Positions 1-64,000 of a stretch of DNA of 64,000 bases are shown in pieces. Within the stretch, counting starts at the first letter, position 1, and every line of letters begins with the position of its first letter. This stretch comes from Advenella mimigardefordensis DPN7 (GTDB lineage: Bacteria > Pseudomonadota > Gammaproteobacteria > Burkholderiales > Burkholderiaceae_B). A program made the position numbers and the translations under genes. The stretch covers positions 4,216,001 to 4,280,000 of the forward strand of contig NZ_CP003915.1 in NCBI RefSeq assembly GCF_000521505.1, given 5' to 3'. The notes under the pieces are model-generated. The model saw only the letters and a list, made by a program, of their open reading frames with translations. It searched no databases and was not told where the DNA came from.

Positions 1-1347
1 CACACCTGCTGCCAGCGCTGTCGCTGCAGCATTCAAGCGGTTGGCACGTTCGGGGCCCATGGTCATTTCATAATGCGCATCGCCCCAATAGTACAGATGA
101 TTGGCGAACAGATTGGCGCATACACCAAGGCTGGCCATGCGCCGAAACTGTGCCGTGCTGGCCATTTGGCAATGCTGCAGGGTATGTCTGTGGTCGCGTC
201 GCGGACGGTTGGCCAGCACGGCTTCCAGGGCGTCCAGTGCCACATCGGTCGCCTCGTCGCCATTGGTATGAATATGCACGGTCAGGCCGGCATCGTGATA
301 GGTTTGAATCAGCTCACGCAACTGCTGTGGCGGGATGACCCAGATGCCGTTTTCCTGTGCGCCCGCAGGCGGTCTGTAATAATATGGCCAGCGCAGCCTG
401 GCGGTAAAGCCCTGAATAGAACCATCCACGATCAGTTTGACAATACCAAAACTGAGTTTGTCTGAGTTGTGTGCGATGCTGGGCAAAACCCGGTCCAGTC
501 CCTTGCCCTCAGGGTCACGCAAGGGCGCATAAGCGGGGACCAAACGTAGCGGAAAAGTGGCGCCACCGGTGGTCGCTTCCAGACTGGCCAGCGTTTCTGC
601 ACTCAGGTCATTCACCAGGTCGGTTGCTGTAGTCACGCCGGCCAGTTGCGCCACACGTGCGAAATTCCAAATGCCATGAGTGGTTTGCCCTTCATCAAAA
701 TAGACGTTACCAATCTTGCGGAACACCAGATACATGGCAGCAAATTCCTGCAATTGGCCCGTCAGCCTGCCTGATGCGTCGCATTCAACGCCATCTATGC
801 CTGAATCGGTCGTAATGCCGGCCATCTGCAACATGGCCGTATTTACATTCATTAAATGTATACTGGCATGAAGTACCACTACCGGTCGACTGGATGACAC
901 CTGATCCAGATGACGGGTCGTCATTCGTTCTCCCTGGAAATAGATCGGGTCAAACCCCCAGGCACACAACGTTTTGTTCTGATCCGCCATGGCCTGTTCG
1001 GCCTCCTGCAATCGCGCAACGACGGCGTCCAGTGTTTTCAGGCCCTGCCACAAGCGTCCGTCCGGACCGCGCCTATCGTAAAAGCCTACATAGACAAAGC
1101 TCCACATACCACCTTCGAGCAAATGACTATGCCCTTCTATCATTCCGGGCATGATGTATTTGTCAGCAAACCGATCATCCACCACCGCCTTGCCCCAGCC
1201 CTGTAACGAGGCCAGATCGCCGGCCCCCAGAATCCGGCCGTCCCGTACCGCTACATGCGTGGCCCGTGGTTGCGCGGGGTTCATGGTAATAATGCTGCGC
1301 GCACGATAGATGCGGGTCTCGGCATTGTCCGACAGTGGTTGCGACAT
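1..1347 (-). CDS. Amidohydrolase family 3 protein (YtcJ-like), 3' end cut by the window edge
   Basis: This gene starts at ATG 1347 (minus strand) and stays open for 449 codons to the first base of the window, so its C-terminus lies outside. I translated it directly: an N-terminal beta-sandwich stretch (ETRIYRARSIITMNPAQP) leads into GHSHLLEGG near residue 70, the metal-binding HxH of the amidohydrolase superfamily. HIHTNGDEA and HTLQHCQ, near residues 360-395, are the further metal-binding histidines of the YtcJ/amidohydrolase 3 group. Members usually have about 540-560 residues. They hydrolyse amide or related bonds, but the substrate cannot be read from sequence. AGGAGGAATAAAC lies just before the start and serves as ribosome-binding site. 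It is transcribed divergently from xsc, which hints at, but does not prove, a role in sulfonate or amide nutrition. Confidence 0.85.
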   Translation of the reverse strand, partial: MSQPLSDNAETRIYRARSIITMNPAQPRATHVAVRDGRILGAGDLASLQGWGKAVVDDRFADKYIMPGMIEGHSHLLEGGMWSFVYVGFYDRRGPDGRLWQGLKTLDAVVARLQEAEQAMADQNKTLCAWGFDPIYFQGERMTTRHLDQVSSSRPVVVLHASIHLMNVNTAMLQMAGITTDSGIDGVECDASGRLTGQLQEFAAMYLVFRKIGNVYFDEGQTTHGIWNFARVAQLAGVTTATDLVNDLSAETLASLEATTGGATFPLRLVPAYAPLRDPEGKGLDRVLPSIAHNSDKLSFGIVKLIVDGSIQGFTARLRWPYYYRPPAGAQENGIWVIPPQQLRELIQTYHDAGLTVHIHTNGDEATDVALDALEAVLANRPRRDHRHTLQHCQMASTAQFRRMASLGVCANLFANHLYYWGDAHYEMTMGPERANRLNAAATALAAGV

Positions 1348-1405
1348 GTTTATTCCTCCTTTATCTGTCCCATATTACTATAGGCAGACATAAAAATTCT
1401 ACATT

Positions 1406-1482
1406 ACGAGATTATTTATCTCGTTTTTTAAAATTTATATTGACCAAAACCCGATTTGCCTCGTATGATTAACAAAAATCGG
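1406..1482 (+). promoter_or_regulatory. Promoter region of xsc-pta with two dyads
   Basis: The AT-rich gap between the divergent amidohydrolase and xsc holds a sigma70-like promoter reading toward xsc: TTGACC at 1440-1445, an 18-bp spacer and TATGAT at 1464-1469. Two dyads surround it. ACGAGAT/ATCTCGT (1406-1412 and 1418-1424) lies just upstream of the -35 box. CCGATTT (1451-1457) and AAATCGG (1476-1482) straddle the -10 box, where a bound regulator would block or remodel the promoter. Which of the two nearby regulators (IclR or MocR type) would bind is unknown. No copy of the CTGGAC-type repeat seen upstream of tauX occurs here. Confidence 0.5.
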
Positions 1483-1537
1483 AATTTTTCATACCGAATA
1501 TTAATATTTAAACGAACAAAGTGAGGATACGTTAGTC

Positions 1538-3349
1538 ATGAACACGTCAACACCCCAGCAATCTCCGCAGCAAGCCGTAAGCGGCGTACAAAAAATGACG
1601 CCATCAGAGGCCTTTGTTGAAACCATGGTCGCCAATGGCGTAACCAACATCTTCGGCATCATGGGCTCGGCCTTCATGGACGCCATGGATATCTTCGCCC
1701 CTGCAGGCATCCGGCTGATTCCCGTGGTCCACGAGCAAGGTGGCGCACACATGGCAGACGGCTATGCGCGGGTCAGCGGCCGCCATGGTGTGGTGATCGG
1801 CCAGAACGGCCCCGGCATCAGCAACTGCGTGACAGCGATTGCGGCAGCCTACTGGGCACACTCTCCGGTCGTGATGATCACACCGGAAACCGGCACCATG
1901 GGTATGGGCCTGGGCGGCTTTCAGGAAGCGAACCAGTTGCCTATGTTCCAGGAGTTCACCAAATACCAGGGACATGTCAATAATCCAAAACGCATGGCGG
2001 AATATACTGCCCGCTGCTTTGACCGGGCCCTGTCCGAAATCGGCCCGACCCAGTTGAATATTCCACGTGATTATTTCTATGGTGAAATCGAAACCGAAAT
2101 TCCGCTGCCGCAACGCCTGGACCGTGGCGCCGGTGGTGAAAAAAGCCTGAACGAAGCCGCCGAACTGCTGGCGACCGCCAAATTCCCCGTCATTCTTTCC
2201 GGTGGCGGCGTCGTGATGGCCGATGCAGTTGAAGAATGCAAAGCACTGGCCGAAAGGCTGGGCGCACCGGTAGTCAACAGCTACCTGCACAATGACTCAT
2301 TCCCCGCCAGCCACCCGCTGTGGGCCGGCCCGCTGGGTTACCAGGGTTCCAAGGCCGCCATGAAGCTGATCGCACAGGCCGATGTCGTCGTGGCGCTGGG
2401 TTCCCGTCTGGGCCCATTCGGTACCCTGCCACAGCACGGCATGGATTACTGGCCCAAAGAAGCGAAGATCATTCAGATCGATGCTGACAACAAAATGCTC
2501 GGCCTTGTGAAGAAAATTTCAGTTGGCATTTGTGGCGATGCCAAGGCTGCTGCTGTGGCTTTGCTGGAACGCCTGCAGGACAAGCAACTGGCATCGGACG
2601 CCAGCAAGGATGCGCGCGCCAAAACCATTGCCGATGAAAAAGCCGCATGGGAAAAAGAGCTGGACGAATGGACACACGAAAAAGATGCGTTCAGTCTGGA
2701 CATGATCGAAGAGGCTAAAAAAGAAGGGGGTAAATACCTTCATCCAAGGCAGGTATTGCGTGAACTGGAGAAAGCCATGCCGCAAGATGTCATGGTCTCT
2801 ACCGATATCGGCAATATCAACTCTGTGGCCAATAGCTATCTGCGCTTCGAAAAACCGCGCAGCTTCTTCGCCCCCATGAGTTTCGGTAACTGCGGCTACG
2901 CCCTGCCCACAATCATCGGCGCCAAAGTAGCGGCGCCTGAGCGTCCGGCTATCGCCTACGCCGGCGACGGTGCCTGGGGCATGAGCATGGTGGAAATCAT
3001 GACTTGCGTGCGACACGATATTCCGGTCACCGCAGTGGTCTTCCACAACCGTCAGTGGGGTGCCGAGAAGAAAAACCAGGTGGATTTCTATAACCGCCGC
3101 TTTGTTGCCGGTGAACTGGACAACCAAAGCTTTGCCGGCATCGCGCAAGCCATGGGTGCTACCGGGTTCGTGGTGGATAAGCTGGAAGACGTGGGCCCCA
3201 CCCTGAAAAAAGCCGTGGACATGCAAATGAACGAAGGCAAAACCTGCGTCATTGAAATCATGTGCACACGTGAACTCGGGGATCCATTCCGACGCGATGC
3301 GCTGTCCAAACCGGTGCGGTTCCTGGACAAATACAAAGACTACGTTTGA
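1538..3349 (+). CDS. xsc: Sulfoacetaldehyde acetyltransferase Xsc
   Basis: Xsc is a cytoplasmic thiamine-diphosphate enzyme that converts sulfoacetaldehyde plus phosphate to acetyl phosphate and sulfite, the C-S bond cleavage step of taurine and isethionate breakdown. The 603-residue protein has the usual length for the family. VVHEQGGAHMADGYAR places the cofactor-activating glutamate near residue 66, the central domain lies around residues 200-340, and the diphosphate-binding motif GDGAWGMSM...VVFHNRQWG begins near residue 475. Sequence resemblance to Xsc rather than acetolactate synthase is strong (for example MGSAFMDAMDIFAPAG and the C-terminal ELGDPFRRDALSKPVRFLDKY). GTGAGGA sits about 12 bases before ATG 1538. 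The gene pta follows after 27 bases, forming the xsc-pta unit typical of sulfonate degraders. The tau genes on the opposite strand would supply its substrate. Confidence 0.97.
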   Translation: MNTSTPQQSPQQAVSGVQKMTPSEAFVETMVANGVTNIFGIMGSAFMDAMDIFAPAGIRLIPVVHEQGGAHMADGYARVSGRHGVVIGQNGPGISNCVTAIAAAYWAHSPVVMITPETGTMGMGLGGFQEANQLPMFQEFTKYQGHVNNPKRMAEYTARCFDRALSEIGPTQLNIPRDYFYGEIETEIPLPQRLDRGAGGEKSLNEAAELLATAKFPVILSGGGVVMADAVEECKALAERLGAPVVNSYLHNDSFPASHPLWAGPLGYQGSKAAMKLIAQADVVVALGSRLGPFGTLPQHGMDYWPKEAKIIQIDADNKMLGLVKKISVGICGDAKAAAVALLERLQDKQLASDASKDARAKTIADEKAAWEKELDEWTHEKDAFSLDMIEEAKKEGGKYLHPRQVLRELEKAMPQDVMVSTDIGNINSVANSYLRFEKPRSFFAPMSFGNCGYALPTIIGAKVAAPERPAIAYAGDGAWGMSMVEIMTCVRHDIPVTAVVFHNRQWGAEKKNQVDFYNRRFVAGELDNQSFAGIAQAMGATGFVVDKLEDVGPTLKKAVDMQMNEGKTCVIEIMCTRELGDPFRRDALSKPVRFLDKYKDYV

Positions 3350-3376
3350 ACCAAGGCGTAACCTGAGGAACACATC

Positions 3377-4426
3377 ATGGGCGTTTTGCAACGTATCATC
3401 GAAACGGCGCAAGCCGCACCGAAACGCATCGTTCTGTGCGAGGCCCAGGATCCGCGCGTTCTTCAGGCTGCAGTACGCGCCCAGCAGGAGCGTATTGCCC
3501 GGATCGTGATGGTGGGCAATCCGGCGCAAAGCGTCGCGATCGCCAGCCAGCACGGTCTGGACATATCGAACATCATCTTTACCGACCCGGCAACCAGCGA
3601 AGCGCGTGAACGCTATGCACAGCAGCTGTATCGCTTGCGCGAGAAAAAAGGCATGACACTGCAACAGGCTCAACTGGCCGTTACTCAACCGCTGTGCTTT
3701 GCCAACCTTATGCTGCACATGGGGGATGCCGATGGCTCTGTCGCCGGCGCCGTTCACACAACTGCCGATGTGGTGCGTACCGCGCTACAGATAGTAGGCG
3801 CCAAAGCGTCTGCCGGCAGTATTGTGTCCAGCTTTTTTCTGATGATTTTTGAACACGAACACCATCCAACCAAAGGCGGTATGATTTTTTCCGATTGCGG
3901 TCTGGTGATTGACCCGGATGCGCAACAGCTGGCCCGTATCGCCCTTGACTCGGCCAAAAGTGCAAGTGCGCTGCTAGGCGAAGCGCCACGCATTGCCATG
4001 CTATCGTTCTCGACGCTGGGCAGCGCACAGCATGTGAACGTAACCAAGGTTCAGCAAGCAACTCAACTGGTCAGACAGGCACGCCCCGATCTGCTGATCG
4101 ATGGCGAAGTACAGCTGGATGCCGCCATTATTCCAGACATCGCATCGCGCAAACTCAGCGATTCGCAGGTCCATGGACGCGCGAACGTGTTGATTTTTCC
4201 GGACCTGAATGCGGGCAATATTGGTTATAAGCTGGCAGAGAGATTGGGCGGCGCCGTCGCTATCGGTCCGCTGCTGCAAGGGCTGAACAAACCGGCAAAT
4301 GATCTGTCACGGGGTTGCAATGCCGACGATGTTTATAATGTGATTGCCGTCACTTGCGTACAGGCGCAACAGCTGCAGGCGCAAGCCACAAGCGGCGAAT
4401 TAACGTCGGTGCCCGCCGGCCAGTAA
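3377..4426 (+). CDS. pta: Phosphate acetyltransferase Pta (short form)
   Basis: Pta converts acetyl phosphate, the product of Xsc, and CoA to acetyl-CoA and phosphate in the cytoplasm. The 349-residue protein is the single-domain PTA/PTB form, without the N-terminal regulatory domains of the enterobacterial enzyme. Family stretches include HMGDADGSVAGAVHTTADV (about residues 114-133), MIFSDCGLVIDPDAQQLA (about 170-188), and the C-terminal NVLIFPDLNAGNIGYKL and GPLLQGLNKPANDLSRG. GAGGA precedes the ATG. It forms an operon with xsc, and the pairing makes conversion of the C2 unit of taurine its likely main job. Its last 27 bases overlap the 3' end of the convergent CobT-like gene, so the two transcription units interleave at their ends. 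Confidence 0.95.
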   Translation: MGVLQRIIETAQAAPKRIVLCEAQDPRVLQAAVRAQQERIARIVMVGNPAQSVAIASQHGLDISNIIFTDPATSEARERYAQQLYRLREKKGMTLQQAQLAVTQPLCFANLMLHMGDADGSVAGAVHTTADVVRTALQIVGAKASAGSIVSSFFLMIFEHEHHPTKGGMIFSDCGLVIDPDAQQLARIALDSAKSASALLGEAPRIAMLSFSTLGSAQHVNVTKVQQATQLVRQARPDLLIDGEVQLDAAIIPDIASRKLSDSQVHGRANVLIFPDLNAGNIGYKLAERLGGAVAIGPLLQGLNKPANDLSRGCNADDVYNVIAVTCVQAQQLQAQATSGELTSVPAGQ

Positions 4427-6109
4427 TCGCGCAATATCATAAAAAACAGCAGGCGCCAGTGCCTGCTGCAGGTCTATAGCCAGGCTTCTGGGATAATACG
4501 CACTCAGATCCAGCCCAACACCCAGCCCCACAACATCTATTCCCTGCGCAATGGTTTGCCGCACAACCTGCTGCAGATGACTGGCCAGATAATAATCGTC
4601 ATTCACATATTGTGTGGCACTGTCCATCGGACAACCGTCAGACACCACAATCAGGGTGCGTCGTTTTACCGATTGCTCCTGCAGTCGCTGCGATGCCCAC
4701 AGCACGGCCTCGCCATCGACCCCTTCCCGATACAAATCATGCTTGAGCACAGCCGCGATATCCAGGCGCGCGCGTGACCAGCTCGTATCGGCCTGCTTAA
4801 ATAGCAAATGACATATTTCATTGAGACGCCCTGGGTGCGCCGGTTTGCCCTGGCGCTGCCAGTCTTTCATGGCGCGTCCGCCGTTCCAGGCACCGGTGGT
4901 GAAGCCCAGCAATTCAGTTTGCACACCGGCCATCCCCAAAGCCCGCAACAGGGTATCGAGCAGGACAGACAGGCGGCGCGCATGTGTGCGCATGGAACCC
5001 GAGCAATCGAGCAAAATCGTGACGGCCTGATCAACCCGCTCAATGACCTGATCCTGACGAAAGATGCGGGTTTCTGCCGGACTGGCAACCAACTGGCTAA
5101 GAACGCGCCCATCCAGAATGCCCTCTTCCTGACCGAATAGCCAGCCGTCCTCTTGCGGCATGCGAAAGAGACGGCGAAACAGTCTGGCCAGTTGAGCCAC
5201 ACCAATAGACAAGGAGGCACGATCTTCATCCATTTGCTGGCGAAACTGCCTGAGCTCGGCGAGCCTGACGCGCGAAGCAGCCAGTTCAACCCGATCGTAG
5301 CGACGAGTAAATACGCGATAACTGGCCTGATGCTGATCGAACACACGACTTTGCCCGAAAGGAGCAACGTCAAATCCATCTTCCGGTTGCGCATCGGGTG
5401 TAAGCAACAGGGAAAACAGCGCCCGGGGATTCTTATTGGCATCCTTCTGCCGACGATCCAGCGCCATTTCTGCGGCCAGATTCAGGCTGACCTTTTCAGC
5501 AAGGCGTGCAGCGACCTCCGCGTAAGCAGACTGATCATGACGCAGGCGACGCAAGGCATACAGTTCCCCACCTATTTCACCTGCCATACCGGCGCGCGTG
5601 GCCTCCAGCAAGTCCTGCTGGGCCTCACTCAGCGCACCGCCCGTGACCCGTGACCATACCGTTAGCATGACGGTAAACAGCAAAATACCCAGACTGGATT
5701 CGATGAGGGCCGAGTGTTGAAACGCCTCGGCCCAGGCACGGAAACGAGCCTGTACATTGGCGCGTACCCCCGGCCAGTCTGCAGCCGCCGTAGCCTCAAG
5801 GCGCACCTGTTCAAAAAAATCGTAAAGAAGGCGGGCCGTCTCGTCTTGCGGACACGCCTGTTCATAAATGACGGGATCGCAGGCAAGCAGCCGCAACGCC
5901 AGGCCATCGGCAACCGCACGAAAGTCGCGAAAGCGCTGATTATCAGGCTCCAGCCGCAGATGCGGCGCCAGCACCGGCACCAGGTTGTCATTCAGATACA
6001 GCCTGCCTTTCCGGAAATGCGCATTACTGCACCCGCTGATGGCACGCACAGCCGCACCACACAACTCGTCGGTGTGCTGCTGGAATATGCTGTGCGCGAT
6101 ATCGTTCAC
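4400..6109 (-). CDS. CobT-like von Willebrand factor A domain protein
   Basis: The 569-residue protein resembles CobT, the VWA subunit of aerobic cobaltochelatase. The C-terminal half carries a complete MIDAS motif: LLDCSGSMRTHA (DxSGS, about residue 367), a TTGAWNG segment and VVSDGCPMDS near residue 490. The N-terminal 330 residues are helical and charged. Translation starts at GTG 6109, which overlaps the stop of the upstream CobS-like gene as GTGA, so the two proteins are translationally coupled. CobT normally works with the AAA+ ATPase CobS and the large subunit CobN to insert cobalt into hydrogenobyrinic acid diamide. No CobN and no corrin biosynthesis gene occurs in this window. In this sulfonate locus the pair may instead act as a MoxR/VWA-type maturation chaperone. 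That reading is inference. Confidence 0.8.
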   Translation of the reverse strand: MNDIAHSIFQQHTDELCGAAVRAISGCSNAHFRKGRLYLNDNLVPVLAPHLRLEPDNQRFRDFRAVADGLALRLLACDPVIYEQACPQDETARLLYDFFEQVRLEATAAADWPGVRANVQARFRAWAEAFQHSALIESSLGILLFTVMLTVWSRVTGGALSEAQQDLLEATRAGMAGEIGGELYALRRLRHDQSAYAEVAARLAEKVSLNLAAEMALDRRQKDANKNPRALFSLLLTPDAQPEDGFDVAPFGQSRVFDQHQASYRVFTRRYDRVELAASRVRLAELRQFRQQMDEDRASLSIGVAQLARLFRRLFRMPQEDGWLFGQEEGILDGRVLSQLVASPAETRIFRQDQVIERVDQAVTILLDCSGSMRTHARRLSVLLDTLLRALGMAGVQTELLGFTTGAWNGGRAMKDWQRQGKPAHPGRLNEICHLLFKQADTSWSRARLDIAAVLKHDLYREGVDGEAVLWASQRLQEQSVKRRTLIVVSDGCPMDSATQYVNDDYYLASHLQQVVRQTIAQGIDVVGLGVGLDLSAYYPRSLAIDLQQALAPAVFYDIARLLAGGHRR

Positions 6110-7086
6110 GCCTGCAGGGTTCCCACAAAGGCTTCGGGCAACTCTTGTTCGAAACAGCGCTGATAATATTCGGCAATCAGCTCCTTCTCGGCATCATCAC
6201 ATTTGTTCAGAAATGACAGACGAAAGGCCAGGCCCGTATCGCCGAAGATCTGCCGGTTCTCGGCCCAGGTGATCACGGTACGCGGCGACATGAGCACGGA
6301 AATATCACCTGCCTCGAACCCCTTGCGCGTGAGGTTGGCCAGATCCACCATTTTTCGAATAGTCTGGCGCCCTTGCTCATTATCCATTTGTGGCACTCTG
6401 GCAGCCGTAATCTGTACTTCGTCTTCGGGCTGCAAATAATTCAGGGCAGCAACAATATTCCAGCGATCCAGCTGCGCATGATTGAGCGATTGCGTGCCGT
6501 GATACAGACCATTCAGATTGCCCAGCCCCAGTGTGTTGGCCGTTGCAAAAAGCCTGAAATCCGCATGCGGAGCGATACTGCGATTCTGATCCAGCAACAT
6601 GAAATGACCATTGCGCTCCAGAATCCGCTGGATCACAAACATGACATCGGGCCGACCCGCATCGTATTCATCAAAGATCAGTGCCATGGGTTGCTGTAGC
6701 GCCCAGGGCAGAATGCCTTCCTGGAATTCAGTCACCTGGCGCCCTTCGCGCAAAACAATGGTGTCCTTGCCAACCAGGTCCAGGCGGCTGATATGCCCGT
6801 CCAGGTTAACGCGCACACAAGGCCAGTTCAGTCTTGCTGCGACCTGTTCTATGTGTGTAGACTTGCCGGTGCCATGCAGTCCCTGAATCAATACCCGTCG
6901 GTTCTGGACAAAGCCGGCCAGGATGGCAAGGGTCACATCATGATTGAAATGATAGGCCGCGTCGATTTCCGGTACATGCTCAGTGGCATCGCAAAACGCA
7001 GGCACGGTCAGATCGGTATCAAGACCGAAGACCTGCCTGACGGAAATCTCGCGGATGGCGCGATGTGAGGATTGCTGAGTGGTCAT
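6106..7086 (-). CDS. CobS-like AAA+ ATPase (MoxR-type)
   Basis: The product is a 326-residue AAA+ ATPase closely resembling cobaltochelatase subunit CobS. The CobS-type N-terminus VFGLDTDLTVPAF is followed by Walker A GLHGTGKSTH (about residue 75), Walker B ALIFDEYDAG (about residue 136), and the sensor-1 stretch FRLFATANTLGLGNLNG. I chose ATG 7086 because GGAGG lies at the right distance; an in-frame start at 7125 lacks a good ribosome-binding site. The stop codon overlaps the GTG start of the VWA partner. CobS hexamers use ATP to drive metal insertion together with CobT and CobN, and MoxR relatives use the same ATPase/VWA design to mature other enzymes. With no CobN nearby, the target here is open. 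Confidence 0.85.
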   Translation of the reverse strand: MTTQQSSHRAIREISVRQVFGLDTDLTVPAFCDATEHVPEIDAAYHFNHDVTLAILAGFVQNRRVLIQGLHGTGKSTHIEQVAARLNWPCVRVNLDGHISRLDLVGKDTIVLREGRQVTEFQEGILPWALQQPMALIFDEYDAGRPDVMFVIQRILERNGHFMLLDQNRSIAPHADFRLFATANTLGLGNLNGLYHGTQSLNHAQLDRWNIVAALNYLQPEDEVQITAARVPQMDNEQGRQTIRKMVDLANLTRKGFEAGDISVLMSPRTVITWAENRQIFGDTGLAFRLSFLNKCDDAEKELIAEYYQRCFEQELPEAFVGTLQA

Positions 7087-7139
7087 GAGGGTTTGCCTCC
7101 GTGGCGGATCGCAATGGCAGACCACTGCGGGTGATTGAT

Positions 7140-7940
7140 TTACGCTGCCGCGTTAGCCTTTTCAATTTCTGCCAGCGAGTCTGCAGCACGCCGCAAGACC
7201 GGCAAAAACTCCAATGCCTTCTCACGGGTAATCCGCATAATGGGCGACTGCGCCGCAATACCCATATTGGACTTGCCGTTTTCTCCCGGTACCAGCACGG
7301 CAATACAAATGAGGCCGGGCAAAAATTCCTCGTTATCCATGGCATAGCCTTGCCGACGCACCTGTTCTATTTCCTGTTCAAGCGCGTCGTAGCGTGTCAG
7401 GGTATTCGGGGTATACTGTTCCAGCGGGGCCGCTTCCAGCAGGCGGCGACATTGTGAAGGCGACATTTGTGCAAGAAACAGTTTGCCGCTGGCCGAGCAA
7501 TGCAGCGGCACACGCGAGCCCGGGTGCAGATAGAACCGAAGCGGCGCGACCGTTTCCACCCGGTCCAGATACAATACCTCGTTGCCGGAGCAGGCGGTGA
7601 TGTTGCAACTTTCACCGATTTCCTCCACCAGGTGCCGCAGCACTGCCCGTCGTGAGCCGTGAATGGTGTTATTGAGTAGCAGTTTTTCCGCCATCTGGTG
7701 CAGGCGACGACCGGTGCTGTACTGCCTGCCATCGCCATCGCGAATAATCAGCCTTGCACTTTCCAGTTGTTGCAGCATACGATGCAGAGTGGGCTTGGGA
7801 ATACCCAGTTCCTCGCTCAGGCTTTGCAGTGAAAAATAACTGTCTTTTTCGGCAATGACCTCAAGAAGCGCAAATAGCCGTAGCGTTGGGGTATTGCCTT
7901 CGACACGTTCAGATTCGATCATATCCATAGAAATCGCCAT
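7140..7940 (-). CDS. IclR family transcriptional regulator
   Basis: This 266-residue protein has an N-terminal winged helix (about residues 18-85: LRLFALLEVIAEKDSYFSLQ, then LSEELGIPKPTLHRMLQQL) and the C-terminal IclR effector domain (about 90-260: LHPGSRVPLHCSASGKLFLA, GYAMDNEEFLPGLICIAV). IclR proteins bind a small metabolite and repress or activate neighbouring catabolic operons. The gene lies between the TauR-like regulator and the CobS-like gene, 53 bases upstream of the latter, all on the same strand. A perfect 23-bp inverted repeat overlaps its annotated start codon, which suggests autoregulation. In-frame ATGs at 7928 and 7922 are alternative starts, because no clear ribosome-binding site precedes 7940. 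A likely target is the adjacent CobS/CobT-like pair or xsc-pta; this is not shown by the sequence. Confidence 0.9.
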   Translation of the reverse strand: MAISMDMIESERVEGNTPTLRLFALLEVIAEKDSYFSLQSLSEELGIPKPTLHRMLQQLESARLIIRDGDGRQYSTGRRLHQMAEKLLLNNTIHGSRRAVLRHLVEEIGESCNITACSGNEVLYLDRVETVAPLRFYLHPGSRVPLHCSASGKLFLAQMSPSQCRRLLEAAPLEQYTPNTLTRYDALEQEIEQVRRQGYAMDNEEFLPGLICIAVLVPGENGKSNMGIAAQSPIMRITREKALEFLPVLRRAADSLAEIEKANAAA

Positions 7941-7962
7941 TTATTTCAATTATTGAAATAAA
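7940..7962. promoter_or_regulatory. Perfect 11-bp inverted repeat, candidate IclR operator
   Basis: TTTATTTCAAT and ATTGAAATAAA flank a single central T (7951), giving a perfect 23-bp dyad. It touches the first base of the iclR start codon, so a bound dimer would block transcription or initiation of iclR. This is the simplest candidate for an autoregulatory site. The half-site ATTTCAAT also occurs once upstream of tauX (15247-15254), without a second arm. Confidence 0.6.
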
Positions 7963-7986
7963 TTATATCAATAACCGGAATATTGA

Positions 7987-9552
7987 TCAACGTTTTCTTG
8001 ATGCTGCGGGAAAATGCTGTGCTACCAGTTCCGCCAGGGTTCTAATGCCAACTGCAATTTTCGGCTCGTCAATGGAACCGTAGCCAAAACGGATGTAGCG
8101 GCGGGCACTTTTGGACACCCGGCTGAAGAATACTTCCCCCGGTTCCAGAACAATGCCGTTTTGCAACGCCACTGCCGTGAGTGCCGTGGTGTCGATATGT
8201 TCCGGCGCCCTTACCCAGCAAAATGATCCGCCCGGCGAGGAGATAATCTGAAAGGTGGGCAGATACGTCATCAGCGCATCACGCAGTGCCCGTTCGCGCT
8301 GACCGTAGATTTGCGATTGCCTGCGCAGAAAAGACTGGTAATGGCCCAGCGAGACAAACAGCGCAAAGGCCCGCTGCAGGAAAGACGGCGCATGACGCAG
8401 CATCAGCCGTTTCAGTGCACGCAATTCGTCGATCAGCGGTTTGGGGCCAACAATGAACCCCAGCCGCAGTCCGGGTGCAAATGTTTTTGACAAACTACCG
8501 ACATAAATCACGCGCCCGTTCTGGTCCAGACTCTTGAGCGCCGGAAATGGTTTATCAATAAAGCTGTTTTCAAATTCAAAATCATCTTCAACAATCACGG
8601 TATTGCAGGCACCGGCTTTTTCAAGCAGCGCCTGGCGTCGTGCCATGGACATGGTCACGCCGGTTGGACATTGATGACTGGGCGTGACAAAAACCATATC
8701 CATATCAGCGGTGATCGCCTCGACGTCAACGCCCTCTTCGTTCACCGGTACCGGCACGACATGACGGGTACGGCTGGAGAAAATATTGCGCGCATCAGGA
8801 TAACCGGGCTCTTCCATACCCACTTTATTGCCCGGCCTGACCAATAGATCAGCCAGCAGATACAGCGCATGCTGGGCACCCACGGTTACCATGATTTCAT
8901 CCTTGGTCGCCGAAAATCCCCGTCGCGGCAGGACCTGATTCTGAATCGCGGCAATAATCTCCGGATCATCCATCATGATCAGGTCCTGAGCCCAGCTCCG
9001 GATATCGACAATGGACAGCGCCTTCATGCAGCACTCGCGCCATTCGGAAGTGGGAAATAGCGCAGGATCAAACTGACCATACACAAACGGATAAGGCTGG
9101 GTCTGCCAATTGGCCGGCTTGCGAATATTGCGTTGCTGGCTGGGCCTTGCGTGGATGCGTTCATGCCAGAAATCGGTTTCGTCATCGCTCCCAGGACTGG
9201 CGATAATATCCAGCATATTGCGCTGCTGCGCGGCCTGCCCTACGAAATGACCACTACGGTTACGCGTCACCAGATAGCCTTCACTAACCAGCTCCTGATA
9301 AGCAAACACAACTGTATTACGGGCCACTTTGAGCGTGTCCGACAGGAACCGGCTGGAAGGCACCGGCGCATCAGGCGTCAGATGCCCCTGCGTAATGGCA
9401 GCCACCAGCATCTGCCGGATCCGACCCTGCAGCCCCAGCGATTCACTGGTTTCACGAAACAGTTTTTCCCACAGCAACGCACTGAGGGCTGCCCGGCTGG
9501 GCGCGCTGACCTTTTCCGATCCGGGATGGACACGTTTTCTGTGATTATTCAT
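7987..9552 (-). CDS. tauR: MocR-type GntR regulator with aminotransferase-like domain (TauR-like)
   Basis: The 521-residue protein joins a GntR winged helix (about residues 20-95, with VPSSRFLSDTLKVARNTV) to a fold-type I aminotransferase-like domain (about 140-510). The PLP lysine is visible in YVGSLSKTFAPGLRLGF, and HQCPTGVTMSMARR belongs to the same fold. This is the MocR/TauR architecture. TauR of Rhodobacter capsulatus activates taurine utilisation genes, and the position next to tauABC supports the same role here. I prefer ATG 9552 over the longer in-frame start at 9630, since the extra 26 residues look unlike any family member. It lies 178 bases downstream of tauC on the same strand. 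A candidate operator is reported at 15283-15315. Confidence 0.85.
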   Translation of the reverse strand: MNNHRKRVHPGSEKVSAPSRAALSALLWEKLFRETSESLGLQGRIRQMLVAAITQGHLTPDAPVPSSRFLSDTLKVARNTVVFAYQELVSEGYLVTRNRSGHFVGQAAQQRNMLDIIASPGSDDETDFWHERIHARPSQQRNIRKPANWQTQPYPFVYGQFDPALFPTSEWRECCMKALSIVDIRSWAQDLIMMDDPEIIAAIQNQVLPRRGFSATKDEIMVTVGAQHALYLLADLLVRPGNKVGMEEPGYPDARNIFSSRTRHVVPVPVNEEGVDVEAITADMDMVFVTPSHQCPTGVTMSMARRQALLEKAGACNTVIVEDDFEFENSFIDKPFPALKSLDQNGRVIYVGSLSKTFAPGLRLGFIVGPKPLIDELRALKRLMLRHAPSFLQRAFALFVSLGHYQSFLRRQSQIYGQRERALRDALMTYLPTFQIISSPGGSFCWVRAPEHIDTTALTAVALQNGIVLEPGEVFFSRVSKSARRYIRFGYGSIDEPKIAVGIRTLAELVAQHFPAASRKR

Positions 9553-9730
9553 TGCTATTTTCTTGTAACAGGCCAGGGAGGGCGTAAGCCGACAGGCAGC
9601 ATTTGCGTCACTGTGCCGGCTTGCGATCATTTCGAATGCTATAGAAGCATGCGATTATCCCTGATTACGGACATGATCGCCATGCAAATGGCGGCTCATG
9701 TCGGCAATCTGCGGGAAAGACACTTTCGAT

Positions 9731-10558
9731 TTATACCTTGCCCTTCCATGGCACCATGGCCTTCTCTATGTAGCGAATCAGGGCATCAAAAACAAACGCG
9801 AAAAACCCGATAATGATGATACCCATGATGACGGTATCACTGGCCAGATACTGCGCTGCATTCAATACCATGAAACCCAGGCCGCGATCTGAAGCCACCA
9901 TCTCGGCAGCAACCAGTGTACTCCAGCCCACCCCGATACCAATACGCATGCCGGTAAAAATCTCCGGTAGGGCAGACTTCAGAATAACGTACCAGACAAT
10001 CTGCCGATTTGAGCCGCCCATGGAGTAGGCAGCATGGATCTGTTCCATGGATACCGATTTGACGCCGGCTCTGGCGGCAATCGCCATAGGGGCAAAGATA
10101 GCCAGATAGATCAGAAAAATTTTGGGAAACTCGCCGATACCGAACCAGATGATAACCAGCGGCAAATAAGCCAGCGGAGGCAGTGGCCGGTAAAACTCGA
10201 TCACCGGGTCGAACAGCCCACGCGCTACCCGATTGACCCCCATCATGATACCCACCGGTACGGCCGTCAGCAGCGCCAGAAAGAACGCCGAAAATACCCG
10301 CGTCAGACTGGCAACGGTATGCTCGATCAGTGTCGCATTGGCAATGCCATCTGTCATACCAACGATGAACTTGTTATAAACCGCCGCAGGCGATGGCAGA
10401 AACAGTGGCTTGACCCAGCCAAAGTACGTAACAATGGACCAGATCACCAGCAATGAAATCGCGGTTGAAATACTGATGAACACACTGGCGCCGGCACCCG
10501 GGGCGCCATAAACCTGCCCCGGTACGGCAGCCGATCTGCCGAACAGTTTATTAAGCAT
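9731..10558 (-). CDS. tauC: Taurine/sulfonate ABC transporter permease TauC
   Basis: TauC is the inner-membrane permease of the taurine importer. From ATG 10558 the product has 275 residues with about six hydrophobic segments (for example ISTAISLLVIWSIVTYFGW and IIIIGFFAFVFDALI) and the BPD_transp_1 coupling region around YSMGGSNRQIVWYVILKSALPE (about residues 160-182), the EAA loop that docks on the ATPase. GAAGGAGG precedes the chosen start. An in-frame start at 10609 would read through tauB and lacks support. The first eight bases overlap the end of tauB, which indicates one operon tauABC. TauC rather than SsuC is favoured by the taurine genes around it; the substrate cannot be proven from the permease alone. 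Confidence 0.92.
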   Translation of the reverse strand: MLNKLFGRSAAVPGQVYGAPGAGASVFISISTAISLLVIWSIVTYFGWVKPLFLPSPAAVYNKFIVGMTDGIANATLIEHTVASLTRVFSAFFLALLTAVPVGIMMGVNRVARGLFDPVIEFYRPLPPLAYLPLVIIWFGIGEFPKIFLIYLAIFAPMAIAARAGVKSVSMEQIHAAYSMGGSNRQIVWYVILKSALPEIFTGMRIGIGVGWSTLVAAEMVASDRGLGFMVLNAAQYLASDTVIMGIIIIGFFAFVFDALIRYIEKAMVPWKGKV

Positions 10559-11363
10559 GATGGCCTCCTTCACGTTCGTCGCTATAGATGATGTTAAGCA
10601 CGGTCTCACGCATACGGATGAAGTCGGGGCTCGATTTAATTTCCCTGGCGCTTTGGCCTGCCAGAAACGCCCGATTGAATGACAGATCGTAGGTATTCGT
10701 AATACGTCCGGGTCGTGGCGACATCACGATCAGCTTGGAGCCAAGAAAGAGCGCCTCTTCCACACTGTGGGTAATGAAAAAGAACATTTTGTCCGTTACG
10801 TCCCAAACCTTCAGCAACAGCTCCTGAATGGTTTCCCGCGTTAACGCATCCAGTGCGGCCATGGGTTCATCCATTAACAACATGGCCGGATCGCAGGTCA
10901 GGATGCGGGCGATGCCCACCCGCTGCTGCATCCCGCCGGAAAGCTGATAAATCATATGTTGATGAAAGTCCTTCAGGCCCACCAGTTCCAGATTGCGTGC
11001 AGCAATCTCGTGACGTTTGGTCTTCGGCACGCCCTGCAGTTTCAAACCGAATTCGGTGTTGTCGATAACATTGAGCCACGGCAGCAACGCATGTTTTTGA
11101 AACACTACGCCACGATCAGCGCTGGGGCCCGATATCGGTTCGTTGCCCAGCATAATCGTGCCGGACGAGGGTGACATGAACCCGGCCAGCAGATTCAGAA
11201 AGGTGGTCTTGCCGCAGCCCGAAGCGCCGAGTGCTACCACGAACTCGCCACGATTAATGGTGAGGTTGACATCCTTGAGCGCGACCACCCGGTCATTCTG
11301 CCGAATTCCGGGATACACGACGTTGACGTCTTTGACATATAAATTCTCGGCTACTGTTTGCAT
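10551..11363 (-). CDS. tauB: Taurine/sulfonate ABC transporter ATP-binding protein TauB
   Basis: TauB is the cytoplasmic ATPase of the taurine importer, 270 residues from ATG 11363. It has Walker A GASGCGKTT (about residue 46), Q-loop VVFQKHALLPWLNV, the signature LSGGMQQRVGIAR (about 142), Walker B MLLMDEPMAALDALTR and the switch histidine in FFITHSVEEALFL. The start follows GGAGG at eight bases; an upstream in-frame TTG at 11378 overlaps that Shine-Dalgarno and is less likely. It lies 74 bases after tauA and overlaps tauC by eight bases. Length and motif spacing are normal for the nitrate/sulfonate/taurine ATPase group. Confidence 0.94.
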   Translation of the reverse strand: MQTVAENLYVKDVNVVYPGIRQNDRVVALKDVNLTINRGEFVVALGASGCGKTTFLNLLAGFMSPSSGTIMLGNEPISGPSADRGVVFQKHALLPWLNVIDNTEFGLKLQGVPKTKRHEIAARNLELVGLKDFHQHMIYQLSGGMQQRVGIARILTCDPAMLLMDEPMAALDALTRETIQELLLKVWDVTDKMFFFITHSVEEALFLGSKLIVMSPRPGRITNTYDLSFNRAFLAGQSAREIKSSPDFIRMRETVLNIIYSDEREGGHHA

Positions 11364-11437
11364 TGCGATTGCCTCCAACTACACTTCGGTTCTGTGAAAG
11401 ACGGGCTGGCCACCTTTCACGTTTATGACAGTTGCAA

Positions 11438-12472
11438 TTACTTTTGTCCGGCAGCCTGCTCTGCCCAACTGCCATTCACAAAGCCGCTATAGTCCGGAAG
11501 CACCGAGTCAATCTGTTTTTGCTCTTTAAGAAATGCAGCACTTTCGGTCAACGCTTTGACTGCGCCGGAATCGGCACCACCGCCCAGCCAGGTATTGGAG
11601 GCCATCTCAGCCGCGGTCGGAAAGACCAGCATTTTCATCGCTTCCAGAATATCTTTGGGCTCACCGCCAATCATCTGAGTAATACCTTTGACCTCGGGAC
11701 TGTCCTGTTGCCACTGCGCGCCATGCTGTTTATAGTCGTCATAGGCCTGTGCCAGCACCTTGGTGTAGGCCTGCATGAATTTTGGATTTTTCTGTGCCCA
11801 GTTTTTATCTACGACAATACCGTCAAACGTCGGCACACTGGCCTTGCCCACTTCCTCAGAATCCGTCAGGACAGTGCCATCCTTAAGCAGCGTGGTCAAT
11901 GCAGGAGGCCATACATAAGCAGCATCAATATCACCGCGCTGCCATGCGGCTACGATTTGCGGCGGCTGCATGTTCAAAATACGTACATCGCGCGGATTCA
12001 TTTTCCACACTTTGCTGAGCGCGACCAGTAAATGGAAATGGGAGGTGGACACAAACGGTACGCCAATGCGCTTGCCCTTCAGGTCTTCCGGCTTGCTGAT
12101 GCCCGACTCCTTGCGAACGACCAGCGCTTCGGAATGACCGATGTTGTCAAGAATCCAGAACAGCTGCATATTCACACCGCGCGTTGCCGCCGCCGCGATC
12201 CCGGTAGAACCCAGCACCCCGATAGGAATGCCGCCGGACGCCAGTGCGCTGGAAATATCCCCTGCCGAACTGAACTGGCGCCATTTAACTGTATAGCCTG
12301 CAGCCTTTAGCGGTTCGTCGAATTTTTTCATGGCAATGGCAGATACATACGGCCCGACGATCTGTTGGTAGCCAACGGTGACTTCTTCCTGCGCCGCTGC
12401 GTGGGTTGACCAGGCGAGCGTCGCCACGGTTGCCGAGGTGCACAACACTGTTTTCAGAAATATGTTTTTCAT
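11438..12472 (-). CDS. tauA: Taurine-binding periplasmic protein TauA
   Basis: The 344-residue precursor begins with a Sec signal peptide (MKNIFLKTVLCTSATVATLA... cut near AAAQ-EEVTV) and continues as a class II nitrate/sulfonate/taurine binding protein (EVTVGYQQIVGPYVSAIA, SGGIPIGVLGSTGIAAAATRG, ESGISKPEDLKGKRIGVPF). It would capture taurine in the periplasm and pass it to TauBC. ATG 12472 follows GTGGAG; the in-frame start at 12484 adds only four residues. A 12-bp perfect palindrome TACAACGTTGTA lies at 12497-12508, just upstream, and could be a regulatory site for tauABC. The gene follows the orphan binding-protein gene with a gap of 163 bases. Confidence 0.93.
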   Translation of the reverse strand: MKNIFLKTVLCTSATVATLAWSTHAAAQEEVTVGYQQIVGPYVSAIAMKKFDEPLKAAGYTVKWRQFSSAGDISSALASGGIPIGVLGSTGIAAAATRGVNMQLFWILDNIGHSEALVVRKESGISKPEDLKGKRIGVPFVSTSHFHLLVALSKVWKMNPRDVRILNMQPPQIVAAWQRGDIDAAYVWPPALTTLLKDGTVLTDSEEVGKASVPTFDGIVVDKNWAQKNPKFMQAYTKVLAQAYDDYKQHGAQWQQDSPEVKGITQMIGGEPKDILEAMKMLVFPTAAEMASNTWLGGGADSGAVKALTESAAFLKEQKQIDSVLPDYSGFVNGSWAEQAAGQK

Positions 12473-12496
12473 GTTTGACTCCACGAAGGGGTGGTT

Positions 12497-12508
12497 TACA
12501 ACGTTGTA
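12497..12508. promoter_or_regulatory. 12-bp palindrome upstream of tauA
   Basis: TACAACGTTGTA is a perfect palindrome 24 bases upstream of the tauA start codon. It could be an operator, but a 12-bp palindrome can arise by chance, and it does not recur upstream of the other sulfonate genes. Confidence 0.3.
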
Positions 12509-12635
12509 GTAAGTGCGCCATGCGGGCGCAGGGATGTTTTGCGATGAAGCTGCTCGTATTGCACTTGTTAAGGGGACTTCTCTTGCTGCGGTATGTCTGC
12601 CTCCAGTATTTCTATCGGTCCTGCTTGTGGCATAG

Positions 12636-13448
12636 TCAGCGAAGCATCAACTGTGCCGGATCGGGTGCCACGCCAAACCACTTGTGATAAATGCTGGCGT
12701 AGCTCCCTGTTTCGATCACCTTGCGCAGTGCCGCGTTAACCCGCTGCGTCAGCGCACTGTTCCTGGGCATCGCTATTGCATAGAAATGATTGGGTGTGGC
12801 TACGGTGTCTGCTACCTTTACCAGACCCTGCCCTTTGTTCTGGCTGTAATAGCGCACATTTGCCGTGTCATGAACCAGCGCGTCCAGCCTGCCGGCGGCC
12901 ACTTCAAGATACGGGAAGCCGGCATCCATGTTCTGAAAATAGGTCACTGTCGCCGGCGGTTGCAAGCGATTCACATAATCTGCCGCATCGGTACCGCGCT
13001 TGACACCAACCCGTTTACCGGCCAGGTCGGCAAAGCGATCAATAGCGGTATTGTCATTGGCAACGACCAGGGAAATATCACTGCGAAAATAAGGATCAGA
13101 AAAATCCATGCTGCGTTCGCGATCCTGCGTAATGGTGATGCCGGCAATGGCCATATCCACTTTGCCGGCAGTCAGATTCGCAAAGATGTTGGAAAAATCC
13201 ATGGGCAGCAGGGTATAGGACACGCCCATTTCGTGTGTGATAAGGTCGAGCAGATCCATATCAAATCCCACGTATTTTCCATTCTCGCGGAACTCGAATG
13301 GCAAATAGGCGGTGTCGGTGGCAACCGTCAGCGTTTCAGCCTGCGCGGCCCGGATACCTGGCGGCATCGCGGCATAAAGTATCAGAAAAGCGCAGGCAGC
13401 CAGTGCCAGGCTGATCGAATTGCGACGTGAACGGTGCCGAAAATCCAT
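12636..13448 (-). CDS. Orphan amino-acid-type periplasmic binding protein (SBP family 3)
   Basis: The 270-residue product has an N-terminal signal/anchor segment (SISLALAACAFLILYAAMPP, mature start near QAETL) followed by a complete family 3 solute-binding domain: VATDTAYLPFEFRENGKYVG, MDLLDLITHEMGV, DMAIAGITITQDRERSMDFS and VGVKRGTDAADYV. These proteins bind polar amino acids or related zwitterions for ABC importers. No cognate permease or ATPase of that family is nearby; the only transporter genes are tauBC. Its start codon overlaps the stop of the TauY-like gene by one base, so it belongs to the tauXY operon. It may bind taurine or another amino sulfonate, or act as a sensor. The substrate is unknown. 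Confidence 0.88.
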   Translation of the reverse strand: MDFRHRSRRNSISLALAACAFLILYAAMPPGIRAAQAETLTVATDTAYLPFEFRENGKYVGFDMDLLDLITHEMGVSYTLLPMDFSNIFANLTAGKVDMAIAGITITQDRERSMDFSDPYFRSDISLVVANDNTAIDRFADLAGKRVGVKRGTDAADYVNRLQPPATVTYFQNMDAGFPYLEVAAGRLDALVHDTANVRYYSQNKGQGLVKVADTVATPNHFYAIAMPRNSALTQRVNAALRKVIETGSYASIYHKWFGVAPDPAQLMLR

Positions 13449-14818
13449 CAGATCACCTCATCTCTCAGGTAATACCAGTGATAGAGCATGGCCTGTCCGA
13501 GACGCCGAAAAGGCGCGAACAGATGCCCCGGAAGCGGCGAATTGTAGATGGGCAGGTCCCATTGCGCTCCGTCCTGTCCCACAATACGCTGCGCCAGACG
13601 TCGCCCTGCCCATGCAGAAGAAGACACGCCATTCCCACCATAGCCGAAGGAGTAATACAGCGACAAAGACGGGTCGGGCTGCACAATCCGCGGCATCATA
13701 TCGTGGCTGACATCAACCCACCCGCTCCAGTTGTATGCAATGGGCACACCTTCGAGCGACGGGAACTTGCGGTACAGGCCTTTTTTTAGCAAATCCAGAT
13801 GTTTGGGATTGCCCGCATCCTTACCGGTAATCGCACTGCGACTGCCAATTTGCACTGAACCATCAGGCAGCAGCCGATAATAAAAACGCAGCGTCCGGGT
13901 ATCGGTAATAAACACCGTCGATTTCAGACCCGCCTCGGCCCGCTCCTGTGCTGTCAGTGGCCGGGTCACCATGGAATTGGACTGGATCGGCATCAGTTTG
14001 GAGCGTGTCGTCGTGTGTACACCCTGCGTGGTATAACCACCCGTGGCAAATGCCACCTTGCGCGCCTTCACAATACCGCCAGGCGTATGCAAATGGTGCA
14101 GGCCATCACGCGTTTCCACTTTCAGGACCGGACTGGACGTGTGCACCTTAACGCCCAGTTGCCGTGCGCGTCGCAAATAACCAAAAGCCAGCTTCAGGGG
14201 ATGCACGCCAACACCCTGAGGTTCCCACAGTGCCGCCCTGGCCTCCTGATCGTTCACATATTCTTCACGCAGCTCTGCCTGGCTGAGCATGCGCGTCTTG
14301 TAGCCAAAGACTTCATTCATCACCCGGCTTTCATTGCGCAGAAAAGCAATTTTCTTGTCGCGATGCGCAGTGTAAAGGTGACCACCCGTTTGCGCATCAC
14401 AATCGAATTGCGCGACCAGTGACTCCCAATACTCGAAGCCCGAACGTATTTCGGCATCCAGTCGTTTGGCCGTTTGCTCTCCCCATTTGGCAATCCACTG
14501 GGAACGATACAGGCGACCCATCGCATTCTGTCCCTGTCCGCCATTGCGACTGGTGCATCCCCATGCAGCGGCGTTTGCCTCCAGCACCACGACCTGTGCG
14601 TGATAGTCCTGAGCCAGATGCAGCGCCGTCGACAGACCGGTAAAACCGGAACCCACCACGACCACATCTGCAATCAGCCCGTCGAGTGCCGGGCCATCAT
14701 CGGGTGGCGGTTCACCTGCCGTGGCCACCCAGTACGTAGGGGCGTACTGCTGGCTCTGGGCCGGCGCATCGGTAAGCGGATCGAACAGCGGATCGTATGC
14801 GTGCATCAAAGTAGCCAT
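13448..14818 (-). CDS. tauY: FAD-dependent oxidoreductase, probable taurine dehydrogenase large subunit (TauY-like)
   Basis: This 456-residue protein belongs to the DAO/DadA flavoprotein family. The dinucleotide-binding motif VVVGSGFTGLSTALHLA lies near residues 50-66, and ANAAAWGCTSRNGGQGQNA matches the substrate/FAD region of glutamylputrescine-oxidase-like members. The C-terminus GYGGNGVSSSAWAGRRLAQ carries the second FAD-contact motif. Taurine dehydrogenase oxidatively deaminates taurine to sulfoacetaldehyde and ammonia and passes electrons to a cytochrome. Location between the TauX-like gene and tauABC, with Xsc close by, makes this the best candidate for that step, and no taurine-pyruvate aminotransferase is present. 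Other amine oxidases of the family have the same motifs, so the symbol rests on context. It lies 14 bases after tauX. Confidence 0.75.
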   Translation of the reverse strand: MATLMHAYDPLFDPLTDAPAQSQQYAPTYWVATAGEPPPDDGPALDGLIADVVVVGSGFTGLSTALHLAQDYHAQVVVLEANAAAWGCTSRNGGQGQNAMGRLYRSQWIAKWGEQTAKRLDAEIRSGFEYWESLVAQFDCDAQTGGHLYTAHRDKKIAFLRNESRVMNEVFGYKTRMLSQAELREEYVNDQEARAALWEPQGVGVHPLKLAFGYLRRARQLGVKVHTSSPVLKVETRDGLHHLHTPGGIVKARKVAFATGGYTTQGVHTTTRSKLMPIQSNSMVTRPLTAQERAEAGLKSTVFITDTRTLRFYYRLLPDGSVQIGSRSAITGKDAGNPKHLDLLKKGLYRKFPSLEGVPIAYNWSGWVDVSHDMMPRIVQPDPSLSLYYSFGYGGNGVSSSAWAGRRLAQRIVGQDGAQWDLPIYNSPLPGHLFAPFRRLGQAMLYHWYYLRDEVI

Positions 14819-14832
14819 GATGATGCTCCCGC

Positions 14833-15225
14833 CTATTTTTCGACCACAATCGCAGGACGATTCTTGCGAAAGGCATTCTTGACGAGAATTTTTCCGTCCC
14901 TGAACGTGAACAGATCCACCATATTGGCTTCAATCCGTGCGCCGTCCTTTTGCGTACCGGTAAATGTCGTTTCCGAAACGCCACGGTCGCCACTGATCCA
15001 GTGTCGGCCGTTGCGCCATTGTGCATCCGGAATATTTTCCCAGGCCGCCTGAAAAGCCTTTCTTACCGCTTCCCTGCCTTCGATCCGGTTACCGCAAACC
15101 TGATCGCCAGCCACGGTCTCAAAAACACAATCGTCATGCATGAACGACATCAGCGCTTCAATGTCATGGTCGTTCCACGCCTGGGAAAAGGCTTCAAGGG
15201 TCTGGATGTTTACCGCGTTATTCAT
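14833..15225 (-). CDS. tauX: SnoaL/NTF2-fold small protein, probable taurine dehydrogenase small subunit (TauX-like)
   Basis: The 130-residue protein has the SnoaL/NTF2-like pattern: LEAFSQAWNDHDIEALMSFM, CVFETVAG, IEGREAVRKAFQAAW and the C-terminal strand VDLFTFRDGKILVKNAFRK. The start at 15225 is preceded by AGGAGA. The small subunit of taurine dehydrogenase, as I recall it, is an NTF2-like protein encoded next to the flavoprotein, and the 14-base gap to the flavoprotein gene here fits that. The alternative is an ordinary SnoaL-like protein of unknown function. It is the first gene of the tau operon and carries a candidate TauR operator and a CTTTGAT/ATCAAAG dyad (15240-15259) upstream. Confidence 0.65.
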   Translation of the reverse strand: MNNAVNIQTLEAFSQAWNDHDIEALMSFMHDDCVFETVAGDQVCGNRIEGREAVRKAFQAAWENIPDAQWRNGRHWISGDRGVSETTFTGTQKDGARIEANMVDLFTFRDGKILVKNAFRKNRPAIVVEK

Positions 15226-15282
15226 TTTGTTTTCTCCTGCTTTGATATTTCAATCAAAGATAGAAGAAGTTCGCCCCGCGGT

Positions 15283-15315
15283 CTAGATCCAGTTTCCGGA
15301 CTTCGTTGAGTCCAG
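15283..15315 (-). promoter_or_regulatory. Candidate TauR operator: two direct repeats upstream of tauX
   Basis: On the minus strand CTGGACTCAA (15315-15306) and CTGGATCTAG (15292-15283) are repeated in the same orientation 23 bp apart, about two helical turns. They match the repeat reported for R. capsulatus TauR (CTGGACYTAA, from memory) at 9 and 8 of 10 positions. Direct repeats with this spacing are typical of MocR operators. The site lies about 60-90 bases upstream of the tauX start, a normal position for an activator. Confidence 0.55.
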
Positions 15316-15494
15316 ATGCTACCGACTGTATTGAGCCACCATGAAGCATTTGTGCGCCAGCACAAAGCAAACCGGCAATGCAGCGCAGCGGCCTGCTCAA
15401 CGATGATGCATGGGGCGCACACCGATTGTGCGCTGCGTTATCGGTACACAGGAAAAGCGAATACAAAACGAGCAATGAACGCGAATAAGTCCAG

Positions 15495-16760
15495 TCAGTC
15501 CAGCGTATCGTTCCAGATATTTTTCGCCCAGGAACGCGCATCGGCGCCTTCCTCTTCGGATGGATGCGCGGACAGGCCGCCGCCTTCGGCCGAGATCATG
15601 TCCTTTTTTTCCGCGTCGTAGCGGTAGACATTCGCTACATGCATAGCCGACGTGTCATCCACATAGCTGTAGCAGGTATTGGCAAATACCGGCAGTGGAT
15701 CAGGCCGGGCATCGGCCAGTCGGGCAATCATGCTGCTGGCGCATACCTTGGCCTGGGAGTTGGCGATATGCGCCGATTTGGGCAGACCCGAGTCGACCGA
15801 ATCACCCAGCAAATGAATCCCCGGTACCTTGCGTGATTCATACGTCACAAAATCCACATCGCACCAGCGTTCTTCGCTGTTGGCCAGGCCGGTATCCAGC
15901 GCCAGCTGGCCGGCAGTCTGGGGCGGGATCACATTCAATACGTCGGTCTTCCAGGTATCAAAAACCGTTCTGACGGTTCCGGTATCAACATCAATGGCCG
16001 CCAGCTCGCTGTTGGGCTGGTAGTCGATCAGACCGGGGTACTGCTCGGCCCAGTTGCGTTCAAACAGCGCCCGCTTGGAGGTGATTCCAGGATTGGCATC
16101 CAGCACCAGCACCTTGCCCGTAGGGTTATGCTGTTTGAGATACCACGCCACCTGACAGGCCCGCTCGTAGGGCCCGGGAGGACAGCGATACGGGAGTGGC
16201 GGCACCGTAATGGCAAACACGCCACCCTTGCGCATCCCCTGCAATTGTGAGGCCAGCAATTGGGTCTGCGGGCCGGCCTTCCAGGCATGAGGGACGCGCT
16301 CCCTTGCCGCATCGGTCTGTGCCATGGGCAACTGCGAATAATCAAAACTAATGCCCGGAGCCATGATCAGATAATCATAAGGTATCCGCCCGGTTGCCGT
16401 ACGCAGTTGCTTTCTGTCCGCGTCGACAGCCAGCACTTTTTCCTGGCGCACGGTCACGCCATGCTTGCGGGTCAGGTTTTCGTAGGAGTGGGAAATAGCG
16501 GGCAGCTGTACTGATCCACCCAGAACCAAATTGCTGGTGGGGCAGGACACAAACTGCGCATTGGGTTCGATCAGCGTCACCGGCAAGTGATACTGGCTCC
16601 ACATGCGCAGATACTTTGCCGCTGTCGCACCGGCAAAGCCTGCGCCCACAACAACAACCCGGGCCTGCCGCAAGCCGCGCGCGGCGCTCGCGCTCAATGG
16701 CCAGACACTGGTGCCCAGCCAGGCGGCTCCCAAGGTGTTAATAAATTCCCTGCGCTTCAT
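15495..16760 (-). CDS. fccB: Flavocytochrome c sulfide dehydrogenase, flavoprotein subunit (FccB/SoxF-like)
   Basis: The 421-residue precursor starts with a twin-arginine-type leader (KRREFINTLGAAWLG) and a FAD motif VVVGAGFAGATAAKYLR near residue 35. The family stretches VSCPTSNLVLGG (redox cysteine) and PLPYRCPPGPYERACQVAWY (second cysteine) are present, and the C-terminal FCSD domain ends with FANTCYSYV. FCSD oxidises sulfide or a protein-bound sulfane in the periplasm and passes electrons to a cytochrome c. The small cytochrome gene lies 91 bases upstream and a SoxYZ carrier two genes further upstream, so a sulfur-oxidising unit is likely. The substrate may be sulfur carried on SoxYZ rather than free sulfide; this is inference. 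Confidence 0.9.
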   Translation of the reverse strand: MKRREFINTLGAAWLGTSVWPLSASAARGLRQARVVVVGAGFAGATAAKYLRMWSQYHLPVTLIEPNAQFVSCPTSNLVLGGSVQLPAISHSYENLTRKHGVTVRQEKVLAVDADRKQLRTATGRIPYDYLIMAPGISFDYSQLPMAQTDAARERVPHAWKAGPQTQLLASQLQGMRKGGVFAITVPPLPYRCPPGPYERACQVAWYLKQHNPTGKVLVLDANPGITSKRALFERNWAEQYPGLIDYQPNSELAAIDVDTGTVRTVFDTWKTDVLNVIPPQTAGQLALDTGLANSEERWCDVDFVTYESRKVPGIHLLGDSVDSGLPKSAHIANSQAKVCASSMIARLADARPDPLPVFANTCYSYVDDTSAMHVANVYRYDAEKKDMISAEGGGLSAHPSEEEGADARSWAKNIWNDTLD

Positions 16761-16851
16761 CGTTGTTGTCCCATCGGTATACTGGAATGCTGCACGCCGT
16801 GATGGCTTCCGTTATTTATTGCAATTGCAATAGTGCAAGAAAATACGCCAA

Positions 16852-17181
16852 TCATTTGGGCACAGGCAGAGTCGAAAAATAGGCAGCCAGGCGGTCAATT
16901 TCATCTGTGGTCAGGCCGCGGGCATGCTGCGTCATCACATCGTGGTCGGCTTTGCTGGTGCGAAACGCCATCATGCGCGACTGAAATTGCGCAGCAGGCA
17001 TGCCTGCCAGGTTGGGTCTGCCTGATACACTGACGCCATTGGTACCATGGCAGGCCGCACAGGACGCGGCCAGAACTCGGATATGCAACTCAGATGGTGA
17101 GGTCTTCGCCATTGCCGCAGTGCTGCCCAACAGCAATGCCAGAATCCATAAGCGCGTAGTAATAGCCGTCCCGGTCATCAT
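16852..17181 (-). CDS. Small mono-haem c-type cytochrome (FccA-like)
   Basis: This 109-residue periplasmic protein has a signal peptide (RLWILALLLGSTAAMA) and one haem-binding motif CAACH (CxxCH), with downstream methionines such as AGMPAAQF and RMMAF as possible distal ligands. ATG 17181 follows TAGGGCTGAGA; an in-frame start at 17199 would overlap the upstream gene. It has the size of a class I cytochrome and precedes the FCSD flavoprotein gene, so it most likely takes electrons from FccB. The mono-haem form differs from the di-haem cytochrome subunit of some FCSDs. Confidence 0.87.
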   Translation of the reverse strand: MMTGTAITTRLWILALLLGSTAAMAKTSPSELHIRVLAASCAACHGTNGVSVSGRPNLAGMPAAQFQSRMMAFRTSKADHDVMTQHARGLTTDEIDRLAAYFSTLPVPK

Positions 17182-17189
17182 TCTCAGCC

Positions 17190-18125
17190 CTACTGCCATT
17201 CCATTTTCGGAAACAGCAGGTTTACATTACGCGGATTGATAATATCGAACAACTGCCATTTATCCTTCTCCTGCGCGGCCGCGTGCTGCATCACTTCGCT
17301 CATGTCCTGCCCCTTTTTGATGCCCTGTGCAATATCCGATTGCAGAGTCTGCAAATAACGTCGCTGTGCATCCCAGGCCGCGGCCTGGTCTTTCGGACTG
17401 GGGCCATGCCCAGGTATCAGCAGCGCCACCGGCTTCTGTTTGAGGGTGTCGATCGCCTGGATCCAGCCTTTGATGTCCCCATCAACGGATGGCGTGCGTT
17501 CTGTGAACAGCAAATCGCCGGTCCATAGTGTATCTGTCTGTTCATCCAGCACTGTCAGATCAGTGGTGCTGTGCGCAGCAGGCCAGCTTTGCAGCAGCAG
17601 CTTTCGGTTGCCCAGATCCAGCCGCTGCGGTTCGGTTATCCTGATCGTTGGCATGACAATCGTGTTCTTGCCGCCGTCAGCGCGAGCCGGTGCTTCGCGC
17701 AAATAGGTGTCCTGACTCTCATACATGACTGCGGCCAGTTGGGCATGCCCCACAAACTGCGGATGGATATGCGCATTGGCATCAGCAAACGCAGCATTGC
17801 CCAGGATATGATCGGGGTGCACGTGCGTATTGATAACATAGCGGATCGGCAAAGGCGTGACCCTGGCCACAGCCTGCGCCAGCGACTTGCCGATATCATA
17901 GGAGCCACCGGTATCAATCACCGCCACCGCTTCTTTTCCAACCACAAATCCGATATTGGCAATATCACCCTTGTAATCAGCGTCATCAAAATCCTGATGC
18001 GCCCCCTGATGTACATACACACCCGGGGCCACTTCATGCATGAGCAGCGGTTCCGCAGTGGCCAGGCTGCAGGCCACGGTTAACACGCATGACACAACGC
18101 ACCGAAAAATGCCGGGGCGCTTCAT
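17190..18125 (-). CDS. Secreted metallo-beta-lactamase-fold hydrolase (SoxH-like)
   Basis: The 311-residue protein has a Sec signal peptide (CVVSCVLTVACSLATA-EP) and an MBL-fold domain with the zinc motif NTHVHPDHILGNAAF (HxHxDH, about residues 99-113), a later histidine in AAHSTTDLTVL, and LLIPGHGPSPKD. Secreted MBL proteins of this group (SoxH and the quinoprotein-relay hydrolases) occur with SoxYZ-like carriers; their exact reaction is not settled, but hydrolysis of a sulfur conjugate on the carrier is a reasonable idea. Its ATG overlaps the SoxYZ stop as ATGA, so the two are translationally coupled. The stop lies eight bases before the cytochrome start. Confidence 0.85.
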   Translation of the reverse strand: MKRPGIFRCVVSCVLTVACSLATAEPLLMHEVAPGVYVHQGAHQDFDDADYKGDIANIGFVVGKEAVAVIDTGGSYDIGKSLAQAVARVTPLPIRYVINTHVHPDHILGNAAFADANAHIHPQFVGHAQLAAVMYESQDTYLREAPARADGGKNTIVMPTIRITEPQRLDLGNRKLLLQSWPAAHSTTDLTVLDEQTDTLWTGDLLFTERTPSVDGDIKGWIQAIDTLKQKPVALLIPGHGPSPKDQAAAWDAQRRYLQTLQSDIAQGIKKGQDMSEVMQHAAAQEKDKWQLFDIINPRNVNLLFPKMEWQ

Positions 18126-18919
18126 TGCACGGTCACTTCGGTTTCATGACTAAAGCGTTTGCCCTCGTTGTCCTCTGCGGATACGGTCAGTTTCCCACTT
18201 TTATCGGGCACAAAGAAGAACCGGAAATTCGGATCTTCACTAATACCAATGTACGTGTCCGCCTGCAAGACCGGTTTATCGTTAAAGCGAACGTCTATCT
18301 TATTAATGAAATAGGCCGGACGAAAACCTTGGCTCATCAGGTCGCGCTGCAGACCGGTGTTCATGGGATGGCGTATCATCAAACGCCCCTGTGCCGGCTT
18401 GCCGGCCTGAACGGGATCAATTGCAGCCAATTTCATTTGTCCGGCGGTTTTTCTGGCGGCGTCAGCATCGCCACCCACTGTGCCGCCACAGCCGCCCGAT
18501 GCCTTGACCGGCACGGCGTTGCGAAAATAGCGACCGTCGCTTGTTTCCGCAACAACGTGAACGTAATCATCTACCTCTAGCCGAATGCGGGTCGCAACAT
18601 CCACCTTGCCGCTTTCCGGCGTAAAGTGAAAGACAGCAGTCAGCGGTACAGGATTCTCCGGAACAACCACCGTTACGTTCTTGATATAGTCGTCCTTGGT
18701 GGACGGATAGTCTATGGAAAACGCAAACGGTACCTGTGCGCCGCTGGCCGCCCTTTTAGGCGCTTCAATATGGATAAAAGGGCCATCCTCCAGTTTTTTA
18801 CCGGCAAAAAAACTGCTGTTGACCTTATCCCACTCAGGAGCATTCACGCCGGCCAGCACGGGCGAAGGCAGTGCGATGATCATGGCAGAGCTGATCATCA
18901 TGACTGATTTGCGTAACAT
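18122..18919 (-). CDS. Fused SoxYZ-like sulfur carrier protein
   Basis: This 265-residue secreted protein joins a SoxY domain (residues about 25-150) to a SoxZ domain (about 170-265). The SoxY domain ends in the carrier-cysteine arm GGCGGTVGG, where sulfur intermediates attach; in free SoxY this arm is the C-terminus. The SoxZ part includes IRHPMNTGLQRDLMSQGF, the usual SoxZ opening. A signal peptide (SVMMISSAMIIALPSPVLA) is visible. ATG 18919 follows GGAGG; longer in-frame starts at 18961 and 18940 lack one. Fused SoxYZ proteins are known from quinoprotein-dehydrogenase-associated sets. Here the partners are MBL hydrolase, cytochrome and FCSD, and soxA, soxX, soxB and soxCD are absent from the window. 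Confidence 0.9.
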   Translation of the reverse strand: MLRKSVMMISSAMIIALPSPVLAGVNAPEWDKVNSSFFAGKKLEDGPFIHIEAPKRAASGAQVPFAFSIDYPSTKDDYIKNVTVVVPENPVPLTAVFHFTPESGKVDVATRIRLEVDDYVHVVAETSDGRYFRNAVPVKASGGCGGTVGGDADAARKTAGQMKLAAIDPVQAGKPAQGRLMIRHPMNTGLQRDLMSQGFRPAYFINKIDVRFNDKPVLQADTYIGISEDPNFRFFFVPDKSGKLTVSAEDNEGKRFSHETEVTVQ

Positions 18920-19159
18920 GTGAACCTCCTTAATGAACATGTTCCGTTCTCTGTATTTCACCTCTATGCGCTTGGCGCGTGAGGTACTTTTTTATAGTGT
19001 GATTTTATTGCGGTTCCAGACGGGCCGGACCGTGATTATTATGACAATATACATCTAATTTCCAAGGGGAAACAGGAACGTACAGATTGCAGGAAAAAGA
19101 GGAAAAATAACGGAGAACACGTGCGGGGTGTTATTGCATTTGCCGCGCCCATGGTCTGA

Positions 19160-19666
19160 TCAATGCAGCGAGCCCCAACGATGCACCGATGGTTCTGCCT
19201 GGGCCCACAGCCAGTACCGTCCGTTCTTGCACACATCCAGCGTGTACCAATGTTCTGTGGGTTTGTCGTCGACTATGTCTTCTACTGAAAAAAGGGCTTT
19301 TTTGCAGGTCGTCAATGCATTGACCGATTCACTTACCACAATGGTGCGACCCTTGTTATTGCCGTAAGGGATCGGCTGTTCAACCTGCCAGCGCCGCTCT
19401 TCGCCGGGAACACTCTGCGCAATTGCATTTGCGATTTCCTGCTGTTCCGCTGCACTGAACCGCTTCATCACATATTTGACACCGGCATCTACCGCTGCGT
19501 TGGTGGCCACTGCGACCGTCAGACCCCAAGCGGGATTGCCGGTTACCGAAGAGGTTGCAGCACCGGCAGTAATCCCCGGCAACGTGGCAAGCATCGAACA
19601 ACCAGTAAGACAGGCAGAGGCATAAACGCTGCCTATGACAATTGCAAATTTGGCACTTAGGCGCAT
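19160..19666 (-). CDS. Paralogous lipoprotein A (unknown function)
   Basis: The 168-residue product has a lipoprotein signal with lipobox LTGC (cysteine 23) and a glycine/alanine-rich hydrophobic stretch (TAGAATSSVTGNPAWG), then a polar domain ending in VCKNGRYWLWAQAEPSVHRW. It is a clear paralogue of the adjacent gene: both have 168 residues, a central T/E-CK-x8-VED/VDS segment and a C-terminal CK-x-G-x2-W-x-WA-x-AEP-x-V-x-RWG pattern. The start overlaps the upstream stop by one base (TAATG), so they are co-translated. I do not recognise the family or function. The mature protein would be anchored in the inner or outer membrane. Confidence 0.8.
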   Translation of the reverse strand: MRLSAKFAIVIGSVYASACLTGCSMLATLPGITAGAATSSVTGNPAWGLTVAVATNAAVDAGVKYVMKRFSAAEQQEIANAIAQSVPGEERRWQVEQPIPYGNNKGRTIVVSESVNALTTCKKALFSVEDIVDDKPTEHWYTLDVCKNGRYWLWAQAEPSVHRWGSLH

Positions 19667-20172
19667 TACTGCAACGCTCCCCAGCGACTGACCGCCGGTT
19701 CCGCCGTGGCCCAGGCCCAGCGCGGGCCGTCCTTGCAGATCGAGGCTACATAAAACTCATTACGCGGCATTGAATTTTCTTCACTGTCTACCGAATAGAC
19801 AATTTCCTTGCATTCCAGCAAGCCCTGACTGATCACACGACTGACGGTAACGCGCCCCTGCTCATTGGGTTCCATCGGAATAGAGTGAATCGACTTCCAG
19901 TTGGCCACGTCACCTTCCTTCAGGCCGCCTGCGGCAGTGGCAATCACTTCCTGAGTATAGCCATGCATTTCACGCTGCACATATTGCACAGCGGAGCGGG
20001 TGGCCGCCTGAACGCCAACGCCGATACCAGTGGTGACCGCAGCATTATCCGTGACTTTTTGAGCGAGCGCAGCGCCGGCGATCCCCGCCCCCGCCGACGA
20101 GCCTTCCAGCACCAGCGACTGGCAACCGGCCAGTCCCATCACAAGTGACATTCCCAGCAATTTGACCGCCAT
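19666..20172 (-). CDS. Paralogous lipoprotein B (unknown function)
   Basis: From ATG 20172 the product has 168 residues, the same length as its neighbour, with a lipobox LAGC after VKLLGMSLVMG. A glycine-rich hydrophobic segment (GSSAGAGIAGAALAQ) precedes the conserved domain, and the end SICKDGPRWAWATAEPAVSRW mirrors the paralogue. A longer in-frame start at 20274 exists, but the extra 34 residues would put the lipobox too far inside. No good Shine-Dalgarno precedes either start. The two genes arose by tandem duplication and form a two-gene operon. The function is unknown. Confidence 0.78.
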   Translation of the reverse strand: MAVKLLGMSLVMGLAGCQSLVLEGSSAGAGIAGAALAQKVTDNAAVTTGIGVGVQAATRSAVQYVQREMHGYTQEVIATAAGGLKEGDVANWKSIHSIPMEPNEQGRVTVSRVISQGLLECKEIVYSVDSEENSMPRNEFYVASICKDGPRWAWATAEPAVSRWGALQ

Positions 20173-20420
20173 CCGGAGGCGACACAGATACGCCGTGCAG
20201 CCTGAGTGCTCCGGAGGCGCCCTGAACACAAGGGATGAAAAGTCATGCAAAACATTTAATTTGTGCAAAATCATGTACTTATGATGATTTATTGATAAAG
20301 CACATTATATTGCCATCAGACACAGATTGAACATCAAGAACCGTTAGGAAGTTGTAATCAGATGTTGGCGCAGACCATGTGCCACTGGCCACAAAACAGC
20401 GCGATTACCAGGCGTAACAG

Positions 20421-21350
20421 TTATCCTGCTTGCCTATTTTGTGTACCGGCTGCTGCTGTTTGGCGTTCATGACAATAGTCCCGGAACAACTGCAGCGAGG
20501 CCATATTCCGGTTGGCCATGGTCGCCATGACAATGCGCGAATCCACCCGGGCGCCGGTGATGGCTCGGAAAGCAACGCCCGGTGGACTGCTTTTGCGGTA
20601 GATACTGGGCACAATGGATACCCCCAGTCCGGCCGCCACCAGGGCCAGCGTGGTACTGTTTTCCCGCACCTGTTGCACGATTCGCGGCACAAACCCGGCT
20701 GCCGTCGCGATGCTGGAAATATGTTCGAACAGACCGCAACCCAGCGCACTGGGAAACAGAATAAAATCCTCATCGGCCAGAGTGTCGATGGGCACGGGCT
20801 CTGGCACAAGCGATGAATCCTCCTGCCCGGCCGTGACCAGCATCAGCTCGTCATACCATAGTGCCAGGGTCTGGATACTGCGCGGCGGCTGAAAATTGAG
20901 CGCAGGTCGTAAAAAACCAATATCAATGTCATTGTCGTTCAACGCGATAATCTGCTCGCCCGTCGACATATGCTGAAGATCAATTTCAATGCCAGGGTAA
21001 AGGCGCGTGAAGCCCTGTATCAGTTTGGGAAAATCTTCGAACAGGGGAACGGATGCCGTAAATGCCAAACGTAATTTCCCAACCTTACCGTCCAGCGTCC
21101 AGGCGCATAGCTCTTTGGCACCGGCATAGCGTTCCAGGATGGCCAGCGCCTCGCGATAGAAAAGACGACCGGCGTGGGTCAGTGCAACCGAACGGCGCGT
21201 GCGATCAAACAACTGAACATTCAGATCCTGCTCCAGCAGTTTGATCTGCTGGCTCAGCGGCGGCTGGCTGATATGCAGACGCTGTGCCGCCTTGCTAAAG
21301 CTCAGCGTCTGGGCCACCGCCACAAAATAATTAAGTTGCCTGAAATCCAT
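20421..21350 (-). CDS. LysR family regulator, divergent from the 4-oxalomesaconate genes
   Basis: The 309-residue protein starts with a typical LysR helix-turn-helix (MDFRQLNYFVAVAQTLSFSK, then AAQRLHISQPPLSQQIKLLE) and has the LysR substrate-binding fold after residue 90 (LRLAFTASVPLFEDFP, GLGVSIVPSIYRKSS). It is divergent from the Bug/PIG-L/RraA genes with a 135-base AT-rich gap, the standard arrangement for a LysR activator of a catabolic operon. A role like that of GalR in gallate degradation is plausible, but the inducer is not known. Confidence 0.9.
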   Translation of the reverse strand: MDFRQLNYFVAVAQTLSFSKAAQRLHISQPPLSQQIKLLEQDLNVQLFDRTRRSVALTHAGRLFYREALAILERYAGAKELCAWTLDGKVGKLRLAFTASVPLFEDFPKLIQGFTRLYPGIEIDLQHMSTGEQIIALNDNDIDIGFLRPALNFQPPRSIQTLALWYDELMLVTAGQEDSSLVPEPVPIDTLADEDFILFPSALGCGLFEHISSIATAAGFVPRIVQQVRENSTTLALVAAGLGVSIVPSIYRKSSPPGVAFRAITGARVDSRIVMATMANRNMASLQLFRDYCHERQTAAAGTQNRQAG

Positions 21351-21485
21351 GCTATTCGAAAATCATATAAATAGAAGATTTAAATAATATTAGACCATAT
21401 AAGTCTGCTGGGGGAAAATATCCGTTATCCCCCGTGCCAGCAGTCAAGTGTATGACGGCACTATATAACGATCAGGAGACTCGAT

Positions 21486-22469
21486 ATGACTTATTCTAAT
21501 CCCGGCAGGCGCATCACACTTGCCCTGACCACAACAGCCCTTCTTAGCGGCGCAACCGCCGCCGTTGCCGCCGATTATCCCGACCATGCCATCACCGTTG
21601 TGGTTCCCTATTCTCCAGGCGGCGGCGTCGATATTGTCACGCGCATTGTGACCAAAGCCATGTCCGACGAACTGAAGCAGCCCATTATTGTGGACAACCG
21701 TCCGGGCGGCGGAACCAATATCGGCATGGCTTATGCAGCCAGAGCCAAGCCGGATGGCTATACCCTGTATATGGCATCCAATACTCTCACCACCAACAAA
21801 GCCCTGTATGCCAAACTGGACTTTGACCCGGCAACGGCATTTGCACCCATCGGTAAAATCGGCGATGCGCCACTGGTGGTAGTTGTTACCAAAGACTCAC
21901 CATACAAAACATTGGGCGAGCTGGTTGAATATGGCAAACAGCATGCCGGTGAGCTCACTTTCGGCACTGCCGGCACCGGCAGCTCGGGCCATATGGCAAG
22001 TGAATTACTGCTGCGCAAAGCGGGCTTCAAGGCCTTGCATGTACCCTATAAAGGCGGTTCACCGGCCATCACAGACTTGCTGGGCGGACGCCTGTCGTTC
22101 ATGGCGATCAATCCACTGGAAGTCATTTCTCATATCAAATCCGGCGCACTGCGCCCGCTTGCTGTCCTGAGCAGCAAGCCTACCGTTTTACTGCCGGATC
22201 TGACAACGGCTGAAAAAGCCGGAGTACAGGGGGCCGATGCGACCGTTTGGTGGGGACTGGTCGCCCCGGCCGGCACACCGGACGCAGCAGTAGAGAAGCT
22301 CAACAGTGCGCTGAACAACGCCCTGAAAAAAGACGACATTATTCAGAGCCTGGCCAAGCTGGGCGCCACACCTGCCGGGGGTACACCTGCACAATTTGAT
22401 GCCTTTATTAAAAAGGATAGCGCTTCCATGGCCGACCTGGTCAAGAGCGCCGGTATCAAAGTGGACTGA
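21486..22469 (+). CDS. Bug-family (TctC-type) periplasmic solute-binding protein
   Basis: This 327-residue precursor has a signal peptide (LALTTTALLSGATAAVAA-DYPD) and the Bug signature ITVVVPYSPGGGVDIVTRIV, IIVDNRPGGGTNIGM, GTAGTGSSGHMASELL and HVPYKGGSPAITDLLGG. Bug proteins bind carboxylates for tripartite tricarboxylate transporters or act as sensors, and are strongly expanded in Alcaligenaceae. No TctA/TctB membrane partners are nearby. It starts the operon with the PIG-L and RraA genes, so the ligand may be an aromatic acid or its ring-cleavage product. AGGAG precedes ATG 21486. Confidence 0.92.
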   Translation: MTYSNPGRRITLALTTTALLSGATAAVAADYPDHAITVVVPYSPGGGVDIVTRIVTKAMSDELKQPIIVDNRPGGGTNIGMAYAARAKPDGYTLYMASNTLTTNKALYAKLDFDPATAFAPIGKIGDAPLVVVVTKDSPYKTLGELVEYGKQHAGELTFGTAGTGSSGHMASELLLRKAGFKALHVPYKGGSPAITDLLGGRLSFMAINPLEVISHIKSGALRPLAVLSSKPTVLLPDLTTAEKAGVQGADATVWWGLVAPAGTPDAAVEKLNSALNNALKKDDIIQSLAKLGATPAGGTPAQFDAFIKKDSASMADLVKSAGIKVD

Positions 22470-22518
22470 GCATTGCCGCTACGCTTTTAAATCGCAACGC
22501 ATTTTACGGAAGTTTGTC

Positions 22519-23232
22519 ATGCAACAAAAAACCGCATTGATTGTTAGTGCTCACGCCGCCGATTTCGTGTGGCGCGCGGGCGGCGCTGTCGCCCTTTACG
22601 CCAGCAGAGGCTGGAATGTGCATATTTTATGCCTGTCTTTTGGCGAGCGCGGAGAGTCGGCCAAACTATGGAAAGACCCGACCATCACGCTTGACGCGGT
22701 CAAGCAGGTGCGTCGCGCCGAAGCAGAAAAGGCGGCGGCCATTCTGGGGGCATCGGTCGAATTTCTGGATTGTGGTGACTACCCGCTGCGGGTCAGCGAT
22801 GAGATTCTCATGGGTATTGCCGACCGCTATCGTTCATTGCGACCGGAATTTGTCCTTACCCATTCGTTTCGCGATCCCTATAATTTCGATCACCCCTTTG
22901 CCAATCACCTGGCGCTGGAGGCGCGTGTGATCGCGCAGGCACATGGCCACCGACCCGATGTGCCGGTTATTGGCGCGCCCCCGGTTTTTCTGTTTGAACC
23001 CCACCAGCCGGAACAATGCGAGTGGAAGCCCGAGATGTTCCTGGATATTTCATCTGTGTGGGAGAAAAAATATGAAGCGTTCAAAACCATGGATGCGCAA
23101 GAGCACCTGTGGGAGTACTACACACGCGTCGGCCTGCAACGTGGCGCACAGGCGGCGCGCAACAGTGGACAGAAAATAAAGTATGCTGAAGCCTACCAAT
23201 GCGTTTATCCGCGCGTCGCAGACGCCTTTTGA
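22519..23232 (+). CDS. galB: PIG-L family protein, probable 4-oxalomesaconate hydratase (GalB-like)
   Basis: The 237-residue product belongs to the PIG-L (LmbE) zinc fold. VSAHAADFVWRAGGAVALYA at residues 9-28 resembles GalB of Pseudomonas putida, which hydrates 4-oxalomesaconate to 4-carboxy-4-hydroxy-2-oxoadipate, rather than deacetylases. CLSFGERGESAKLW and THSFRDPYNFDHPFANHLA (His/Asp zinc ligands) also match that group. ATG 22519 follows ACGGAAG. It lies 23 bases before the RraA-like aldolase gene, which catalyses the following step in the pathway. The ring-cleavage dioxygenase and tautomerase are not in this window. Confidence 0.8.
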   Translation: MQQKTALIVSAHAADFVWRAGGAVALYASRGWNVHILCLSFGERGESAKLWKDPTITLDAVKQVRRAEAEKAAAILGASVEFLDCGDYPLRVSDEILMGIADRYRSLRPEFVLTHSFRDPYNFDHPFANHLALEARVIAQAHGHRPDVPVIGAPPVFLFEPHQPEQCEWKPEMFLDISSVWEKKYEAFKTMDAQEHLWEYYTRVGLQRGAQAARNSGQKIKYAEAYQCVYPRVADAF

Positions 23233-23255
23233 CCGGTGGCATCAGGAGACTATTC

Positions 23256-24185
23256 ATGACAATGATCAACAGCCATTTCGTTCGCCCCTCTGCAGAACAG
23301 ATTAAAACAGCGCGACAGTTTGCAGCATCCATTCTGGCCGATGCTGCCGGTCGGCGCGGCGCCCTGGACGGACGGATTCAGCCACTCGCTTCACATATGC
23401 AATTATGCGGCCCGGCATTCACGGTCGAGGTACGCCCGGGTGACAACCTGATGATTCACGCCGCACTGGTGCTGGCCCGCCCGGGTGATGTACTGGTCAT
23501 CGACGGCCAGGCGGACACGCGTGCCGCTCTCATGGGTGAACTCATGTGCAGCCATGCAGTTGCTGCGGGCCTGGGGGGAGTGGTCGTGGACGGTGCCATA
23601 CGGGATCGCAGCGAACTGCGCGAAAACGCTTTTCCGGTGTTTGCCTGCGCCAGCAATCCAAATGGGCCAAGCAAAAGTCTTCCGGGTCGCATCGGCCATC
23701 CGGTGTCGGTGGGTGGCGTCACGGTCAGCCCCGGCGATCTGGTCTGCGCGGATCAGGATGGCGTGGTCATCGTTCCCCGACAGGACATTGATACAGTGCT
23801 GGATGCTGCGCAAAAAAAGATCGCAACCGAACAAAAACGCAGAGACGATATCGCCAGCGGCAATCTTATCTATGGCTGGCTGGAGCAGACCCTCAGGAAC
23901 GTAGGGGCCATTGCGGACGACGACAGCCTGGCAGCCATGGTCAGCCGTTTCAAGGAAAAAACTAAAGCAAAATACCGCCAGGCGCGTACCTTACATCGCG
24001 CCTGGCGCTGGACATGCCTGGTTTGCCTGGTTTGCCTGGTTTGCCTGGTTTGCCTGGTTTGCCTGGTTTGCCTGGTTTGCCGGGTATGCCAAGTGAGCCA
24101 GGTATGCCAGCCGGTGTATCACATTCGCCATAAGCACGGCGATTACTTCTTCATGTCCACCGTTGCAATCAGACCCTTGAAATAG
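23256..24185 (+). CDS. RraA-family protein, probable 4-carboxy-4-hydroxy-2-oxoadipate aldolase with an aberrant C-terminal extension
   Basis: Residues 1 to about 240 form a normal RraA/HMG-CHA aldolase: [36 protein letters not shown] (the metal/substrate motif DGAIRD) and [20 protein letters not shown]. The enzyme would split 4-carboxy-4-hydroxy-2-oxoadipate to pyruvate and oxaloacetate, after the GalB-like hydratase. AGGAG precedes ATG 23256. Family members end near residue 230-240. Here the frame continues through a perfect 11-bp hairpin (23976-24007), then seven perfect 9-bp repeats read as Cys-Leu-Val, and ends inside the convergent Bug gene, adding about 69 residues. This looks like loss of the original stop codon or a frameshift close to it. 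Confidence 0.8.
23976..24007. terminator. 11-bp hairpin inside the RraA reading frame (possible former terminator)
   Basis: CGCCAGGCGCG (23976-23986) and CGCGCCTGGCG (23997-24007) form a perfect stem with a 10-base loop. It lies where the aldolase gene would be expected to end. No T-run follows, so it is not a complete rho-independent terminator. It supports the view that the coding region once stopped before this point. Confidence 0.45.
24015..24086. repeat. 9-bp tandem repeat (seven perfect copies plus one degenerate)
   Basis: The unit TGCCTGGTT is repeated seven times without error at 24015-24077, and an eighth copy (TGCCGGGTA) follows at 24078-24086. Looser copies (TGCCAAGTG, AGCCAGGTA) continue to about 24104. 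Because 9 is divisible by 3, copy-number change keeps the RraA frame open and adds Cys-Leu-Val triplets. Such arrays expand and contract by replication slippage. Confidence 0.95.
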
Positions 24186-25102
24186 TCGGACTGCTGCGCC
24201 ATAAATTGAGCGAACGCAGGCCCATCCTGATATGACACGGCCAGATTGGCGTGAGCCATGCCATCCTTGAATTTTGGGTCGTCCACAATTTTCTTACTCA
24301 CCTCACGCAGCCGCGCCACCACATCGTCAGGCGTATTTCTGGGTACGCCCAATCCACGCCACGTACCTACCGTCACATTGATTCCGCTTTCCTTTAATGT
24401 CGGCACGGCCGCGTATTCTCCGGCAAGGCGCGCATCTGTCATCACGCCCAGCATACGCAACTGGCCTGATTCTATATAAGGTTTGACTTCCACCGGGCTG
24501 ACAACAATCGCCTGTACATGCCCGCCAAGCAACGCCGTGACGCTGGGTGCGGCCCCCTGGAAAGAAATATTATTGAAGGTCACCTGCTGATCGCGTTCGA
24601 TCGCTGCGGCAGCCAGATGCCAGATGGTGCCAACCCCGGCATTGCCCAGGGACACTTCTCCCGGTTTCTGCTTCGCCGCAGCAAGCAGATCCTGTACATT
24701 TTTCCACGGTGCATCCGACTTCACCACAATCGTACCGGGATCGCCATTGAGCCGTGCAATCGGCACAAAATCCTGTTCCGTAAAAGGGATCATCTTCAAA
24801 TGCGGCAAAATCGCCAGTTCCGAGATAAGTACAGCTACCTTGTACCCATCCGGTTTGGCACGCCGTACCTCACCCATGCCGATACCGCCGCCAGCGCCAG
24901 GTTTATTACTGACAACAAATGGCTGCGGCATATATTTGGACGATACCTCGGCAATCACCCTTGCCATTAAATCGGTGCCGCCACCCGGAGACGAAGGCAC
25001 AATCAACTCGACAGGATGGTCGGGATAGTCGGCATACGCCTGCGCGCAGGTCATGCCGACCGCGGCGACAACAAGCAGCTTTACTAAGTGTGTCAATTTC
25101 AT
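24143..25102 (-). CDS. Bug-family (TctC-type) periplasmic solute-binding protein
   Basis: The 319-residue precursor has a signal peptide (LVKLLVVAAVGMTCAQAYA-DYPD) and Bug motifs VELIVPSSPGGGTDLMARVI, NKPGAGGGIGMGEV, LGNAGVGTIWHLAAAAIE and FQGAAPSVTALLGG. It lies downstream of the SDR/dehydratase/FadR genes on the same strand, 179 bases away, and is likely their sugar-acid binding protein. Its 3' end overlaps the RraA extension by 43 bases on the opposite strand. No TctAB partners are nearby. Confidence 0.92.
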   Translation of the reverse strand: MKLTHLVKLLVVAAVGMTCAQAYADYPDHPVELIVPSSPGGGTDLMARVIAEVSSKYMPQPFVVSNKPGAGGGIGMGEVRRAKPDGYKVAVLISELAILPHLKMIPFTEQDFVPIARLNGDPGTIVVKSDAPWKNVQDLLAAAKQKPGEVSLGNAGVGTIWHLAAAAIERDQQVTFNNISFQGAAPSVTALLGGHVQAIVVSPVEVKPYIESGQLRMLGVMTDARLAGEYAAVPTLKESGINVTVGTWRGLGVPRNTPDDVVARLREVSKKIVDDPKFKDGMAHANLAVSYQDGPAFAQFMAQQSDYFKGLIATVDMKK

Positions 25103-25281
25103 TCTTGTCTCCTTCCTGTTTACGAGTCACGGGGCGGACGGCGGTTGCCTTCTATCCCGTGTTCGTATTTTTCATGGGTCACCGCAGCATATCCGTTTTG
25201 CCTGCTCACCTCGATATGCAACGACGCACCGCCTTATCTGATGCACCGCCTTATCTGTTAAGGCCCTCACTGTTAGCGCCC

Positions 25282-26049
25282 TTACAGCACTGCCAGCATA
25301 CCGCCATCCACATAAATGATCTGACCATTCACATAGTCCGAAGCCTTGGAGGCCAGAAAGATTGCGGCGCCCGCCAGTTCGTCGGGCAAGCCCCAGCGGC
25401 CGGCAGGCGTTCGGCTTTTGACCCAGCCGTCAAATTGCGGGTTGCTGAGCAGCGCTTCGTTCATATCGGTTGCCATATAACCAGGGCCGATGGCGTTGAT
25501 CTGAATCTTATGGGCTGCCCACTCGGCTGTCATTGCACGTGTCAGCATTTTGATGCCACCCTTGGAAACGGTATAAGGCGCCACCGTGGCACGCGCGCAC
25601 TCGCTGGTGAGCGATCCGATATTGATGATTTTGCCGCCCTGGCCACGTGCGATCATGCGTTTTGCCGCTTCACGTCCCACCAGAAAAGCACTGGTCAGGT
25701 TAGTGTCCACCACGCGATGCCATTCGGCTGCAGCCAGCTCGGTTAGCGGCTTTCTGAGCTGAATGCCGGCGTTATTAATCAGAATATCCACTTGCCGACC
25801 CTGCTGATCCAGCGTTTCAAACGCAGCAATCACCGCCTGTTCATCGGCAACATCGAAGGCCAGTGTATCGGCGCGAAAGCCTTTCTCTGTCAGTTGCCGT
25901 GCCGCTTTCTCAAGGCCGTCGGGGCGGGTGCCATTCAGAATGACATCGGCGCCATGCTCGGCCAGTCCCTGTGCAAAGGCAAACCCCAACCCCCGCGACG
26001 AGCCCGTAATAAGTGCTGTCTTGCCTTTTAAACTGAATAATTCAGACAT
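25282..26049 (-). CDS. Short-chain dehydrogenase, gluconate 5-dehydrogenase-like
   Basis: This 255-residue classical SDR has the cofactor motif TALITGSSRGLGFAFA, NNAG at about residue 92, the catalytic serine in INIGSLTSE and YTVSKGG (YxxxK). The arginine after the first glycine motif (GTRPDG) suggests NADP(H) preference. Overall it resembles IdnO/KduD-type sugar-acid dehydrogenases. The dehydratase gene ends 17 bases upstream, so both act in one pathway: dehydration of an aldonate and oxidation or reduction of the keto product. The exact sugar acid is unknown. Confidence 0.88.
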   Translation of the reverse strand: MSELFSLKGKTALITGSSRGLGFAFAQGLAEHGADVILNGTRPDGLEKAARQLTEKGFRADTLAFDVADEQAVIAAFETLDQQGRQVDILINNAGIQLRKPLTELAAAEWHRVVDTNLTSAFLVGREAAKRMIARGQGGKIINIGSLTSECARATVAPYTVSKGGIKMLTRAMTAEWAAHKIQINAIGPGYMATDMNEALLSNPQFDGWVKSRTPAGRWGLPDELAGAAIFLASKASDYVNGQIIYVDGGMLAVL

Positions 26050-26066
26050 GATTTTTTCTCTCCCCT

Positions 26067-27287
26067 TTATAGTGATTCCGGGGTGCTGACGCGAACTGTC
26101 AAATCATCCCGCTCAAATACTTCATCGCGCAGTTCCACGCCCAGGCCAGGTCCTTCCATCGGGAACACAAATCCATTTTCAATGCGCGGCACTGCGGTAA
26201 CCAGTTCGTTGTACCAGCCCTTGTAAAAGGCACGCACCGATTCCTGTATCAGCGTATTAGGCTGACTGAACGAACAATGTATTGCAGCCGCAAAACCCAC
26301 CGGCCCAATACAATCGTGCGGTGCGAATGGTCGATGCCAGGTTTCGGCAAGGGCAGCAATTTTCCGGCCTTCCGTCAGGCCACCGCTCCAGCATAAATCA
26401 ACCATGACCACATGCGCGGCATCGCGTTCCAGCATATCCTTGTATGGATAACGGGAACCGAGGGTTTCGCTTGCGCACACCCAGACCGGTGTTGACCTGG
26501 CATATTCTGCCAGCGCCTGAGGCGAGTTCATGCGGATCGGATCCTCATACCAGCGCGGCGCATACGGCTCGATCGCGCGCGCGATTTCCTTGGCAGTGGG
26601 CAAGTTCCACAGGGAATGAAATTCCACCATGATGTCCATTTTGTCGCCGACCGCCTTGCGAATTTTTTCAAACGGCTCCAGTGATTTTTTCATTTGCCGG
26701 GCATCAATGAACAAGCCCTTGTTCTCAATGGCCGGTGGATCGAACGGCCAGATTTTCATCGCCGTGATACCCTGTTCAAGCAGATCCAGCGCCAGTTCAT
26801 CTGCACGATTCATGAAGGCGTCCAGATCTTCATAAGGACCTTGCACCTGTTCTTTGTTAATCTGCCAGTTGGATACCGGCTTGATATTTTTCGCTCTTAC
26901 ATAGTTGTAGCCTGCACACGTGTTGTACACCCGGATCTTGTCGTGGCACAGGCCGCCAAGCATCTGGTGCACAGGCTGCTGACAGACTTTGCCAAAGATG
27001 TCCCACAGTGCGATGTCGATTGCCGACGCTGCCCGGTACTCCGCCCCGGTACTGGACTGCGCCATGGGCAGATTCAGCATTTCCTTGTGCAGGGCCTCGA
27101 TATGCAGCGGATTCTGTCCGAGCAAACGAATGGCCAGGGTTTCGTGGATGTGCGCTTCTACTGCGCCAGCGCCATAGAACGTTTCTCCCAGTCCCACCAC
27201 GCCGCTATCGGTGTGAATACGTACCCAGATCACGTTAAAAAACTCCCTGGTACGCAGCGTTTCAATTTTGGTTATTTTCATGACCAT
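26067..27287 (-). CDS. Enolase-superfamily sugar-acid dehydratase (mandelate racemase/galactonate dehydratase group)
   Basis: The 406-residue protein shows the N-terminal capping domain (KITKIETLRTREFFNVIWVR) and a barrel with the catalytic lysine in AMKIWPFD, metal ligands in DIMVEFHSLWN, RWYEDPI and VCASETLGSRY, and the histidine in FAPHDCIGPVG. This set fits the galactonate-dehydratase-like branch, which removes water from aldonates to give 2-keto-3-deoxy acids. The start may be ATG 27287 or ATG 27281; both overlap or abut the FadR stop codon, showing translational coupling. The substrate is not predictable. Confidence 0.88.
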   Translation of the reverse strand: MVMKITKIETLRTREFFNVIWVRIHTDSGVVGLGETFYGAGAVEAHIHETLAIRLLGQNPLHIEALHKEMLNLPMAQSSTGAEYRAASAIDIALWDIFGKVCQQPVHQMLGGLCHDKIRVYNTCAGYNYVRAKNIKPVSNWQINKEQVQGPYEDLDAFMNRADELALDLLEQGITAMKIWPFDPPAIENKGLFIDARQMKKSLEPFEKIRKAVGDKMDIMVEFHSLWNLPTAKEIARAIEPYAPRWYEDPIRMNSPQALAEYARSTPVWVCASETLGSRYPYKDMLERDAAHVVMVDLCWSGGLTEGRKIAALAETWHRPFAPHDCIGPVGFAAAIHCSFSQPNTLIQESVRAFYKGWYNELVTAVPRIENGFVFPMEGPGLGVELRDEVFERDDLTVRVSTPESL

Positions 27288-28000
27288 TGTTGTCCATTAG
27301 ATGTCTTTACACTGGCATGCAAATCGTTTTCTGCACGCTCGATAATTTCCAGCACCGCTTTTTCTGCCTGCGCGGGATTGCGCGCGACAATGGCCGCCAG
27401 CAGCGCCTCGTGCAAAGGCTGCGATTGGGCGGGTCCGTCCGGTACCTGTATGCATAAGTCAAAACTGACTTCCAGAATCACATTGATCGCCTGCTGCATT
27501 TGGCGCAGAAACTGGTTATGACAGGCATCCAGAATGGCGCCATGGAAAGCCAGATCGGCCGGTACATATTCGCCCTTGCCATCAATTGCATTTGCCATAG
27601 CCTCCAGATGCTGGCGCATGGCCACAATATCTTCCGCACTGGCCCGTTGCGCCGCGTACCGGGCAGCGGCCGGCTCAATCACGCGCCGCAGTTCCATCAA
27701 ATCAGCAATGTATTTTTCATCGACCATGCCGGCGCTGGCACGCCAGACAACAACCTTGGGGTCAAATAGTTGCCAGTTTTCAGGCGATTGCACCAATGTG
27801 CCGGTCCGACGACGTACCACCACCAGCCCACGCGCACTGAGCGATTTGATCGCTTCCCGTACCACAATCCGGCTTACTCCCAGCAGCTCACACAGGTCCG
27901 GTTCCGGCGGCAGCACGGTACCGGCCGCATATACGCCGGTGCAGATATCCGCGCCCAGTCGGTTCAGAACGTCATCATGTATTGTTTGTCGTGGCATCAT
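27278..28000 (-). CDS. FadR-subfamily GntR regulator
   Basis: This 240-residue repressor has a GntR winged helix (GTVLPPEPDLCELLGVSRIV, then VREAIKSLSARGLV) and an all-helical FCD effector domain (about residues 85-225) with metal-binding positions in LAFHGAILDACHN. It heads the operon with the dehydratase and SDR genes, and a 32-bp near-palindrome lies directly upstream of its start codon. The likely inducer is the sugar acid or its product. Alternative start ATG 27997 is one codon downstream. Confidence 0.92.
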   Translation of the reverse strand: MMPRQTIHDDVLNRLGADICTGVYAAGTVLPPEPDLCELLGVSRIVVREAIKSLSARGLVVVRRRTGTLVQSPENWQLFDPKVVVWRASAGMVDEKYIADLMELRRVIEPAAARYAAQRASAEDIVAMRQHLEAMANAIDGKGEYVPADLAFHGAILDACHNQFLRQMQQAINVILEVSFDLCIQVPDGPAQSQPLHEALLAAIVARNPAQAEKAVLEIIERAENDLHASVKTSNGQQWS

Positions 28001-28032
28001 ATTTCAATCATAATACGTATGATGATTGAAAT
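28001..28032. promoter_or_regulatory. 32-bp near-perfect palindrome, operator of the FadR-type regulator
   Basis: Outer arms ATTTCAATCAT (28001-28011) and ATGATTGAAAT (28022-28032) are exact complements, and the centre holds ATACGTAT (28013-28020) on the same axis. Only the pair 28012/28021 breaks the symmetry. The core ATACGTAT resembles known FadR-family sites. The dyad abuts the start codon of the regulator, so it would autoregulate and control the whole sugar-acid operon. Confidence 0.8.
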
Positions 28033-28119
28033 AAACAGTAGTTACCCTGATACAAGCGGATAAACAGGTTCAGCGCATATTCCGCCAAAAGCCGGAGCCT
28101 CCGACGCAACGGGGACTTT

Positions 28120-28175
28120 AAAAGGCGCTGTCAGGCACCCCGGGAAATGAGTATAGAGAAAAGGCGCTGTCAGGC
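28120..28175. repeat. Two 17-bp direct repeats, 39-bp period
   Basis: AAAAGGCGCTGTCAGGC occurs at 28120-28136 and again at 28159-28175, each followed by a related CGGGAA segment. The repeats sit between the FadR operon and the next minus-strand gene, and have no obvious function. Confidence 0.8.
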
Positions 28176-28200
28176 GTTCGGGAAGTTAAGCCCGGGAACA

Positions 28201-28827
28201 TTAATACAACGTATCACGCTGTCGTTGCGGCAACTCCCGATCATATTTTTCACCGTCAATCTGCGCCTGGGTTAGCCCGGCCAGAATGGTACCTGCTGTC
28301 GGCACATTCAACTGGTCGCGCTGCGGCGCCGGATTCCACAAACCAGAACGCTGAATGGCACGGGCACACTGAAAATACACCCGCTCCACGTTCATAACAA
28401 TCACACATTGTGGCTGCTTGTCATGCATGGCCAGCCGTTGCAGCAAGGCCGGTGCGACGCTGATATGCGCAGTACCGTTCACGCGCAACGTTTCACCCAA
28501 ACCGGGAATAAGAAACAGGATGGCCAGACGGGGATCGGCGATCAGATTGCGCAAACTATCAATGCGATTATTGCCCCGTCTTTCGGGCAGCAACAAGGTG
28601 TGTTCGTCTTCAATCTGAACAAAACCGGCCGGATCGCCACGCGGTGATGCGTCCAGACCATCCGGGCCGCTGGTGGCAAGAATGGCAAAGGGGGAGGCCT
28701 CTATCATTGGCCGGTACAGTGGATGGATATGGTCCACTTCCTTTTTCAATGACGCCTCTCCGGGCTGACCAAATAAACCGGTCAACTGCTCGATGCTGCC
28801 AATGCGGTGGGGGTCAGAAATGGTCAT
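28201..28827 (-). CDS. Pyridoxamine-5'-phosphate-oxidase-like FMN-binding protein
   Basis: The 208-residue product has the split-barrel flavin-binding pattern of the PPOX family (FAILATSGPDGLDASPRGDPAG near residue 50, RRGNNRIDSLRNLIADPRLA, LFLIPGLGETLRVNGTA). Such proteins reduce or bind FMN or related cofactors; the specific reaction is unknown. ATG 28827 follows GGAG, whereas an in-frame TTG at 28833 would overlap the ribosome-binding region. It stands alone on the minus strand. Confidence 0.85.
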   Translation of the reverse strand: MTISDPHRIGSIEQLTGLFGQPGEASLKKEVDHIHPLYRPMIEASPFAILATSGPDGLDASPRGDPAGFVQIEDEHTLLLPERRGNNRIDSLRNLIADPRLAILFLIPGLGETLRVNGTAHISVAPALLQRLAMHDKQPQCVIVMNVERVYFQCARAIQRSGLWNPAPQRDQLNVPTAGTILAGLTQAQIDGEKYDRELPQRQRDTLY

Positions 28828-29005
28828 CAACAAATTCTCCGAAACAAGCGATATGCAGAAGGAAACGAGGCTCTACTATACTACGCGACCGATCGGCACA
28901 AAAAATATCCGGCACGATGGGCAGCATGCCATATGCAATTAATCCGATAAGGCGTATTCTTGCAATGTATCGTCGGCGGCGGCGAACACTTTCAAGGAGA
29001 CACTC

Positions 29006-29383
29006 ATGAAAAAAACACTGCTGTCCTGCGCCCTGGCCGGTGCAGGCATAATCGGCAGCGCAGCCCTGGCGGCGGAAGCGCCGGCCAAAACAGAAAATGG
29101 CATGCTGGTCGACAGCAAAGGCATGACCTTGTATACCTTTGACAAGGACAAAGGTACCCCGGGCAAAAGTGCATGCACGGGTCAATGCGCGGAAAACTGG
29201 CCACCCCTGATGGCCACTGAGGCCGATAAGAAATTCGGCGATTTCGATGTCATCAAACGCGATGACAACCAATCACAATGGACCTATAAAGGAGAACCGC
29301 TATACCTGTTCAAAAAGGACAGCAAGCCTGGTGACATGACCGGCGACGGCGTCAAAGACGTCTGGCACGTCATCAAACAGTAA
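29006..29383 (+). CDS. Small secreted protein of the COG4315 'secreted repeat' type
   Basis: The 125-residue precursor has a signal peptide (LLSCALAGAGIIGSAALA-AE) and two copies of the short repeat typical of this family: GMLVDSKGMTLYTFDKDKG and WTYKGEPLYLFKKDSKPG, with CTGQCAENWPP between them. The family is found in many proteobacteria and actinobacteria as periplasmic proteins or lipoproteins of unknown function. AGGAG precedes the start. Confidence 0.88.
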   Translation: MKKTLLSCALAGAGIIGSAALAAEAPAKTENGMLVDSKGMTLYTFDKDKGTPGKSACTGQCAENWPPLMATEADKKFGDFDVIKRDDNQSQWTYKGEPLYLFKKDSKPGDMTGDGVKDVWHVIKQ

Positions 29384-29410
29384 TCATCATCATTCTTTGC
29401 CGGGTGGCGG

Positions 29411-30340
29411 TCAGCCCAGCGCAGTATCCAGAAACATCATGACCGCAAACCCGGCCATCAGCCCGATGGTGGCAAACGTCTGGTGGCCATTGCGATGCGT
29501 TTCCGGTATGACCTCATGAGATACCACAAATATCATTGCGCCGGCGGCCAGCCCAAGACTCATCGGATAGGCCAGCGGCATACCGCTGGACATCCCCAGC
29601 CCTACGATGGCGCCCAGCGGCTCCATGATGCCCGAGGCGGCGGCAAGTAATACCGCGCGCCCTACTGGCATGCCGATAGCCCGCAGGGCCAGCGCCACGG
29701 CCAGGCCTTCCGGCATATCCTGAATGGCGATCGCAGTGGTGAGTGGTAACCCAACTGACATATCGGATTTGGAAAAACTCACGCCAATCGCCATCCCCTC
29801 GGGTAAATTGTGCAGGACTATGGCAAGCACGAAAAGCCAGACGCCACTCAGCCGTTTGTACTCGGGGCCTTGCATGCCCAACTCCTGGTGCATATGCGGC
29901 GTGAAATAATCCAGGCCCAGCATCAGCAGTACGCCAAATGCCAACCCCAGCACCACGACCATGGATCCCAGCAGAGCACTGCCGGTGATGTCCTGTGCTG
30001 CGTCCAGCCCCGGAAGTAACAAAGAGAAAGAACTGGCGGCAAGCATCATGCCAGCAGCAAACCCCAGCATCGTATCCTGAGTACGAACCGGGACGCTGCG
30101 TAAACCAAAGGCAGCCAGCGCCCCCAGTGCGGTGGAGCCGAATCCGGCAAAACCGCCGATCAGCGCATATTTAAAGGCAGTACCTTCAACCGACGTGAGG
30201 GCACCATAGGTCCCGGCCACCAGCAATACCAACAAACACAAACCCGCCAGCAGCAGGCCGGCGGTCACACGCGGATTCTTTCGAGCCTGCAACATCCAGG
30301 CCTGCCATAACGACGACTGAGCAATATCATTTGTGTTCAT
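29411..30340 (-). CDS. ZIP-family metal transporter
   Basis: The 309-residue inner-membrane protein has about eight hydrophobic segments and the ZIP metal-binding helices: IVLHNLPEGMAIGVSFSK (HNxPEG, helix 4) and AIQDMPEGLAVALALRAIG (helix 5). A His-rich loop (YFTPHMHQELGM) lies between helices 3 and 4. ZIP proteins import zinc, iron or manganese; the exact metal is unknown. I prefer ATG 30340, which follows CAGGG, over the in-frame start at 30376. The long N-terminal region before the first ZIP helices makes this the larger bacterial subtype. Confidence 0.9.
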   Translation of the reverse strand: MNTNDIAQSSLWQAWMLQARKNPRVTAGLLLAGLCLLVLLVAGTYGALTSVEGTAFKYALIGGFAGFGSTALGALAAFGLRSVPVRTQDTMLGFAAGMMLAASSFSLLLPGLDAAQDITGSALLGSMVVVLGLAFGVLLMLGLDYFTPHMHQELGMQGPEYKRLSGVWLFVLAIVLHNLPEGMAIGVSFSKSDMSVGLPLTTAIAIQDMPEGLAVALALRAIGMPVGRAVLLAAASGIMEPLGAIVGLGMSSGMPLAYPMSLGLAAGAMIFVVSHEVIPETHRNGHQTFATIGLMAGFAVMMFLDTALG

Positions 30341-30479
30341 TTTTACCCTGATACCTCGAAAATCAGATGCGGACAATCAAACACATAGTAACAAAATGAC
30401 ATGTGCAATTTAGATTTATTGCAATCACAATATGCGAAACTTTAGCCTTCATCCACATTCACAGACCGGAGATCGCCCG

Positions 30480-30974
30480 ATGGCAACCAGACCACAATTT
30501 GACAACGCGTGGAACGCGTTTGCGCAAGTAAACAAACCCGTCAAAATGGTGGGCGAGTTGATTGGTGGTAAGGTCAAATTCAATACCGACAGTCTGATTT
30601 TTCGCAACGCCTGCCCGATCCGCATGAGCTATGTCCTGAATCGCAATGGCGTCCCCATCCCGCCGCATGGTTCCGGCTACGCAGCCAGCAGTGGCGCCGA
30701 TGGTCAATGGTATATGTATCGCGTCAATGATATGATCCGTTTTCTGGAAAGCTCATTCGGTCAGGCCGACTTCGTCATCAATGGCGCGCCTACCCCGGCG
30801 CAACTGGCCGGCAAAAAGGGATTGCTGGTCGTCAAGGGTCATGGCTGGGACGATGCCGCTGGCCATGTCACACTATGGAATGGTTCACAGTGCTCCGATT
30901 CCTGCCATTTGTACGCTGATCCGGATAATGGCACCTTCGTGCCTGAAAAAGCTTATCTGTGGGAATTGAAATGA
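30480..30974 (+). CDS. tae4: Type VI secretion amidase effector Tae4
   Basis: This 164-residue protein matches the Tae4 family of peptidoglycan amidases, which type VI systems inject into the periplasm of rivals to cut the cross-linking peptide. The catalytic cysteine lies in RNACPIRMSYVLNRNG (about residue 45), the catalytic histidine in GHVTLWNG (about 135), and CSDSCHLYAD follows near the C-terminus, where Tae4 has a disulfide. ATG 30480 follows CCGGAG; an in-frame ATG at 30432 adds 16 unlikely residues. No signal peptide is present, as expected for a T6SS cargo. The immunity gene overlaps its stop codon. No T6SS structural genes are in the window. Confidence 0.9.
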   Translation: MATRPQFDNAWNAFAQVNKPVKMVGELIGGKVKFNTDSLIFRNACPIRMSYVLNRNGVPIPPHGSGYAASSGADGQWYMYRVNDMIRFLESSFGQADFVINGAPTPAQLAGKKGLLVVKGHGWDDAAGHVTLWNGSQCSDSCHLYADPDNGTFVPEKAYLWELK

Positions 30975-31414
30975 ACAGCAGAGCATTCTTTGCAACCATA
31001 CTGTGCGCCGCCGGCATGGTGACGGCCGGCGCTGTGCACGCTGCAGATGCAGCCAAACCCGCAGGTCAAATGCAATCGTTCACTCAGCTCCCGGAACAGG
31101 AACTGAAAAGCTACGATAACCAGATCAAGCTGTTCAAATACTGGACCCTGGCCCGTTGCGGCGCCACGCTAAGCAAACAGGCAGGCAGCACGGCGCTCGA
31201 AGAAGACTGGAGCAACACCGCTGCCGCCTATCTGGAATACTCCACTGTTCCGCTTGAGGCCAATGAAGCGGCACAGGCGCTGGTTGAGCAATTTCTTAAA
31301 ACCACCACGCGCAGCGGCTCTACCGGCGGCAGCTACGAATCAATGAAATGCATTGATCTGTTCAACAGCAGCGAACTGGATGCGCTGGCGGGCAAGTACA
31401 TAAAAAAACAGTAG
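30971..31414 (+). CDS. tai4: Tae4 immunity protein Tai4
   Basis: The 147-residue precursor has a signal peptide (FFATILCAAGMVTAGAVHA-AD) and a helical domain with two cysteines (ARCGATL, MKCIDLF), as in periplasmic Tai4 proteins that bind and block Tae4. Its ATG overlaps the tae4 stop as ATGA, so effector and immunity protein are made together. The location, periplasmic targeting and size are all as expected for the pair. Sequence motifs alone would be weak evidence; the partner makes the call firm. Confidence 0.85.
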   Translation: MNSRAFFATILCAAGMVTAGAVHAADAAKPAGQMQSFTQLPEQELKSYDNQIKLFKYWTLARCGATLSKQAGSTALEEDWSNTAAAYLEYSTVPLEANEAAQALVEQFLKTTTRSGSTGGSYESMKCIDLFNSSELDALAGKYIKKQ

Positions 31415-31611
31415 CGATCAGGCGCCCGGCCACTTGGGGGTCGGCGCAATACGCAAGACTGCTCGTTCTGCATGCAACCGGACCCAAGTCAGACTCATAT
31501 TCCCATACACGATGACTGTCGGTATGCCACTGCCATCAAATGGCCTTACACAAACCTGTCATACTGCTCCTATATTCTTGCGGCTTTCCCATCTCATGCA
31601 GGAAGCATCAC

Positions 31612-32973
31612 ATGACATTCCGATTCCGTTTTTCAGCGCTGGCACTGGCGCTTGGTCTGGCCGCCACCAGCGGCATTGCGCTCGCACAAACCGAAGTGCC
31701 GGCCGTTCTTGAAGGGCACGCCATCCTGCCGGCCAACAGCACCATTGCGGCACCGGATGACGCCCCTGAAGACCTCAAATCTGCGGGCAAATACACCACA
31801 CGCCAACGCGTTGAGAAGCTGGCATCTGTCATGGGCAAATCCAACGGTCGTGAAACCGGCATCAGTCTGCCTATTTCCGGCCAGCCACTGCAAGGCCACT
31901 CCGGCATTCAGGTCATGAAAGACGGCACCGTCTGGATCGTCACCGATAACGGTTCCGGCAACAAAGCGAACTCTCCAGATTCCATGCTGTATCTGAATCA
32001 ATACTCAATCGACTGGAAATCCGGTGAGTTCAAGCATCTGAAATCCATCTTTCTGAGTGACCCTGATAAGAAAGTACCGTTTCGCATCGTTCACGAAGGT
32101 ACACAGAAACGCTATCTCACCGGTTCCGACTTTGATACCGAGAGCTTTCAGATTATTGGCGACACGCTGTGGATTGGTGAAGAATTCGGCCCGTTTCTGA
32201 TCAAGGCTGATCTTGATGGCAAGGTGCAGGCCGTCTTCGAAACAGAAGTCGAGGGTCGTAGAATTCAATCTCCTGATCATTATCAGGTCGCAACGCCCGG
32301 CGCACCCGGAGAAACCTATAAAGGCGTTAACCTGAAGCGCTCCAAGGGATTCGAGGGAATGGCTGCGTCTCCCGACGGCAAATTTCTGTATCCGCTGCTC
32401 GAAGGTGCGGTCTGGGAGGGCGACAAAAAAGCCTGGGAATCAGCCGATGGCAAAACTGTACTGCGCGTTCTTGAGTTTGATGTTGCTGCGGAAAAATGGA
32501 CCGGACGCTCATGGCTGTATCCGTTGGAAGCCGGCCACCACGCCATTGGCGACTTCAATATGATTGATGCCACCAGCGGCCTGATCATTGAACGCGACAA
32601 CGGCGAAGGCACGCCTGACAAGGCTTGCAAAAAAGGCGAAGATCCCAAAACCTGCTTCGACGATCTGCCTAAGTTCAAACGTGTTTACAAAGTGCAGTTC
32701 GGTCCTGACAATGCAGGCAAGGCTGTGCGCAAAGTCGCGTATATTGATCTGCTGAACATCGCCGATCCTGGCAAAGTGGCACGCAAGCCACTGACCAACG
32801 GCGTACTGCAGTTCCCGTTCTTTACCATTGAAAACGTTGATGTGGTCGATAGCGAGCACATCGTGGTAGGCAACGATAACAACTTCCCGTTTTCATCCAG
32901 TCGTGAACCCAACAAGCAGGATGACAATGAACTCATCCTGTTGAAAACACCTGAGCTGATACAGGCTAAATAA
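31612..32973 (+). CDS. Secreted esterase-like/phytase-like beta-propeller protein
   Basis: This 453-residue precursor has a signal peptide (RFSALALALGLAATSGIALA-QT) followed by a domain of the 'esterase-like activity of phytase' family: GHSGIQVMKDGTVWIVTDNG near residue 100, DTLWIGEEFGPFLIKAD near 190 and FEGMAASPDGKFLYPLLEGA near 245. A two-cysteine insert (DKACKKGEDPKTCFDDLP) is likely disulfide-bonded. Members are periplasmic or outer-membrane phosphoesterase-like proteins of uncertain substrate. GGAAG precedes ATG 31612. A terminator hairpin follows the gene. Confidence 0.85.
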   Translation: MTFRFRFSALALALGLAATSGIALAQTEVPAVLEGHAILPANSTIAAPDDAPEDLKSAGKYTTRQRVEKLASVMGKSNGRETGISLPISGQPLQGHSGIQVMKDGTVWIVTDNGSGNKANSPDSMLYLNQYSIDWKSGEFKHLKSIFLSDPDKKVPFRIVHEGTQKRYLTGSDFDTESFQIIGDTLWIGEEFGPFLIKADLDGKVQAVFETEVEGRRIQSPDHYQVATPGAPGETYKGVNLKRSKGFEGMAASPDGKFLYPLLEGAVWEGDKKAWESADGKTVLRVLEFDVAAEKWTGRSWLYPLEAGHHAIGDFNMIDATSGLIIERDNGEGTPDKACKKGEDPKTCFDDLPKFKRVYKVQFGPDNAGKAVRKVAYIDLLNIADPGKVARKPLTNGVLQFPFFTIENVDVVDSEHIVVGNDNNFPFSSSREPNKQDDNELILLKTPELIQAK

Positions 32974-32998
32974 TCGCTCTGCGATACCGCTGCACCCG

Positions 32999-33030
32999 GG
33001 CCGGCCTTCAAATGCGAAGGCTGGCCTTTT
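32999..33030 (+). terminator. Rho-independent terminator after the phytase-like gene
   Basis: GGCCGGCCTTC and GAAGGCTGGCC (one G-U pair) form an 11-bp stem with loop AAATGC, followed by TTTTAT. It lies 25 bases after the stop codon. Confidence 0.85.
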
Positions 33031-33106
33031 ATCTGCCCGTCCTGATGTTTTTCCACTAGAATAAAACAAGTTCGTTTTATTTCAACTGAAACTTCAGGAA
33101 ATTGCG

Positions 33107-34408
33107 ATGCCAATATCGGAACACAAGATCATAATAGTAGGCGGTGGCGCGGGCGGCCTGGAACTGGCAACCAAGCTCGGACGCAAGTTCGGCCCTAAAC
33201 ACATTTATCTGGTAGATGCAGGCGTATTCCACATCTGGAAACCATCGCTGCATGAAGTGGCATCAGGAACGCTGGACATTCACCGTGAAGGGCTGTCTTA
33301 CGCCATGCTGGCCAAAGACCATGGCTTTACCTTCGTGCCAGGCGAAGTGGACGGTATCGACCGGGACGCGCGCACGATTCATGTCAAACCGGTTTACAAC
33401 GAAGGTGAAGAAGTCTTTTCCGCCCGGGACCTGCCCTACGACACACTGGTGCTCGCCGTCGGCAGCCGCTCGAATTTTTTTAACACGCCGGGTGCCGAAG
33501 AGTACGCAACCGCGCTGGACTCCACGGAACAGGCCGAAAAATTTCGTCTGAAATTTCTGCGTGAGCTGATTGCGGCCGATCAGCGCAAAAAAACCGACTC
33601 CTCGCAATCGCTGAATATTGCCATTGTCGGCGGCGGGGCAACCGGCGTTGAGCTGGCAGCAGAATTGCTTGAGGCTGGAAAAAACCTGGGATTCTATGGC
33701 ATCAATGAACTGAATCCTGAAAACGATATTCACATTACGCTGCTCGAAGGCAGTCCGCGCATTCTCGCGGCGCTTCCCGAAAAAACATCAGCCGCAGCGA
33801 CAAAACTGCTCAAGCAACGTGGCATTACTGTCAAGACGTCGGTGCTGGTCTCCTCCGTACAGGAAAAAAGCCTCACGGACTCCAACGATAATCAGTATCC
33901 CGCCGATCTGACGGTATGGGCCGCAGGCATCAAGGCACCTGCATTCCTTACAACACTGGGTCTGGAAACCAATAAAATCAACCAGATTATTGCTGACAAA
34001 ACCCTGTGCACCAGCGATCCGGCGATCTACGCCATGGGGGACTGTGCCCAGGTTGAATGGGAGGACGGCCGCTATCTGCCCGCAAGAGCGCAGGTGGCGC
34101 ACCAGCAGGCAGACTATCTGATCGGTGAACTGAGCGCTCGCATAAAAGGGACGCAGAGCAGCGGCAAGCCATTCGTATTTAAGGATTACGGCTCGCTGGT
34201 GTCGGTAGGACACAACAAGGGTGTGGGCAGTCTGATGGGCGTGCTTACCGGTAAAAGCCTTTTTGTTGAAGGCTTGCTGGCACGCCTGATGTATATGAGC
34301 CTGCACTTGATGCACCACATGGCGATTCTCGGTATTGCGCGTACCGGTTCGGTGGCCCTGGGTCGGCTGCTGCTCAAACGCAGCACGCCTAAAGTCAAGT
34401 TGCACTAA
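33107..34408 (+). CDS. ndh: Type II NADH:quinone oxidoreductase (NDH-2)
   Basis: The 433-residue flavoprotein transfers electrons from NADH to quinone at the inner face of the membrane without proton pumping. The FAD motif IIIVGGGAGGLELATKLG begins at residue 8 and the NADH motif IAIVGGGATGVELAAELL near 172. The quinone-site signature AQVAHQQADYL is at about 325, and YAMGDCAQVEW contacts FAD. The C-terminal amphipathic region (MYMSLHLMHHMAILG) would anchor it to the membrane. The length is normal. It converges on aidB with nine bases between the stop codons. Confidence 0.93.
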   Translation: MPISEHKIIIVGGGAGGLELATKLGRKFGPKHIYLVDAGVFHIWKPSLHEVASGTLDIHREGLSYAMLAKDHGFTFVPGEVDGIDRDARTIHVKPVYNEGEEVFSARDLPYDTLVLAVGSRSNFFNTPGAEEYATALDSTEQAEKFRLKFLRELIAADQRKKTDSSQSLNIAIVGGGATGVELAAELLEAGKNLGFYGINELNPENDIHITLLEGSPRILAALPEKTSAAATKLLKQRGITVKTSVLVSSVQEKSLTDSNDNQYPADLTVWAAGIKAPAFLTTLGLETNKINQIIADKTLCTSDPAIYAMGDCAQVEWEDGRYLPARAQVAHQQADYLIGELSARIKGTQSSGKPFVFKDYGSLVSVGHNKGVGSLMGVLTGKSLFVEGLLARLMYMSLHLMHHMAILGIARTGSVALGRLLLKRSTPKVKLH

Positions 34409-34417
34409 GCCGCGAGC

Positions 34418-36043
34418 TTATGCAGGTTGATAGGCCCGCTCCAATATCGCCACCGCATCGGTATAGACGGAAGCGCCAATGACACCTGCGCTTTCTTCAA
34501 AACGTGCGCGTACGAACGCCTCTGCCATCCATGGCGGCGCGTGCCGATAAAGGAGCGTGGCCTGTACCAGCAACACCAGGCGCTGCGTGATTTCGCGTGC
34601 GCGGGCCTGCTGTATGCTGGCGGGTTCCGACAGCCATTGCTTTAACTGCGCCATGGCCTGCGCCAGCACCGGATCGGCGCCACAGTCATCAGCAAGATGG
34701 TCCAGCACCAGCACCGCCCCCTCGGCATCCCGAGCAAACGCCCGCAAAACATCAAGGCACATGATGTTGCCAGAGCCTTCCCAGATGGAGTTGACCGGGG
34801 CCTCGCGCAGCAATCGCGCCAGCGGCGCATCTTCAACGTAGCCATTACCACCCCAGACCTCCATGCATTCGGCAATGGCCGCAATACTGCGCTTACATAC
34901 CCAAAACTTGGCCGCCGGCGCAACAAAGCGCAAAAAGGCCTTCTGCACGGGATCGTTCTGCTGCGCCACAGCATGCGCCAGCGCCAGGCCAAGCCACATG
35001 GCCGCTTCGCTCTCAAGTGCCAGATCGCACAGTACCGACTGCATCAGGGGCTGATCAGCCAGCCGCTTGCCAAATGTCATACGATAGCGGGCGTGATGCA
35101 TGGCCTGCACCAGCCCCTGGCGCAGCAGGCCGGCGCTGCCCAGTACGCAATCGAGCCGCGTCTGATTCACCATGCGCAGGATGGTAGGAACGCCGGCACC
35201 CAGCTCCCCGACCCGTAACGCCCAGGCGCCGTCAAAGGTTACTTCTGCACTGGCATTGGAGCGGTTGCCCAGCTTGTTCTTCAAGCGTTGAATATGCACC
35301 GCATTGCGGGTGCCGTCCGGCCGCCAGCGCGGTACATAAAAGCAACTTTGTTGCTCCTGCTCGTAAGCCAGCACCAGATGCGCATCTGACATGGGAGAAG
35401 AAAAGAACCACTTATGCCCATGCAGTTCATAGACCGGCTCTGCACGACCGATAGCCGTGGCATACGTGGTATTGCTGCGCACATCAGACCCGCCCTGCCT
35501 CTCGGTCATGCCCATGCCAATCATCATGCTGCGTTTCTGGCTAATCGGCGCATTGGTGCCGTCATAATCACAACTGTATAGCAAGGGCGCCAGTTGCCCT
35601 AACAAGGGCATGCCCTGCAGCGCCGCAACCGCCGCAAAAGTCATGGTGACCGGGCACAGGCTGCCGGCTTCGGTTTGTGCATGCAGATAAAACAAGGCCG
35701 CCCGCCGCACATGCTGGCCATTCTGCCAGGCGGCAGAATGCACACCCATCTCAAACAGCATCGCCAGCAGAGAATGCCAGGCCGGATCGAAGGTGACCGC
35801 GTCCTGTCGTTCGCCGGTGCGCGTAAAAATGGCCGCTTGCGGTTCGTTCAAGTTGGCGCGCTGCGCCAGTTGCAAAACCTGTTTAGAACCCAGACGCTCG
35901 CCATAACCTGAGCATGCCGGCGCCGCCTCTGCAGCAGAGAATGCATCCAGTGCCTCGTGCAGCGCCGGATCACAAGTGAATAGATTATAGTTTTCCAGAT
36001 CCGGAACCTGATTGTCCGGCTGCATGAACGTCGTGGTGACCAT
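34418..36043 (-). CDS. aidB: Acyl-CoA dehydrogenase family protein AidB
   Basis: The 541-residue protein has the same length as E. coli AidB and shares GMGMTERQGGSDVRSNTT, GHKWFFSSPMSDAHLVLA, KNKLGNRSNASAEVTF, and VEDAPLARLLREAPVNSIWE, then GSGNIMCLDVLRAFARD. AidB is a flavin-containing, DNA-binding member of the family, induced by alkylation stress; whether it repairs or shields DNA is debated. ATG 36043 follows GGAGG; the longer frame to 36157 lacks support. The C-terminal 100 residues form the DNA-binding helical domain in AidB. Confidence 0.9.
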   Translation of the reverse strand: MVTTTFMQPDNQVPDLENYNLFTCDPALHEALDAFSAAEAAPACSGYGERLGSKQVLQLAQRANLNEPQAAIFTRTGERQDAVTFDPAWHSLLAMLFEMGVHSAAWQNGQHVRRAALFYLHAQTEAGSLCPVTMTFAAVAALQGMPLLGQLAPLLYSCDYDGTNAPISQKRSMMIGMGMTERQGGSDVRSNTTYATAIGRAEPVYELHGHKWFFSSPMSDAHLVLAYEQEQQSCFYVPRWRPDGTRNAVHIQRLKNKLGNRSNASAEVTFDGAWALRVGELGAGVPTILRMVNQTRLDCVLGSAGLLRQGLVQAMHHARYRMTFGKRLADQPLMQSVLCDLALESEAAMWLGLALAHAVAQQNDPVQKAFLRFVAPAAKFWVCKRSIAAIAECMEVWGGNGYVEDAPLARLLREAPVNSIWEGSGNIMCLDVLRAFARDAEGAVLVLDHLADDCGADPVLAQAMAQLKQWLSEPASIQQARAREITQRLVLLVQATLLYRHAPPWMAEAFVRARFEESAGVIGASVYTDAVAILERAYQPA

Positions 36044-36178
36044 GTGAGCCTCCGTAAGCAAGTGGATCACAACACACATCAGGCGGTGCGGCCCGCTGTT
36101 GGAAACAGGAGGCGACAAGCCGCCTGCACCTACACCTGCAGATTGACTGTAGCACACCTGACCACTGCGGGAAACAGC

Positions 36179-36577
36179 TCAGTGCCCGTCTCCACTGGCC
36201 AGCCTTTCAATAATGGGGCAGTCGGGCCTGCTGTCGCCATGGCAATGATCGGCCAGATAGGCCAGCTCGTTGCGGATGGATTGCAATTTGGCAATGTCCT
36301 CGTCCAGTTCGCCAATATACTGGCGCGCCAGTTGCCGCACATCGGCGCTATGGCGCGACGTATCTTCCCACAGACCGACCAGGGTTTTGATACGCTCAAG
36401 TGAAAACCCCAGTTCGCGGGCCCGCCGAATGAAAGCGAGTATGCGCTGGTCCTGCACCGTATATTGCCGATAGCCCGCATCGCTGCGATTGACGGCATGA
36501 ATCAGACCAACTTTTTCATAATAGCGAATCATCTTGGCGCTCACACCAGTGGCGGCCGACACTTCTCCGATATTCAT
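36179..36577 (-). CDS. cueR: Copper-responsive MerR-family regulator CueR
   Basis: This 132-residue regulator has a MerR DNA-binding region (MNIGEVSAATGVSAKMIRYY), a dimerisation helix (about residues 80-108) and the metal loop CHGDSRPDCPII. In this loop, two cysteines eight positions apart bind Cu(I) or Ag(I), as in CueR. It is the second gene of the copA-cueR operon, 24 bases after copA, and should activate the MerR-type promoter upstream of copA. Confidence 0.92.
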   Translation of the reverse strand: MNIGEVSAATGVSAKMIRYYEKVGLIHAVNRSDAGYRQYTVQDQRILAFIRRARELGFSLERIKTLVGLWEDTSRHSADVRQLARQYIGELDEDIAKLQSIRNELAYLADHCHGDSRPDCPIIERLASGDGH

Positions 36578-36601
36578 ATCATTCTCCCGAAACCCGGCCG
36601 C

Positions 36602-38905
36602 TTACGCGGCGAAACGGCGCAAGCGCAATGCATTGGTAACTACGAACACGCTGGACAGTGCCATGGCACCCGCCGCAAAAACGGGCGACAACAACACGCC
36701 ATTGAACGGATACAGCACCCCGGCAGCAACCGGAATCAGCGCCGCATTGTAGGCAAACGCCCAGAACAGGTTCTGCCGAATATTGCGCATGGTTGCCCGC
36801 GACATGGCAATCGCTTTGGAGACATGCGTCAGATCGCCGGACATCAGCACCACATCGGCCGACTCCATTGCAATATCGGTACCGGTACCAATCGCGATCC
36901 CGACATCGGCAACCGCCAATGCAGGCGCATCGTTAATCCCATCACCAACAAAGGCGACTGGTCCGTAGGTTTGCTGTAAGCGCCTGACAGTATCTGACTT
37001 GGCATCGGGCATCACTTCTGCAACCACCTCGTCGATGTTCAACTGTCTGGCAATGGCCTCGGCCGTACGTCGGTTATCGCCACTCACCATGACCACTTTG
37101 AGTCCCTGTTGATGCAAGGCCGCAATCGCTTCCGGTGTGGTATCACGAATGCTATCGGCAACCGTGATAACCGCCGCCAGTTTGCCGTCGATCGCCACAT
37201 ATAGTGGTGTTTTGCCCTCATCGGCCAGCCTGCTGGCGACTGCTGCAAAAACCGCAGGATCCAGCCTGTTCTGAACCATCAGTCGATCCGAGCCGATCAG
37301 AATCTGTTTTTCATCCACCTGGGCACGCAGACCCAGTCCGGTCAGGGACTCGAAATTCTGCACGGCAGCGATGGGCAGGTTCTGTTTCTCTGCAGCAGCA
37401 ACAATGGCGCGCGCTATCGGATGCTCGGAACGGCTTTCTGCGGCAGCCACCAGGGCCAATACCTGGTCACGCTCAAAGCCTTCGGCCACCGTCAGGTCGG
37501 ACAGTTCAGGAAAGCCGCGAGTGAGTGTGCCGGTTTTATCAACGGCGACCACGCGCACATCCATCAATGTCTGCAGTGCTTCACCCTGTCGGAACAAAAT
37601 ACCCAGTTGCGCGGCCCTGCCGGTACCCACCATGATGGAAGTGGGTGTTGCCAGACCCATCGCGCAGGGGCAGGCAATGATGAGCACAGCAACCGCATTC
37701 ACCAGGGCAAAACCCAGCGCCGGTTGTGGTCCGAAGAACAACCATATTGCAAATGTAATTAACGCAATCAACATGACCGCAGGAACAAACCACATGGTAA
37801 TGCGATCCACCATCGTCTGTATCGGCAGTTTGGCACCCTGCGCCTGTTCAACCATGCGGATAATCTGCGACAGCACCGTATCGGCACCCACACCAGTGGC
37901 GCGCAAACTCAGGGAACCGTTCTGGTTCACCGTGCCCGCCACCACCGTCGCGCCGGGCGTTTTTTCAACCGGCATCGGCTCGCCATTGATCATGGATTCA
38001 TCGACAAAGCTATTGCCTTCGGTCACTTCCCCATCGACAGGGATGCGCTCACCCGGACGCAGTTCAATCAGATCACCAACCACTACGTCGTCGATGGCAA
38101 TTTCACTGACCTGACCATCGCGCCTTACCCTTGCGGTTTTGGCCCGCAAGCCGGCCAGCCGCCGGATGGCTTCCGATGTATTGCCCTTGGCCCGGGCCTC
38201 CAGATAGCGCCCAAGCAGCACCAGCGCAACAATCACCGCTGCCGCTTCGTAATACACATTAACGGTGCCGGCAGGCAGCCAGCCAGGCACGAAGGTGGCT
38301 ACCACGGAATACAGATAGGCAGCGGTCGTACCTACGGCCACCAGCGAATTCATATCGGGCGTCAGGCGCAGCAAAGCAGGAATGCCCTTCACGAAAAAAC
38401 GACGTCCCGGACCCGCCAGCACGGCAGTCGTCAGCATGAACTGCAGATACCAGCTGTTCTGTGTCCCTATGTTTTCAGCAACAAAATGGTGAAATGCCGG
38501 AATGAGGTGCCCCCCCATCTCCAGAATGAACACCGGTAACGCCAGGAGTGCGGCCAACAGCAGATCCTGCCGCAATGCAAGCCTGTCGGCTTCGCGCCTG
38601 GCGGCCTCGGTATTGCTGCTTTGCTGGGGATTGCTCACCACCTGCGCCTCGTAACCGGCATGCACCACCGCCTGAGTGAGTAAGGCGCTGTCCAGACCGG
38701 CTGGCACACGCACCTGTGCCCTTTCGGTGGCCAGGTTGACACTGGCTGACTGTACGCCCTGCACTGCAGACAAGGCGTTCTCGACATGTCGCACGCAGGA
38801 AGCGCAGGTCATGCCGGCTACGGATAGTTCTATCAGCTGGCTTTGATTATCTGCCCCGGAGGCAGGAAGGCCCGCCACATTGCGGGATAGCGTTCTAGCG
38901 CTCAT
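36602..38905 (-). CDS. copA: Cu(I)-exporting P1B-type ATPase CopA
   Basis: The 767-residue pump exports Cu(I) from the cytoplasm. One N-terminal heavy-metal-associated domain ([15 protein letters not shown], about residue 32) is followed by eight membrane helices with the transport motif [13 protein letters not shown] (CPC), the phosphorylation motif [10 protein letters not shown], the SEHPIARAI nucleotide motif and [16 protein letters not shown]. Family members often have two N-terminal metal domains; this one has one. A CueR-type promoter lies 150 bases upstream. It is transcribed with cueR. Confidence 0.96.
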
Positions 38906-39242
38906 GATTCGCGTCCTCTTGAAGGAAAACCGCCGCTAATGGTGAACCAGGGCCGATTACGACACGACCCAGGCCAGTGCGGCGCGGATCTGTAACCGCA
39001 GTCGTTCAGTTCAGTCATGCCAGGAACAGAAAAGACAGCGGTAACAGTTTATGTTCTCCACTTTAAAGCTTACCATGATGGGAAGGTCAAGCTTTTGATG
39101 CGCATGCTGGTCTGAGGGTCTATCCAGGCCGGATTCATCGCGCTGATTCACGCCGAATTCTCCGGCTCTGACCTCCGGATAGCACCATTGCCACAATGTA
39201 GGTAAACTGACGCCTTCCTCACTCTTACCGGAAGTCGCCGAC
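38906..39242. other. Intergenic region between copA and the thioesterase gene
   Basis: This 337-base gap separates divergent genes. It holds the copA promoter (39060-39090) and a leader of about 150 bases before copA. A minus-strand reading frame of 81 codons (39011-39256) covers the promoter and has no family resemblance, so I regard it as chance. Confidence 0.6.
39060..39090 (-). promoter_or_regulatory. CueR-dependent promoter of copA (19-bp spacer)
   Basis: Read on the minus strand, TTGACC (39090-39085) and TAAAGT (39065-39060) are separated by exactly 19 bases, the over-long spacing that MerR-family activators correct by twisting DNA. Within it, ACCTTCC (39087-39081) and GTAAGCT (39074-39068) form an imperfect dyad around seven bases, close to the CueR consensus ACCTTCC-N7-GGAAGGT. 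Confidence 0.8.
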
Positions 39243-39731
39243 ATGGATCTGCCCAATCACCAACTTACCATGACCGTTTTGATGACGCCTGACATGGCCA
39301 ATTTTTCAGGTAACGTCCACGGTGGCACGATTCTGAAACTGCTTGACCAGGTTGCCTACGCCTGTGCCAGCCGGTACGCCGGCCGCTATGTTGTGACCCT
39401 GTCGGTGGATCAGGTTATGTTCCGGCAACCCATACATGTGGGTGAACTGGTCACTTTTCTGGCCTCGGTGAACTATACGGGTAATACATCCATGGAGATC
39501 GGCATCAAAGTGGTCACCGAAAATATCCGCAGCAAGCAGATTCGTCACGCCAACAGCTGTTTTTTTACCATGGTTGCGGTAGATGACGAAGGCAATCCGG
39601 TGCAGATTCCACCTCGCACGCCCGATAATGATCTGGATATGTGCCGCTTTGAAGCAGCGAAAATGCGCCGGGCGCTGCGCCAGGAACTGGAAGCGCGCTA
39701 TGGAGAAATCCGCGCGACTGCCGGCTCCTGA
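39243..39731 (+). CDS. Acyl-CoA thioesterase, hotdog fold (YciA/BACH type)
   Basis: The 162-residue protein has a single hotdog domain. MTVLMTPDMANFSGNVHGG starts the fold with the catalytic-helix segment NVHGGTILKLLDQVAYACAS, and SVDQVMFRQPIHVGELVTF and NTSMEIGIKVVTENI continue it. It hydrolyses acyl-CoA esters in the cytoplasm; the chain length is unknown. The aspartate in the HGGTILKLLD helix is the usual catalytic acid. It is divergent from copA. Confidence 0.9.
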   Translation: MDLPNHQLTMTVLMTPDMANFSGNVHGGTILKLLDQVAYACASRYAGRYVVTLSVDQVMFRQPIHVGELVTFLASVNYTGNTSMEIGIKVVTENIRSKQIRHANSCFFTMVAVDDEGNPVQIPPRTPDNDLDMCRFEAAKMRRALRQELEARYGEIRATAGS

Positions 39732-39761
39732 TAAAATAATCAGATATATCAATAATTTAGC

Positions 39762-39790
39762 TTGACATACCTGGAAAACACTGTTAATAT
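39762..39790 (+). promoter_or_regulatory. Near-consensus sigma70 promoter
   Basis: TTGACA (39762-39767), a 17-base spacer and TAATAT (39785-39790) match the sigma70 consensus at 11 of 12 positions with ideal spacing. It reads away from the thioesterase gene. The next open frame on this strand starts 490 bases downstream. A short dyad TACCA/TGGTA follows at 39791-39815, around the predicted transcription start. Confidence 0.8.
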
Positions 39791-39796
39791 TACCAG

Positions 39797-40284
39797 TTAC
39801 CGTGACGTATTGGTAAATAGAAATTAGAAATATCAACAACCTAGGTATTTCAACAGAAGTTTATTTAGAAAATTATATTTTGCTCATCTGGCTGTTACTC
39901 GTTATTCACGAGACCCGTAACCCTGATAGCAGTTCATATTGAATCAATAACAGATTCATTAACTGAATCATTATTCTTACTAAGCTTGTGGGTCTTTCTC
40001 ACGACACTGCAACGCAAGACAAACCTCCATATCGTCATAGTTATATTGCTGGTTATCAGCCCGGCTCCGAAACGCCCTGCGCCTAAAATGCTCGGCTTGT
40101 CAGGCCCGCGACTGTTTTCGCCCGCATTCCCTTAACAATTTGATGCGCCTGTACCCTCACTCTTACAACGATCTCCGGCGCAATCATGATTCTGCAATAT
40201 ATGTCGGCTACGCTATGCATAGCTGAACCGGATTGTCTCCGGCGCAGAAAATAAAAAACAATAACCTAATGAAAGGAAACCACT
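39797..40284 (+). ncRNA. Long untranslated leader or small RNA of unknown function
   Basis: The 488 bases between the strong promoter at 39762 and the 51-codon gene at 40285 contain no convincing reading frame. The part around 39930-39975 carries alternating GATTC/GAATC segments that can pair with one another. Either a long 5' leader or a separate small RNA fits. I see no match to a riboswitch class. Confidence 0.4.
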
Positions 40285-40440
40285 ATGAAATTACTAACAC
40301 GCTTCCGCCAGGAATTTGGCACTCAAAACGATCATAAAACGCAGCAGCACCCCGCCGTCAATACACCGGTAAAACCCGCCGGCTTAAAGCTGGGTATGGC
40401 AATGAACCAGCCACAATTTCGCATGCAATCTGAAAAATAA
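40285..40440 (+). CDS. 51-residue protein of unknown function
   Basis: This small gene has a strong ribosome-binding site (GAAAGGAAACC, seven bases before ATG). The product opens MKLLTRFRQEFG and continues polar and basic, ending LGMAMNQPQFRMQSEK; there is no signal peptide or membrane segment. A terminator follows 50 bases after the stop and a strong promoter lies 490 bases upstream. Size and composition suggest a small cytoplasmic protein; I do not recognise it. It is the only clear coding region in this transcription unit. Confidence 0.6.
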   Translation: MKLLTRFRQEFGTQNDHKTQQHPAVNTPVKPAGLKLGMAMNQPQFRMQSEK

Positions 40441-40490
40441 TCGCTGCGCGGCTCGCTCACAACGGCGCCGGCAATTGATCTGAAACGCAA

Positions 40491-40531
40491 AACCCGCTGC
40501 CGGTAATGACACCGGACAGCGGGTTATTTTT
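40491..40531. terminator. Bidirectional rho-independent terminator
   Basis: AACCCGCTG-CCGGT pairs with ACCGG-A-CAGCGGGTT around loop AATGAC, followed by ATTTTTT on the plus strand. It ends the 51-codon gene transcript and, with a weaker T-rich flank (TTTTGCG) on the other side, the OmpA-family gene. Confidence 0.85.
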
Positions 40532-40557
40532 TGACGCCGTCGTTACGGCGGACAGGC

Positions 40558-41196
40558 TTATTTAACCGCGTACAGGTACAGCTCTACACGACGGTTCTGG
40601 GCACGGCCCGCAGCAGTGGCATTGTCGGCGATCGGATCGTTGGGACCACGGCCTTCAATGCTCATGCGGCTGGCATTAACACCCTTGCCGCCCAGATAAT
40701 TCACGACACTTTGTGCACGATTCACAGAAAGCTGTTGGTTGAATGCCGCTTTGCCGGTGCTGTCGGTATGGCCAACAGATTTAAGGCGCAGCTGCTGGCT
40801 TTCATTCATAGACTGAGCCAGGGCATCAAGCACAGGGAACAGTGCAGGCTTCAGATCATATTTGCCTGTATCGAAGGTTGCACCTTCTGGAATATTCACT
40901 TTCAGGCTACCGTCAGGCATTTTAGTGGTGGAGATGCCCAGTTCTTTGCCGCCGGCGTCATTGACACGACCCACGATACGGTCCCAGTTATAGCCAACAA
41001 TGGCGCCACCAATAGCACCAATGCCAGCGCCAATACCTGCGCTTTTTGAAGAATCGCCTATCAGTGCGCCCAGACCGGCACCCAATGCAGCACCAACGCC
41101 AGTACCTGCCGCCGTGTTGCCGCCTTGCGTCGCACATCCGGCCAGCATTGCGCCAGCAACCAGGACTGCCGCGATTCGAGTTTGACGAATAATCAT
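40558..41196 (-). CDS. OmpA-family outer-membrane lipoprotein with glycine zipper
   Basis: This 212-residue lipoprotein has a lipobox LAGC (Cys 21), a glycine-zipper region (GVGAALGAGLGALIGD, GIGAGIGAIGGAIVG), and a C-terminal OmpA peptidoglycan-binding domain (about residues 100-205: VGHTDSTGKAAFNQQLSVNR, AQSVVNYL, ASRMSIEGRGPNDPI, RRVELYL). It resembles YiaD-type proteins and would tie the outer membrane to peptidoglycan. The terminator at 40491 follows it. Confidence 0.9.
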   Translation of the reverse strand: MIIRQTRIAAVLVAGAMLAGCATQGGNTAAGTGVGAALGAGLGALIGDSSKSAGIGAGIGAIGGAIVGYNWDRIVGRVNDAGGKELGISTTKMPDGSLKVNIPEGATFDTGKYDLKPALFPVLDALAQSMNESQQLRLKSVGHTDSTGKAAFNQQLSVNRAQSVVNYLGGKGVNASRMSIEGRGPNDPIADNATAAGRAQNRRVELYLYAVK

Positions 41197-41426
41197 TGAC
41201 TTCTCCTTATTGGATTTGTTTGCTGTACTAAAAAATCTGAATAACCAGGTTGAAAATCAGCCACACCACATATCCTGAGCCACATTCAGACCGGACCACA
41301 GCCCGGGAGAATCCTGTCTTATGACAGTCGCAATTATCACAATCTACCCCCGAAAGCGGGCCGAATAATCGTGACAACTTTGCTGGTGACAATACGATAA
41401 CCGAGCAATCGCCAAAGCGCAAGCAA

Positions 41427-42245
41427 TCATCGAAGCGTTGTAATATCCTGGCAAAGTCTTTGATGGAGCAACATGACCAGCTTGCAGTCAGGCTGGGTGG
41501 CCAGGCGAAAAGTGATTTGTTCAAATTGTCGGATACCCAATTGCGGGTGATTGAATTCCCGCAAGCCGCCTTCACGTTCAACCACCACCTGGCGTGCCCA
41601 CCAGTGGCTGAACACCGGACTGCCCGCCAGCAGCTCGTCAATCAGGCCGGAGGTCTCGCCATCGTCCAGATAAGCGCCGATATCGGCACGAAACTCCGCC
41701 ACAACCCGATTGGCACGGGTTTCCCAATCCACGACAATACCGGGCGCCTGCGCATCCAGAAAAATAAAGCGCAGCAGATTGGGCTGCGCCTGCGCGCTCA
41801 TCCAGCCGGCAAACACTTGGTCCAGCGCAGCGTTAAAGGCCAGCACGTCCCAGTGCCGGTCCAGAATATAGGCCGGTGCATTAATGCTATCGACGCAGGC
41901 CTGCAGGGAAGCCATAGGGGCCGATACGACGGCGCTGTCATGGTCAGGATCACTCACATCGGCCAGGTCAAACAGATAGGCGCGCTCTGCCCGGGTCATT
42001 TGCAATACCGTCGCCAGCCGTGCCCAGACTGCAGGCGACACAGAGACATCGCGCCCCTGTTCAATCCAGGTGTACCAGGTCACGCTGATGTCACACAACT
42101 GCGCTACTTCTTCACGACGCAGCCCCGGCGTACGACGACGCTGCCCACCGGCAATCCCTGCCTGTTGCGGTGTGACACGATCGCGTACGCTGCGTACGAA
42201 CGCACCCAGTGCCTGCTTGCGAAATGCTCCATGTTTCTCGGCCAT
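41427..42245 (-). CDS. XRE-family regulator with MmyB-like ligand-binding domain
   Basis: The 272-residue protein has an N-terminal helix-turn-helix (RRTPGLRREEVAQLCDISVT, then WYTWIEQGRDVSVSPAVWAR) and a PAS-like MmyB/MLTR ligand-binding domain (about residues 105-265: ILDRHWDVLAFNAALDQVF, LRFIFLDAQAP). Such regulators are common next to oxidoreductase genes, but here it lies 34 bases upstream of metH on the opposite side of metH's 3' end, in the same direction. The target is unknown. Confidence 0.9.
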   Translation of the reverse strand: MAEKHGAFRKQALGAFVRSVRDRVTPQQAGIAGGQRRRTPGLRREEVAQLCDISVTWYTWIEQGRDVSVSPAVWARLATVLQMTRAERAYLFDLADVSDPDHDSAVVSAPMASLQACVDSINAPAYILDRHWDVLAFNAALDQVFAGWMSAQAQPNLLRFIFLDAQAPGIVVDWETRANRVVAEFRADIGAYLDDGETSGLIDELLAGSPVFSHWWARQVVVEREGGLREFNHPQLGIRQFEQITFRLATQPDCKLVMLLHQRLCQDITTLR

Positions 42246-42279
42246 ACCACTCCTGCCAACGGCTGCGTTCAGCGCCGTG

Positions 42280-45200
42280 CTACCCCAATACGCTCATCAG
42301 TGAACGGCGCACTTCTTCTTCAGGCAATCCACTGCGGGCGATGTAATCCTGCAATTGATCCTGACCTATGGTCCCCACATTGAAATAGCTGGAGTCCGGA
42401 TGGCTCAGATAAAAGCCAGACACGCTGGATGCCGGGTACATGGCCATCCCATCGGTCAACTGCATGCCGATATCTTCGGTCTGCAAGACCTTGAACATAT
42501 CCACTTTGACACGATGCTCGGGACAGGCGGGGTAGCCCGGCGCCGGACGGATGCCCTGATATTTTTCGTCGATCAGCGCCTGATTGTCCAGATTTTCATC
42601 ACCGACATAACCCCACAGATCCCGCCGGACCCGGGCATGCATGCATTCGGCAAACCCTTCGGCAAAACGGTCAGCCAGGGCTTTGAGCAGAATCGACGAA
42701 TAGTCGTCCATTTCGGCTTCGAACCGTTGCTCATGCTTCTCTATGCCAATCCCACCGGTTACGGCAAACAGACCGATATAGTCCTTCACGCCAGTTTCCT
42801 TAGGCGCGATGTAGTCGGCCAGACATTTGTTGGCCACTCCTTCACGCTTGGCATTTTGCTGCCGCAAATTACGCCAGGTAAACAGCACCTGTTCCCGTGA
42901 CTCATCGGTATACACTTCGATATCTTCGTGGTTAACACTGTTGGCCGGATAGAACGCAACGACACCGCCCGCGCTCAGCCAGCGCTGCTCCACCACTTTT
43001 TTGAGCATCGCCTGCGCGTCGTCGAACAGCTTGCGTGCCTGCTCTCCCACCACCTCATCCTGCAGAATCTTCGGATACTGACCAAACAGGCTCCAGGTCT
43101 GAAAGAACGGTGTCCAGTCGATAAACGGCACGATTTGCGCCAGATCGAAGTTCCTGAATTCACGACGCCCCAAAAACTTCGGCTTCGGAGGCGTGTAATT
43201 GCTCCAGTCGATCGCCGGGGCGCCCTTGCGCGCCTCTTCCAGCGGGATGATGGGTGTTGCCTTGCGATTGGCGTGACGTTCACGCACCAGTTCATATTCC
43301 TCGCGCACCTGCGCCAGATAGCTATCAACCTGCTCGGAGACCAGATTGGTGGCCACGCCCACCGAGCGGCTGGCATCGGGTACATAGATGACCGGGCCAT
43401 CATAATGCGGTGCAATCTTGACAGCCGTATGTACCCGGCTGGTGGTGGCTCCGCCAATCAGTAATGGAATTTTGTTTTCACGGAAGTAAGGATCACGCTG
43501 CATCTCGGAAGCCACGTAAGCCATCTCTTCCAGGCTCGGCGTGATCAGGCCGGACAGACCCACGATATCGGCCTTCTCTTCTTTGGCCTTGGCAAGAATC
43601 TGCGCGCACGGCACCATCACGCCCATATTGACCACTTCGAAGTTATTACATTGCAGTACCACCGTGACGATATTTTTGCCGATATCGTGCACGTCGCCTT
43701 TCACAGTTGCAATAACGACCTTACCCTTGGCGCGTACATCGCCACCAGCCGCTTCGATCTGGCGTTTTTCTTCTTCAATAAACGGAATCAGGTGCGCCAC
43801 CGCATGCTTCATCACCCGTGCAGACTTAACCACCTGCGGCAGGAACATCTTGCCGGCGCCAAACAGGTCACCCACCACGTTCATGCCGTCCATGAGCGGG
43901 CCTTCAATCACCTCAATGGGACGACCGCCACGAGCGGCAATTTTTTGCCGCACTTCTTCGGTATCCTCAACAATGAACTGGGTAATACCATGCACCAGCG
44001 CATGTGACAGGCGCTTTTCCACTTCCTGTTCACGCCAGGACAGATCCACTTCTTTTTTCGTACCGCTGCCTTTGACCTCATCGGCATATTCCACCAGGCG
44101 CTCGGTTGGGGTGCGCTCATCGGCCGGGTCGGTTTTGCCGACAGGCTCGGGCCGATCCAGTATCACGTCTTCAACCAGATCCCGCGTTTTCGGATCCAGA
44201 TCGGCGTAGACACCCAGCATACCGGCATTCACAATGCCCATGGTCATGCCTTCCTGAATCGCGTAATACAGGAATACGGTATGAATCGCTTCACGCATGG
44301 CTTCATTGCCACGGAACGAGAAGCTCACATTGGACACCCCGCCGGAGATGCGCGCATGCGGCAGATTGTCGTGAATCCAGCGCGTGCCTTCGATAAAGTC
44401 CACGGCGTAGTGATTGTGTTCCTCGATCCCGGTCGCGACGGCGAACACATTGGGGTCGAAAATAATATCTTCCGGCGGAAAATCCAGTTCATCTACCAGT
44501 AAATGATAGGCTTTGCCACAAATGTCCTTGCGTCGTTGCAGCGTATCGGCCTGGCCTTCCTCATCGAACGCCATCACCACCACGGCCGCGCCGTACTTGC
44601 GGCACAGGCGGGCGTGCGCCAGAAACGGCTCCACGCCTTCCTTCATGGAAATGGAGTTAACGATGGGCTTGCCCTGCACACACTTGAGGCCCTCTTCGAT
44701 CACTTCCCATTTGGAACTGTCGATCATGATCGGTACCCGGGCAATATCGGGTTCGGAGGCGATCAGATTCAGAAAGCGGCGCATATTCGCTTTCGAATCC
44801 AGCATGGCCTCGTCCATATTGATGTCGATGATCTGTGCGCCGTTTTCGACCTGCTGGCGCGCCACTGTCAGCGCCTCATCAAATTTTTCTTCGCGAATCA
44901 GGCGCAGGAACATCTTGCTGCCGGTCACGTTGGTACGTTCACCCACGTTCACAAACAGCGACTCATCATCAATATTCAGGGCTTCCAGACCAGACAGGCG
45001 GGTCTTGACCGGCACCTCGGGCACGGTGCGCGCCGGCAATTGCTGCACTTTCTGCGCAATGGCGGCAATATGGTCGGGCGTCGTGCCGCAACAGCCGCCC
45101 ACCATATTCACAAATCCGGCACTCGCAAATTCTTCCAGCAGACTGGAGGTATCGTCTGGCGTTTCATCGAAACCGGTGTCGCTCATGGGATTGGGCAAGC

Positions 45201-46056
45201 CGGCGTTGGGGTAGACGCACAGCCAGGTATCACAGATTTTGGACAGCTCGGCGATGTACGGGCGCATCAGGGCCGCACCCAGGGCGCAGTTCAGGCCAAT
45301 GGTGACTGGCCGCGCATGCCGCACCGAATTCCAGAAGGCCTCTACGGTCTGGCCAGACAGAATCCGTCCCGATGCGTCGGTCACTGTACCGGAGATCATC
45401 ACCGGCAGTCGGATCCCGCGCTGTTCGAACACCGTTTCCACCGCGAAAATCGCCGCCTTGGCGTTCAGCGTATCGAAAATCGTCTCGATCAGCACGATAT
45501 CAATACCACCATCGAGCAGGCCGCTCAGTTGCTCTTCATACGCTGCCTGCAATTGTTCGAAGGTAATATTGCGCGCCCCCGGATCGTTCACGTCGGGCGA
45601 GATGGAGGCGGTCTTTGGCTGGGGGCCGAGCGCGCCAGCGACAAACCTTGGACGCTCAGGTGTACTGTAGTTATCACAGGCCTTGCGCGCAAGACGGGCA
45701 GATTCCAGATTCAATTCATAGGCCAGATCCGGCAGGTCATAATCACCCTGGGCCACGAAGGTGGCACCAAAGGTGTTGGTTTCGATCACATCGGCCCCGG
45801 CCTGCAGATACTGCTCATGGATCTCGCTGATGATATCGGGACGCACCAGCGACAGCAGCTCGTTATTGCCTTTGACGTCCTGATGATGCTCAGCAAAGCG
45901 CTCACCGCGAAAATCGGCCTCGGTCAGCTTATAGCGCTGGATCATGGTACCCATGGCCCCGTCCAGCACCAGGATTCGGCCCTTCTGCAGTTCCTGCACA
46001 AAACGGGCACCAGAGGTATAGGATTCGACGGGATAAGGCAGGGCAGGATAAGACAC
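42280..46056 (-). CDS. metH: Cobalamin-dependent methionine synthase MetH
   Basis: The 1258-residue enzyme methylates homocysteine using methylcobalamin and methyltetrahydrofolate. Domains in order: homocysteine-binding barrel (about residues 20-350; [16 protein letters not shown], zinc cysteines in [12 protein letters not shown]), folate-binding barrel (about 380-650; [13 protein letters not shown]), helical cap and cobalamin domain (about 690-930; [15 protein letters not shown], the His ligand motif DxHxxG) and the reactivation domain with AdoMet-binding at the C-terminus ([12 protein letters not shown]). It requires B12, and the gene is back-to-back with the B12-riboswitch-controlled btuB operon. 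The full length is standard. Confidence 0.97.
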
Positions 46057-46221
46057 GTTCAGGCTCGATCTAATTAATTGAATTTAATGCAAAATTGTAG
46101 CGGATTTACAACCGTTCTACCGGCAAACCCCTGCAAATGACAGGCAAATAGGCGCTGCAGGCGACCCGAATGGCTTGACAACTGTCAGTATCTGTAGCAA
46201 TCCATTACAATCCTGCATTCA

Positions 46222-46425
46222 GGGTGCATTCACCGTGCCACGGCATGGGGTGAATGGTAAACGGGAAACAGAACGCGCACGCTGGCGCGCCAACCTGTGC
46301 TGCCCCCGCAACGGTAATCAGGCATTCGGCCTGCAGCCCGACATCGGCCCTGAAACTGCCACTGCGCTGCTTGTCCAGCCAGTATTTATTCGAACCAGAT
46401 GTGCGGGGTCGCGCATCTTTACCGG
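46222..46425 (+). ncRNA. Cobalamin (B12) riboswitch
   Basis: The leader of btuB contains the class core in order: GGTGCATTCACC, the GGGTGAATGGTAAACGGGAA segment, the hairpin with CTGCCCCCGCAACGGTAA, AGCCCGACATCGGCCC, and the B12 box GCCACTG at 46358-46364. A hairpin (ATGTGCG/CGCGCAT, about 46399-46417) close to the btuB ribosome-binding site would sequester it when B12 is bound. TTGACA at 46175-46180 may be the -35 of its promoter. It should repress btuB-btuF when cobalamin is plentiful. Confidence 0.93.
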
Positions 46426-46434
46426 TAAGTCCAT

Positions 46435-48309
46435 ATGAAGTCCTGTTTTGCCCCCACGGCATTGGCCCTGGCGATTCTGCCGGCCGCCGTCACAGCCCAA
46501 ACGGCCACCAGTGATGCCACTGATACGCCGATCACTTATCTTGAAACCATTGTTGCCACGCCGGCGCGTACCAGTCAGGTACTGGGCGATGTGTACGGCG
46601 ATGTCAGCGTTATCACAAATGAAACCCTGCGCAATGCCGGCGGCCGATCCCTGACCGACGTGCTGGCCCAACAGCCGCAAATACAAGCCTATCAACAGGG
46701 CGGCCCGCAAACACTGACGGGCATATTCGTGCGCGGCGCCGGCCCGCAGCAGACGCTGGTGATGGTAGACGGGCAACGCATCAACGACCCGGCAACCGGC
46801 AGCACATACCTGAGCGCCATAGATCCGACCACCATCGAACGGATAGAGATTGTACGCGGCGCGGCCAGCAGCCTGTATGGCTCTGATGCCATGGGCGGGG
46901 TCATCAACATCATTACCCGCAGCGACGGCCAGGACAAGCCGCTAAGCGTATTCGGCAATATCGGCGTGGGCACCCACAGCCTGTTCAAGGCCAGCGTCGG
47001 CGTCTCCGGCGCCAGCAACGGCTGGGACTATCGTCTGGCAGGCAGCTACGCCAGCAGCGACGGTTTTAACGCCACCCGTGAAAAACTGGGCACATTTACC
47101 TACAACCCGGATCACGACGGCTACGAACAAGCCTCTTTATCCGGCGCAGTGGGCTACACCTGGAAGCCCGGCAACCGCCTGGGCGTGTCGTTCTATAATG
47201 GCTACACCCATGGCGACTTCGATAGCGGCGCCTATGACACCAACACCTTCGGCATCATGCGCCAGCAATCGGTCGCCGTCACCAGCAATAACCAGTTAAC
47301 CGACTGGTGGGACAGCGTGCTGCAGGTCAGCGTCAACCGCAATCTTTACGACTCGCGCGCTTCCTATGGCAATTCGGTGCTGGGCAGCATACAGCGCACC
47401 TACTCCTGGCAGAACAATTTCGCCATCAACCGTGAGAACAAACTGTCGCTGGTGCTGGAACGCAAGGATGAAAGCATCTTTGGCACCACCACCTACGAAC
47501 AGGACAAACGCCATACCAACGCGGTGGGGCTGATTTACCGAGGCGACTTTAATCGTCATCATGTCCAGGCCAGCCTGCGCAACGACAACGTCTCGGGCTA
47601 TGGCAGCAAAACAACCGGCAGCCTGGGTTACGATTTCGATATCACACCTGAATGGTCTGTCGGCGTGGCAGGCAACACCGGCTATCGCGTGCCGACCTTC
47701 GCAGACTTGTATACGCCGCTGAGCTTTGGCTATCAGGGCAATCCGAATCTGAAACCGGAAACATCACGCAATATTGAATTGCGCACCGCATGGCGCACTG
47801 AATCTACCAGCGTTTCAGTCAACGCCTGGCAGACCAAGTATCGCGATTTGATCAATGGCTATGTTTGTGATGAAATGTACAACTGCACGGCCGAAAACGT
47901 CGACAGGGCAACAGTTCGCGGCATTTCTCTGAATGCCGAGCATCGTTTCGACAATACCCGCATCTACGCAGGTGCGGATTTCATGAACCCGAAAGACGAT
48001 GAGAGCGGCAATCGTCTGATCCGCCGTGCCAAACACGTTTATCGTATCGGGGCCAGCCATACTTTCGGACAGGCCACAGTGGGCGCAGACTTCACCCATA
48101 CCGGTTCACGTTATGACGACAAGAACAATACACGTGAAAAGCGACTGGGCAGCTATGGCGTGCTGAACCTGCATGCCAGCTATGCCTTCACCAAAAATCT
48201 GGAAGCCCAGGTATACTGGAACAACGTGCTGGACAAGAAATATGAAACGGCCTATGGCTATAACTCAGCCGGTTCCAATATCTTTCTGAACCTTGCATTC
48301 CGGATGTAA
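46435..48309 (+). CDS. btuB: TonB-dependent vitamin B12 receptor BtuB
   Basis: The 624-residue outer-membrane receptor imports cobalamin. A signal peptide (TALALAILPAAVTA-QT) is followed by a TonB box region (ITYLETIVATPART), the plug domain (residues about 40-160; VSVITNETLRNAGGRSLTDV, RIEIVRGAASSLYGSDAMGG) and a 22-strand barrel ending with phenylalanine-rich LNLAFRM. The riboswitch upstream settles the ligand. ATG 46435 follows CGGTAAG. The C-terminal aromatic-Arg-Met end is close to the usual OMP end signal. Confidence 0.93.
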   Translation: MKSCFAPTALALAILPAAVTAQTATSDATDTPITYLETIVATPARTSQVLGDVYGDVSVITNETLRNAGGRSLTDVLAQQPQIQAYQQGGPQTLTGIFVRGAGPQQTLVMVDGQRINDPATGSTYLSAIDPTTIERIEIVRGAASSLYGSDAMGGVINIITRSDGQDKPLSVFGNIGVGTHSLFKASVGVSGASNGWDYRLAGSYASSDGFNATREKLGTFTYNPDHDGYEQASLSGAVGYTWKPGNRLGVSFYNGYTHGDFDSGAYDTNTFGIMRQQSVAVTSNNQLTDWWDSVLQVSVNRNLYDSRASYGNSVLGSIQRTYSWQNNFAINRENKLSLVLERKDESIFGTTTYEQDKRHTNAVGLIYRGDFNRHHVQASLRNDNVSGYGSKTTGSLGYDFDITPEWSVGVAGNTGYRVPTFADLYTPLSFGYQGNPNLKPETSRNIELRTAWRTESTSVSVNAWQTKYRDLINGYVCDEMYNCTAENVDRATVRGISLNAEHRFDNTRIYAGADFMNPKDDESGNRLIRRAKHVYRIGASHTFGQATVGADFTHTGSRYDDKNNTREKRLGSYGVLNLHASYAFTKNLEAQVYWNNVLDKKYETAYGYNSAGSNIFLNLAFRM

Positions 48310-48312
48310 AAC

Positions 48313-49248
48313 ATGTCCCGCCGCAAGCACGCCGCTTTCCTGTCCATGACAGATGCAATAAAAGGTGCTCTGCTTGCGGCGCTCTTGTGCTCCAGTGCAC
48401 TGGTGGCTGATCCTGCAGCAGCGACGGAAAAAAAAGCAGTCAGCTTATCACCCCACCTCACAGAACTCGCCTATGCGGCAGGTGCCGGCAACCATCTGCT
48501 GGGCGTTGCCGAAGGCAGCAACTACCCACCGGCTGCCAGCGCGCTACCACAAGTAGGCAGCGGCGTTGCGCCCAACGCTGAGCGTATTGCGCTGTTACAG
48601 CCCGATGTGATTCTGGCCTGGGGATATAAGGACAGCAAGGATCTGTATCCGAACCTGCGTAAACTGAATATACCCATTTTTTATCAGGCGCCGACCAGCC
48701 TGGACGATATTACAGATGACATTGAGAAACTGGGCGCACTGTTCAACACCCAGGCGAGCGCCAATGCCACCGCGCAGCAATTACGAGAGATACTGAGCTC
48801 TACGCGCGAGCGTTACCAGCATGCGGCAAAGATAAACATTTTCGTATTGGTTAGCCAGGAGCCTTTGTATACGCTGGGTGCGCGCTCGTTTGTGGTGGAT
48901 GCCCTGCACGCCTGTGGCGCCGAATCAGCCTTTGAAAACGTGTCTGCGCCGGCACCCATAGTCAGCAAAGAACAGCTGCTGCTCGCACACCCGCAGGCCG
49001 TGCTTTTTGCAGCAAAAAACGTCACCGCCGAAAGCAAGGTGCTTGGCGCTTATTTTTCTTCAATGGGCTTGCGCTTGCAGGCCGATCAGCTGCTGGGCAT
49101 GAACCCGGACATTATCTTTCGCCCGACAGACCGGCTGATTCGCGCACTGCCTGCGCTGTGCAGCGATATAGACCGGATCAGGCGTCGCCTTGCTCCAGTT
49201 GCTTCTGTATCGCCTTTGCCGCCACCACACCATCGGCCATCGATGTAA
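48313..49248 (+). CDS. btuF: Periplasmic cobalamin-binding protein BtuF-like
   Basis: The 311-residue precursor has a signal peptide (GALLAALLCSSALVADPAAA-TE) and the class III binding-protein fold: VSLSPHLTELAYAAGAGNHL, ERIALLQPDVILAWGY, LGARSFVVDALHACGAES and LRLQADQLLGMNPDIIF. Class III proteins bind cobalamin or siderophores; the position three bases after btuB supports B12. No btuC or btuD is nearby. The last 71 bases overlap the convergent flavoprotein gene, which makes the C-terminal tail (SVSPLPPPHHRPSM) suspiciously non-conserved. Confidence 0.85.
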   Translation: MSRRKHAAFLSMTDAIKGALLAALLCSSALVADPAAATEKKAVSLSPHLTELAYAAGAGNHLLGVAEGSNYPPAASALPQVGSGVAPNAERIALLQPDVILAWGYKDSKDLYPNLRKLNIPIFYQAPTSLDDITDDIEKLGALFNTQASANATAQQLREILSSTRERYQHAAKINIFVLVSQEPLYTLGARSFVVDALHACGAESAFENVSAPAPIVSKEQLLLAHPQAVLFAAKNVTAESKVLGAYFSSMGLRLQADQLLGMNPDIIFRPTDRLIRALPALCSDIDRIRRRLAPVASVSPLPPPHHRPSM

Positions 49249-50086
49249 CCACACAGGGGTGCTGCCGGTGCGTGACCTCGCCAATCGCGTAAATACCAGG
49301 CAGATTGGTTTGTGTTGTCGCAAAATCGGTACGCACATAACCGAGTTCATTGCAATCGAGGCCCAGGTCCTGCATGCCCTGCAAACGCGCACGAAAACCG
49401 TAAAGTACCAGCACGGCATCGTAGCTGCGACCATTCACCTGGCGCGTCTCGGGATCAAAGGTATAGGCACCGGTGGTGATATCCGACTCATTCAGGAACT
49501 TCATCCAATGGCGCTGACAGCGTAGCGTACGCGCATAAATATGTACAGACTTGGCGCCGCGTTCCTTCAGAAACAGGGCGTTTTCGAAAGCATTATCGCC
49601 CCCACCCAGAATGGCCACATCCTTAAGCGCAAATTCATAATTGGCCACATGTTTGCCGGGGCCGACAAGCACATCATCGTAAGCCTCCCGCTCCCATTCA
49701 GGCGGTCGCCTTGGCTCTACCCCACTTGCAATCACCACATAGCGCGCATGCAATGGCAGATCTGCACCGAAATACACCTTGAAATGCTCTTGACCGCCCT
49801 GCTGCGCTGCTTCGCGTTCGATCCGCGTCACATGTGAATTGAGCAGCACCGGTACACGGGCACTATCCAGGCTTAGTTTGATGCGGGCCGCGACTTCTTC
49901 GCCGGTCAGGCCGGGCGCCGTCACATTCCAGGTGTCCTCAAACGGATTACTGGCGCTTAAACCGCCGGCGCGTCCGCTGGACTCGATGATCAGGGGGGAG
50001 AATCCCATATGGGCCAGCCACACCGCGCAGGAAGCCCCTGCCGGGCCCGCGCCAATTACTATGGCATCATAGACAGCCTGCTGCAT
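49178..50086 (-). CDS. FAD/NAD(P)-binding oxidoreductase, thioredoxin-reductase-like fold, no redox CxxC
   Basis: This 302-residue flavoprotein has the FAD motif IVIGAGPAGASCAVWLA at residue 8, an NAD(P) motif AILGGGDNAFENALFL near 160, and YAIGEVTHRQHPCVVTSMADG at the C-terminus. The CxxC active site of thioredoxin reductase is absent. It therefore resembles ferredoxin/flavodoxin-NADP reductase-like members. ATG 50086 is preferred over 50113, which would add nine basic residues before the conserved start. The gene overlaps btuF by 71 bases on the other strand. Confidence 0.82.
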   Translation of the reverse strand: MQQAVYDAIVIGAGPAGASCAVWLAHMGFSPLIIESSGRAGGLSASNPFEDTWNVTAPGLTGEEVAARIKLSLDSARVPVLLNSHVTRIEREAAQQGGQEHFKVYFGADLPLHARYVVIASGVEPRRPPEWEREAYDDVLVGPGKHVANYEFALKDVAILGGGDNAFENALFLKERGAKSVHIYARTLRCQRHWMKFLNESDITTGAYTFDPETRQVNGRSYDAVLVLYGFRARLQGMQDLGLDCNELGYVRTDFATTQTNLPGIYAIGEVTHRQHPCVVTSMADGVVAAKAIQKQLEQGDA

Positions 50087-50220
50087 TTTCAGGAAAAATC
50101 CTCGTTTAATCATGAATTTATCTAAACAGGGCTTATTGTACCCCCGGCTGGCGTCCTAAAACACTACAATAGCCACCTGAACAAAAACCGGACTTTTCCG
50201 GTGCCTTTAACCTATTTCTC

Positions 50221-50583
50221 ATGACCACTCGCCGTATCTTTTTCACCCGGCTCGCACTGGATGCCCGCATTGGTATCCTGGAGCACGAACTGCGCGCCAC
50301 CCAGCCCCTGCATATTGATGCAGATATAGACATGCACGTTGACCAGCAGGTTAATGACCATGATATTCGCAGTGTGCTCGATTATCGTAAGCTGCGTGAA
50401 GCGATTATCGAAGAGTGTACGCGTGCTCATGTTCATCTGGTAGAAACACTGGGCGACATGGTAATACAGCGCCTTCTGAACGATTTCCCCGAGGTGTTTC
50501 GCGTACGTCTGCGTATCGGCAAACCCCTGGCGTTCTCCGATTGCGCTGCGGTCGGCATTGAAGTTGAAGCGAGCCGCCAGTAG
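50221..50583 (+). CDS. folB: Dihydroneopterin aldolase FolB
   Basis: The 120-residue protein belongs to the FolB/FolX family: the first strand with [18 protein letters not shown], then [35 protein letters not shown] (catalytic glutamate in the first helix) and the C-terminal [13 protein letters not shown]. It cleaves dihydroneopterin in folate synthesis. Length is standard. It precedes ttcA and queF; queF also belongs to GTP-derived pteridine-like metabolism, so a shared pathway theme is possible. Confidence 0.92.
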
Positions 50584-50624
50584 CGCGCTGCCCTATTCTT
50601 TTTGGACCTGTACACGTCACGATC

Positions 50625-51665
50625 ATGACTTCCGTTGCCACTTCCAGCCATCAGGCTGCCCTGAAACAGCGCCAGCACGAAAACAAGCTGACCAAACGCA
50701 TCATGCGCGAAGCAGGTACTGCTATCGTCGACTACAACATGATCGAAGACGGCGACAAAGTAATGGTGTGCCTGTCGGGCGGCAAAGACTCGTACAGCAT
50801 GCTGGATATTTTGCTGACGCTGCAAAAACGTGCGCCGATACATTTCGATATTATCGCAGTGAATCTGGACCAGAAGCAGCCCGGCTTTCCGGCTCATGTT
50901 CTGCCCGACTATCTCACCGAACTGGGTGTGCCGTTTCATATTGAAAATCAGGACACCTATTCCATTGTTAAACGCCTGATCCCGGAAGGCAAGACCACCT
51001 GTTCACTCTGCTCCCGCCTGCGCCGCGGCATTCTGTACCGCGTTGCCAGCGAACTGGGCGCCACCAAGATTGCGCTGGGGCATCACCGCGATGATATTCT
51101 GGCCACCTTTTTCCTGAACCTGTTCTACGCGGCCAAACTCAAGTCCATGCCACCCAAGCTGGTGTCCGATGACGGTCGGCATACGGTGATTCGCCCGCTG
51201 GCCTATATCGCGGAAAAAGACCTGATTGCCTATTCCGAACTCAAGCAATTTCCCATCATCCCCTGTAACCTTTGCGGTTCCCAGGAAAACCTCAAGCGCC
51301 AGGAAGTGGCTCGCATGATTGCCGCGTGGGAAAAGGAAAGCCCCAAGAAAGTCTGGAATACCTTCAAGGCCCTGTCATCGATTGCGCCTTCACATCTGAT
51401 GGACCGCAATCTGTTTGACTTTGCCGGCCTGCGGCCAACCGGTGTTGCCGATGAGAACGGCGACAAGGCGTTCGACGCCGAAACGTTTGCCGATGCGGTC
51501 GATACCCCCGATGCCGATGCAGACGCCGACGTCGTACAAGGCGCTGCGAGCCATGACGATCGTCATAACACCCCATCCAGCCAACGCGCAGACACACCGG
51601 CGGCAGGCACCCTCACTGCCGGGAACCCATCGCGCGCGCGCACGATTCGCATTCAATCACTGTGA
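50625..51665 (+). CDS. ttcA: tRNA 2-thiocytidine synthetase TtcA
   Basis: TtcA thiolates C32 of tRNA with an iron-sulfur cluster. The PP-loop motif [16 protein letters not shown] (about residue 48) and the cysteine pairs [10 protein letters not shown] and [10 protein letters not shown], which hold the cluster, are all present. The catalytic domain ends near residue 285. The C-terminal 60 residues form an acidic, low-complexity tail ([16 protein letters not shown]) that is not part of the core enzyme. The overall length of 346 is above the usual 270-310. Confidence 0.93.
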
Positions 51666-51673
51666 GGCATTCC

Positions 51674-52504
51674 ATGTCAGACTCGACATTACTGCATGCA
51701 CCACTGGGAAAAGAAACCCGGTATGCCGACCACTATGATCCAGCGTTGCTGTTTCCCATTGCCCGTGAGGCCGGGCGTGCGCATCTGAGCCTGCAGCCGC
51801 CACCGGCCTGGTATGGCGCAGATATATGGAACGCCTACGAGCTGTCCTGGCTGAACCCAAAAGGCAAACCGCAAGTGGCCCTGGCCCGGTTTGGTTTTCC
51901 TGCCAGCAGCACGCATATTATTGAATCCAAATCATTCAAACTGTATCTGAACTCATTCAACCAAACGCCGATGCACGATAGCGACGCTGTTCGTGCCTGC
52001 ATGCAGCAGGACCTGAGCGCCGCGGCCGGCGGGCCGGTCGAGGTCACGCTGTTTGCGCCGACAAACTTTGCTGACCAGACGCTGGGCGAGCTGGAAGGAA
52101 CGCTGCTGGATACGCTGGACATCGACATCACCATTTACGCTCCGGACGCCGGCTTGTTGCAGGCCGACCCCACACAGTCCAGGCACGAGACGCTGCGCAC
52201 GAATCTGCTCAAATCCAACTGCCCGGTCACCGCTCAGCCAGACTGGGGCAGCCTGCAAATTGAGTACACCGGCGCCGCCATTGATCACGCTTCCCTGCTT
52301 AAATATATTATTTCCTATCGTGGCCATAACGGATTTCATGAGCAATGCGTAGAACAGATCTTCTGCGATATCATGCAAAGGTGTGCGCCCGAAACCCTGA
52401 CCGTGTATGCTCGTTATACGCGTCGCGGCGGCCTGGATATCAACCCCTGGCGCAGCACACAGGCCGATTTCATTGCCCCTGATGCACGCAACGCACGTCA
52501 ATAA
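51674..52504 (+). CDS. queF: NADPH-dependent preQ0 reductase QueF (long form)
   Basis: The 276-residue enzyme reduces 7-cyano-7-deazaguanine to preQ1 for queuosine. The substrate motif ESKSFKLYLNSFNQT (about residue 77) and the catalytic cysteine in KSNCPVTAQPDWGS (about 184) are visible, along with the C-terminal DINPWRS. It is the two-domain, E. coli-type form. ATG 51674 follows TGAGG; an in-frame start at 51662 lacks it. The gene lies eight bases after ttcA, suggesting a shared tRNA-modification transcript. Confidence 0.94.
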   Translation: MSDSTLLHAPLGKETRYADHYDPALLFPIAREAGRAHLSLQPPPAWYGADIWNAYELSWLNPKGKPQVALARFGFPASSTHIIESKSFKLYLNSFNQTPMHDSDAVRACMQQDLSAAAGGPVEVTLFAPTNFADQTLGELEGTLLDTLDIDITIYAPDAGLLQADPTQSRHETLRTNLLKSNCPVTAQPDWGSLQIEYTGAAIDHASLLKYIISYRGHNGFHEQCVEQIFCDIMQRCAPETLTVYARYTRRGGLDINPWRSTQADFIAPDARNARQ

Positions 52505-52534
52505 TCCCACTCTCCATAAAAGCTGGTCGTATCT

Positions 52535-53329
52535 ATGAAACAACCGCCCTATGTCAGCGTCTCTGCCGCGTTCAGTAAAGGCATCGCAACCCAGATGCGC
52601 CCTTCCATGCTGTTTGCCATCGTGTTGCCGTTTGTGATTGCCCTTATCACAGCGGTGATATTACTGGTGTTCGCCTGGGGTCCGCTGGATAACTGGCTGG
52701 ATAGTACCGCGATGAATTGGGGCTGGTTCCAGTCTACGTCAGCGCGCCTGTCGGGCTGGGGGTTTGCCACCATGAGCGACTGGTTCACCGGCGTACTAAC
52801 CTTTGTGGCTCTGCTCGCGGTCAGCGGCATCGCCGGGCTGGCGGCCGCAGCCATTCTGGTCATGCCCATGGCCCTGAAAGTGATTAGTGAAGGCAGCTAC
52901 CCCGAGCTGCAGAAAAAAGGCGTTAACGCCACGATCACCAGTCTGGCCAATACGATCAAGGTGAGTGCGATTTTCGTGATTGGCTGGCTGGTTACATTGC
53001 CGCTCTGGCTGATTCCCTTTGCAGGCATTGCGCTGTCGCTGTTCTGGGGTGCCTATGCGTTTTCACACATGACCCGGCTGGACGCGATTGTTGAACACGC
53101 CACCCTTGAAGAACGGGTCTACGTGCTGCGTCATTACAGTCGTGGTTTCTGGCTGATCGGGCTGGTTTGTGCAGCGATTGCACTGATTCCGTTTGCCGGC
53201 TTTATCATGCCCGTCTTTTCAATCCTGGTGTGTACCCATTACGGATTGATGGCCCTCAAAGCGGTACGCGCCCAACCGCCAGAGGCGCTTGCTGAAAACA
53301 GTGCTGCCCAGGCAAAACGCCTGCCCTGA
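52535..53329 (+). CDS. EI24-domain (CysZ-like) membrane protein
   Basis: This 264-residue inner-membrane protein has at least five hydrophobic segments (for example FAIVLPFVIALITAVILLVF, VALLAVSGIAGLAAAAILVM, IFVIGWLVTLPLWLIPFAGI and LIGLVCAAIALIPFAGFIMP) and the EI24 pattern. CysZ of this family imports sulfate, but many betaproteobacterial members are uncharacterised. It follows queF after 30 bases and converges on grxD. Confidence 0.85.
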   Translation: MKQPPYVSVSAAFSKGIATQMRPSMLFAIVLPFVIALITAVILLVFAWGPLDNWLDSTAMNWGWFQSTSARLSGWGFATMSDWFTGVLTFVALLAVSGIAGLAAAAILVMPMALKVISEGSYPELQKKGVNATITSLANTIKVSAIFVIGWLVTLPLWLIPFAGIALSLFWGAYAFSHMTRLDAIVEHATLEERVYVLRHYSRGFWLIGLVCAAIALIPFAGFIMPVFSILVCTHYGLMALKAVRAQPPEALAENSAAQAKRLP

Positions 53330-53342
53330 CAGCACCGCACAC

Positions 53343-53672
53343 TCAGGACTCGAAGGCGCCCGCCTGCTCCAGTACGGTTTTGAGCTCGCCGCTTGCGTAC
53401 ATTTCGCTAACGATATCTGAACCGCCAATGAATTCGCCCTTCACATACAACTGGGGAATAGTGGGCCAGTTGGAAAACTGCTTAATGCCTTCACGTACTT
53501 CCTGATCGTCCAGCACATTCACAGTAACCAGTTTTTTTACGCCGGATTCACGCAAAATCTGGATGGCCTTGCCAGAGAAGCCGCATTGCGGAAACTGAGC
53601 CGTGCCTTTCATGAACAGCACAACGGGGTGTTCTGTAACGGTCTCGCGGATAAAATTCTGTACTTCGCTCAT
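53343..53672 (-). CDS. grxD: Monothiol glutaredoxin GrxD (CGFS type)
   Basis: The 109-residue protein carries the monothiol active site CGFSGKA (about residue 29) with [10 protein letters not shown] before it and [19 protein letters not shown] near the C-terminus. CGFS glutaredoxins carry and deliver [2Fe-2S] clusters. ATG 53672 follows CAGGTG. It lies downstream of prmC on the same strand, as in many betaproteobacteria. Confidence 0.95.
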
Positions 53673-53742
53673 TGTATTCACCTGTGTCAGCATTGAAAGA
53701 AACCAGTTCCATCATCTGGCCATCTCTCAAAAGAGTTTAACG

Positions 53743-54570
53743 CTAAATAGTAAAGCACCCGCCGGAAATGCGCTCAATACCGGATAAATCATTGCGGGAT
53801 TCAATATTCTTAAAACCAACCTTGGCCAGCATATAGCGAACCTGCTCGGCCTGGTCCCAGCCGTGCTCAATCCACATCCAGCCGCCATTGGCCAGATACG
53901 CCCTGGCGCCGGCAATAATGCGGCGGATGGCCGCCAGCCCATCGGCATAATCGGTCAGCGCCATGGGCGGCTCAAAACGCAGATCGCCCTGCTGTAAATG
54001 GGGATCATGGCGCTGAATATAAGGGGGATTGGACACAATCAGATCGAAGGCCTGTTGCGGAATCCCATCATACCAGTCGCTTTCCAGAAAACGCACATGC
54101 GCGGTCCGATGCTTTTGCGCATTACGCCGCGCCAGCGCCAGGGCATCGGGGCTCTTGTCTGTTGCCAGCACCAGTGCCCCAGGGCAGAAACGGGCAATAG
54201 AGACGGCAATCGCGCCGGTCCCGGTACCCAGATCCAGCACATTGGCCCGCGGATTGTCGCGCACATAATCAATCGCGGTTTCCACCAGCAGTTCGGTTTC
54301 CGGACGCGGGATCAGCGCGGCAGCAGTTGTCTCAAACGTCAGGCCCATAAATTCACGCGCGCCCATGATATAAGCCATAGGCTCGCCGCTTAAGCGCCGT
54401 TCTATCAGCGCTCGAATCTGCACAACCTGCTCATCACTTAACGGATCACGGTCATGTGCAATCATCCAGGAACGCGTCACGCCAAGCGTGTGACCAATCA
54501 GCATCCGGGTCTCAAGCGGCACAAGGCCACTGGTTCGCGTCAAAGATTCAATCGTAATGGCCAGCGCCAT
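53743..54570 (-). CDS. prmC: Release factor glutamine methyltransferase PrmC
   Basis: The 275-residue enzyme methylates the glutamine of the GGQ motif in release factors. It has the substrate-binding NPPYIQRHD (about residue 182) and the AdoMet motif VLDLGTGTGAIAVSIA (about 115), preceded by FMGLTFETTAAALIPRPETE. It lies directly downstream of prfA, the gene for its substrate, with 73 bases between them. Confidence 0.95.
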   Translation of the reverse strand: MALAITIESLTRTSGLVPLETRMLIGHTLGVTRSWMIAHDRDPLSDEQVVQIRALIERRLSGEPMAYIMGAREFMGLTFETTAAALIPRPETELLVETAIDYVRDNPRANVLDLGTGTGAIAVSIARFCPGALVLATDKSPDALALARRNAQKHRTAHVRFLESDWYDGIPQQAFDLIVSNPPYIQRHDPHLQQGDLRFEPPMALTDYADGLAAIRRIIAGARAYLANGGWMWIEHGWDQAEQVRYMLAKVGFKNIESRNDLSGIERISGGCFTI

Positions 54571-54643
54571 CCCTGCTCCTTCTACTCCTGCCGGTATTGC
54601 ACCGGCCGAATGATGTCATCAATAGTCAGTATTGCATTTGTAT

Positions 54644-55729
54644 TTACAGCGAATCATCACCCAGGGCAGCCAGCAACTCCGCCTGTCTCTCGGCAATGAG
54701 TGCGCCCGTCAGCTCGTCCAGCGAGCCTTCCATGATTTGTGCCAGTTTATACAAAGTCAGATTGATTCGGTGATCCGTGACCCGACCCTGAGGATAATTG
54801 TAAGTGCGGATCCGCTCGGAACGGTCCCCCGTACCCACCAGACTCTTGCGCTCGGCCGCCTCTTTCTGCTGTTGTTTCTGGCGTTCGATATCGTTAATGC
54901 GGGCCGCCAGCACACTCATGGCGCGCGCCTTGTTCTTGTGCTGTGAGCGGTCATCCTGGCACTCGGCAACAATGCCGGTTGGAATATGCGTAATGCGTAC
55001 TGCCGAATCGGTTTTATTAATATGCTGACCACCCGCGCCGCTGGCACGGAAGGTATCGATGCGCAGATCAGCCGGGTTCAGCGCCACTTCCGAGATCTCG
55101 TCGGCCTCGGGCAAAATGGCCACCGTGCAGGCCGAGGTGTGTACCCGCCCCTGCGATTCGGTCTCGGGCACCCGTTGCACACGATGCGCACCGGACTCGT
55201 ATTTCAGTCGTCCATATACGCCATCGCCATCAACCCGGGCAATAATCTCGCGGTATCCGCCCATTTCCGATTCGTTCTCGGAAATAACCTCTACTTTCCA
55301 GCCCTTCTGCTCGGCATAGCGACTGTACATGCGGAACAGGTCGCCGCTGAAAATAGCGCTTTCATCACCGCCGGTACCGGCACGCACCTCAAGAAAAACA
55401 CTGCGACCATCATCCGGATCGCGGGGCAGCAATTGCACTTGCAATTGTTCTTCCAGTTCCTCCAGACGCTCTTTGGCCAGCTTTAACTCCTCTTCAGCCA
55501 TGTCGCGCAGTTCCGGATCTGACGACATTTCGATCGCTGCGTGCAAATCGGCTTCAGTAGACTCATAGCTGCGAAACAACGCAACCACCGGATCGATTTC
55601 CGAGCGTTCACGCGACAATTTGCGAAAGCGGTCCATATCGCCAGCGATTTCAGGTTCGGCGAGCAAGGCATCCACCTCAATCAGGCGCTGCGAGATTTGC
55701 TCCAGACGGGAGCGCATTGATGATTTCAT
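54644..55729 (-). CDS. prfA: Peptide chain release factor 1
   Basis: RF1 terminates translation at UAA and UAG. The 361-residue protein has the GGQ loop in [18 protein letters not shown] (about residue 231) and the domain-2 [14 protein letters not shown] segment, where the PxT/PET recognition motif lies. Length and layout are standard. It is part of hemA-prfA-prmC. Confidence 0.96.
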
Positions 55730-55816
55730 AAAGAATGTGGGAAGAATACGGCGTGTTCAGGAAAAAGGCGACGCCAACTTAGTGCCGCCGCCAATTAATA
55801 GCGGGCAAGAGCACCG

Positions 55817-57091
55817 CTAATGGCTGGAATCCTGATACGGAAAGAGACGTGGCAGCATATCCATGAGCGCGGTACGATCCTCGCCCTGACTGCGGTTGAG
55901 CGCGACCATAGGGGCGTGCAGGTACTTCTGGGTCAGGCTACGGGCAAACTGCTCCAGCACCTGATCGGCGTTTTCGCCCTTGGCCAGCAGGCGGCGGGCC
56001 CGATCCAGCTCGGCCTGCACAATAGCATCGGCACCCTGGTTCAGATTGCGAATAACCGGCACGACAGCGCGTGAATCCATCCAGTGCATGAAATTCTGCA
56101 CGCGGCTGTCGATAATGGCCTCTGCCTGAACCACGGCGGCCTGTCGCGAATCACTGGCCATTTGCACATAACGGCCCAGATCATCAACGGAATACAGATA
56201 AACGTCGTCCAGTTGCGACACCTCGGGTTCGATATCACGCGGCACAGCCAGATCTATCATAACCATCGGCATATGGCGACGCGCTTTGGAGGCCTTTTGC
56301 ACCAACCCCAGACCCAATATGGGCAGGGAACTGGCCGTACAGGACACCACAATGTCAAAATCGGCCAGACGCTCAGGCAGGTCTGCCAGCTTCATGGTCT
56401 TGCCGTCGAACTGGGACGCAAGCGTTTCAGCACGCTCACGCGTGCGGTTGGCTACGACCATACAGGAGGGCTTTTGCGCGGCAAAATGGGTGGAGCACAG
56501 CTCAATCATTTCCCCGGCGCCAATAAACAACACCCGGGTTTTGGACAGATCGCCAAAAACCCGCTGCGCCAGCCGAACCGAAGCTGCAGCCATAGACACC
56601 GACTGGGCACCGATGGCCGTTTGTGTGCGTACTTCCTTGGCGACCGAAAAGGTTTTCTGGAATAACTGATGCAATAACGTGCCCAGAGAGCCGGCATCGC
56701 TGGCCGCCCTGACGGCGGTTTTCATTTGCCCAAGAATCTGCGGCTCGCCCAATACCATGGAATCGAGCCCACTGGCCACACGGAAAGCGTGGCGCACGGC
56801 CAGGTCCTTGTTGTATTGATACAAATGCGGACGCAGCTCATTGGCTTCCAGCGAATTGAAATCTGCCAGCCATGAGGGGATGTGCTCAGCCACTTCGGGC
56901 TGGGCCGCACAGTAGATCTCGGTGCGATTACAGGTAGACAGAATTGTGGCTTCCTGCACCCGGGCGCCAAACGCAGAGCGCAAGCCGTCTAGCGCCGGTC
57001 GCAGCAGCTGTTCGGGCATGGAAACCCGCTCGCGCACTGACACTGGTGCCGAATGATGATTCAAACCGAAGGTAAGAACGTCAAGTGACAT
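55817..57091 (-). CDS. hemA: Glutamyl-tRNA reductase HemA
   Basis: HemA reduces glutamyl-tRNA to glutamate-1-semialdehyde, the first step of tetrapyrrole synthesis. The 424-residue protein opens with [17 protein letters not shown], has the catalytic cysteine in [11 protein letters not shown] (about residue 52), the [11 protein letters not shown] substrate region (about 115), an NADPH-binding domain ([18 protein letters not shown], about 190) and the C-terminal dimerisation helix. It is the first gene of hemA-prfA-prmC-grxD. Confidence 0.96.
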
Positions 57092-57236
57092 GGCCGTAAT
57101 ATCTTGAATTTTCTTTTTTGATCTGGTAATGCATCTAATTATAGACCTTCCCGCAGCTGTTTTTAAATATTTATGTCAAAAAGACTGCGAAATATATACA
57201 CAAGCCAAAAACTAGTGTATTATTTCGTTCTTTGTT

Positions 57237-57312
57237 GGCCAGGTAGCTCAGTCGGTAGAGCAGAGGATTGAAAATCCTTGTGTCGGCAGTTCGATTCTGC
57301 CCCAGGCCACCA
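57237..57312 (+). tRNA. tRNA-Phe (GAA)
   Basis: A complete 76-base cloverleaf with encoded CCA can be folded: acceptor GGCCAGG/CCAGGCC, D-arm GCTC/GAGC, anticodon stem GAGGA/TCCTT with loop TTGAAAA (anticodon GAA), and T-arm GGCAG-TTCGATT-CTGCC. The acceptor has an A5-A68 mismatch, and the anticodon stem has a G27-T43 wobble. Related tRNA-Phe genes, as I recall, end in a perfectly paired TCTGGCC. The odd 3' end is also found in the right direct repeat at 60548, which suggests it was replaced during integration. A terminator follows. Confidence 0.95.
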
Positions 57313-57363
57313 AAAACCGCTTTATGTAAATTAGCCGCTTCTTTTGAAAGCGGCTTTTTTATT
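57290..57363 (+). repeat. Left direct repeat (attL-like): tRNA-Phe 3' end plus terminator
   Basis: This 74-bp stretch starts in the T-loop of tRNA-Phe and runs through the terminator. It is repeated at 60548-60623 with two single-base differences only (an extra C and an extra T in the right copy). Duplication of a tRNA 3' end is the typical mark left by integrase-mediated insertion. Confidence 0.9.
57333..57360 (+). terminator. Rho-independent terminator of tRNA-Phe
   Basis: AGCCGCTT pairs with AAGCGGCT around a short T-rich loop, followed by TTTTTT. An almost identical copy lies in the right repeat at about 60591-60620. Confidence 0.9.
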
Positions 57364-57501
57364 GCCTGAAACATTAATGTCTTCAGATACTTGCCGCTTA
57401 CTAGGCCCACCATTGGCACAATGGCTGTCACAAGAATAGGCAGGAACTGAATAGGGTTGACCCCAGCCAGACTGTAGCCTGATCGTGCTCGACACGGTGG
57501 T

Positions 57502-58209
57502 TCACCACGGCACAGTTTTCCCTTCACGATCGAGATATTGCAGCCCTGGTTTTCCCTGCTGTGAAAGCATCACATTCACTACTTTCGGAATGCTTTCTTC
57601 GATGCTTAGCGGCGCTTCAATCCCCCCCAGATCGGTACGAACCCAGCCTGGTGCTAATAACAGCAAGGTACGTGATTCTCCGGTATGGCGAGCGGCGTAA
57701 CTACGCATGTACATGTTAAGTGCCGCCTTGGAACCACGATATACCTCATGTCCACCGTTCGTATTGTTGCTCACGCTGCCCTGTCCTGACGACATAATAC
57801 CGATGGTACCTGATGCAGGCACCAGGTCTTGTAAGCTTTCAATGACGCGTAGAGGACTCAACGCATTCGTCACCATGATTCGTTCAAATTCCTGGGTTGA
57901 TAACTCTGCGATACTCTCGTTCTGATTCTTGTTGGCGGTACCGGCATTATGGAAAAGTATATCTAAAACCTTGTTAGATAGACGTTCCCGAAGCGCTTTA
58001 ATCTGCTGCTGGTCAGTGACTTCAAGCTGTTCAATCTCCACACCCTCTGGATTTTTATCCGCCAGCTCATGTAACAACGTTCTATCTTTGCCGCGCACGG
58101 TGCCGATGACATGCCACCCCTTCGTCAAAAATTCCGCAGCCATAGCATAGCCAAGACCTCGTGATGCACCGATGATCAGAATGGTTTTTTGCGTCGATAA
58201 ATTTTTCAT
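57502..58209 (-). CDS. Short-chain dehydrogenase/reductase, island-borne
   Basis: This 235-residue SDR has ILIIGASRGLGYAMAAEFL at residue 9, DILFHNAGTANK (a variant of NNAG) near 82, MSSGQGSVSNN (catalytic serine region) and YRGSKAALNM (YxxxK). The NNAG to HNAG change is also found in other atypical SDRs. It converges with no gene and is divergent from a LysR regulator with a 244-base gap. ATG 58209 follows GAGAG; an in-frame ATG at 58260 is possible. The substrate is unknown. AT-richer codon use than the flanking core genes hints at transfer. Confidence 0.85.
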   Translation of the reverse strand: MKNLSTQKTILIIGASRGLGYAMAAEFLTKGWHVIGTVRGKDRTLLHELADKNPEGVEIEQLEVTDQQQIKALRERLSNKVLDILFHNAGTANKNQNESIAELSTQEFERIMVTNALSPLRVIESLQDLVPASGTIGIMSSGQGSVSNNTNGGHEVYRGSKAALNMYMRSYAARHTGESRTLLLLAPGWVRTDLGGIEAPLSIEESIPKVVNVMLSQQGKPGLQYLDREGKTVPW

Positions 58210-58453
58210 ATTTAATACTCTCTTCTGTGACACCGACGCTGCACTTGCAACTTCCGGCATAAGATGGCTGCGAATGTGAGGGTTTCAACATTTTTCATGA
58301 TAAAGATTCCATTCAGATATAGGGCGAAAGCCAAAGTTCTTTCGATGTGCAGACAATTCTATTCCAGGGAGACATAATGCGGAAGACGCATAGTTTGCAT
58401 TTATAATTTGCACTAAACGCCCTACCTGCTTTTCAAAATGGAATATCTGAAGT

Positions 58454-59401
58454 ATGGTTGAGCCCGACCTGAATTTACTCATCGCACTTGATGCACTAAT
58501 CTCTGAAGCCAATGTCACTCGCGCCGCGCGCCGTCTGGGATTAAGCCCTTCGGCGATGAGCAGAACGTTGACTCGCCTTCGCGCAACGACAGACGATCCT
58601 TTACTGGTTCGAGCAGGGCGTCAGATGGTATTGACGCCCTATGCTGAAAATATACGTGGCAGCACCCAAGACACAGTCTCAGCAGCGTTGGCCATACTTC
58701 GCCCCTCTGCGGCATCGCTTGATTTATCCAAACTGGAAAGAACTTTTACGATCAGAACGAACGAAGGTTTTGTTGAGGTTTTCGGTGCTGCGCTTATCGC
58801 CTCAACGGCGACAAGAGCGCCTTTTGTTCGCCTTTGTTTTTCAGCAAAAGAAGAAAAAAGTGCAAAACATTTACGCGAAGGTCTGGTAGATCTCGAAATT
58901 GGTGTTTTGGGAGAAATGGGTCCGGAAATTCGCTTGCAAGCTCTGTTCAGAGACAGATTCGTCGGTGCGGTGAGAAAAGGGCATCCCCTGCTTGAGCCGA
59001 AAAATAGTATCACTCCCGCAAAGTATGCGGCATGTCGCCATGTCATTACTTCCCGTCATGGACTCATATGCGGCCCTGTAGACAAGGCACTGGCTGAATT
59101 AGGCCTAAAACGGAACATTGCCGCTGCTGTGCCGAGTTTTCCTGCAGCAATGGCCGTGGCAATGTCATCAGATTTGGTGGCACTCGTGCCCTCTTCCCTT
59201 CTCCTAAACCGGGGTAGTAATAATGAAAACGAGACGGCGACAACAATCCGCTCGTTCGAACTCCCGGTAAAAACCCAGGAAATAACCATATCGCAAATGT
59301 GGCATCCACGATTAGATGCCGACCCGATCCATCGCTGGCTGCGGCAGCATGTATTGGAAGTTTGCCAGCAACAAATGCAGCGTATCAATAAAACCCTATG
59401 A
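58454..59401 (+). CDS. LysR family regulator, island-borne
   Basis: The 315-residue protein has the helix-turn-helix LNLLIALDALISEANVTRAA, then RRLGLSPSAMSRTLTRLRAT, and a LysR effector domain from about residue 95 (TFTIRTNEGFVEVFGAALIA). It belongs to the NodD/PcpR-like type in which the N-terminus reads DLNLLIALDAL. It is divergent from the SDR gene and likely controls it. Confidence 0.9.
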   Translation: MVEPDLNLLIALDALISEANVTRAARRLGLSPSAMSRTLTRLRATTDDPLLVRAGRQMVLTPYAENIRGSTQDTVSAALAILRPSAASLDLSKLERTFTIRTNEGFVEVFGAALIASTATRAPFVRLCFSAKEEKSAKHLREGLVDLEIGVLGEMGPEIRLQALFRDRFVGAVRKGHPLLEPKNSITPAKYAACRHVITSRHGLICGPVDKALAELGLKRNIAAAVPSFPAAMAVAMSSDLVALVPSSLLLNRGSNNENETATTIRSFELPVKTQEITISQMWHPRLDADPIHRWLRQHVLEVCQQQMQRINKTL

Positions 59402-59413
59402 CCTATACGTCGG

Positions 59414-59563
59414 TCATAAATTAAGGTAGAAACAGAAATGTGTGATTGGTACGCAGTCTATCTTCGGCGCAATCAATTTGATCGTTGCCGACAGCGATGG
59501 ATACTCACCACGGTGTTCCAGCACCATGCGTACGGTGTGCTCACGCACTTCAGAGGGAATTAC
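59414..59563 (-). pseudogene. IS3-family transposase OrfA remnant
   Basis: Reading the minus strand gives [19 protein letters not shown] followed by [20 protein letters not shown] and then unrelated residues to a stop at 59414. This matches the N-terminus of IS3-type OrfA proteins (pattern EVRERAVRMVLEH...YPSLWAAI...IAPKIGC). Only about 40 codons remain, without start codon or downstream orfB. It shows that an insertion sequence once lay in the island. Confidence 0.65.
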
Positions 59564-59632
59564 CTGAACTAGTGACCTGACAAAAGTCCGTAATAAGGCG
59601 AGTTACCCGTTATTCCCGCGCCGCGTTAATTA

Positions 59633-59803
59633 CTATTCAACCTTCAAATTAATCTGCTTCACGAGTTGTCCGAATTGCTTCACTTCGTTGTCTATGCGCT
59701 TAGCCAGTTCATCTGGCGTTCCACCCATGGGCTCGATTCCCTGGTCTATCAGTTTTTTCTGAAATGCGGTGTCGTTAATAATCTCATGCATACCTTTGTT
59801 GAG
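59633..59803 (-). pseudogene. C-terminal remnant of a Bug-family binding protein
   Basis: The last 57 codons (LNKGMHEIINDTAFQKKLID, then QGIEPMGGTPDELAKRI and the end INLKVE) match the conserved C-terminus of Bug/TctC proteins. The frame continues upstream to an ATG at 59908, but those residues do not resemble the family, and the signal peptide and ligand-binding lobes are missing. It is a truncated gene in the island. Confidence 0.75.
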
Positions 59804-59960
59804 CGTTGCGACAATCACCGCCACGCTATGCACAAACTTACGGACACCATCCATCGCATCCTGTGCCATGCTATGATGCCCACAACAGCGAATTCTCAGA
59901 TATCTCACTAATTCGACAAGGTTGTGACTGTCGATCCCTTGAACCTGCCAAGGTCAGATA

Positions 59961-60335
59961 TTGAACTTTGACGAAATGCTTCGCGCATATCAACTAACGA
60001 CTCGTACACTGATAGCCGTCTTTGAAAAGGGTGATGCCATCACGCTCCGTTTCGATCTTTACAACGACGATGACCCGGTACGCTGTCAGGAAGGGATGGC
60101 GTATCTACTTGACGTCACAGTCCAACGCAAGCAGTTTCGAATAGATGTTGGTACAACGAAGCTTCTGCACGAGACTTTCTCGGGCGATATTCTCCGCGCG
60201 GAACCCGTCGATGGTGTACTTTGCCTGGTCGCCGACTGCTCTTTTTACGTCACAAAAGAACGCGAAGTCATTGAGATTACGCTCACCGGCAATATGGTTG
60301 AGATCAAAGAACACCCTCCAGCGAAATACGTCTAA
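59961..60335 (+). CDS. Hypothetical 124-residue protein
   Basis: The product begins MNFDEMLRAYQLTTRTLIAV and is rich in beta-strand-like alternation (ITLRFDLYNDDDPVRCQEGM, VIEITLTGNMVEIKEH) with no signal peptide, membrane segment or recognised motif. Its size, acidic character and place in a decayed island would fit an immunity-type or regulatory protein, but nothing in the sequence shows this. No strong ribosome-binding site precedes ATG 59961. Confidence 0.5.
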   Translation: MNFDEMLRAYQLTTRTLIAVFEKGDAITLRFDLYNDDDPVRCQEGMAYLLDVTVQRKQFRIDVGTTKLLHETFSGDILRAEPVDGVLCLVADCSFYVTKEREVIEITLTGNMVEIKEHPPAKYV

Positions 60336-60647
60336 AGCGCCAATCAATACAGGACAAGATCAATAAAATTCTAGACCGATCTAGTCGCTGAATATATCAA
60401 TGCCACTTCACCTTATCCGAGCTTGACTGCTTACCCAACAGCGCAATCTGGTGGTATCAAGGCAATTGTGCAGCAGCTTGTTGCACAATTGAGGTATTCG
60501 GCCACGCCTGAGCAAGGCCGCGCAATGTGGGATCACCGGACGGTTACTTCGATTCTGCCCCAGGCCACCAAAAACCCGCTTTATGTAAATTAGCCGCTTC
60601 TTTTTGAAAGCGGCTTTTTTATTTTCAGGCCTGTGAGCTGATATGGA
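60336..60647. other. Intergenic remnant region around the right repeat
   Basis: This 312-base stretch includes an open plus-strand frame from 60377 to the stop at 60594 (including AEYINATSPYPSLTAYPTAQ and AIVQQLVAQLRYSATPEQG) that lacks an early start codon and runs into the right repeat. It looks like the end of a lost gene. I do not recognise the protein. Confidence 0.4.
60548..60623 (+). repeat. Right direct repeat (attR-like)
   Basis: This 76-bp copy of 57290-57363 contains the tRNA-Phe T-loop, acceptor 3' strand, CCA and terminator, but not the 5' part of a tRNA. It differs by one extra C after AAAAACC and one extra T in the terminator loop. Confidence 0.9.
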
Positions 60648-60952
60648 CTAGTTATGGTCCCCAGCAAAAAGCGTCACATATCTGTTGAAAATAAAGACCC
60701 TATTTCTTGTCTGTCCAGTTAATTCCTGCAAAATCTCTAATTTTTCAAAATCGCTTACTAAATCATTGGCCGCTTTATAGCTGACCCCAATGAACTCTGA
60801 AACTTGCTTTACATCCCCAATTGGGCTTTTAAACAGCCGACTTAGCAATATCATGGCATTCGCACTACGTTTACCTAATTCATTTCCTCCCAGGTCCATT
60901 CCGTATTTATTTTAGAAGGCAAAAAATATTTATATCCTGTCGGGTGATTCAT
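60648..60952 (-). pseudogene. Fic-family protein with catalytic core deleted and frameshifted
   Basis: From ATG 60952 (after CGGGA) the frame reads MNHPTGYKYFLPSKINTEW and WTWEEMN, a Fic-type N-terminus, then hits a stop. In the next frame a C-terminal winged-helix domain of Fic proteins continues to 60648 (GDVKQVSEFIGVSYKAANDL, FEKLEILQELTGQTRNRVFI). The central FIC domain with HxFx(D/E)GNGR is missing. Fic proteins transfer AMP or other groups to target proteins and occur as toxins or host effectors. The remnant is a marker of an accessory region. Confidence 0.7.
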
Positions 60953-61408
60953 AAAATTTCCCGATTTATATAATTCAAGCTTCATTAAACATCCCAACGG
61001 CAATAATGGTTTTAGGTCCCCCGCTGAAAGCACCTAAGTTATATGCTGGTGCGCCGGTTACAGCATCGCCCGCTACCAAAATAAAATCATCATTCCCCGA
61101 TGCGCTGAAGAAGCCATACCTATAAAAAGACCGACTCCGGCAATAAGGATGTTTTTATACAATTCGCTTGTCCTTTTGAGGATGCGGTTCTAAAGTGAGT
61201 ATTTGGAACGATAATATTATATCCGTCGGCAAAATCAGCGCTCCCAGGCCAGGCGATCAACAGAAGCATGGTTTCGGGAAAATCGCTTACTTTACATTTT
61301 TCTGAATGCAAGCCACCCGTCTAACGCACGCCAGCGGCCAAAATATGAAAAAATAGATCGTTACCTACTGCGCCATTAAAAAAATTAAATAACATTGCCC
61401 ACCCACTC
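60953..61408. other. Gene-poor region between the Fic remnant and the sirtuin gene
   Basis: This 456-base region is AT-richer than its neighbours. It holds the frameshifted small-protein remnant at 60975-61162; otherwise I see no reading frame, RNA gene or clear promoter. Confidence 0.5.
60975..61162 (-). pseudogene. Frameshifted small secreted protein
   Basis: From a TTG codon at 61162 (after AAAGGA) the frame encodes YKNILIAGVGLFIGMASSA, which looks like a signal peptide. A frame change at 61095-61110 is then needed to continue with GNDDFILVAGDAVTGAPAYN and FSGGPKTIIAVGMFNEA to the stop at 60975. The hydrophobic leader and the compact second part would make a roughly 60-residue exported protein. 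I do not recognise the family. Confidence 0.35.
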
Positions 61409-62269
61409 ATGGATTCATCATCACAACAAGCCTTTATCAAAAAGGCGGCCGCGCTCATCAGCGAAGCTGACGGTCTGCTTGTTACCGCCGGCGCAGGCAT
61501 GGGGGTAGACTCCGGGCTGCCGGATTTCCGCGGTGCCGAGGGCTTTTGGCGACATTATCCGGCGTTACGCGCTTCGGGCATTTGTTTCGAAGAGATCGCC
61601 TCGCCTGTTTATTTTCCAGACCATCCGGCGCTGGCATGGGGCTTTTATGGCCATCGGCTGGCCCTGTATCGCGAGACCACGCCACACGCCGGGTTTCAGG
61701 TTCTGCGGCAGATTGCATCACACATGCCCAATAATGCATTTGTGTTTACCAGCAATGTGGACGGCCAGTTCCAGAAAGCCGGCTTTGGGACGGACCAGAT
61801 TGTGGAGTGCCACGGCTCGATTCATTATTTGCAATGCATTGAGATCTGCGAACAGGACATCTGGCCGGCTGACGATTTCAAACCACAAGTAGATACCCAA
61901 AAATGCCTGTTGCTGAACGAGCCACCGCGCTGTCCGCATTGTGGTTCGCTGGCGCGGCCGAACATCATGATGTTCAATGACTGGCATTGGGTGGATGCCC
62001 GCAGTCGCCAGCAACATCTACATCTGCAGACATGGCTGCAAAAAACCAAACGCCCCGTCATTGTTGAACTGGGCGCGGGAACGGCTATTGCCACCGTGCG
62101 CTACTTTGGCGAACGCCAAAAGGCACCGATCGTTCGCATTAATATGCACGAAGCTGCCATAAAAAAATCGGCGCGGAACGTGTCGCTGTCCATGGGTGCG
62201 CTAGAGGCGCTCAGTCAGATCCAAAGCGCTCTGGACGATATGGGTTATTTTGGCAAAACAAAGCCCTGA
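61409..62269 (+). CDS. Sirtuin-type NAD-dependent protein deacylase (Sir2 family)
   Basis: This 286-residue protein has the NAD-binding motif VTAGAGMGVDSGLPDFRG (about residues 25-42), TSNVDGQFQKAGF and the catalytic histidine in ECHGSIHYLQC. The zinc cysteines lie in CIEIC and CPHC. ELGAGTAIATVR corresponds to the GTSxxV region. It differs from CobB types and resembles SIR2 proteins of larger size found in proteobacteria. It may remove acyl groups from lysines; some relatives act in phage defence. It stands alone on the plus strand. Confidence 0.9.
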   Translation: MDSSSQQAFIKKAAALISEADGLLVTAGAGMGVDSGLPDFRGAEGFWRHYPALRASGICFEEIASPVYFPDHPALAWGFYGHRLALYRETTPHAGFQVLRQIASHMPNNAFVFTSNVDGQFQKAGFGTDQIVECHGSIHYLQCIEICEQDIWPADDFKPQVDTQKCLLLNEPPRCPHCGSLARPNIMMFNDWHWVDARSRQQHLHLQTWLQKTKRPVIVELGAGTAIATVRYFGERQKAPIVRINMHEAAIKKSARNVSLSMGALEALSQIQSALDDMGYFGKTKP

Positions 62270-62447
62270 TTTTTTCTTATGACCAGACGACGCCGGCATG
62301 CATGGCTATAGGCTGGCGCTGTATATGTGGCTCTTTGCCAGCTTACGCGCGTGACATGTCATGCAAGCTGCGTTACATTCAAAGCTGACCTACTCTTGAA
62401 GCGATCTATCCTGCTTCCGTCTTCCACTCTTACAGGAGACCAATGCC

Positions 62448-62987
62448 ATGCGATTCTCCCATCAAGTGCTTTATCGTTTTACCCTCAGACAGAGCCCATT
62501 GCTGCTGGCCGCTTTAGCTGCGGCCACCCTCCACGCTACAGCACAAGTAAATCCGCCACTCACACTGGCGGCTGCGAACTTTGCCTTCAAAGATACATCC
62601 GGCGAGGCCAAAGATCAGACAGCCGATCACGCCCGTCGCCTGCAGGCACTGAACGAGGCCATTCGCCAGGGCCTGGCGCAGAATACAAAAATAAAGACAG
62701 CGGCACTGAGCTGTCAGAATGACAAGTGCAATGCAGCCGAACCAGGCCTGGAAGCGTTGGCAGCCGATGCAAAAAAGGCCGGCGCAAATCACCTGCTTTT
62801 CGGTGAAGTACACAAGATGAGCACGCTGGTAGGCTGGATCAAATATGCCATGGTAGACCTGAACCAGAACGCCCCCGTATGCGAGCGCACCTTATCCTAT
62901 CGCGGCGATAACGATCAGGCCTGGCAGCACGCAGCAAAATTTGCCGTGCGAGATATTGAACGCAACTGTCTTAACAAAGAATCTTAG
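62448..62987 (+). CDS. Secreted protein of the DUF2380 type
   Basis: The 179-residue precursor has a signal peptide (RQSPLLLAALAAATLHATA-QV) and then a compact alpha/beta domain (LTLAAANFAFKDTSGE, LAADAKKAGANHLLFGEVHK, VCERTLSYRGDNDQAWQHAA). The C-terminal half resembles DUF2380, a periplasmic domain of unknown function. Three cysteines (SCQNDKC and VCERT) plus a C-terminal one could form disulfides. GAGACC precedes ATG 62448. Confidence 0.7.
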   Translation: MRFSHQVLYRFTLRQSPLLLAALAAATLHATAQVNPPLTLAAANFAFKDTSGEAKDQTADHARRLQALNEAIRQGLAQNTKIKTAALSCQNDKCNAAEPGLEALAADAKKAGANHLLFGEVHKMSTLVGWIKYAMVDLNQNAPVCERTLSYRGDNDQAWQHAAKFAVRDIERNCLNKES

Positions 62988-63137
62988 GGACTGCCACAAG
63001 TATTTGTATAAGTGAGCACCAATCTGTGGGTAGCTGTGACTGACGGGACTATCCGCAGACCATGGCCCTGACAGGAACGGCCGTCAACGAGCGCGAACGC
63101 CCTTGAACGCGCACACCCGTCGCTATTTATTCATCCG

Positions 63138-63172
63138 CTACTACTTGATCGCCCACTACTACTTAATCGCCC
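63138..63172. repeat. 18-bp tandem duplication covering the 3' end of the GntR gene
   Basis: CTACTACTTGATCGCCC (63138-63154) is repeated as CTACTACTTAATCGCCC (63156-63172). The GntR stop codon (TAG on the minus strand) lies in the second copy, so the duplication sits just downstream of and partly in the gene end. It does not disrupt the protein. Confidence 0.85.
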
Positions 63173-63944
63173 GCTGAAAATCCTTAACCTGAATATTGTT
63201 CTCCAGTGATGCATCCACCGCAATATCAAACACAACGCGATCAGCCCGATGCCAGGCAGTGAACCACTCCAGCGGTAATCCATGCTGATCGTAATAACAC
63301 GCCTGCAATTGCAGCAGCGCATCGCTTTTCTTCACTTTAAGGTATCCGGCCAGCGTCTTGTCGCAGGGTACCGTCTGAATCTGATTGCGGCCCTGTTGGG
63401 GCTGGCGATTGAAGCGTTCCTGCAATTGGCGGTGCAGTGATTGATCGATCAAATCCTCGCTGCTCAGAGAGGCGAACGCTTTGGGCAGCCAGGTCTTCAC
63501 ATATGAAATAGGCTCGTCGTCAATATACCGTACGCGTTCCAGCAGCAGGCCGTTGATGTCTCCGTAGAACGCCGCCACCTCTGCAGGAAAGGCGGCCGCT
63601 TCCAGCCGGATGACCGAGGTTTGCAGCGGCGTCCCCTCACGTTCAAGCTGCGCATGCAAACTCAACGAGTTTTGCAGATTGCGGCGGTGTTTCATACGGG
63701 GAGCAACCACGGACGCCCGCCCGGCCTGCTTCAGAATGAATCCGTCATCAACCAGCAGCGCCAGAGCCTGGCGCACAACGCTGCGCGCCACATTAAAATG
63801 TGTGCACAGCGCGCTTTCGCTTGGAATCGGACTGCCCGGAGGCAGCCGGCTTTCGGAGATGGCGGTTTTCAGGCTGTCGGCAACCTGTCGGTACAATGCC
63901 TCTTTACCCTTGTTTTTTTCGTCAATTTTTTTCAGATAAAGCAC
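63159..63944 (-). CDS. GntR family regulator with UTRA domain (HutC/PhnF type)
   Basis: The 261-residue protein joins a GntR winged helix (PPGSPIPSESALCTHFNVAR, then SVVRQALALLVDDGF) to a UTRA effector domain (about residues 95-245: PISYVKTWLPKAFASLSSED, ACYYDQHGLPLEWFTAWHR). UTRA regulators sense small metabolites and usually control the adjacent operon, which would lie beyond the right edge. The start at 63944 leaves 56 bases to the window end. Confidence 0.9.
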   Translation of the reverse strand: MLYLKKIDEKNKGKEALYRQVADSLKTAISESRLPPGSPIPSESALCTHFNVARSVVRQALALLVDDGFILKQAGRASVVAPRMKHRRNLQNSLSLHAQLEREGTPLQTSVIRLEAAAFPAEVAAFYGDINGLLLERVRYIDDEPISYVKTWLPKAFASLSSEDLIDQSLHRQLQERFNRQPQQGRNQIQTVPCDKTLAGYLKVKKSDALLQLQACYYDQHGLPLEWFTAWHRADRVVFDIAVDASLENNIQVKDFQRAIK

Positions 63945-64000
63945 GATACCTCCGCCAAAATAAAACTATACCCCTTCTGATTTTGAAGCTGCTTCCCAAA

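Follow-up and report, generated by a model that had tools for sequence, protein, structure and literature searches.

Insertion of non-haem iron into nitric oxide reductase is carried out by NorQD. The rubisco activase CbbQO is an AAA+ and VWA pair encoded with its enzyme; its MIDAS engages an acidic residue of the target, and ATP use remodels the inhibited enzyme (PMC4660213). A pair of genes located in a 64,000-nucleotide stretch of the Advenella mimigardefordensis DPN7 genome (hereafter the window) resembles CbbQO in encoding an AAA+ and a VWA protein together with an enzyme, here xsc. However, the target family differs, and by sequence CbbQ matches only distantly. In the case of NorQD, the best fold likeness to the predicted VWA region of the CobT-like protein is found in NorD, whereas the proposed target is here a soluble thiamine-diphosphate (ThDP) enzyme with no metal site implicated, and the N-terminal domain and ATPase are those of the CobT and CobS families. 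The nearest sequence family is CobNST, with the solved CobS and CobT chains as the best sequence matches; in contrast to that system, the window pair occurs in a host without CobN or CobQ, scores below the curated cut-offs and has a CobT that falls in a clade of its own (100/100). We propose, with a probability of roughly 0.6, that the pair is a NorQD- or CbbQO-like AAA+/VWA remodelling machine dedicated to one clade of sulfoacetaldehyde acetyltransferase (Xsc). The kind of machine is known; the target and context are new.

The CobT-like gene (4400-6109, minus strand) encodes 569 residues, comprising a helical N-terminal domain, a short linker and a C-terminal VWA domain with MIDAS. It is preceded by the gene for the CobS-like AAA+ ATPase (6106-7086, minus strand, 326 residues; the ORF list has this frame beginning earlier, at an upstream GTG at 7125), and the two overlap by GTGA on the minus strand at 6106-6109, as the earlier note had observed. 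Pfam scores are 148 bits (CobT_C) and 81.6 bits (CobT) for the former protein, and 45 bits (CobS_N) and 43.6 bits (AAA_5) for the latter. Both proteins score below the NCBIfam equivalog cut-offs, with 490.6 bits against 558.55 for the CobS-like protein (TIGR01650) and 284.2 bits against 759.05 for the CobT-like protein (TIGR01651). The Walker and MIDAS motifs that the same note had described as intact are indeed conserved in distant relatives: an alignment of xsc-linked CobTs shows D368, S370, S372, T405 and D491 of the MIDAS to be invariant in 35/35, while Walker A residues G69, G72, G74, K75 and S76 and Walker B residues D139 and E140 are invariant in all 29 aligned CobS proteins, T73 being nearly so. 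Judged by these motifs, the CobS-like protein is a predicted ATPase whose Walker A and B motifs are both intact, as expected of an AAA+ remodelling pair, and the CobT-like protein is its predicted VWA counterpart, with a complete MIDAS and a gene adjoining that of the ATPase. Low dN/dS values within Advenella, determined against four relatives (CobT, 0.05-0.08; CobS, about 0.03), indicate purifying selection on both genes within the genus. A CobS is present in 38 of the 39 CobT stretches fetched, the exception (L041) stopping at a contig end. The best fold match of the predicted CobT-like model is the NorD VWA, over residues 257-565; the aligned ends alone are reported for this match, and the finger is putative. 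The fold-match lists for this protein contain no CobT chain, though CobT chains match it by sequence.

The pair lies beside xsc-pta and the tau genes, with two regulators upstream, an arrangement pointed out in the earlier note and borne out here. The xsc gene (1538-3349, plus strand) scores 1076.1 bits with TIGR03457 (cut-off 676.4), and its product is by this curated equivalog score assigned as Xsc, the proposed target. Xsc is a ThDP enzyme that cuts the carbon-sulfur bond of sulfoacetaldehyde to yield sulfite and acetyl phosphate, thereby freeing sulfite from taurine and also, by way of sulfoacetaldehyde, from isethionate. The phosphate acetyltransferase gene pta (3377-4426, plus strand) is convergent with the CobT-like gene, overlapping it by 27 bp at the 3' ends. 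Together, xsc and pta face a co-directional minus-strand run that ends in CobS and CobT. Read from its start, this run consists of a small TauX-like protein (14833-15225), a TauY-like FAD (DAO) oxidoreductase (13448-14818), a family 3 solute-binding protein (12636-13448), TauA-, TauB- and TauC-like taurine ABC transporter genes (9731-12484; the TauC and TauB names were read from the translation), a MocR-type regulator with GntR and aminotransferase domains (7987-9630), which we take to be TauR, and an IclR-type regulator (7140-7940) upstream of CobS. The names TauX-like and TauY-like are likewise our presumed assignments; the Caballeronia relatives of the TauY- and TauX-like genes are annotated as FAD-binding oxidoreductase and NTF2-family protein, respectively. 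A relative of the IclR-type regulator with at least 55% identity is found in 29 of the 39 fetched stretches.

A survey of xsc loci in relatives, as the earlier note had suggested, reveals that the linkage between pair and xsc is conserved well past the genus. After removal of duplicates, this type of CobT is present in 31/33 genomes found via xsc that hold the Xsc clade of the window, and in 0/43 of those with another Xsc. Conversely, the window's Xsc clade is present in 36 of the 37 genomes or records, plasmids included, that were found via CobT (duplicates again removed). The Xsc clade is thus the constant genomic partner of the pair. The CobT type is separated by a clear gap in score, with xsc-linked CobTs at 393 bits or more and the next CobT at 232 bits or less. 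Among 101 relatives, 22 have an xsc-linked CobT (one additional match of 18.7 bits was discarded) and 25 a strong xsc; CobT occurs in 21/21 with the window's Xsc type (the G007 gene being partial) and in 0/4 with another xsc. The 22nd CobT genome (G046) is fragmented, with CobT and pta on an 8-kb contig, and the search for a strong xsc gave none there. In a set of 300 genomes of the order, xsc scores above the cut-off in 34 and exceeds 1000 bits in 11; all 10 CobT genomes are among these 11, and the other 23 xsc genomes have none. Bit score alone is nevertheless an unsafe marker of the Xsc clade, as an xsc of the alpha clade (G541) reaches 1016 bits while being 46% identical to that of the window. 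Across 398 genomes of the phylum, xsc-linked CobT was found in 7, each with the window's Xsc clade (7/7), and none of the 20 genomes with another xsc has a CobT above 232 bits. An xsc-only search of 97 genomes from the order of G527 identified the Xsc clade in four (G527, which had been found before, G737, G782 and G778). The G737 and G782 loci have CobS (72%) and CobT (43-44%) 5.4-5.9 kb from xsc, and no pair was seen in the 16 kb scanned of the 24-kb xsc contig of G778 (L192). The genome of G198 has the Xsc clade but no such CobT anywhere. With the pair absent from this genome and unseen in the scanned part of the G778 contig, it is not strictly required by the Xsc clade. CobT also matched 85 plasmid or chromid records, of which the best seven (41-46% identity), inspected along with the distant L052, all hold the window's Xsc clade. 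In a protein search, 2471 of 7997 scored candidates were CobT relatives at E <=1e-20; among the 120 matches listed, proteins of Janthinobacterium, Halomonas, Azoarcus and Pusillimonas are found at 46-50% identity, and most are named cobalt chelatase or cobaltochelatase CobT-related protein.

In the Xsc tree, the rows from pair genomes fall in one clade (100/100) and make up 36 of its 37 rows, G198 being the exception; a single record contributes two of these rows, and in the genomes behind three others the pair is located on another stretch. A 35-row Xsc subset including three later rows supports a group of 22 rows, 20 with the pair, at 99/100. The CobT tree took 31 of the 36 xsc-linked rows (leaving out five near-duplicates, with short row L047 out) and 17 of 24 canonical-type rows, i.e. 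CobTs of the common, alphaproteobacterial type. The 31 xsc-linked rows form one side of a 100/100 branch, found in all 200 bootstrap trees, the other side consisting of the 17 rows of canonical type together with 2 further orphan rows. Since a single clade is seen on both trees, the pair and Xsc may have come together just one time, and the counts lack independence; the association may reflect one ancestral event that spread by descent and transfer. Outside the genus, CobT identity is 36-50% as compared with 82-89% for Xsc. CobT thus evolves far faster than Xsc, which we count against a role in assisting Xsc. An acidic CobT linker was rejected as a clean clade marker, as it is only a tendency: in the richest 60-residue stretch, the mean D+E content is 0.22 for xsc-linked CobT (n=36) and 0.43 for canonical CobT (n=24), with overlapping ranges.

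The arrangement of the locus varies considerably. Xsc is present in 35 of the 39 fetched stretches, convergent with the pair in 24 and divergent in 11, and the genes in between may be pta, IclR, TauE-like or others. In the four remaining stretches, xsc is 28 kb (G214) or 21 kb (G656) away on the same contig, on another contig (G042), or was not found (G046). Spacing ranges from 1 to 28 kb. That pair and Xsc stay together despite such changes argues for a functional tie.

We considered whether the pair might instead be a cobaltochelatase working with a CobN encoded elsewhere, as its homology to CobS and CobT could imply. The earlier note had seen no CobN in the window, and this holds genome-wide: a PF02514 search for CobN/ChlH gave 0 candidates in the whole 4.76 Mb host genome (2 contigs, scored 100% complete), while the control search was positive in 5/14 genomes. 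CobQ, a marker of the corrin pathway, is likewise absent from the host, with no TIGR00313 match (control positive in 13/14), and the CobS is the only one in the genome. With no CobN/ChlH, CobQ or second CobS, the pair is not a B12 chelatase in this host. Because this genome lacks CobN and the linkage to xsc is conserved, the proposal of the earlier note survives the refuting condition set there. A CobN-family gene is found in 5/10 pair genomes of the order set, somewhat more commonly than in the others (62/290, p 0.048, a value computed as if the genomes were independent of one another, although they are related), and we count this against Xsc assistance; yet the other 5/10 lack CobN, so a chelatase with CobN in trans is not a general explanation. 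With both proteins below the equivalog cut-offs and CobT outside the canonical clade, we regard a chelatase as highly improbable. A similarly slight chance is given to metal loading into the amidohydrolase adjoining xsc, with a CobW-type GTPase as metallochaperone. An amidohydrolase does lie beside xsc in the window (partial), at four other Advenella loci and in Caballeronia L046, with CobW present at these four loci and in L046, and a distant CobST pair is located in a urease cluster (L052). However, the amidohydrolase is present in only 6/39 and CobW in only 7/39 stretches, and both also occur at an other-clade xsc locus without the pair (L164).

A pair that serves TauXY or Pta, tracking Xsc only through joint travel of the genes, would account for the window-type Pta in 31 and the TauY-like gene in 30 of the 39 stretches. 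Against this, L148 and L149 keep both the pair and Xsc while their Pta is of another, PTB-like type, and in L169 and L174 TauXY-like genes adjoin an Xsc of another clade, with no pair present. What the pair follows is the Xsc clade, as none of the 43 genomes with another Xsc has it, and we consider this explanation unlikely. The co-occurrence counts thus rule out TauXY, Pta or amidohydrolase plus CobW as the constant partner; given the variable orientation and spacing, the change in Pta type and the occurrence of TauXY without the pair, that partner is Xsc. It is also conceivable, though a little less so, that the pair is a passenger or a general sulfonate-stress factor (acting in sulfite or metal stress, for example), inherited with the xsc cluster and not acting on Xsc. 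A single origin, possible in view of the one clade on both trees, would fit such a scenario, as would the two Xsc-clade members in which the pair is missing (G198) or unseen on the contig (G778). On the other hand, the pair has been retained despite rearrangement and separation of up to 28 kb, and it is under purifying selection, which speaks against this scenario.

We therefore return to a remodelling machine for Xsc. The earlier note had suggested a maturation or loading role for a taurine enzyme, with the flavoprotein dehydrogenase or Xsc as examples; of these, Xsc fits, while the dehydrogenase does not, as TauXY-like genes adjoin other Xsc clades where the pair is missing (L169, L174). The genomic data point to Xsc, rather than the dehydrogenase, as the most likely target. 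The association is confirmed, and it extends more widely than could be seen in the earlier note. In the open-access literature, we found no paper joining sulfoacetaldehyde acetyltransferase and cobaltochelatase (many subscription papers, including the classical Xsc biochemistry, fall outside this scope), and in two open-access papers that mention taurine as well as cobS and cobT, the passages concerned are unrelated.

The pair would probably make physical contact with Xsc, and we infer the following steps. CobS would form an ATPase ring, on which the CobT-like protein would dock with its VWA part via a putative finger-like extension, as in NorD. The MIDAS metal of the CobT-like protein could then grip an acidic surface residue of Xsc, and ATP hydrolysis would strain the enzyme such that its active site opens. 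Most likely, a ThDP adduct or a dead-end ligand would leave the opened Xsc, much as CbbQO acts on rubisco; alternatively, Mg-ThDP might enter, in analogy with NorQD and iron. The more specific proposal of an Xsc activase, i.e. an AAA+/VWA repair machine that expels a dead-end adduct or ligand from a ThDP enzyme, is tentative, and we would put it at rather less than even odds. If true, it would show that motors of the CobS/CobT type were redirected from metalating corrins to repairing enzymes. Dependence of one Xsc clade on an ATP-driven helper would account for genes that carry a cobalt chelatase annotation in many bacteria, would warn against false B12 predictions and would provide a directly testable case in which an AAA+/VWA machine works on a soluble ThDP enzyme, for which close Xsc relatives without such a partner offer a simple control. 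The acidic residues marking the Xsc clade, as compared with 12 betaproteobacterial Xsc, are E139, D354, E392, E396, E526, E550 and D561 (sequence positions), of which E526 (8/8) and D354 (5/8) are shared with alpha Xsc.

A distant CobS-CobT pair (CobT 30% identical) lies in a urease cluster on Pandoraea oxalativorans plasmid pPO70-1 (4132-11590 of the fetched stretch), where it is immediately preceded by ureG. The cluster includes ureC, the beta and gamma genes, ureD and a gene for a UreE-domain protein, while UreF is encoded outside it, approximately 108 kb away on the same plasmid. This urease-associated pair hints that CobS-CobT pairs have been recruited on more than one occasion. A further pair (CobT 31%) was found in genome G225 (locus L161, 2546-12061), with an M24 metallopeptidase-like gene, an FAD protein and a lyase as neighbours; no CobN-family match was found in this genome.

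Paraburkholderia phymatum pBPHY01 carries a single CobS-CobT pair placed between two xsc copies (locus L050, 6941-15422). In locus L028 of genome G007, the xsc match (about 6.3-7.5 kb) is limited to the first 331 model positions and CobS and CobT are intact, the partial xsc representing either a broken gene or an assembly fault. Near xsc in two further loci, the window-type Pta is replaced by a PTB-type phosphotransacylase (L148, 6040-6957; L149, 13215-14186).

An amidohydrolase-like gene adjoins xsc in the Advenella window (1-1347), in four other Advenella loci (L024-L027, about 14.7-17.4 kb) and in Caballeronia (L046, 11627-14244), with L024-L027 and L046 also carrying a CobW-type GTPase gene. 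The amidohydrolase and CobW genes are also present at L164, an xsc locus of another Xsc clade that is devoid of the CobS-CobT pair. Sulfur-oxidation genes occur near the taurine cluster of the window (15495-18961); they encode the flavoprotein of a flavocytochrome c sulfide dehydrogenase, a protein with a metallo-beta-lactamase fold and a SoxY-SoxZ fusion.
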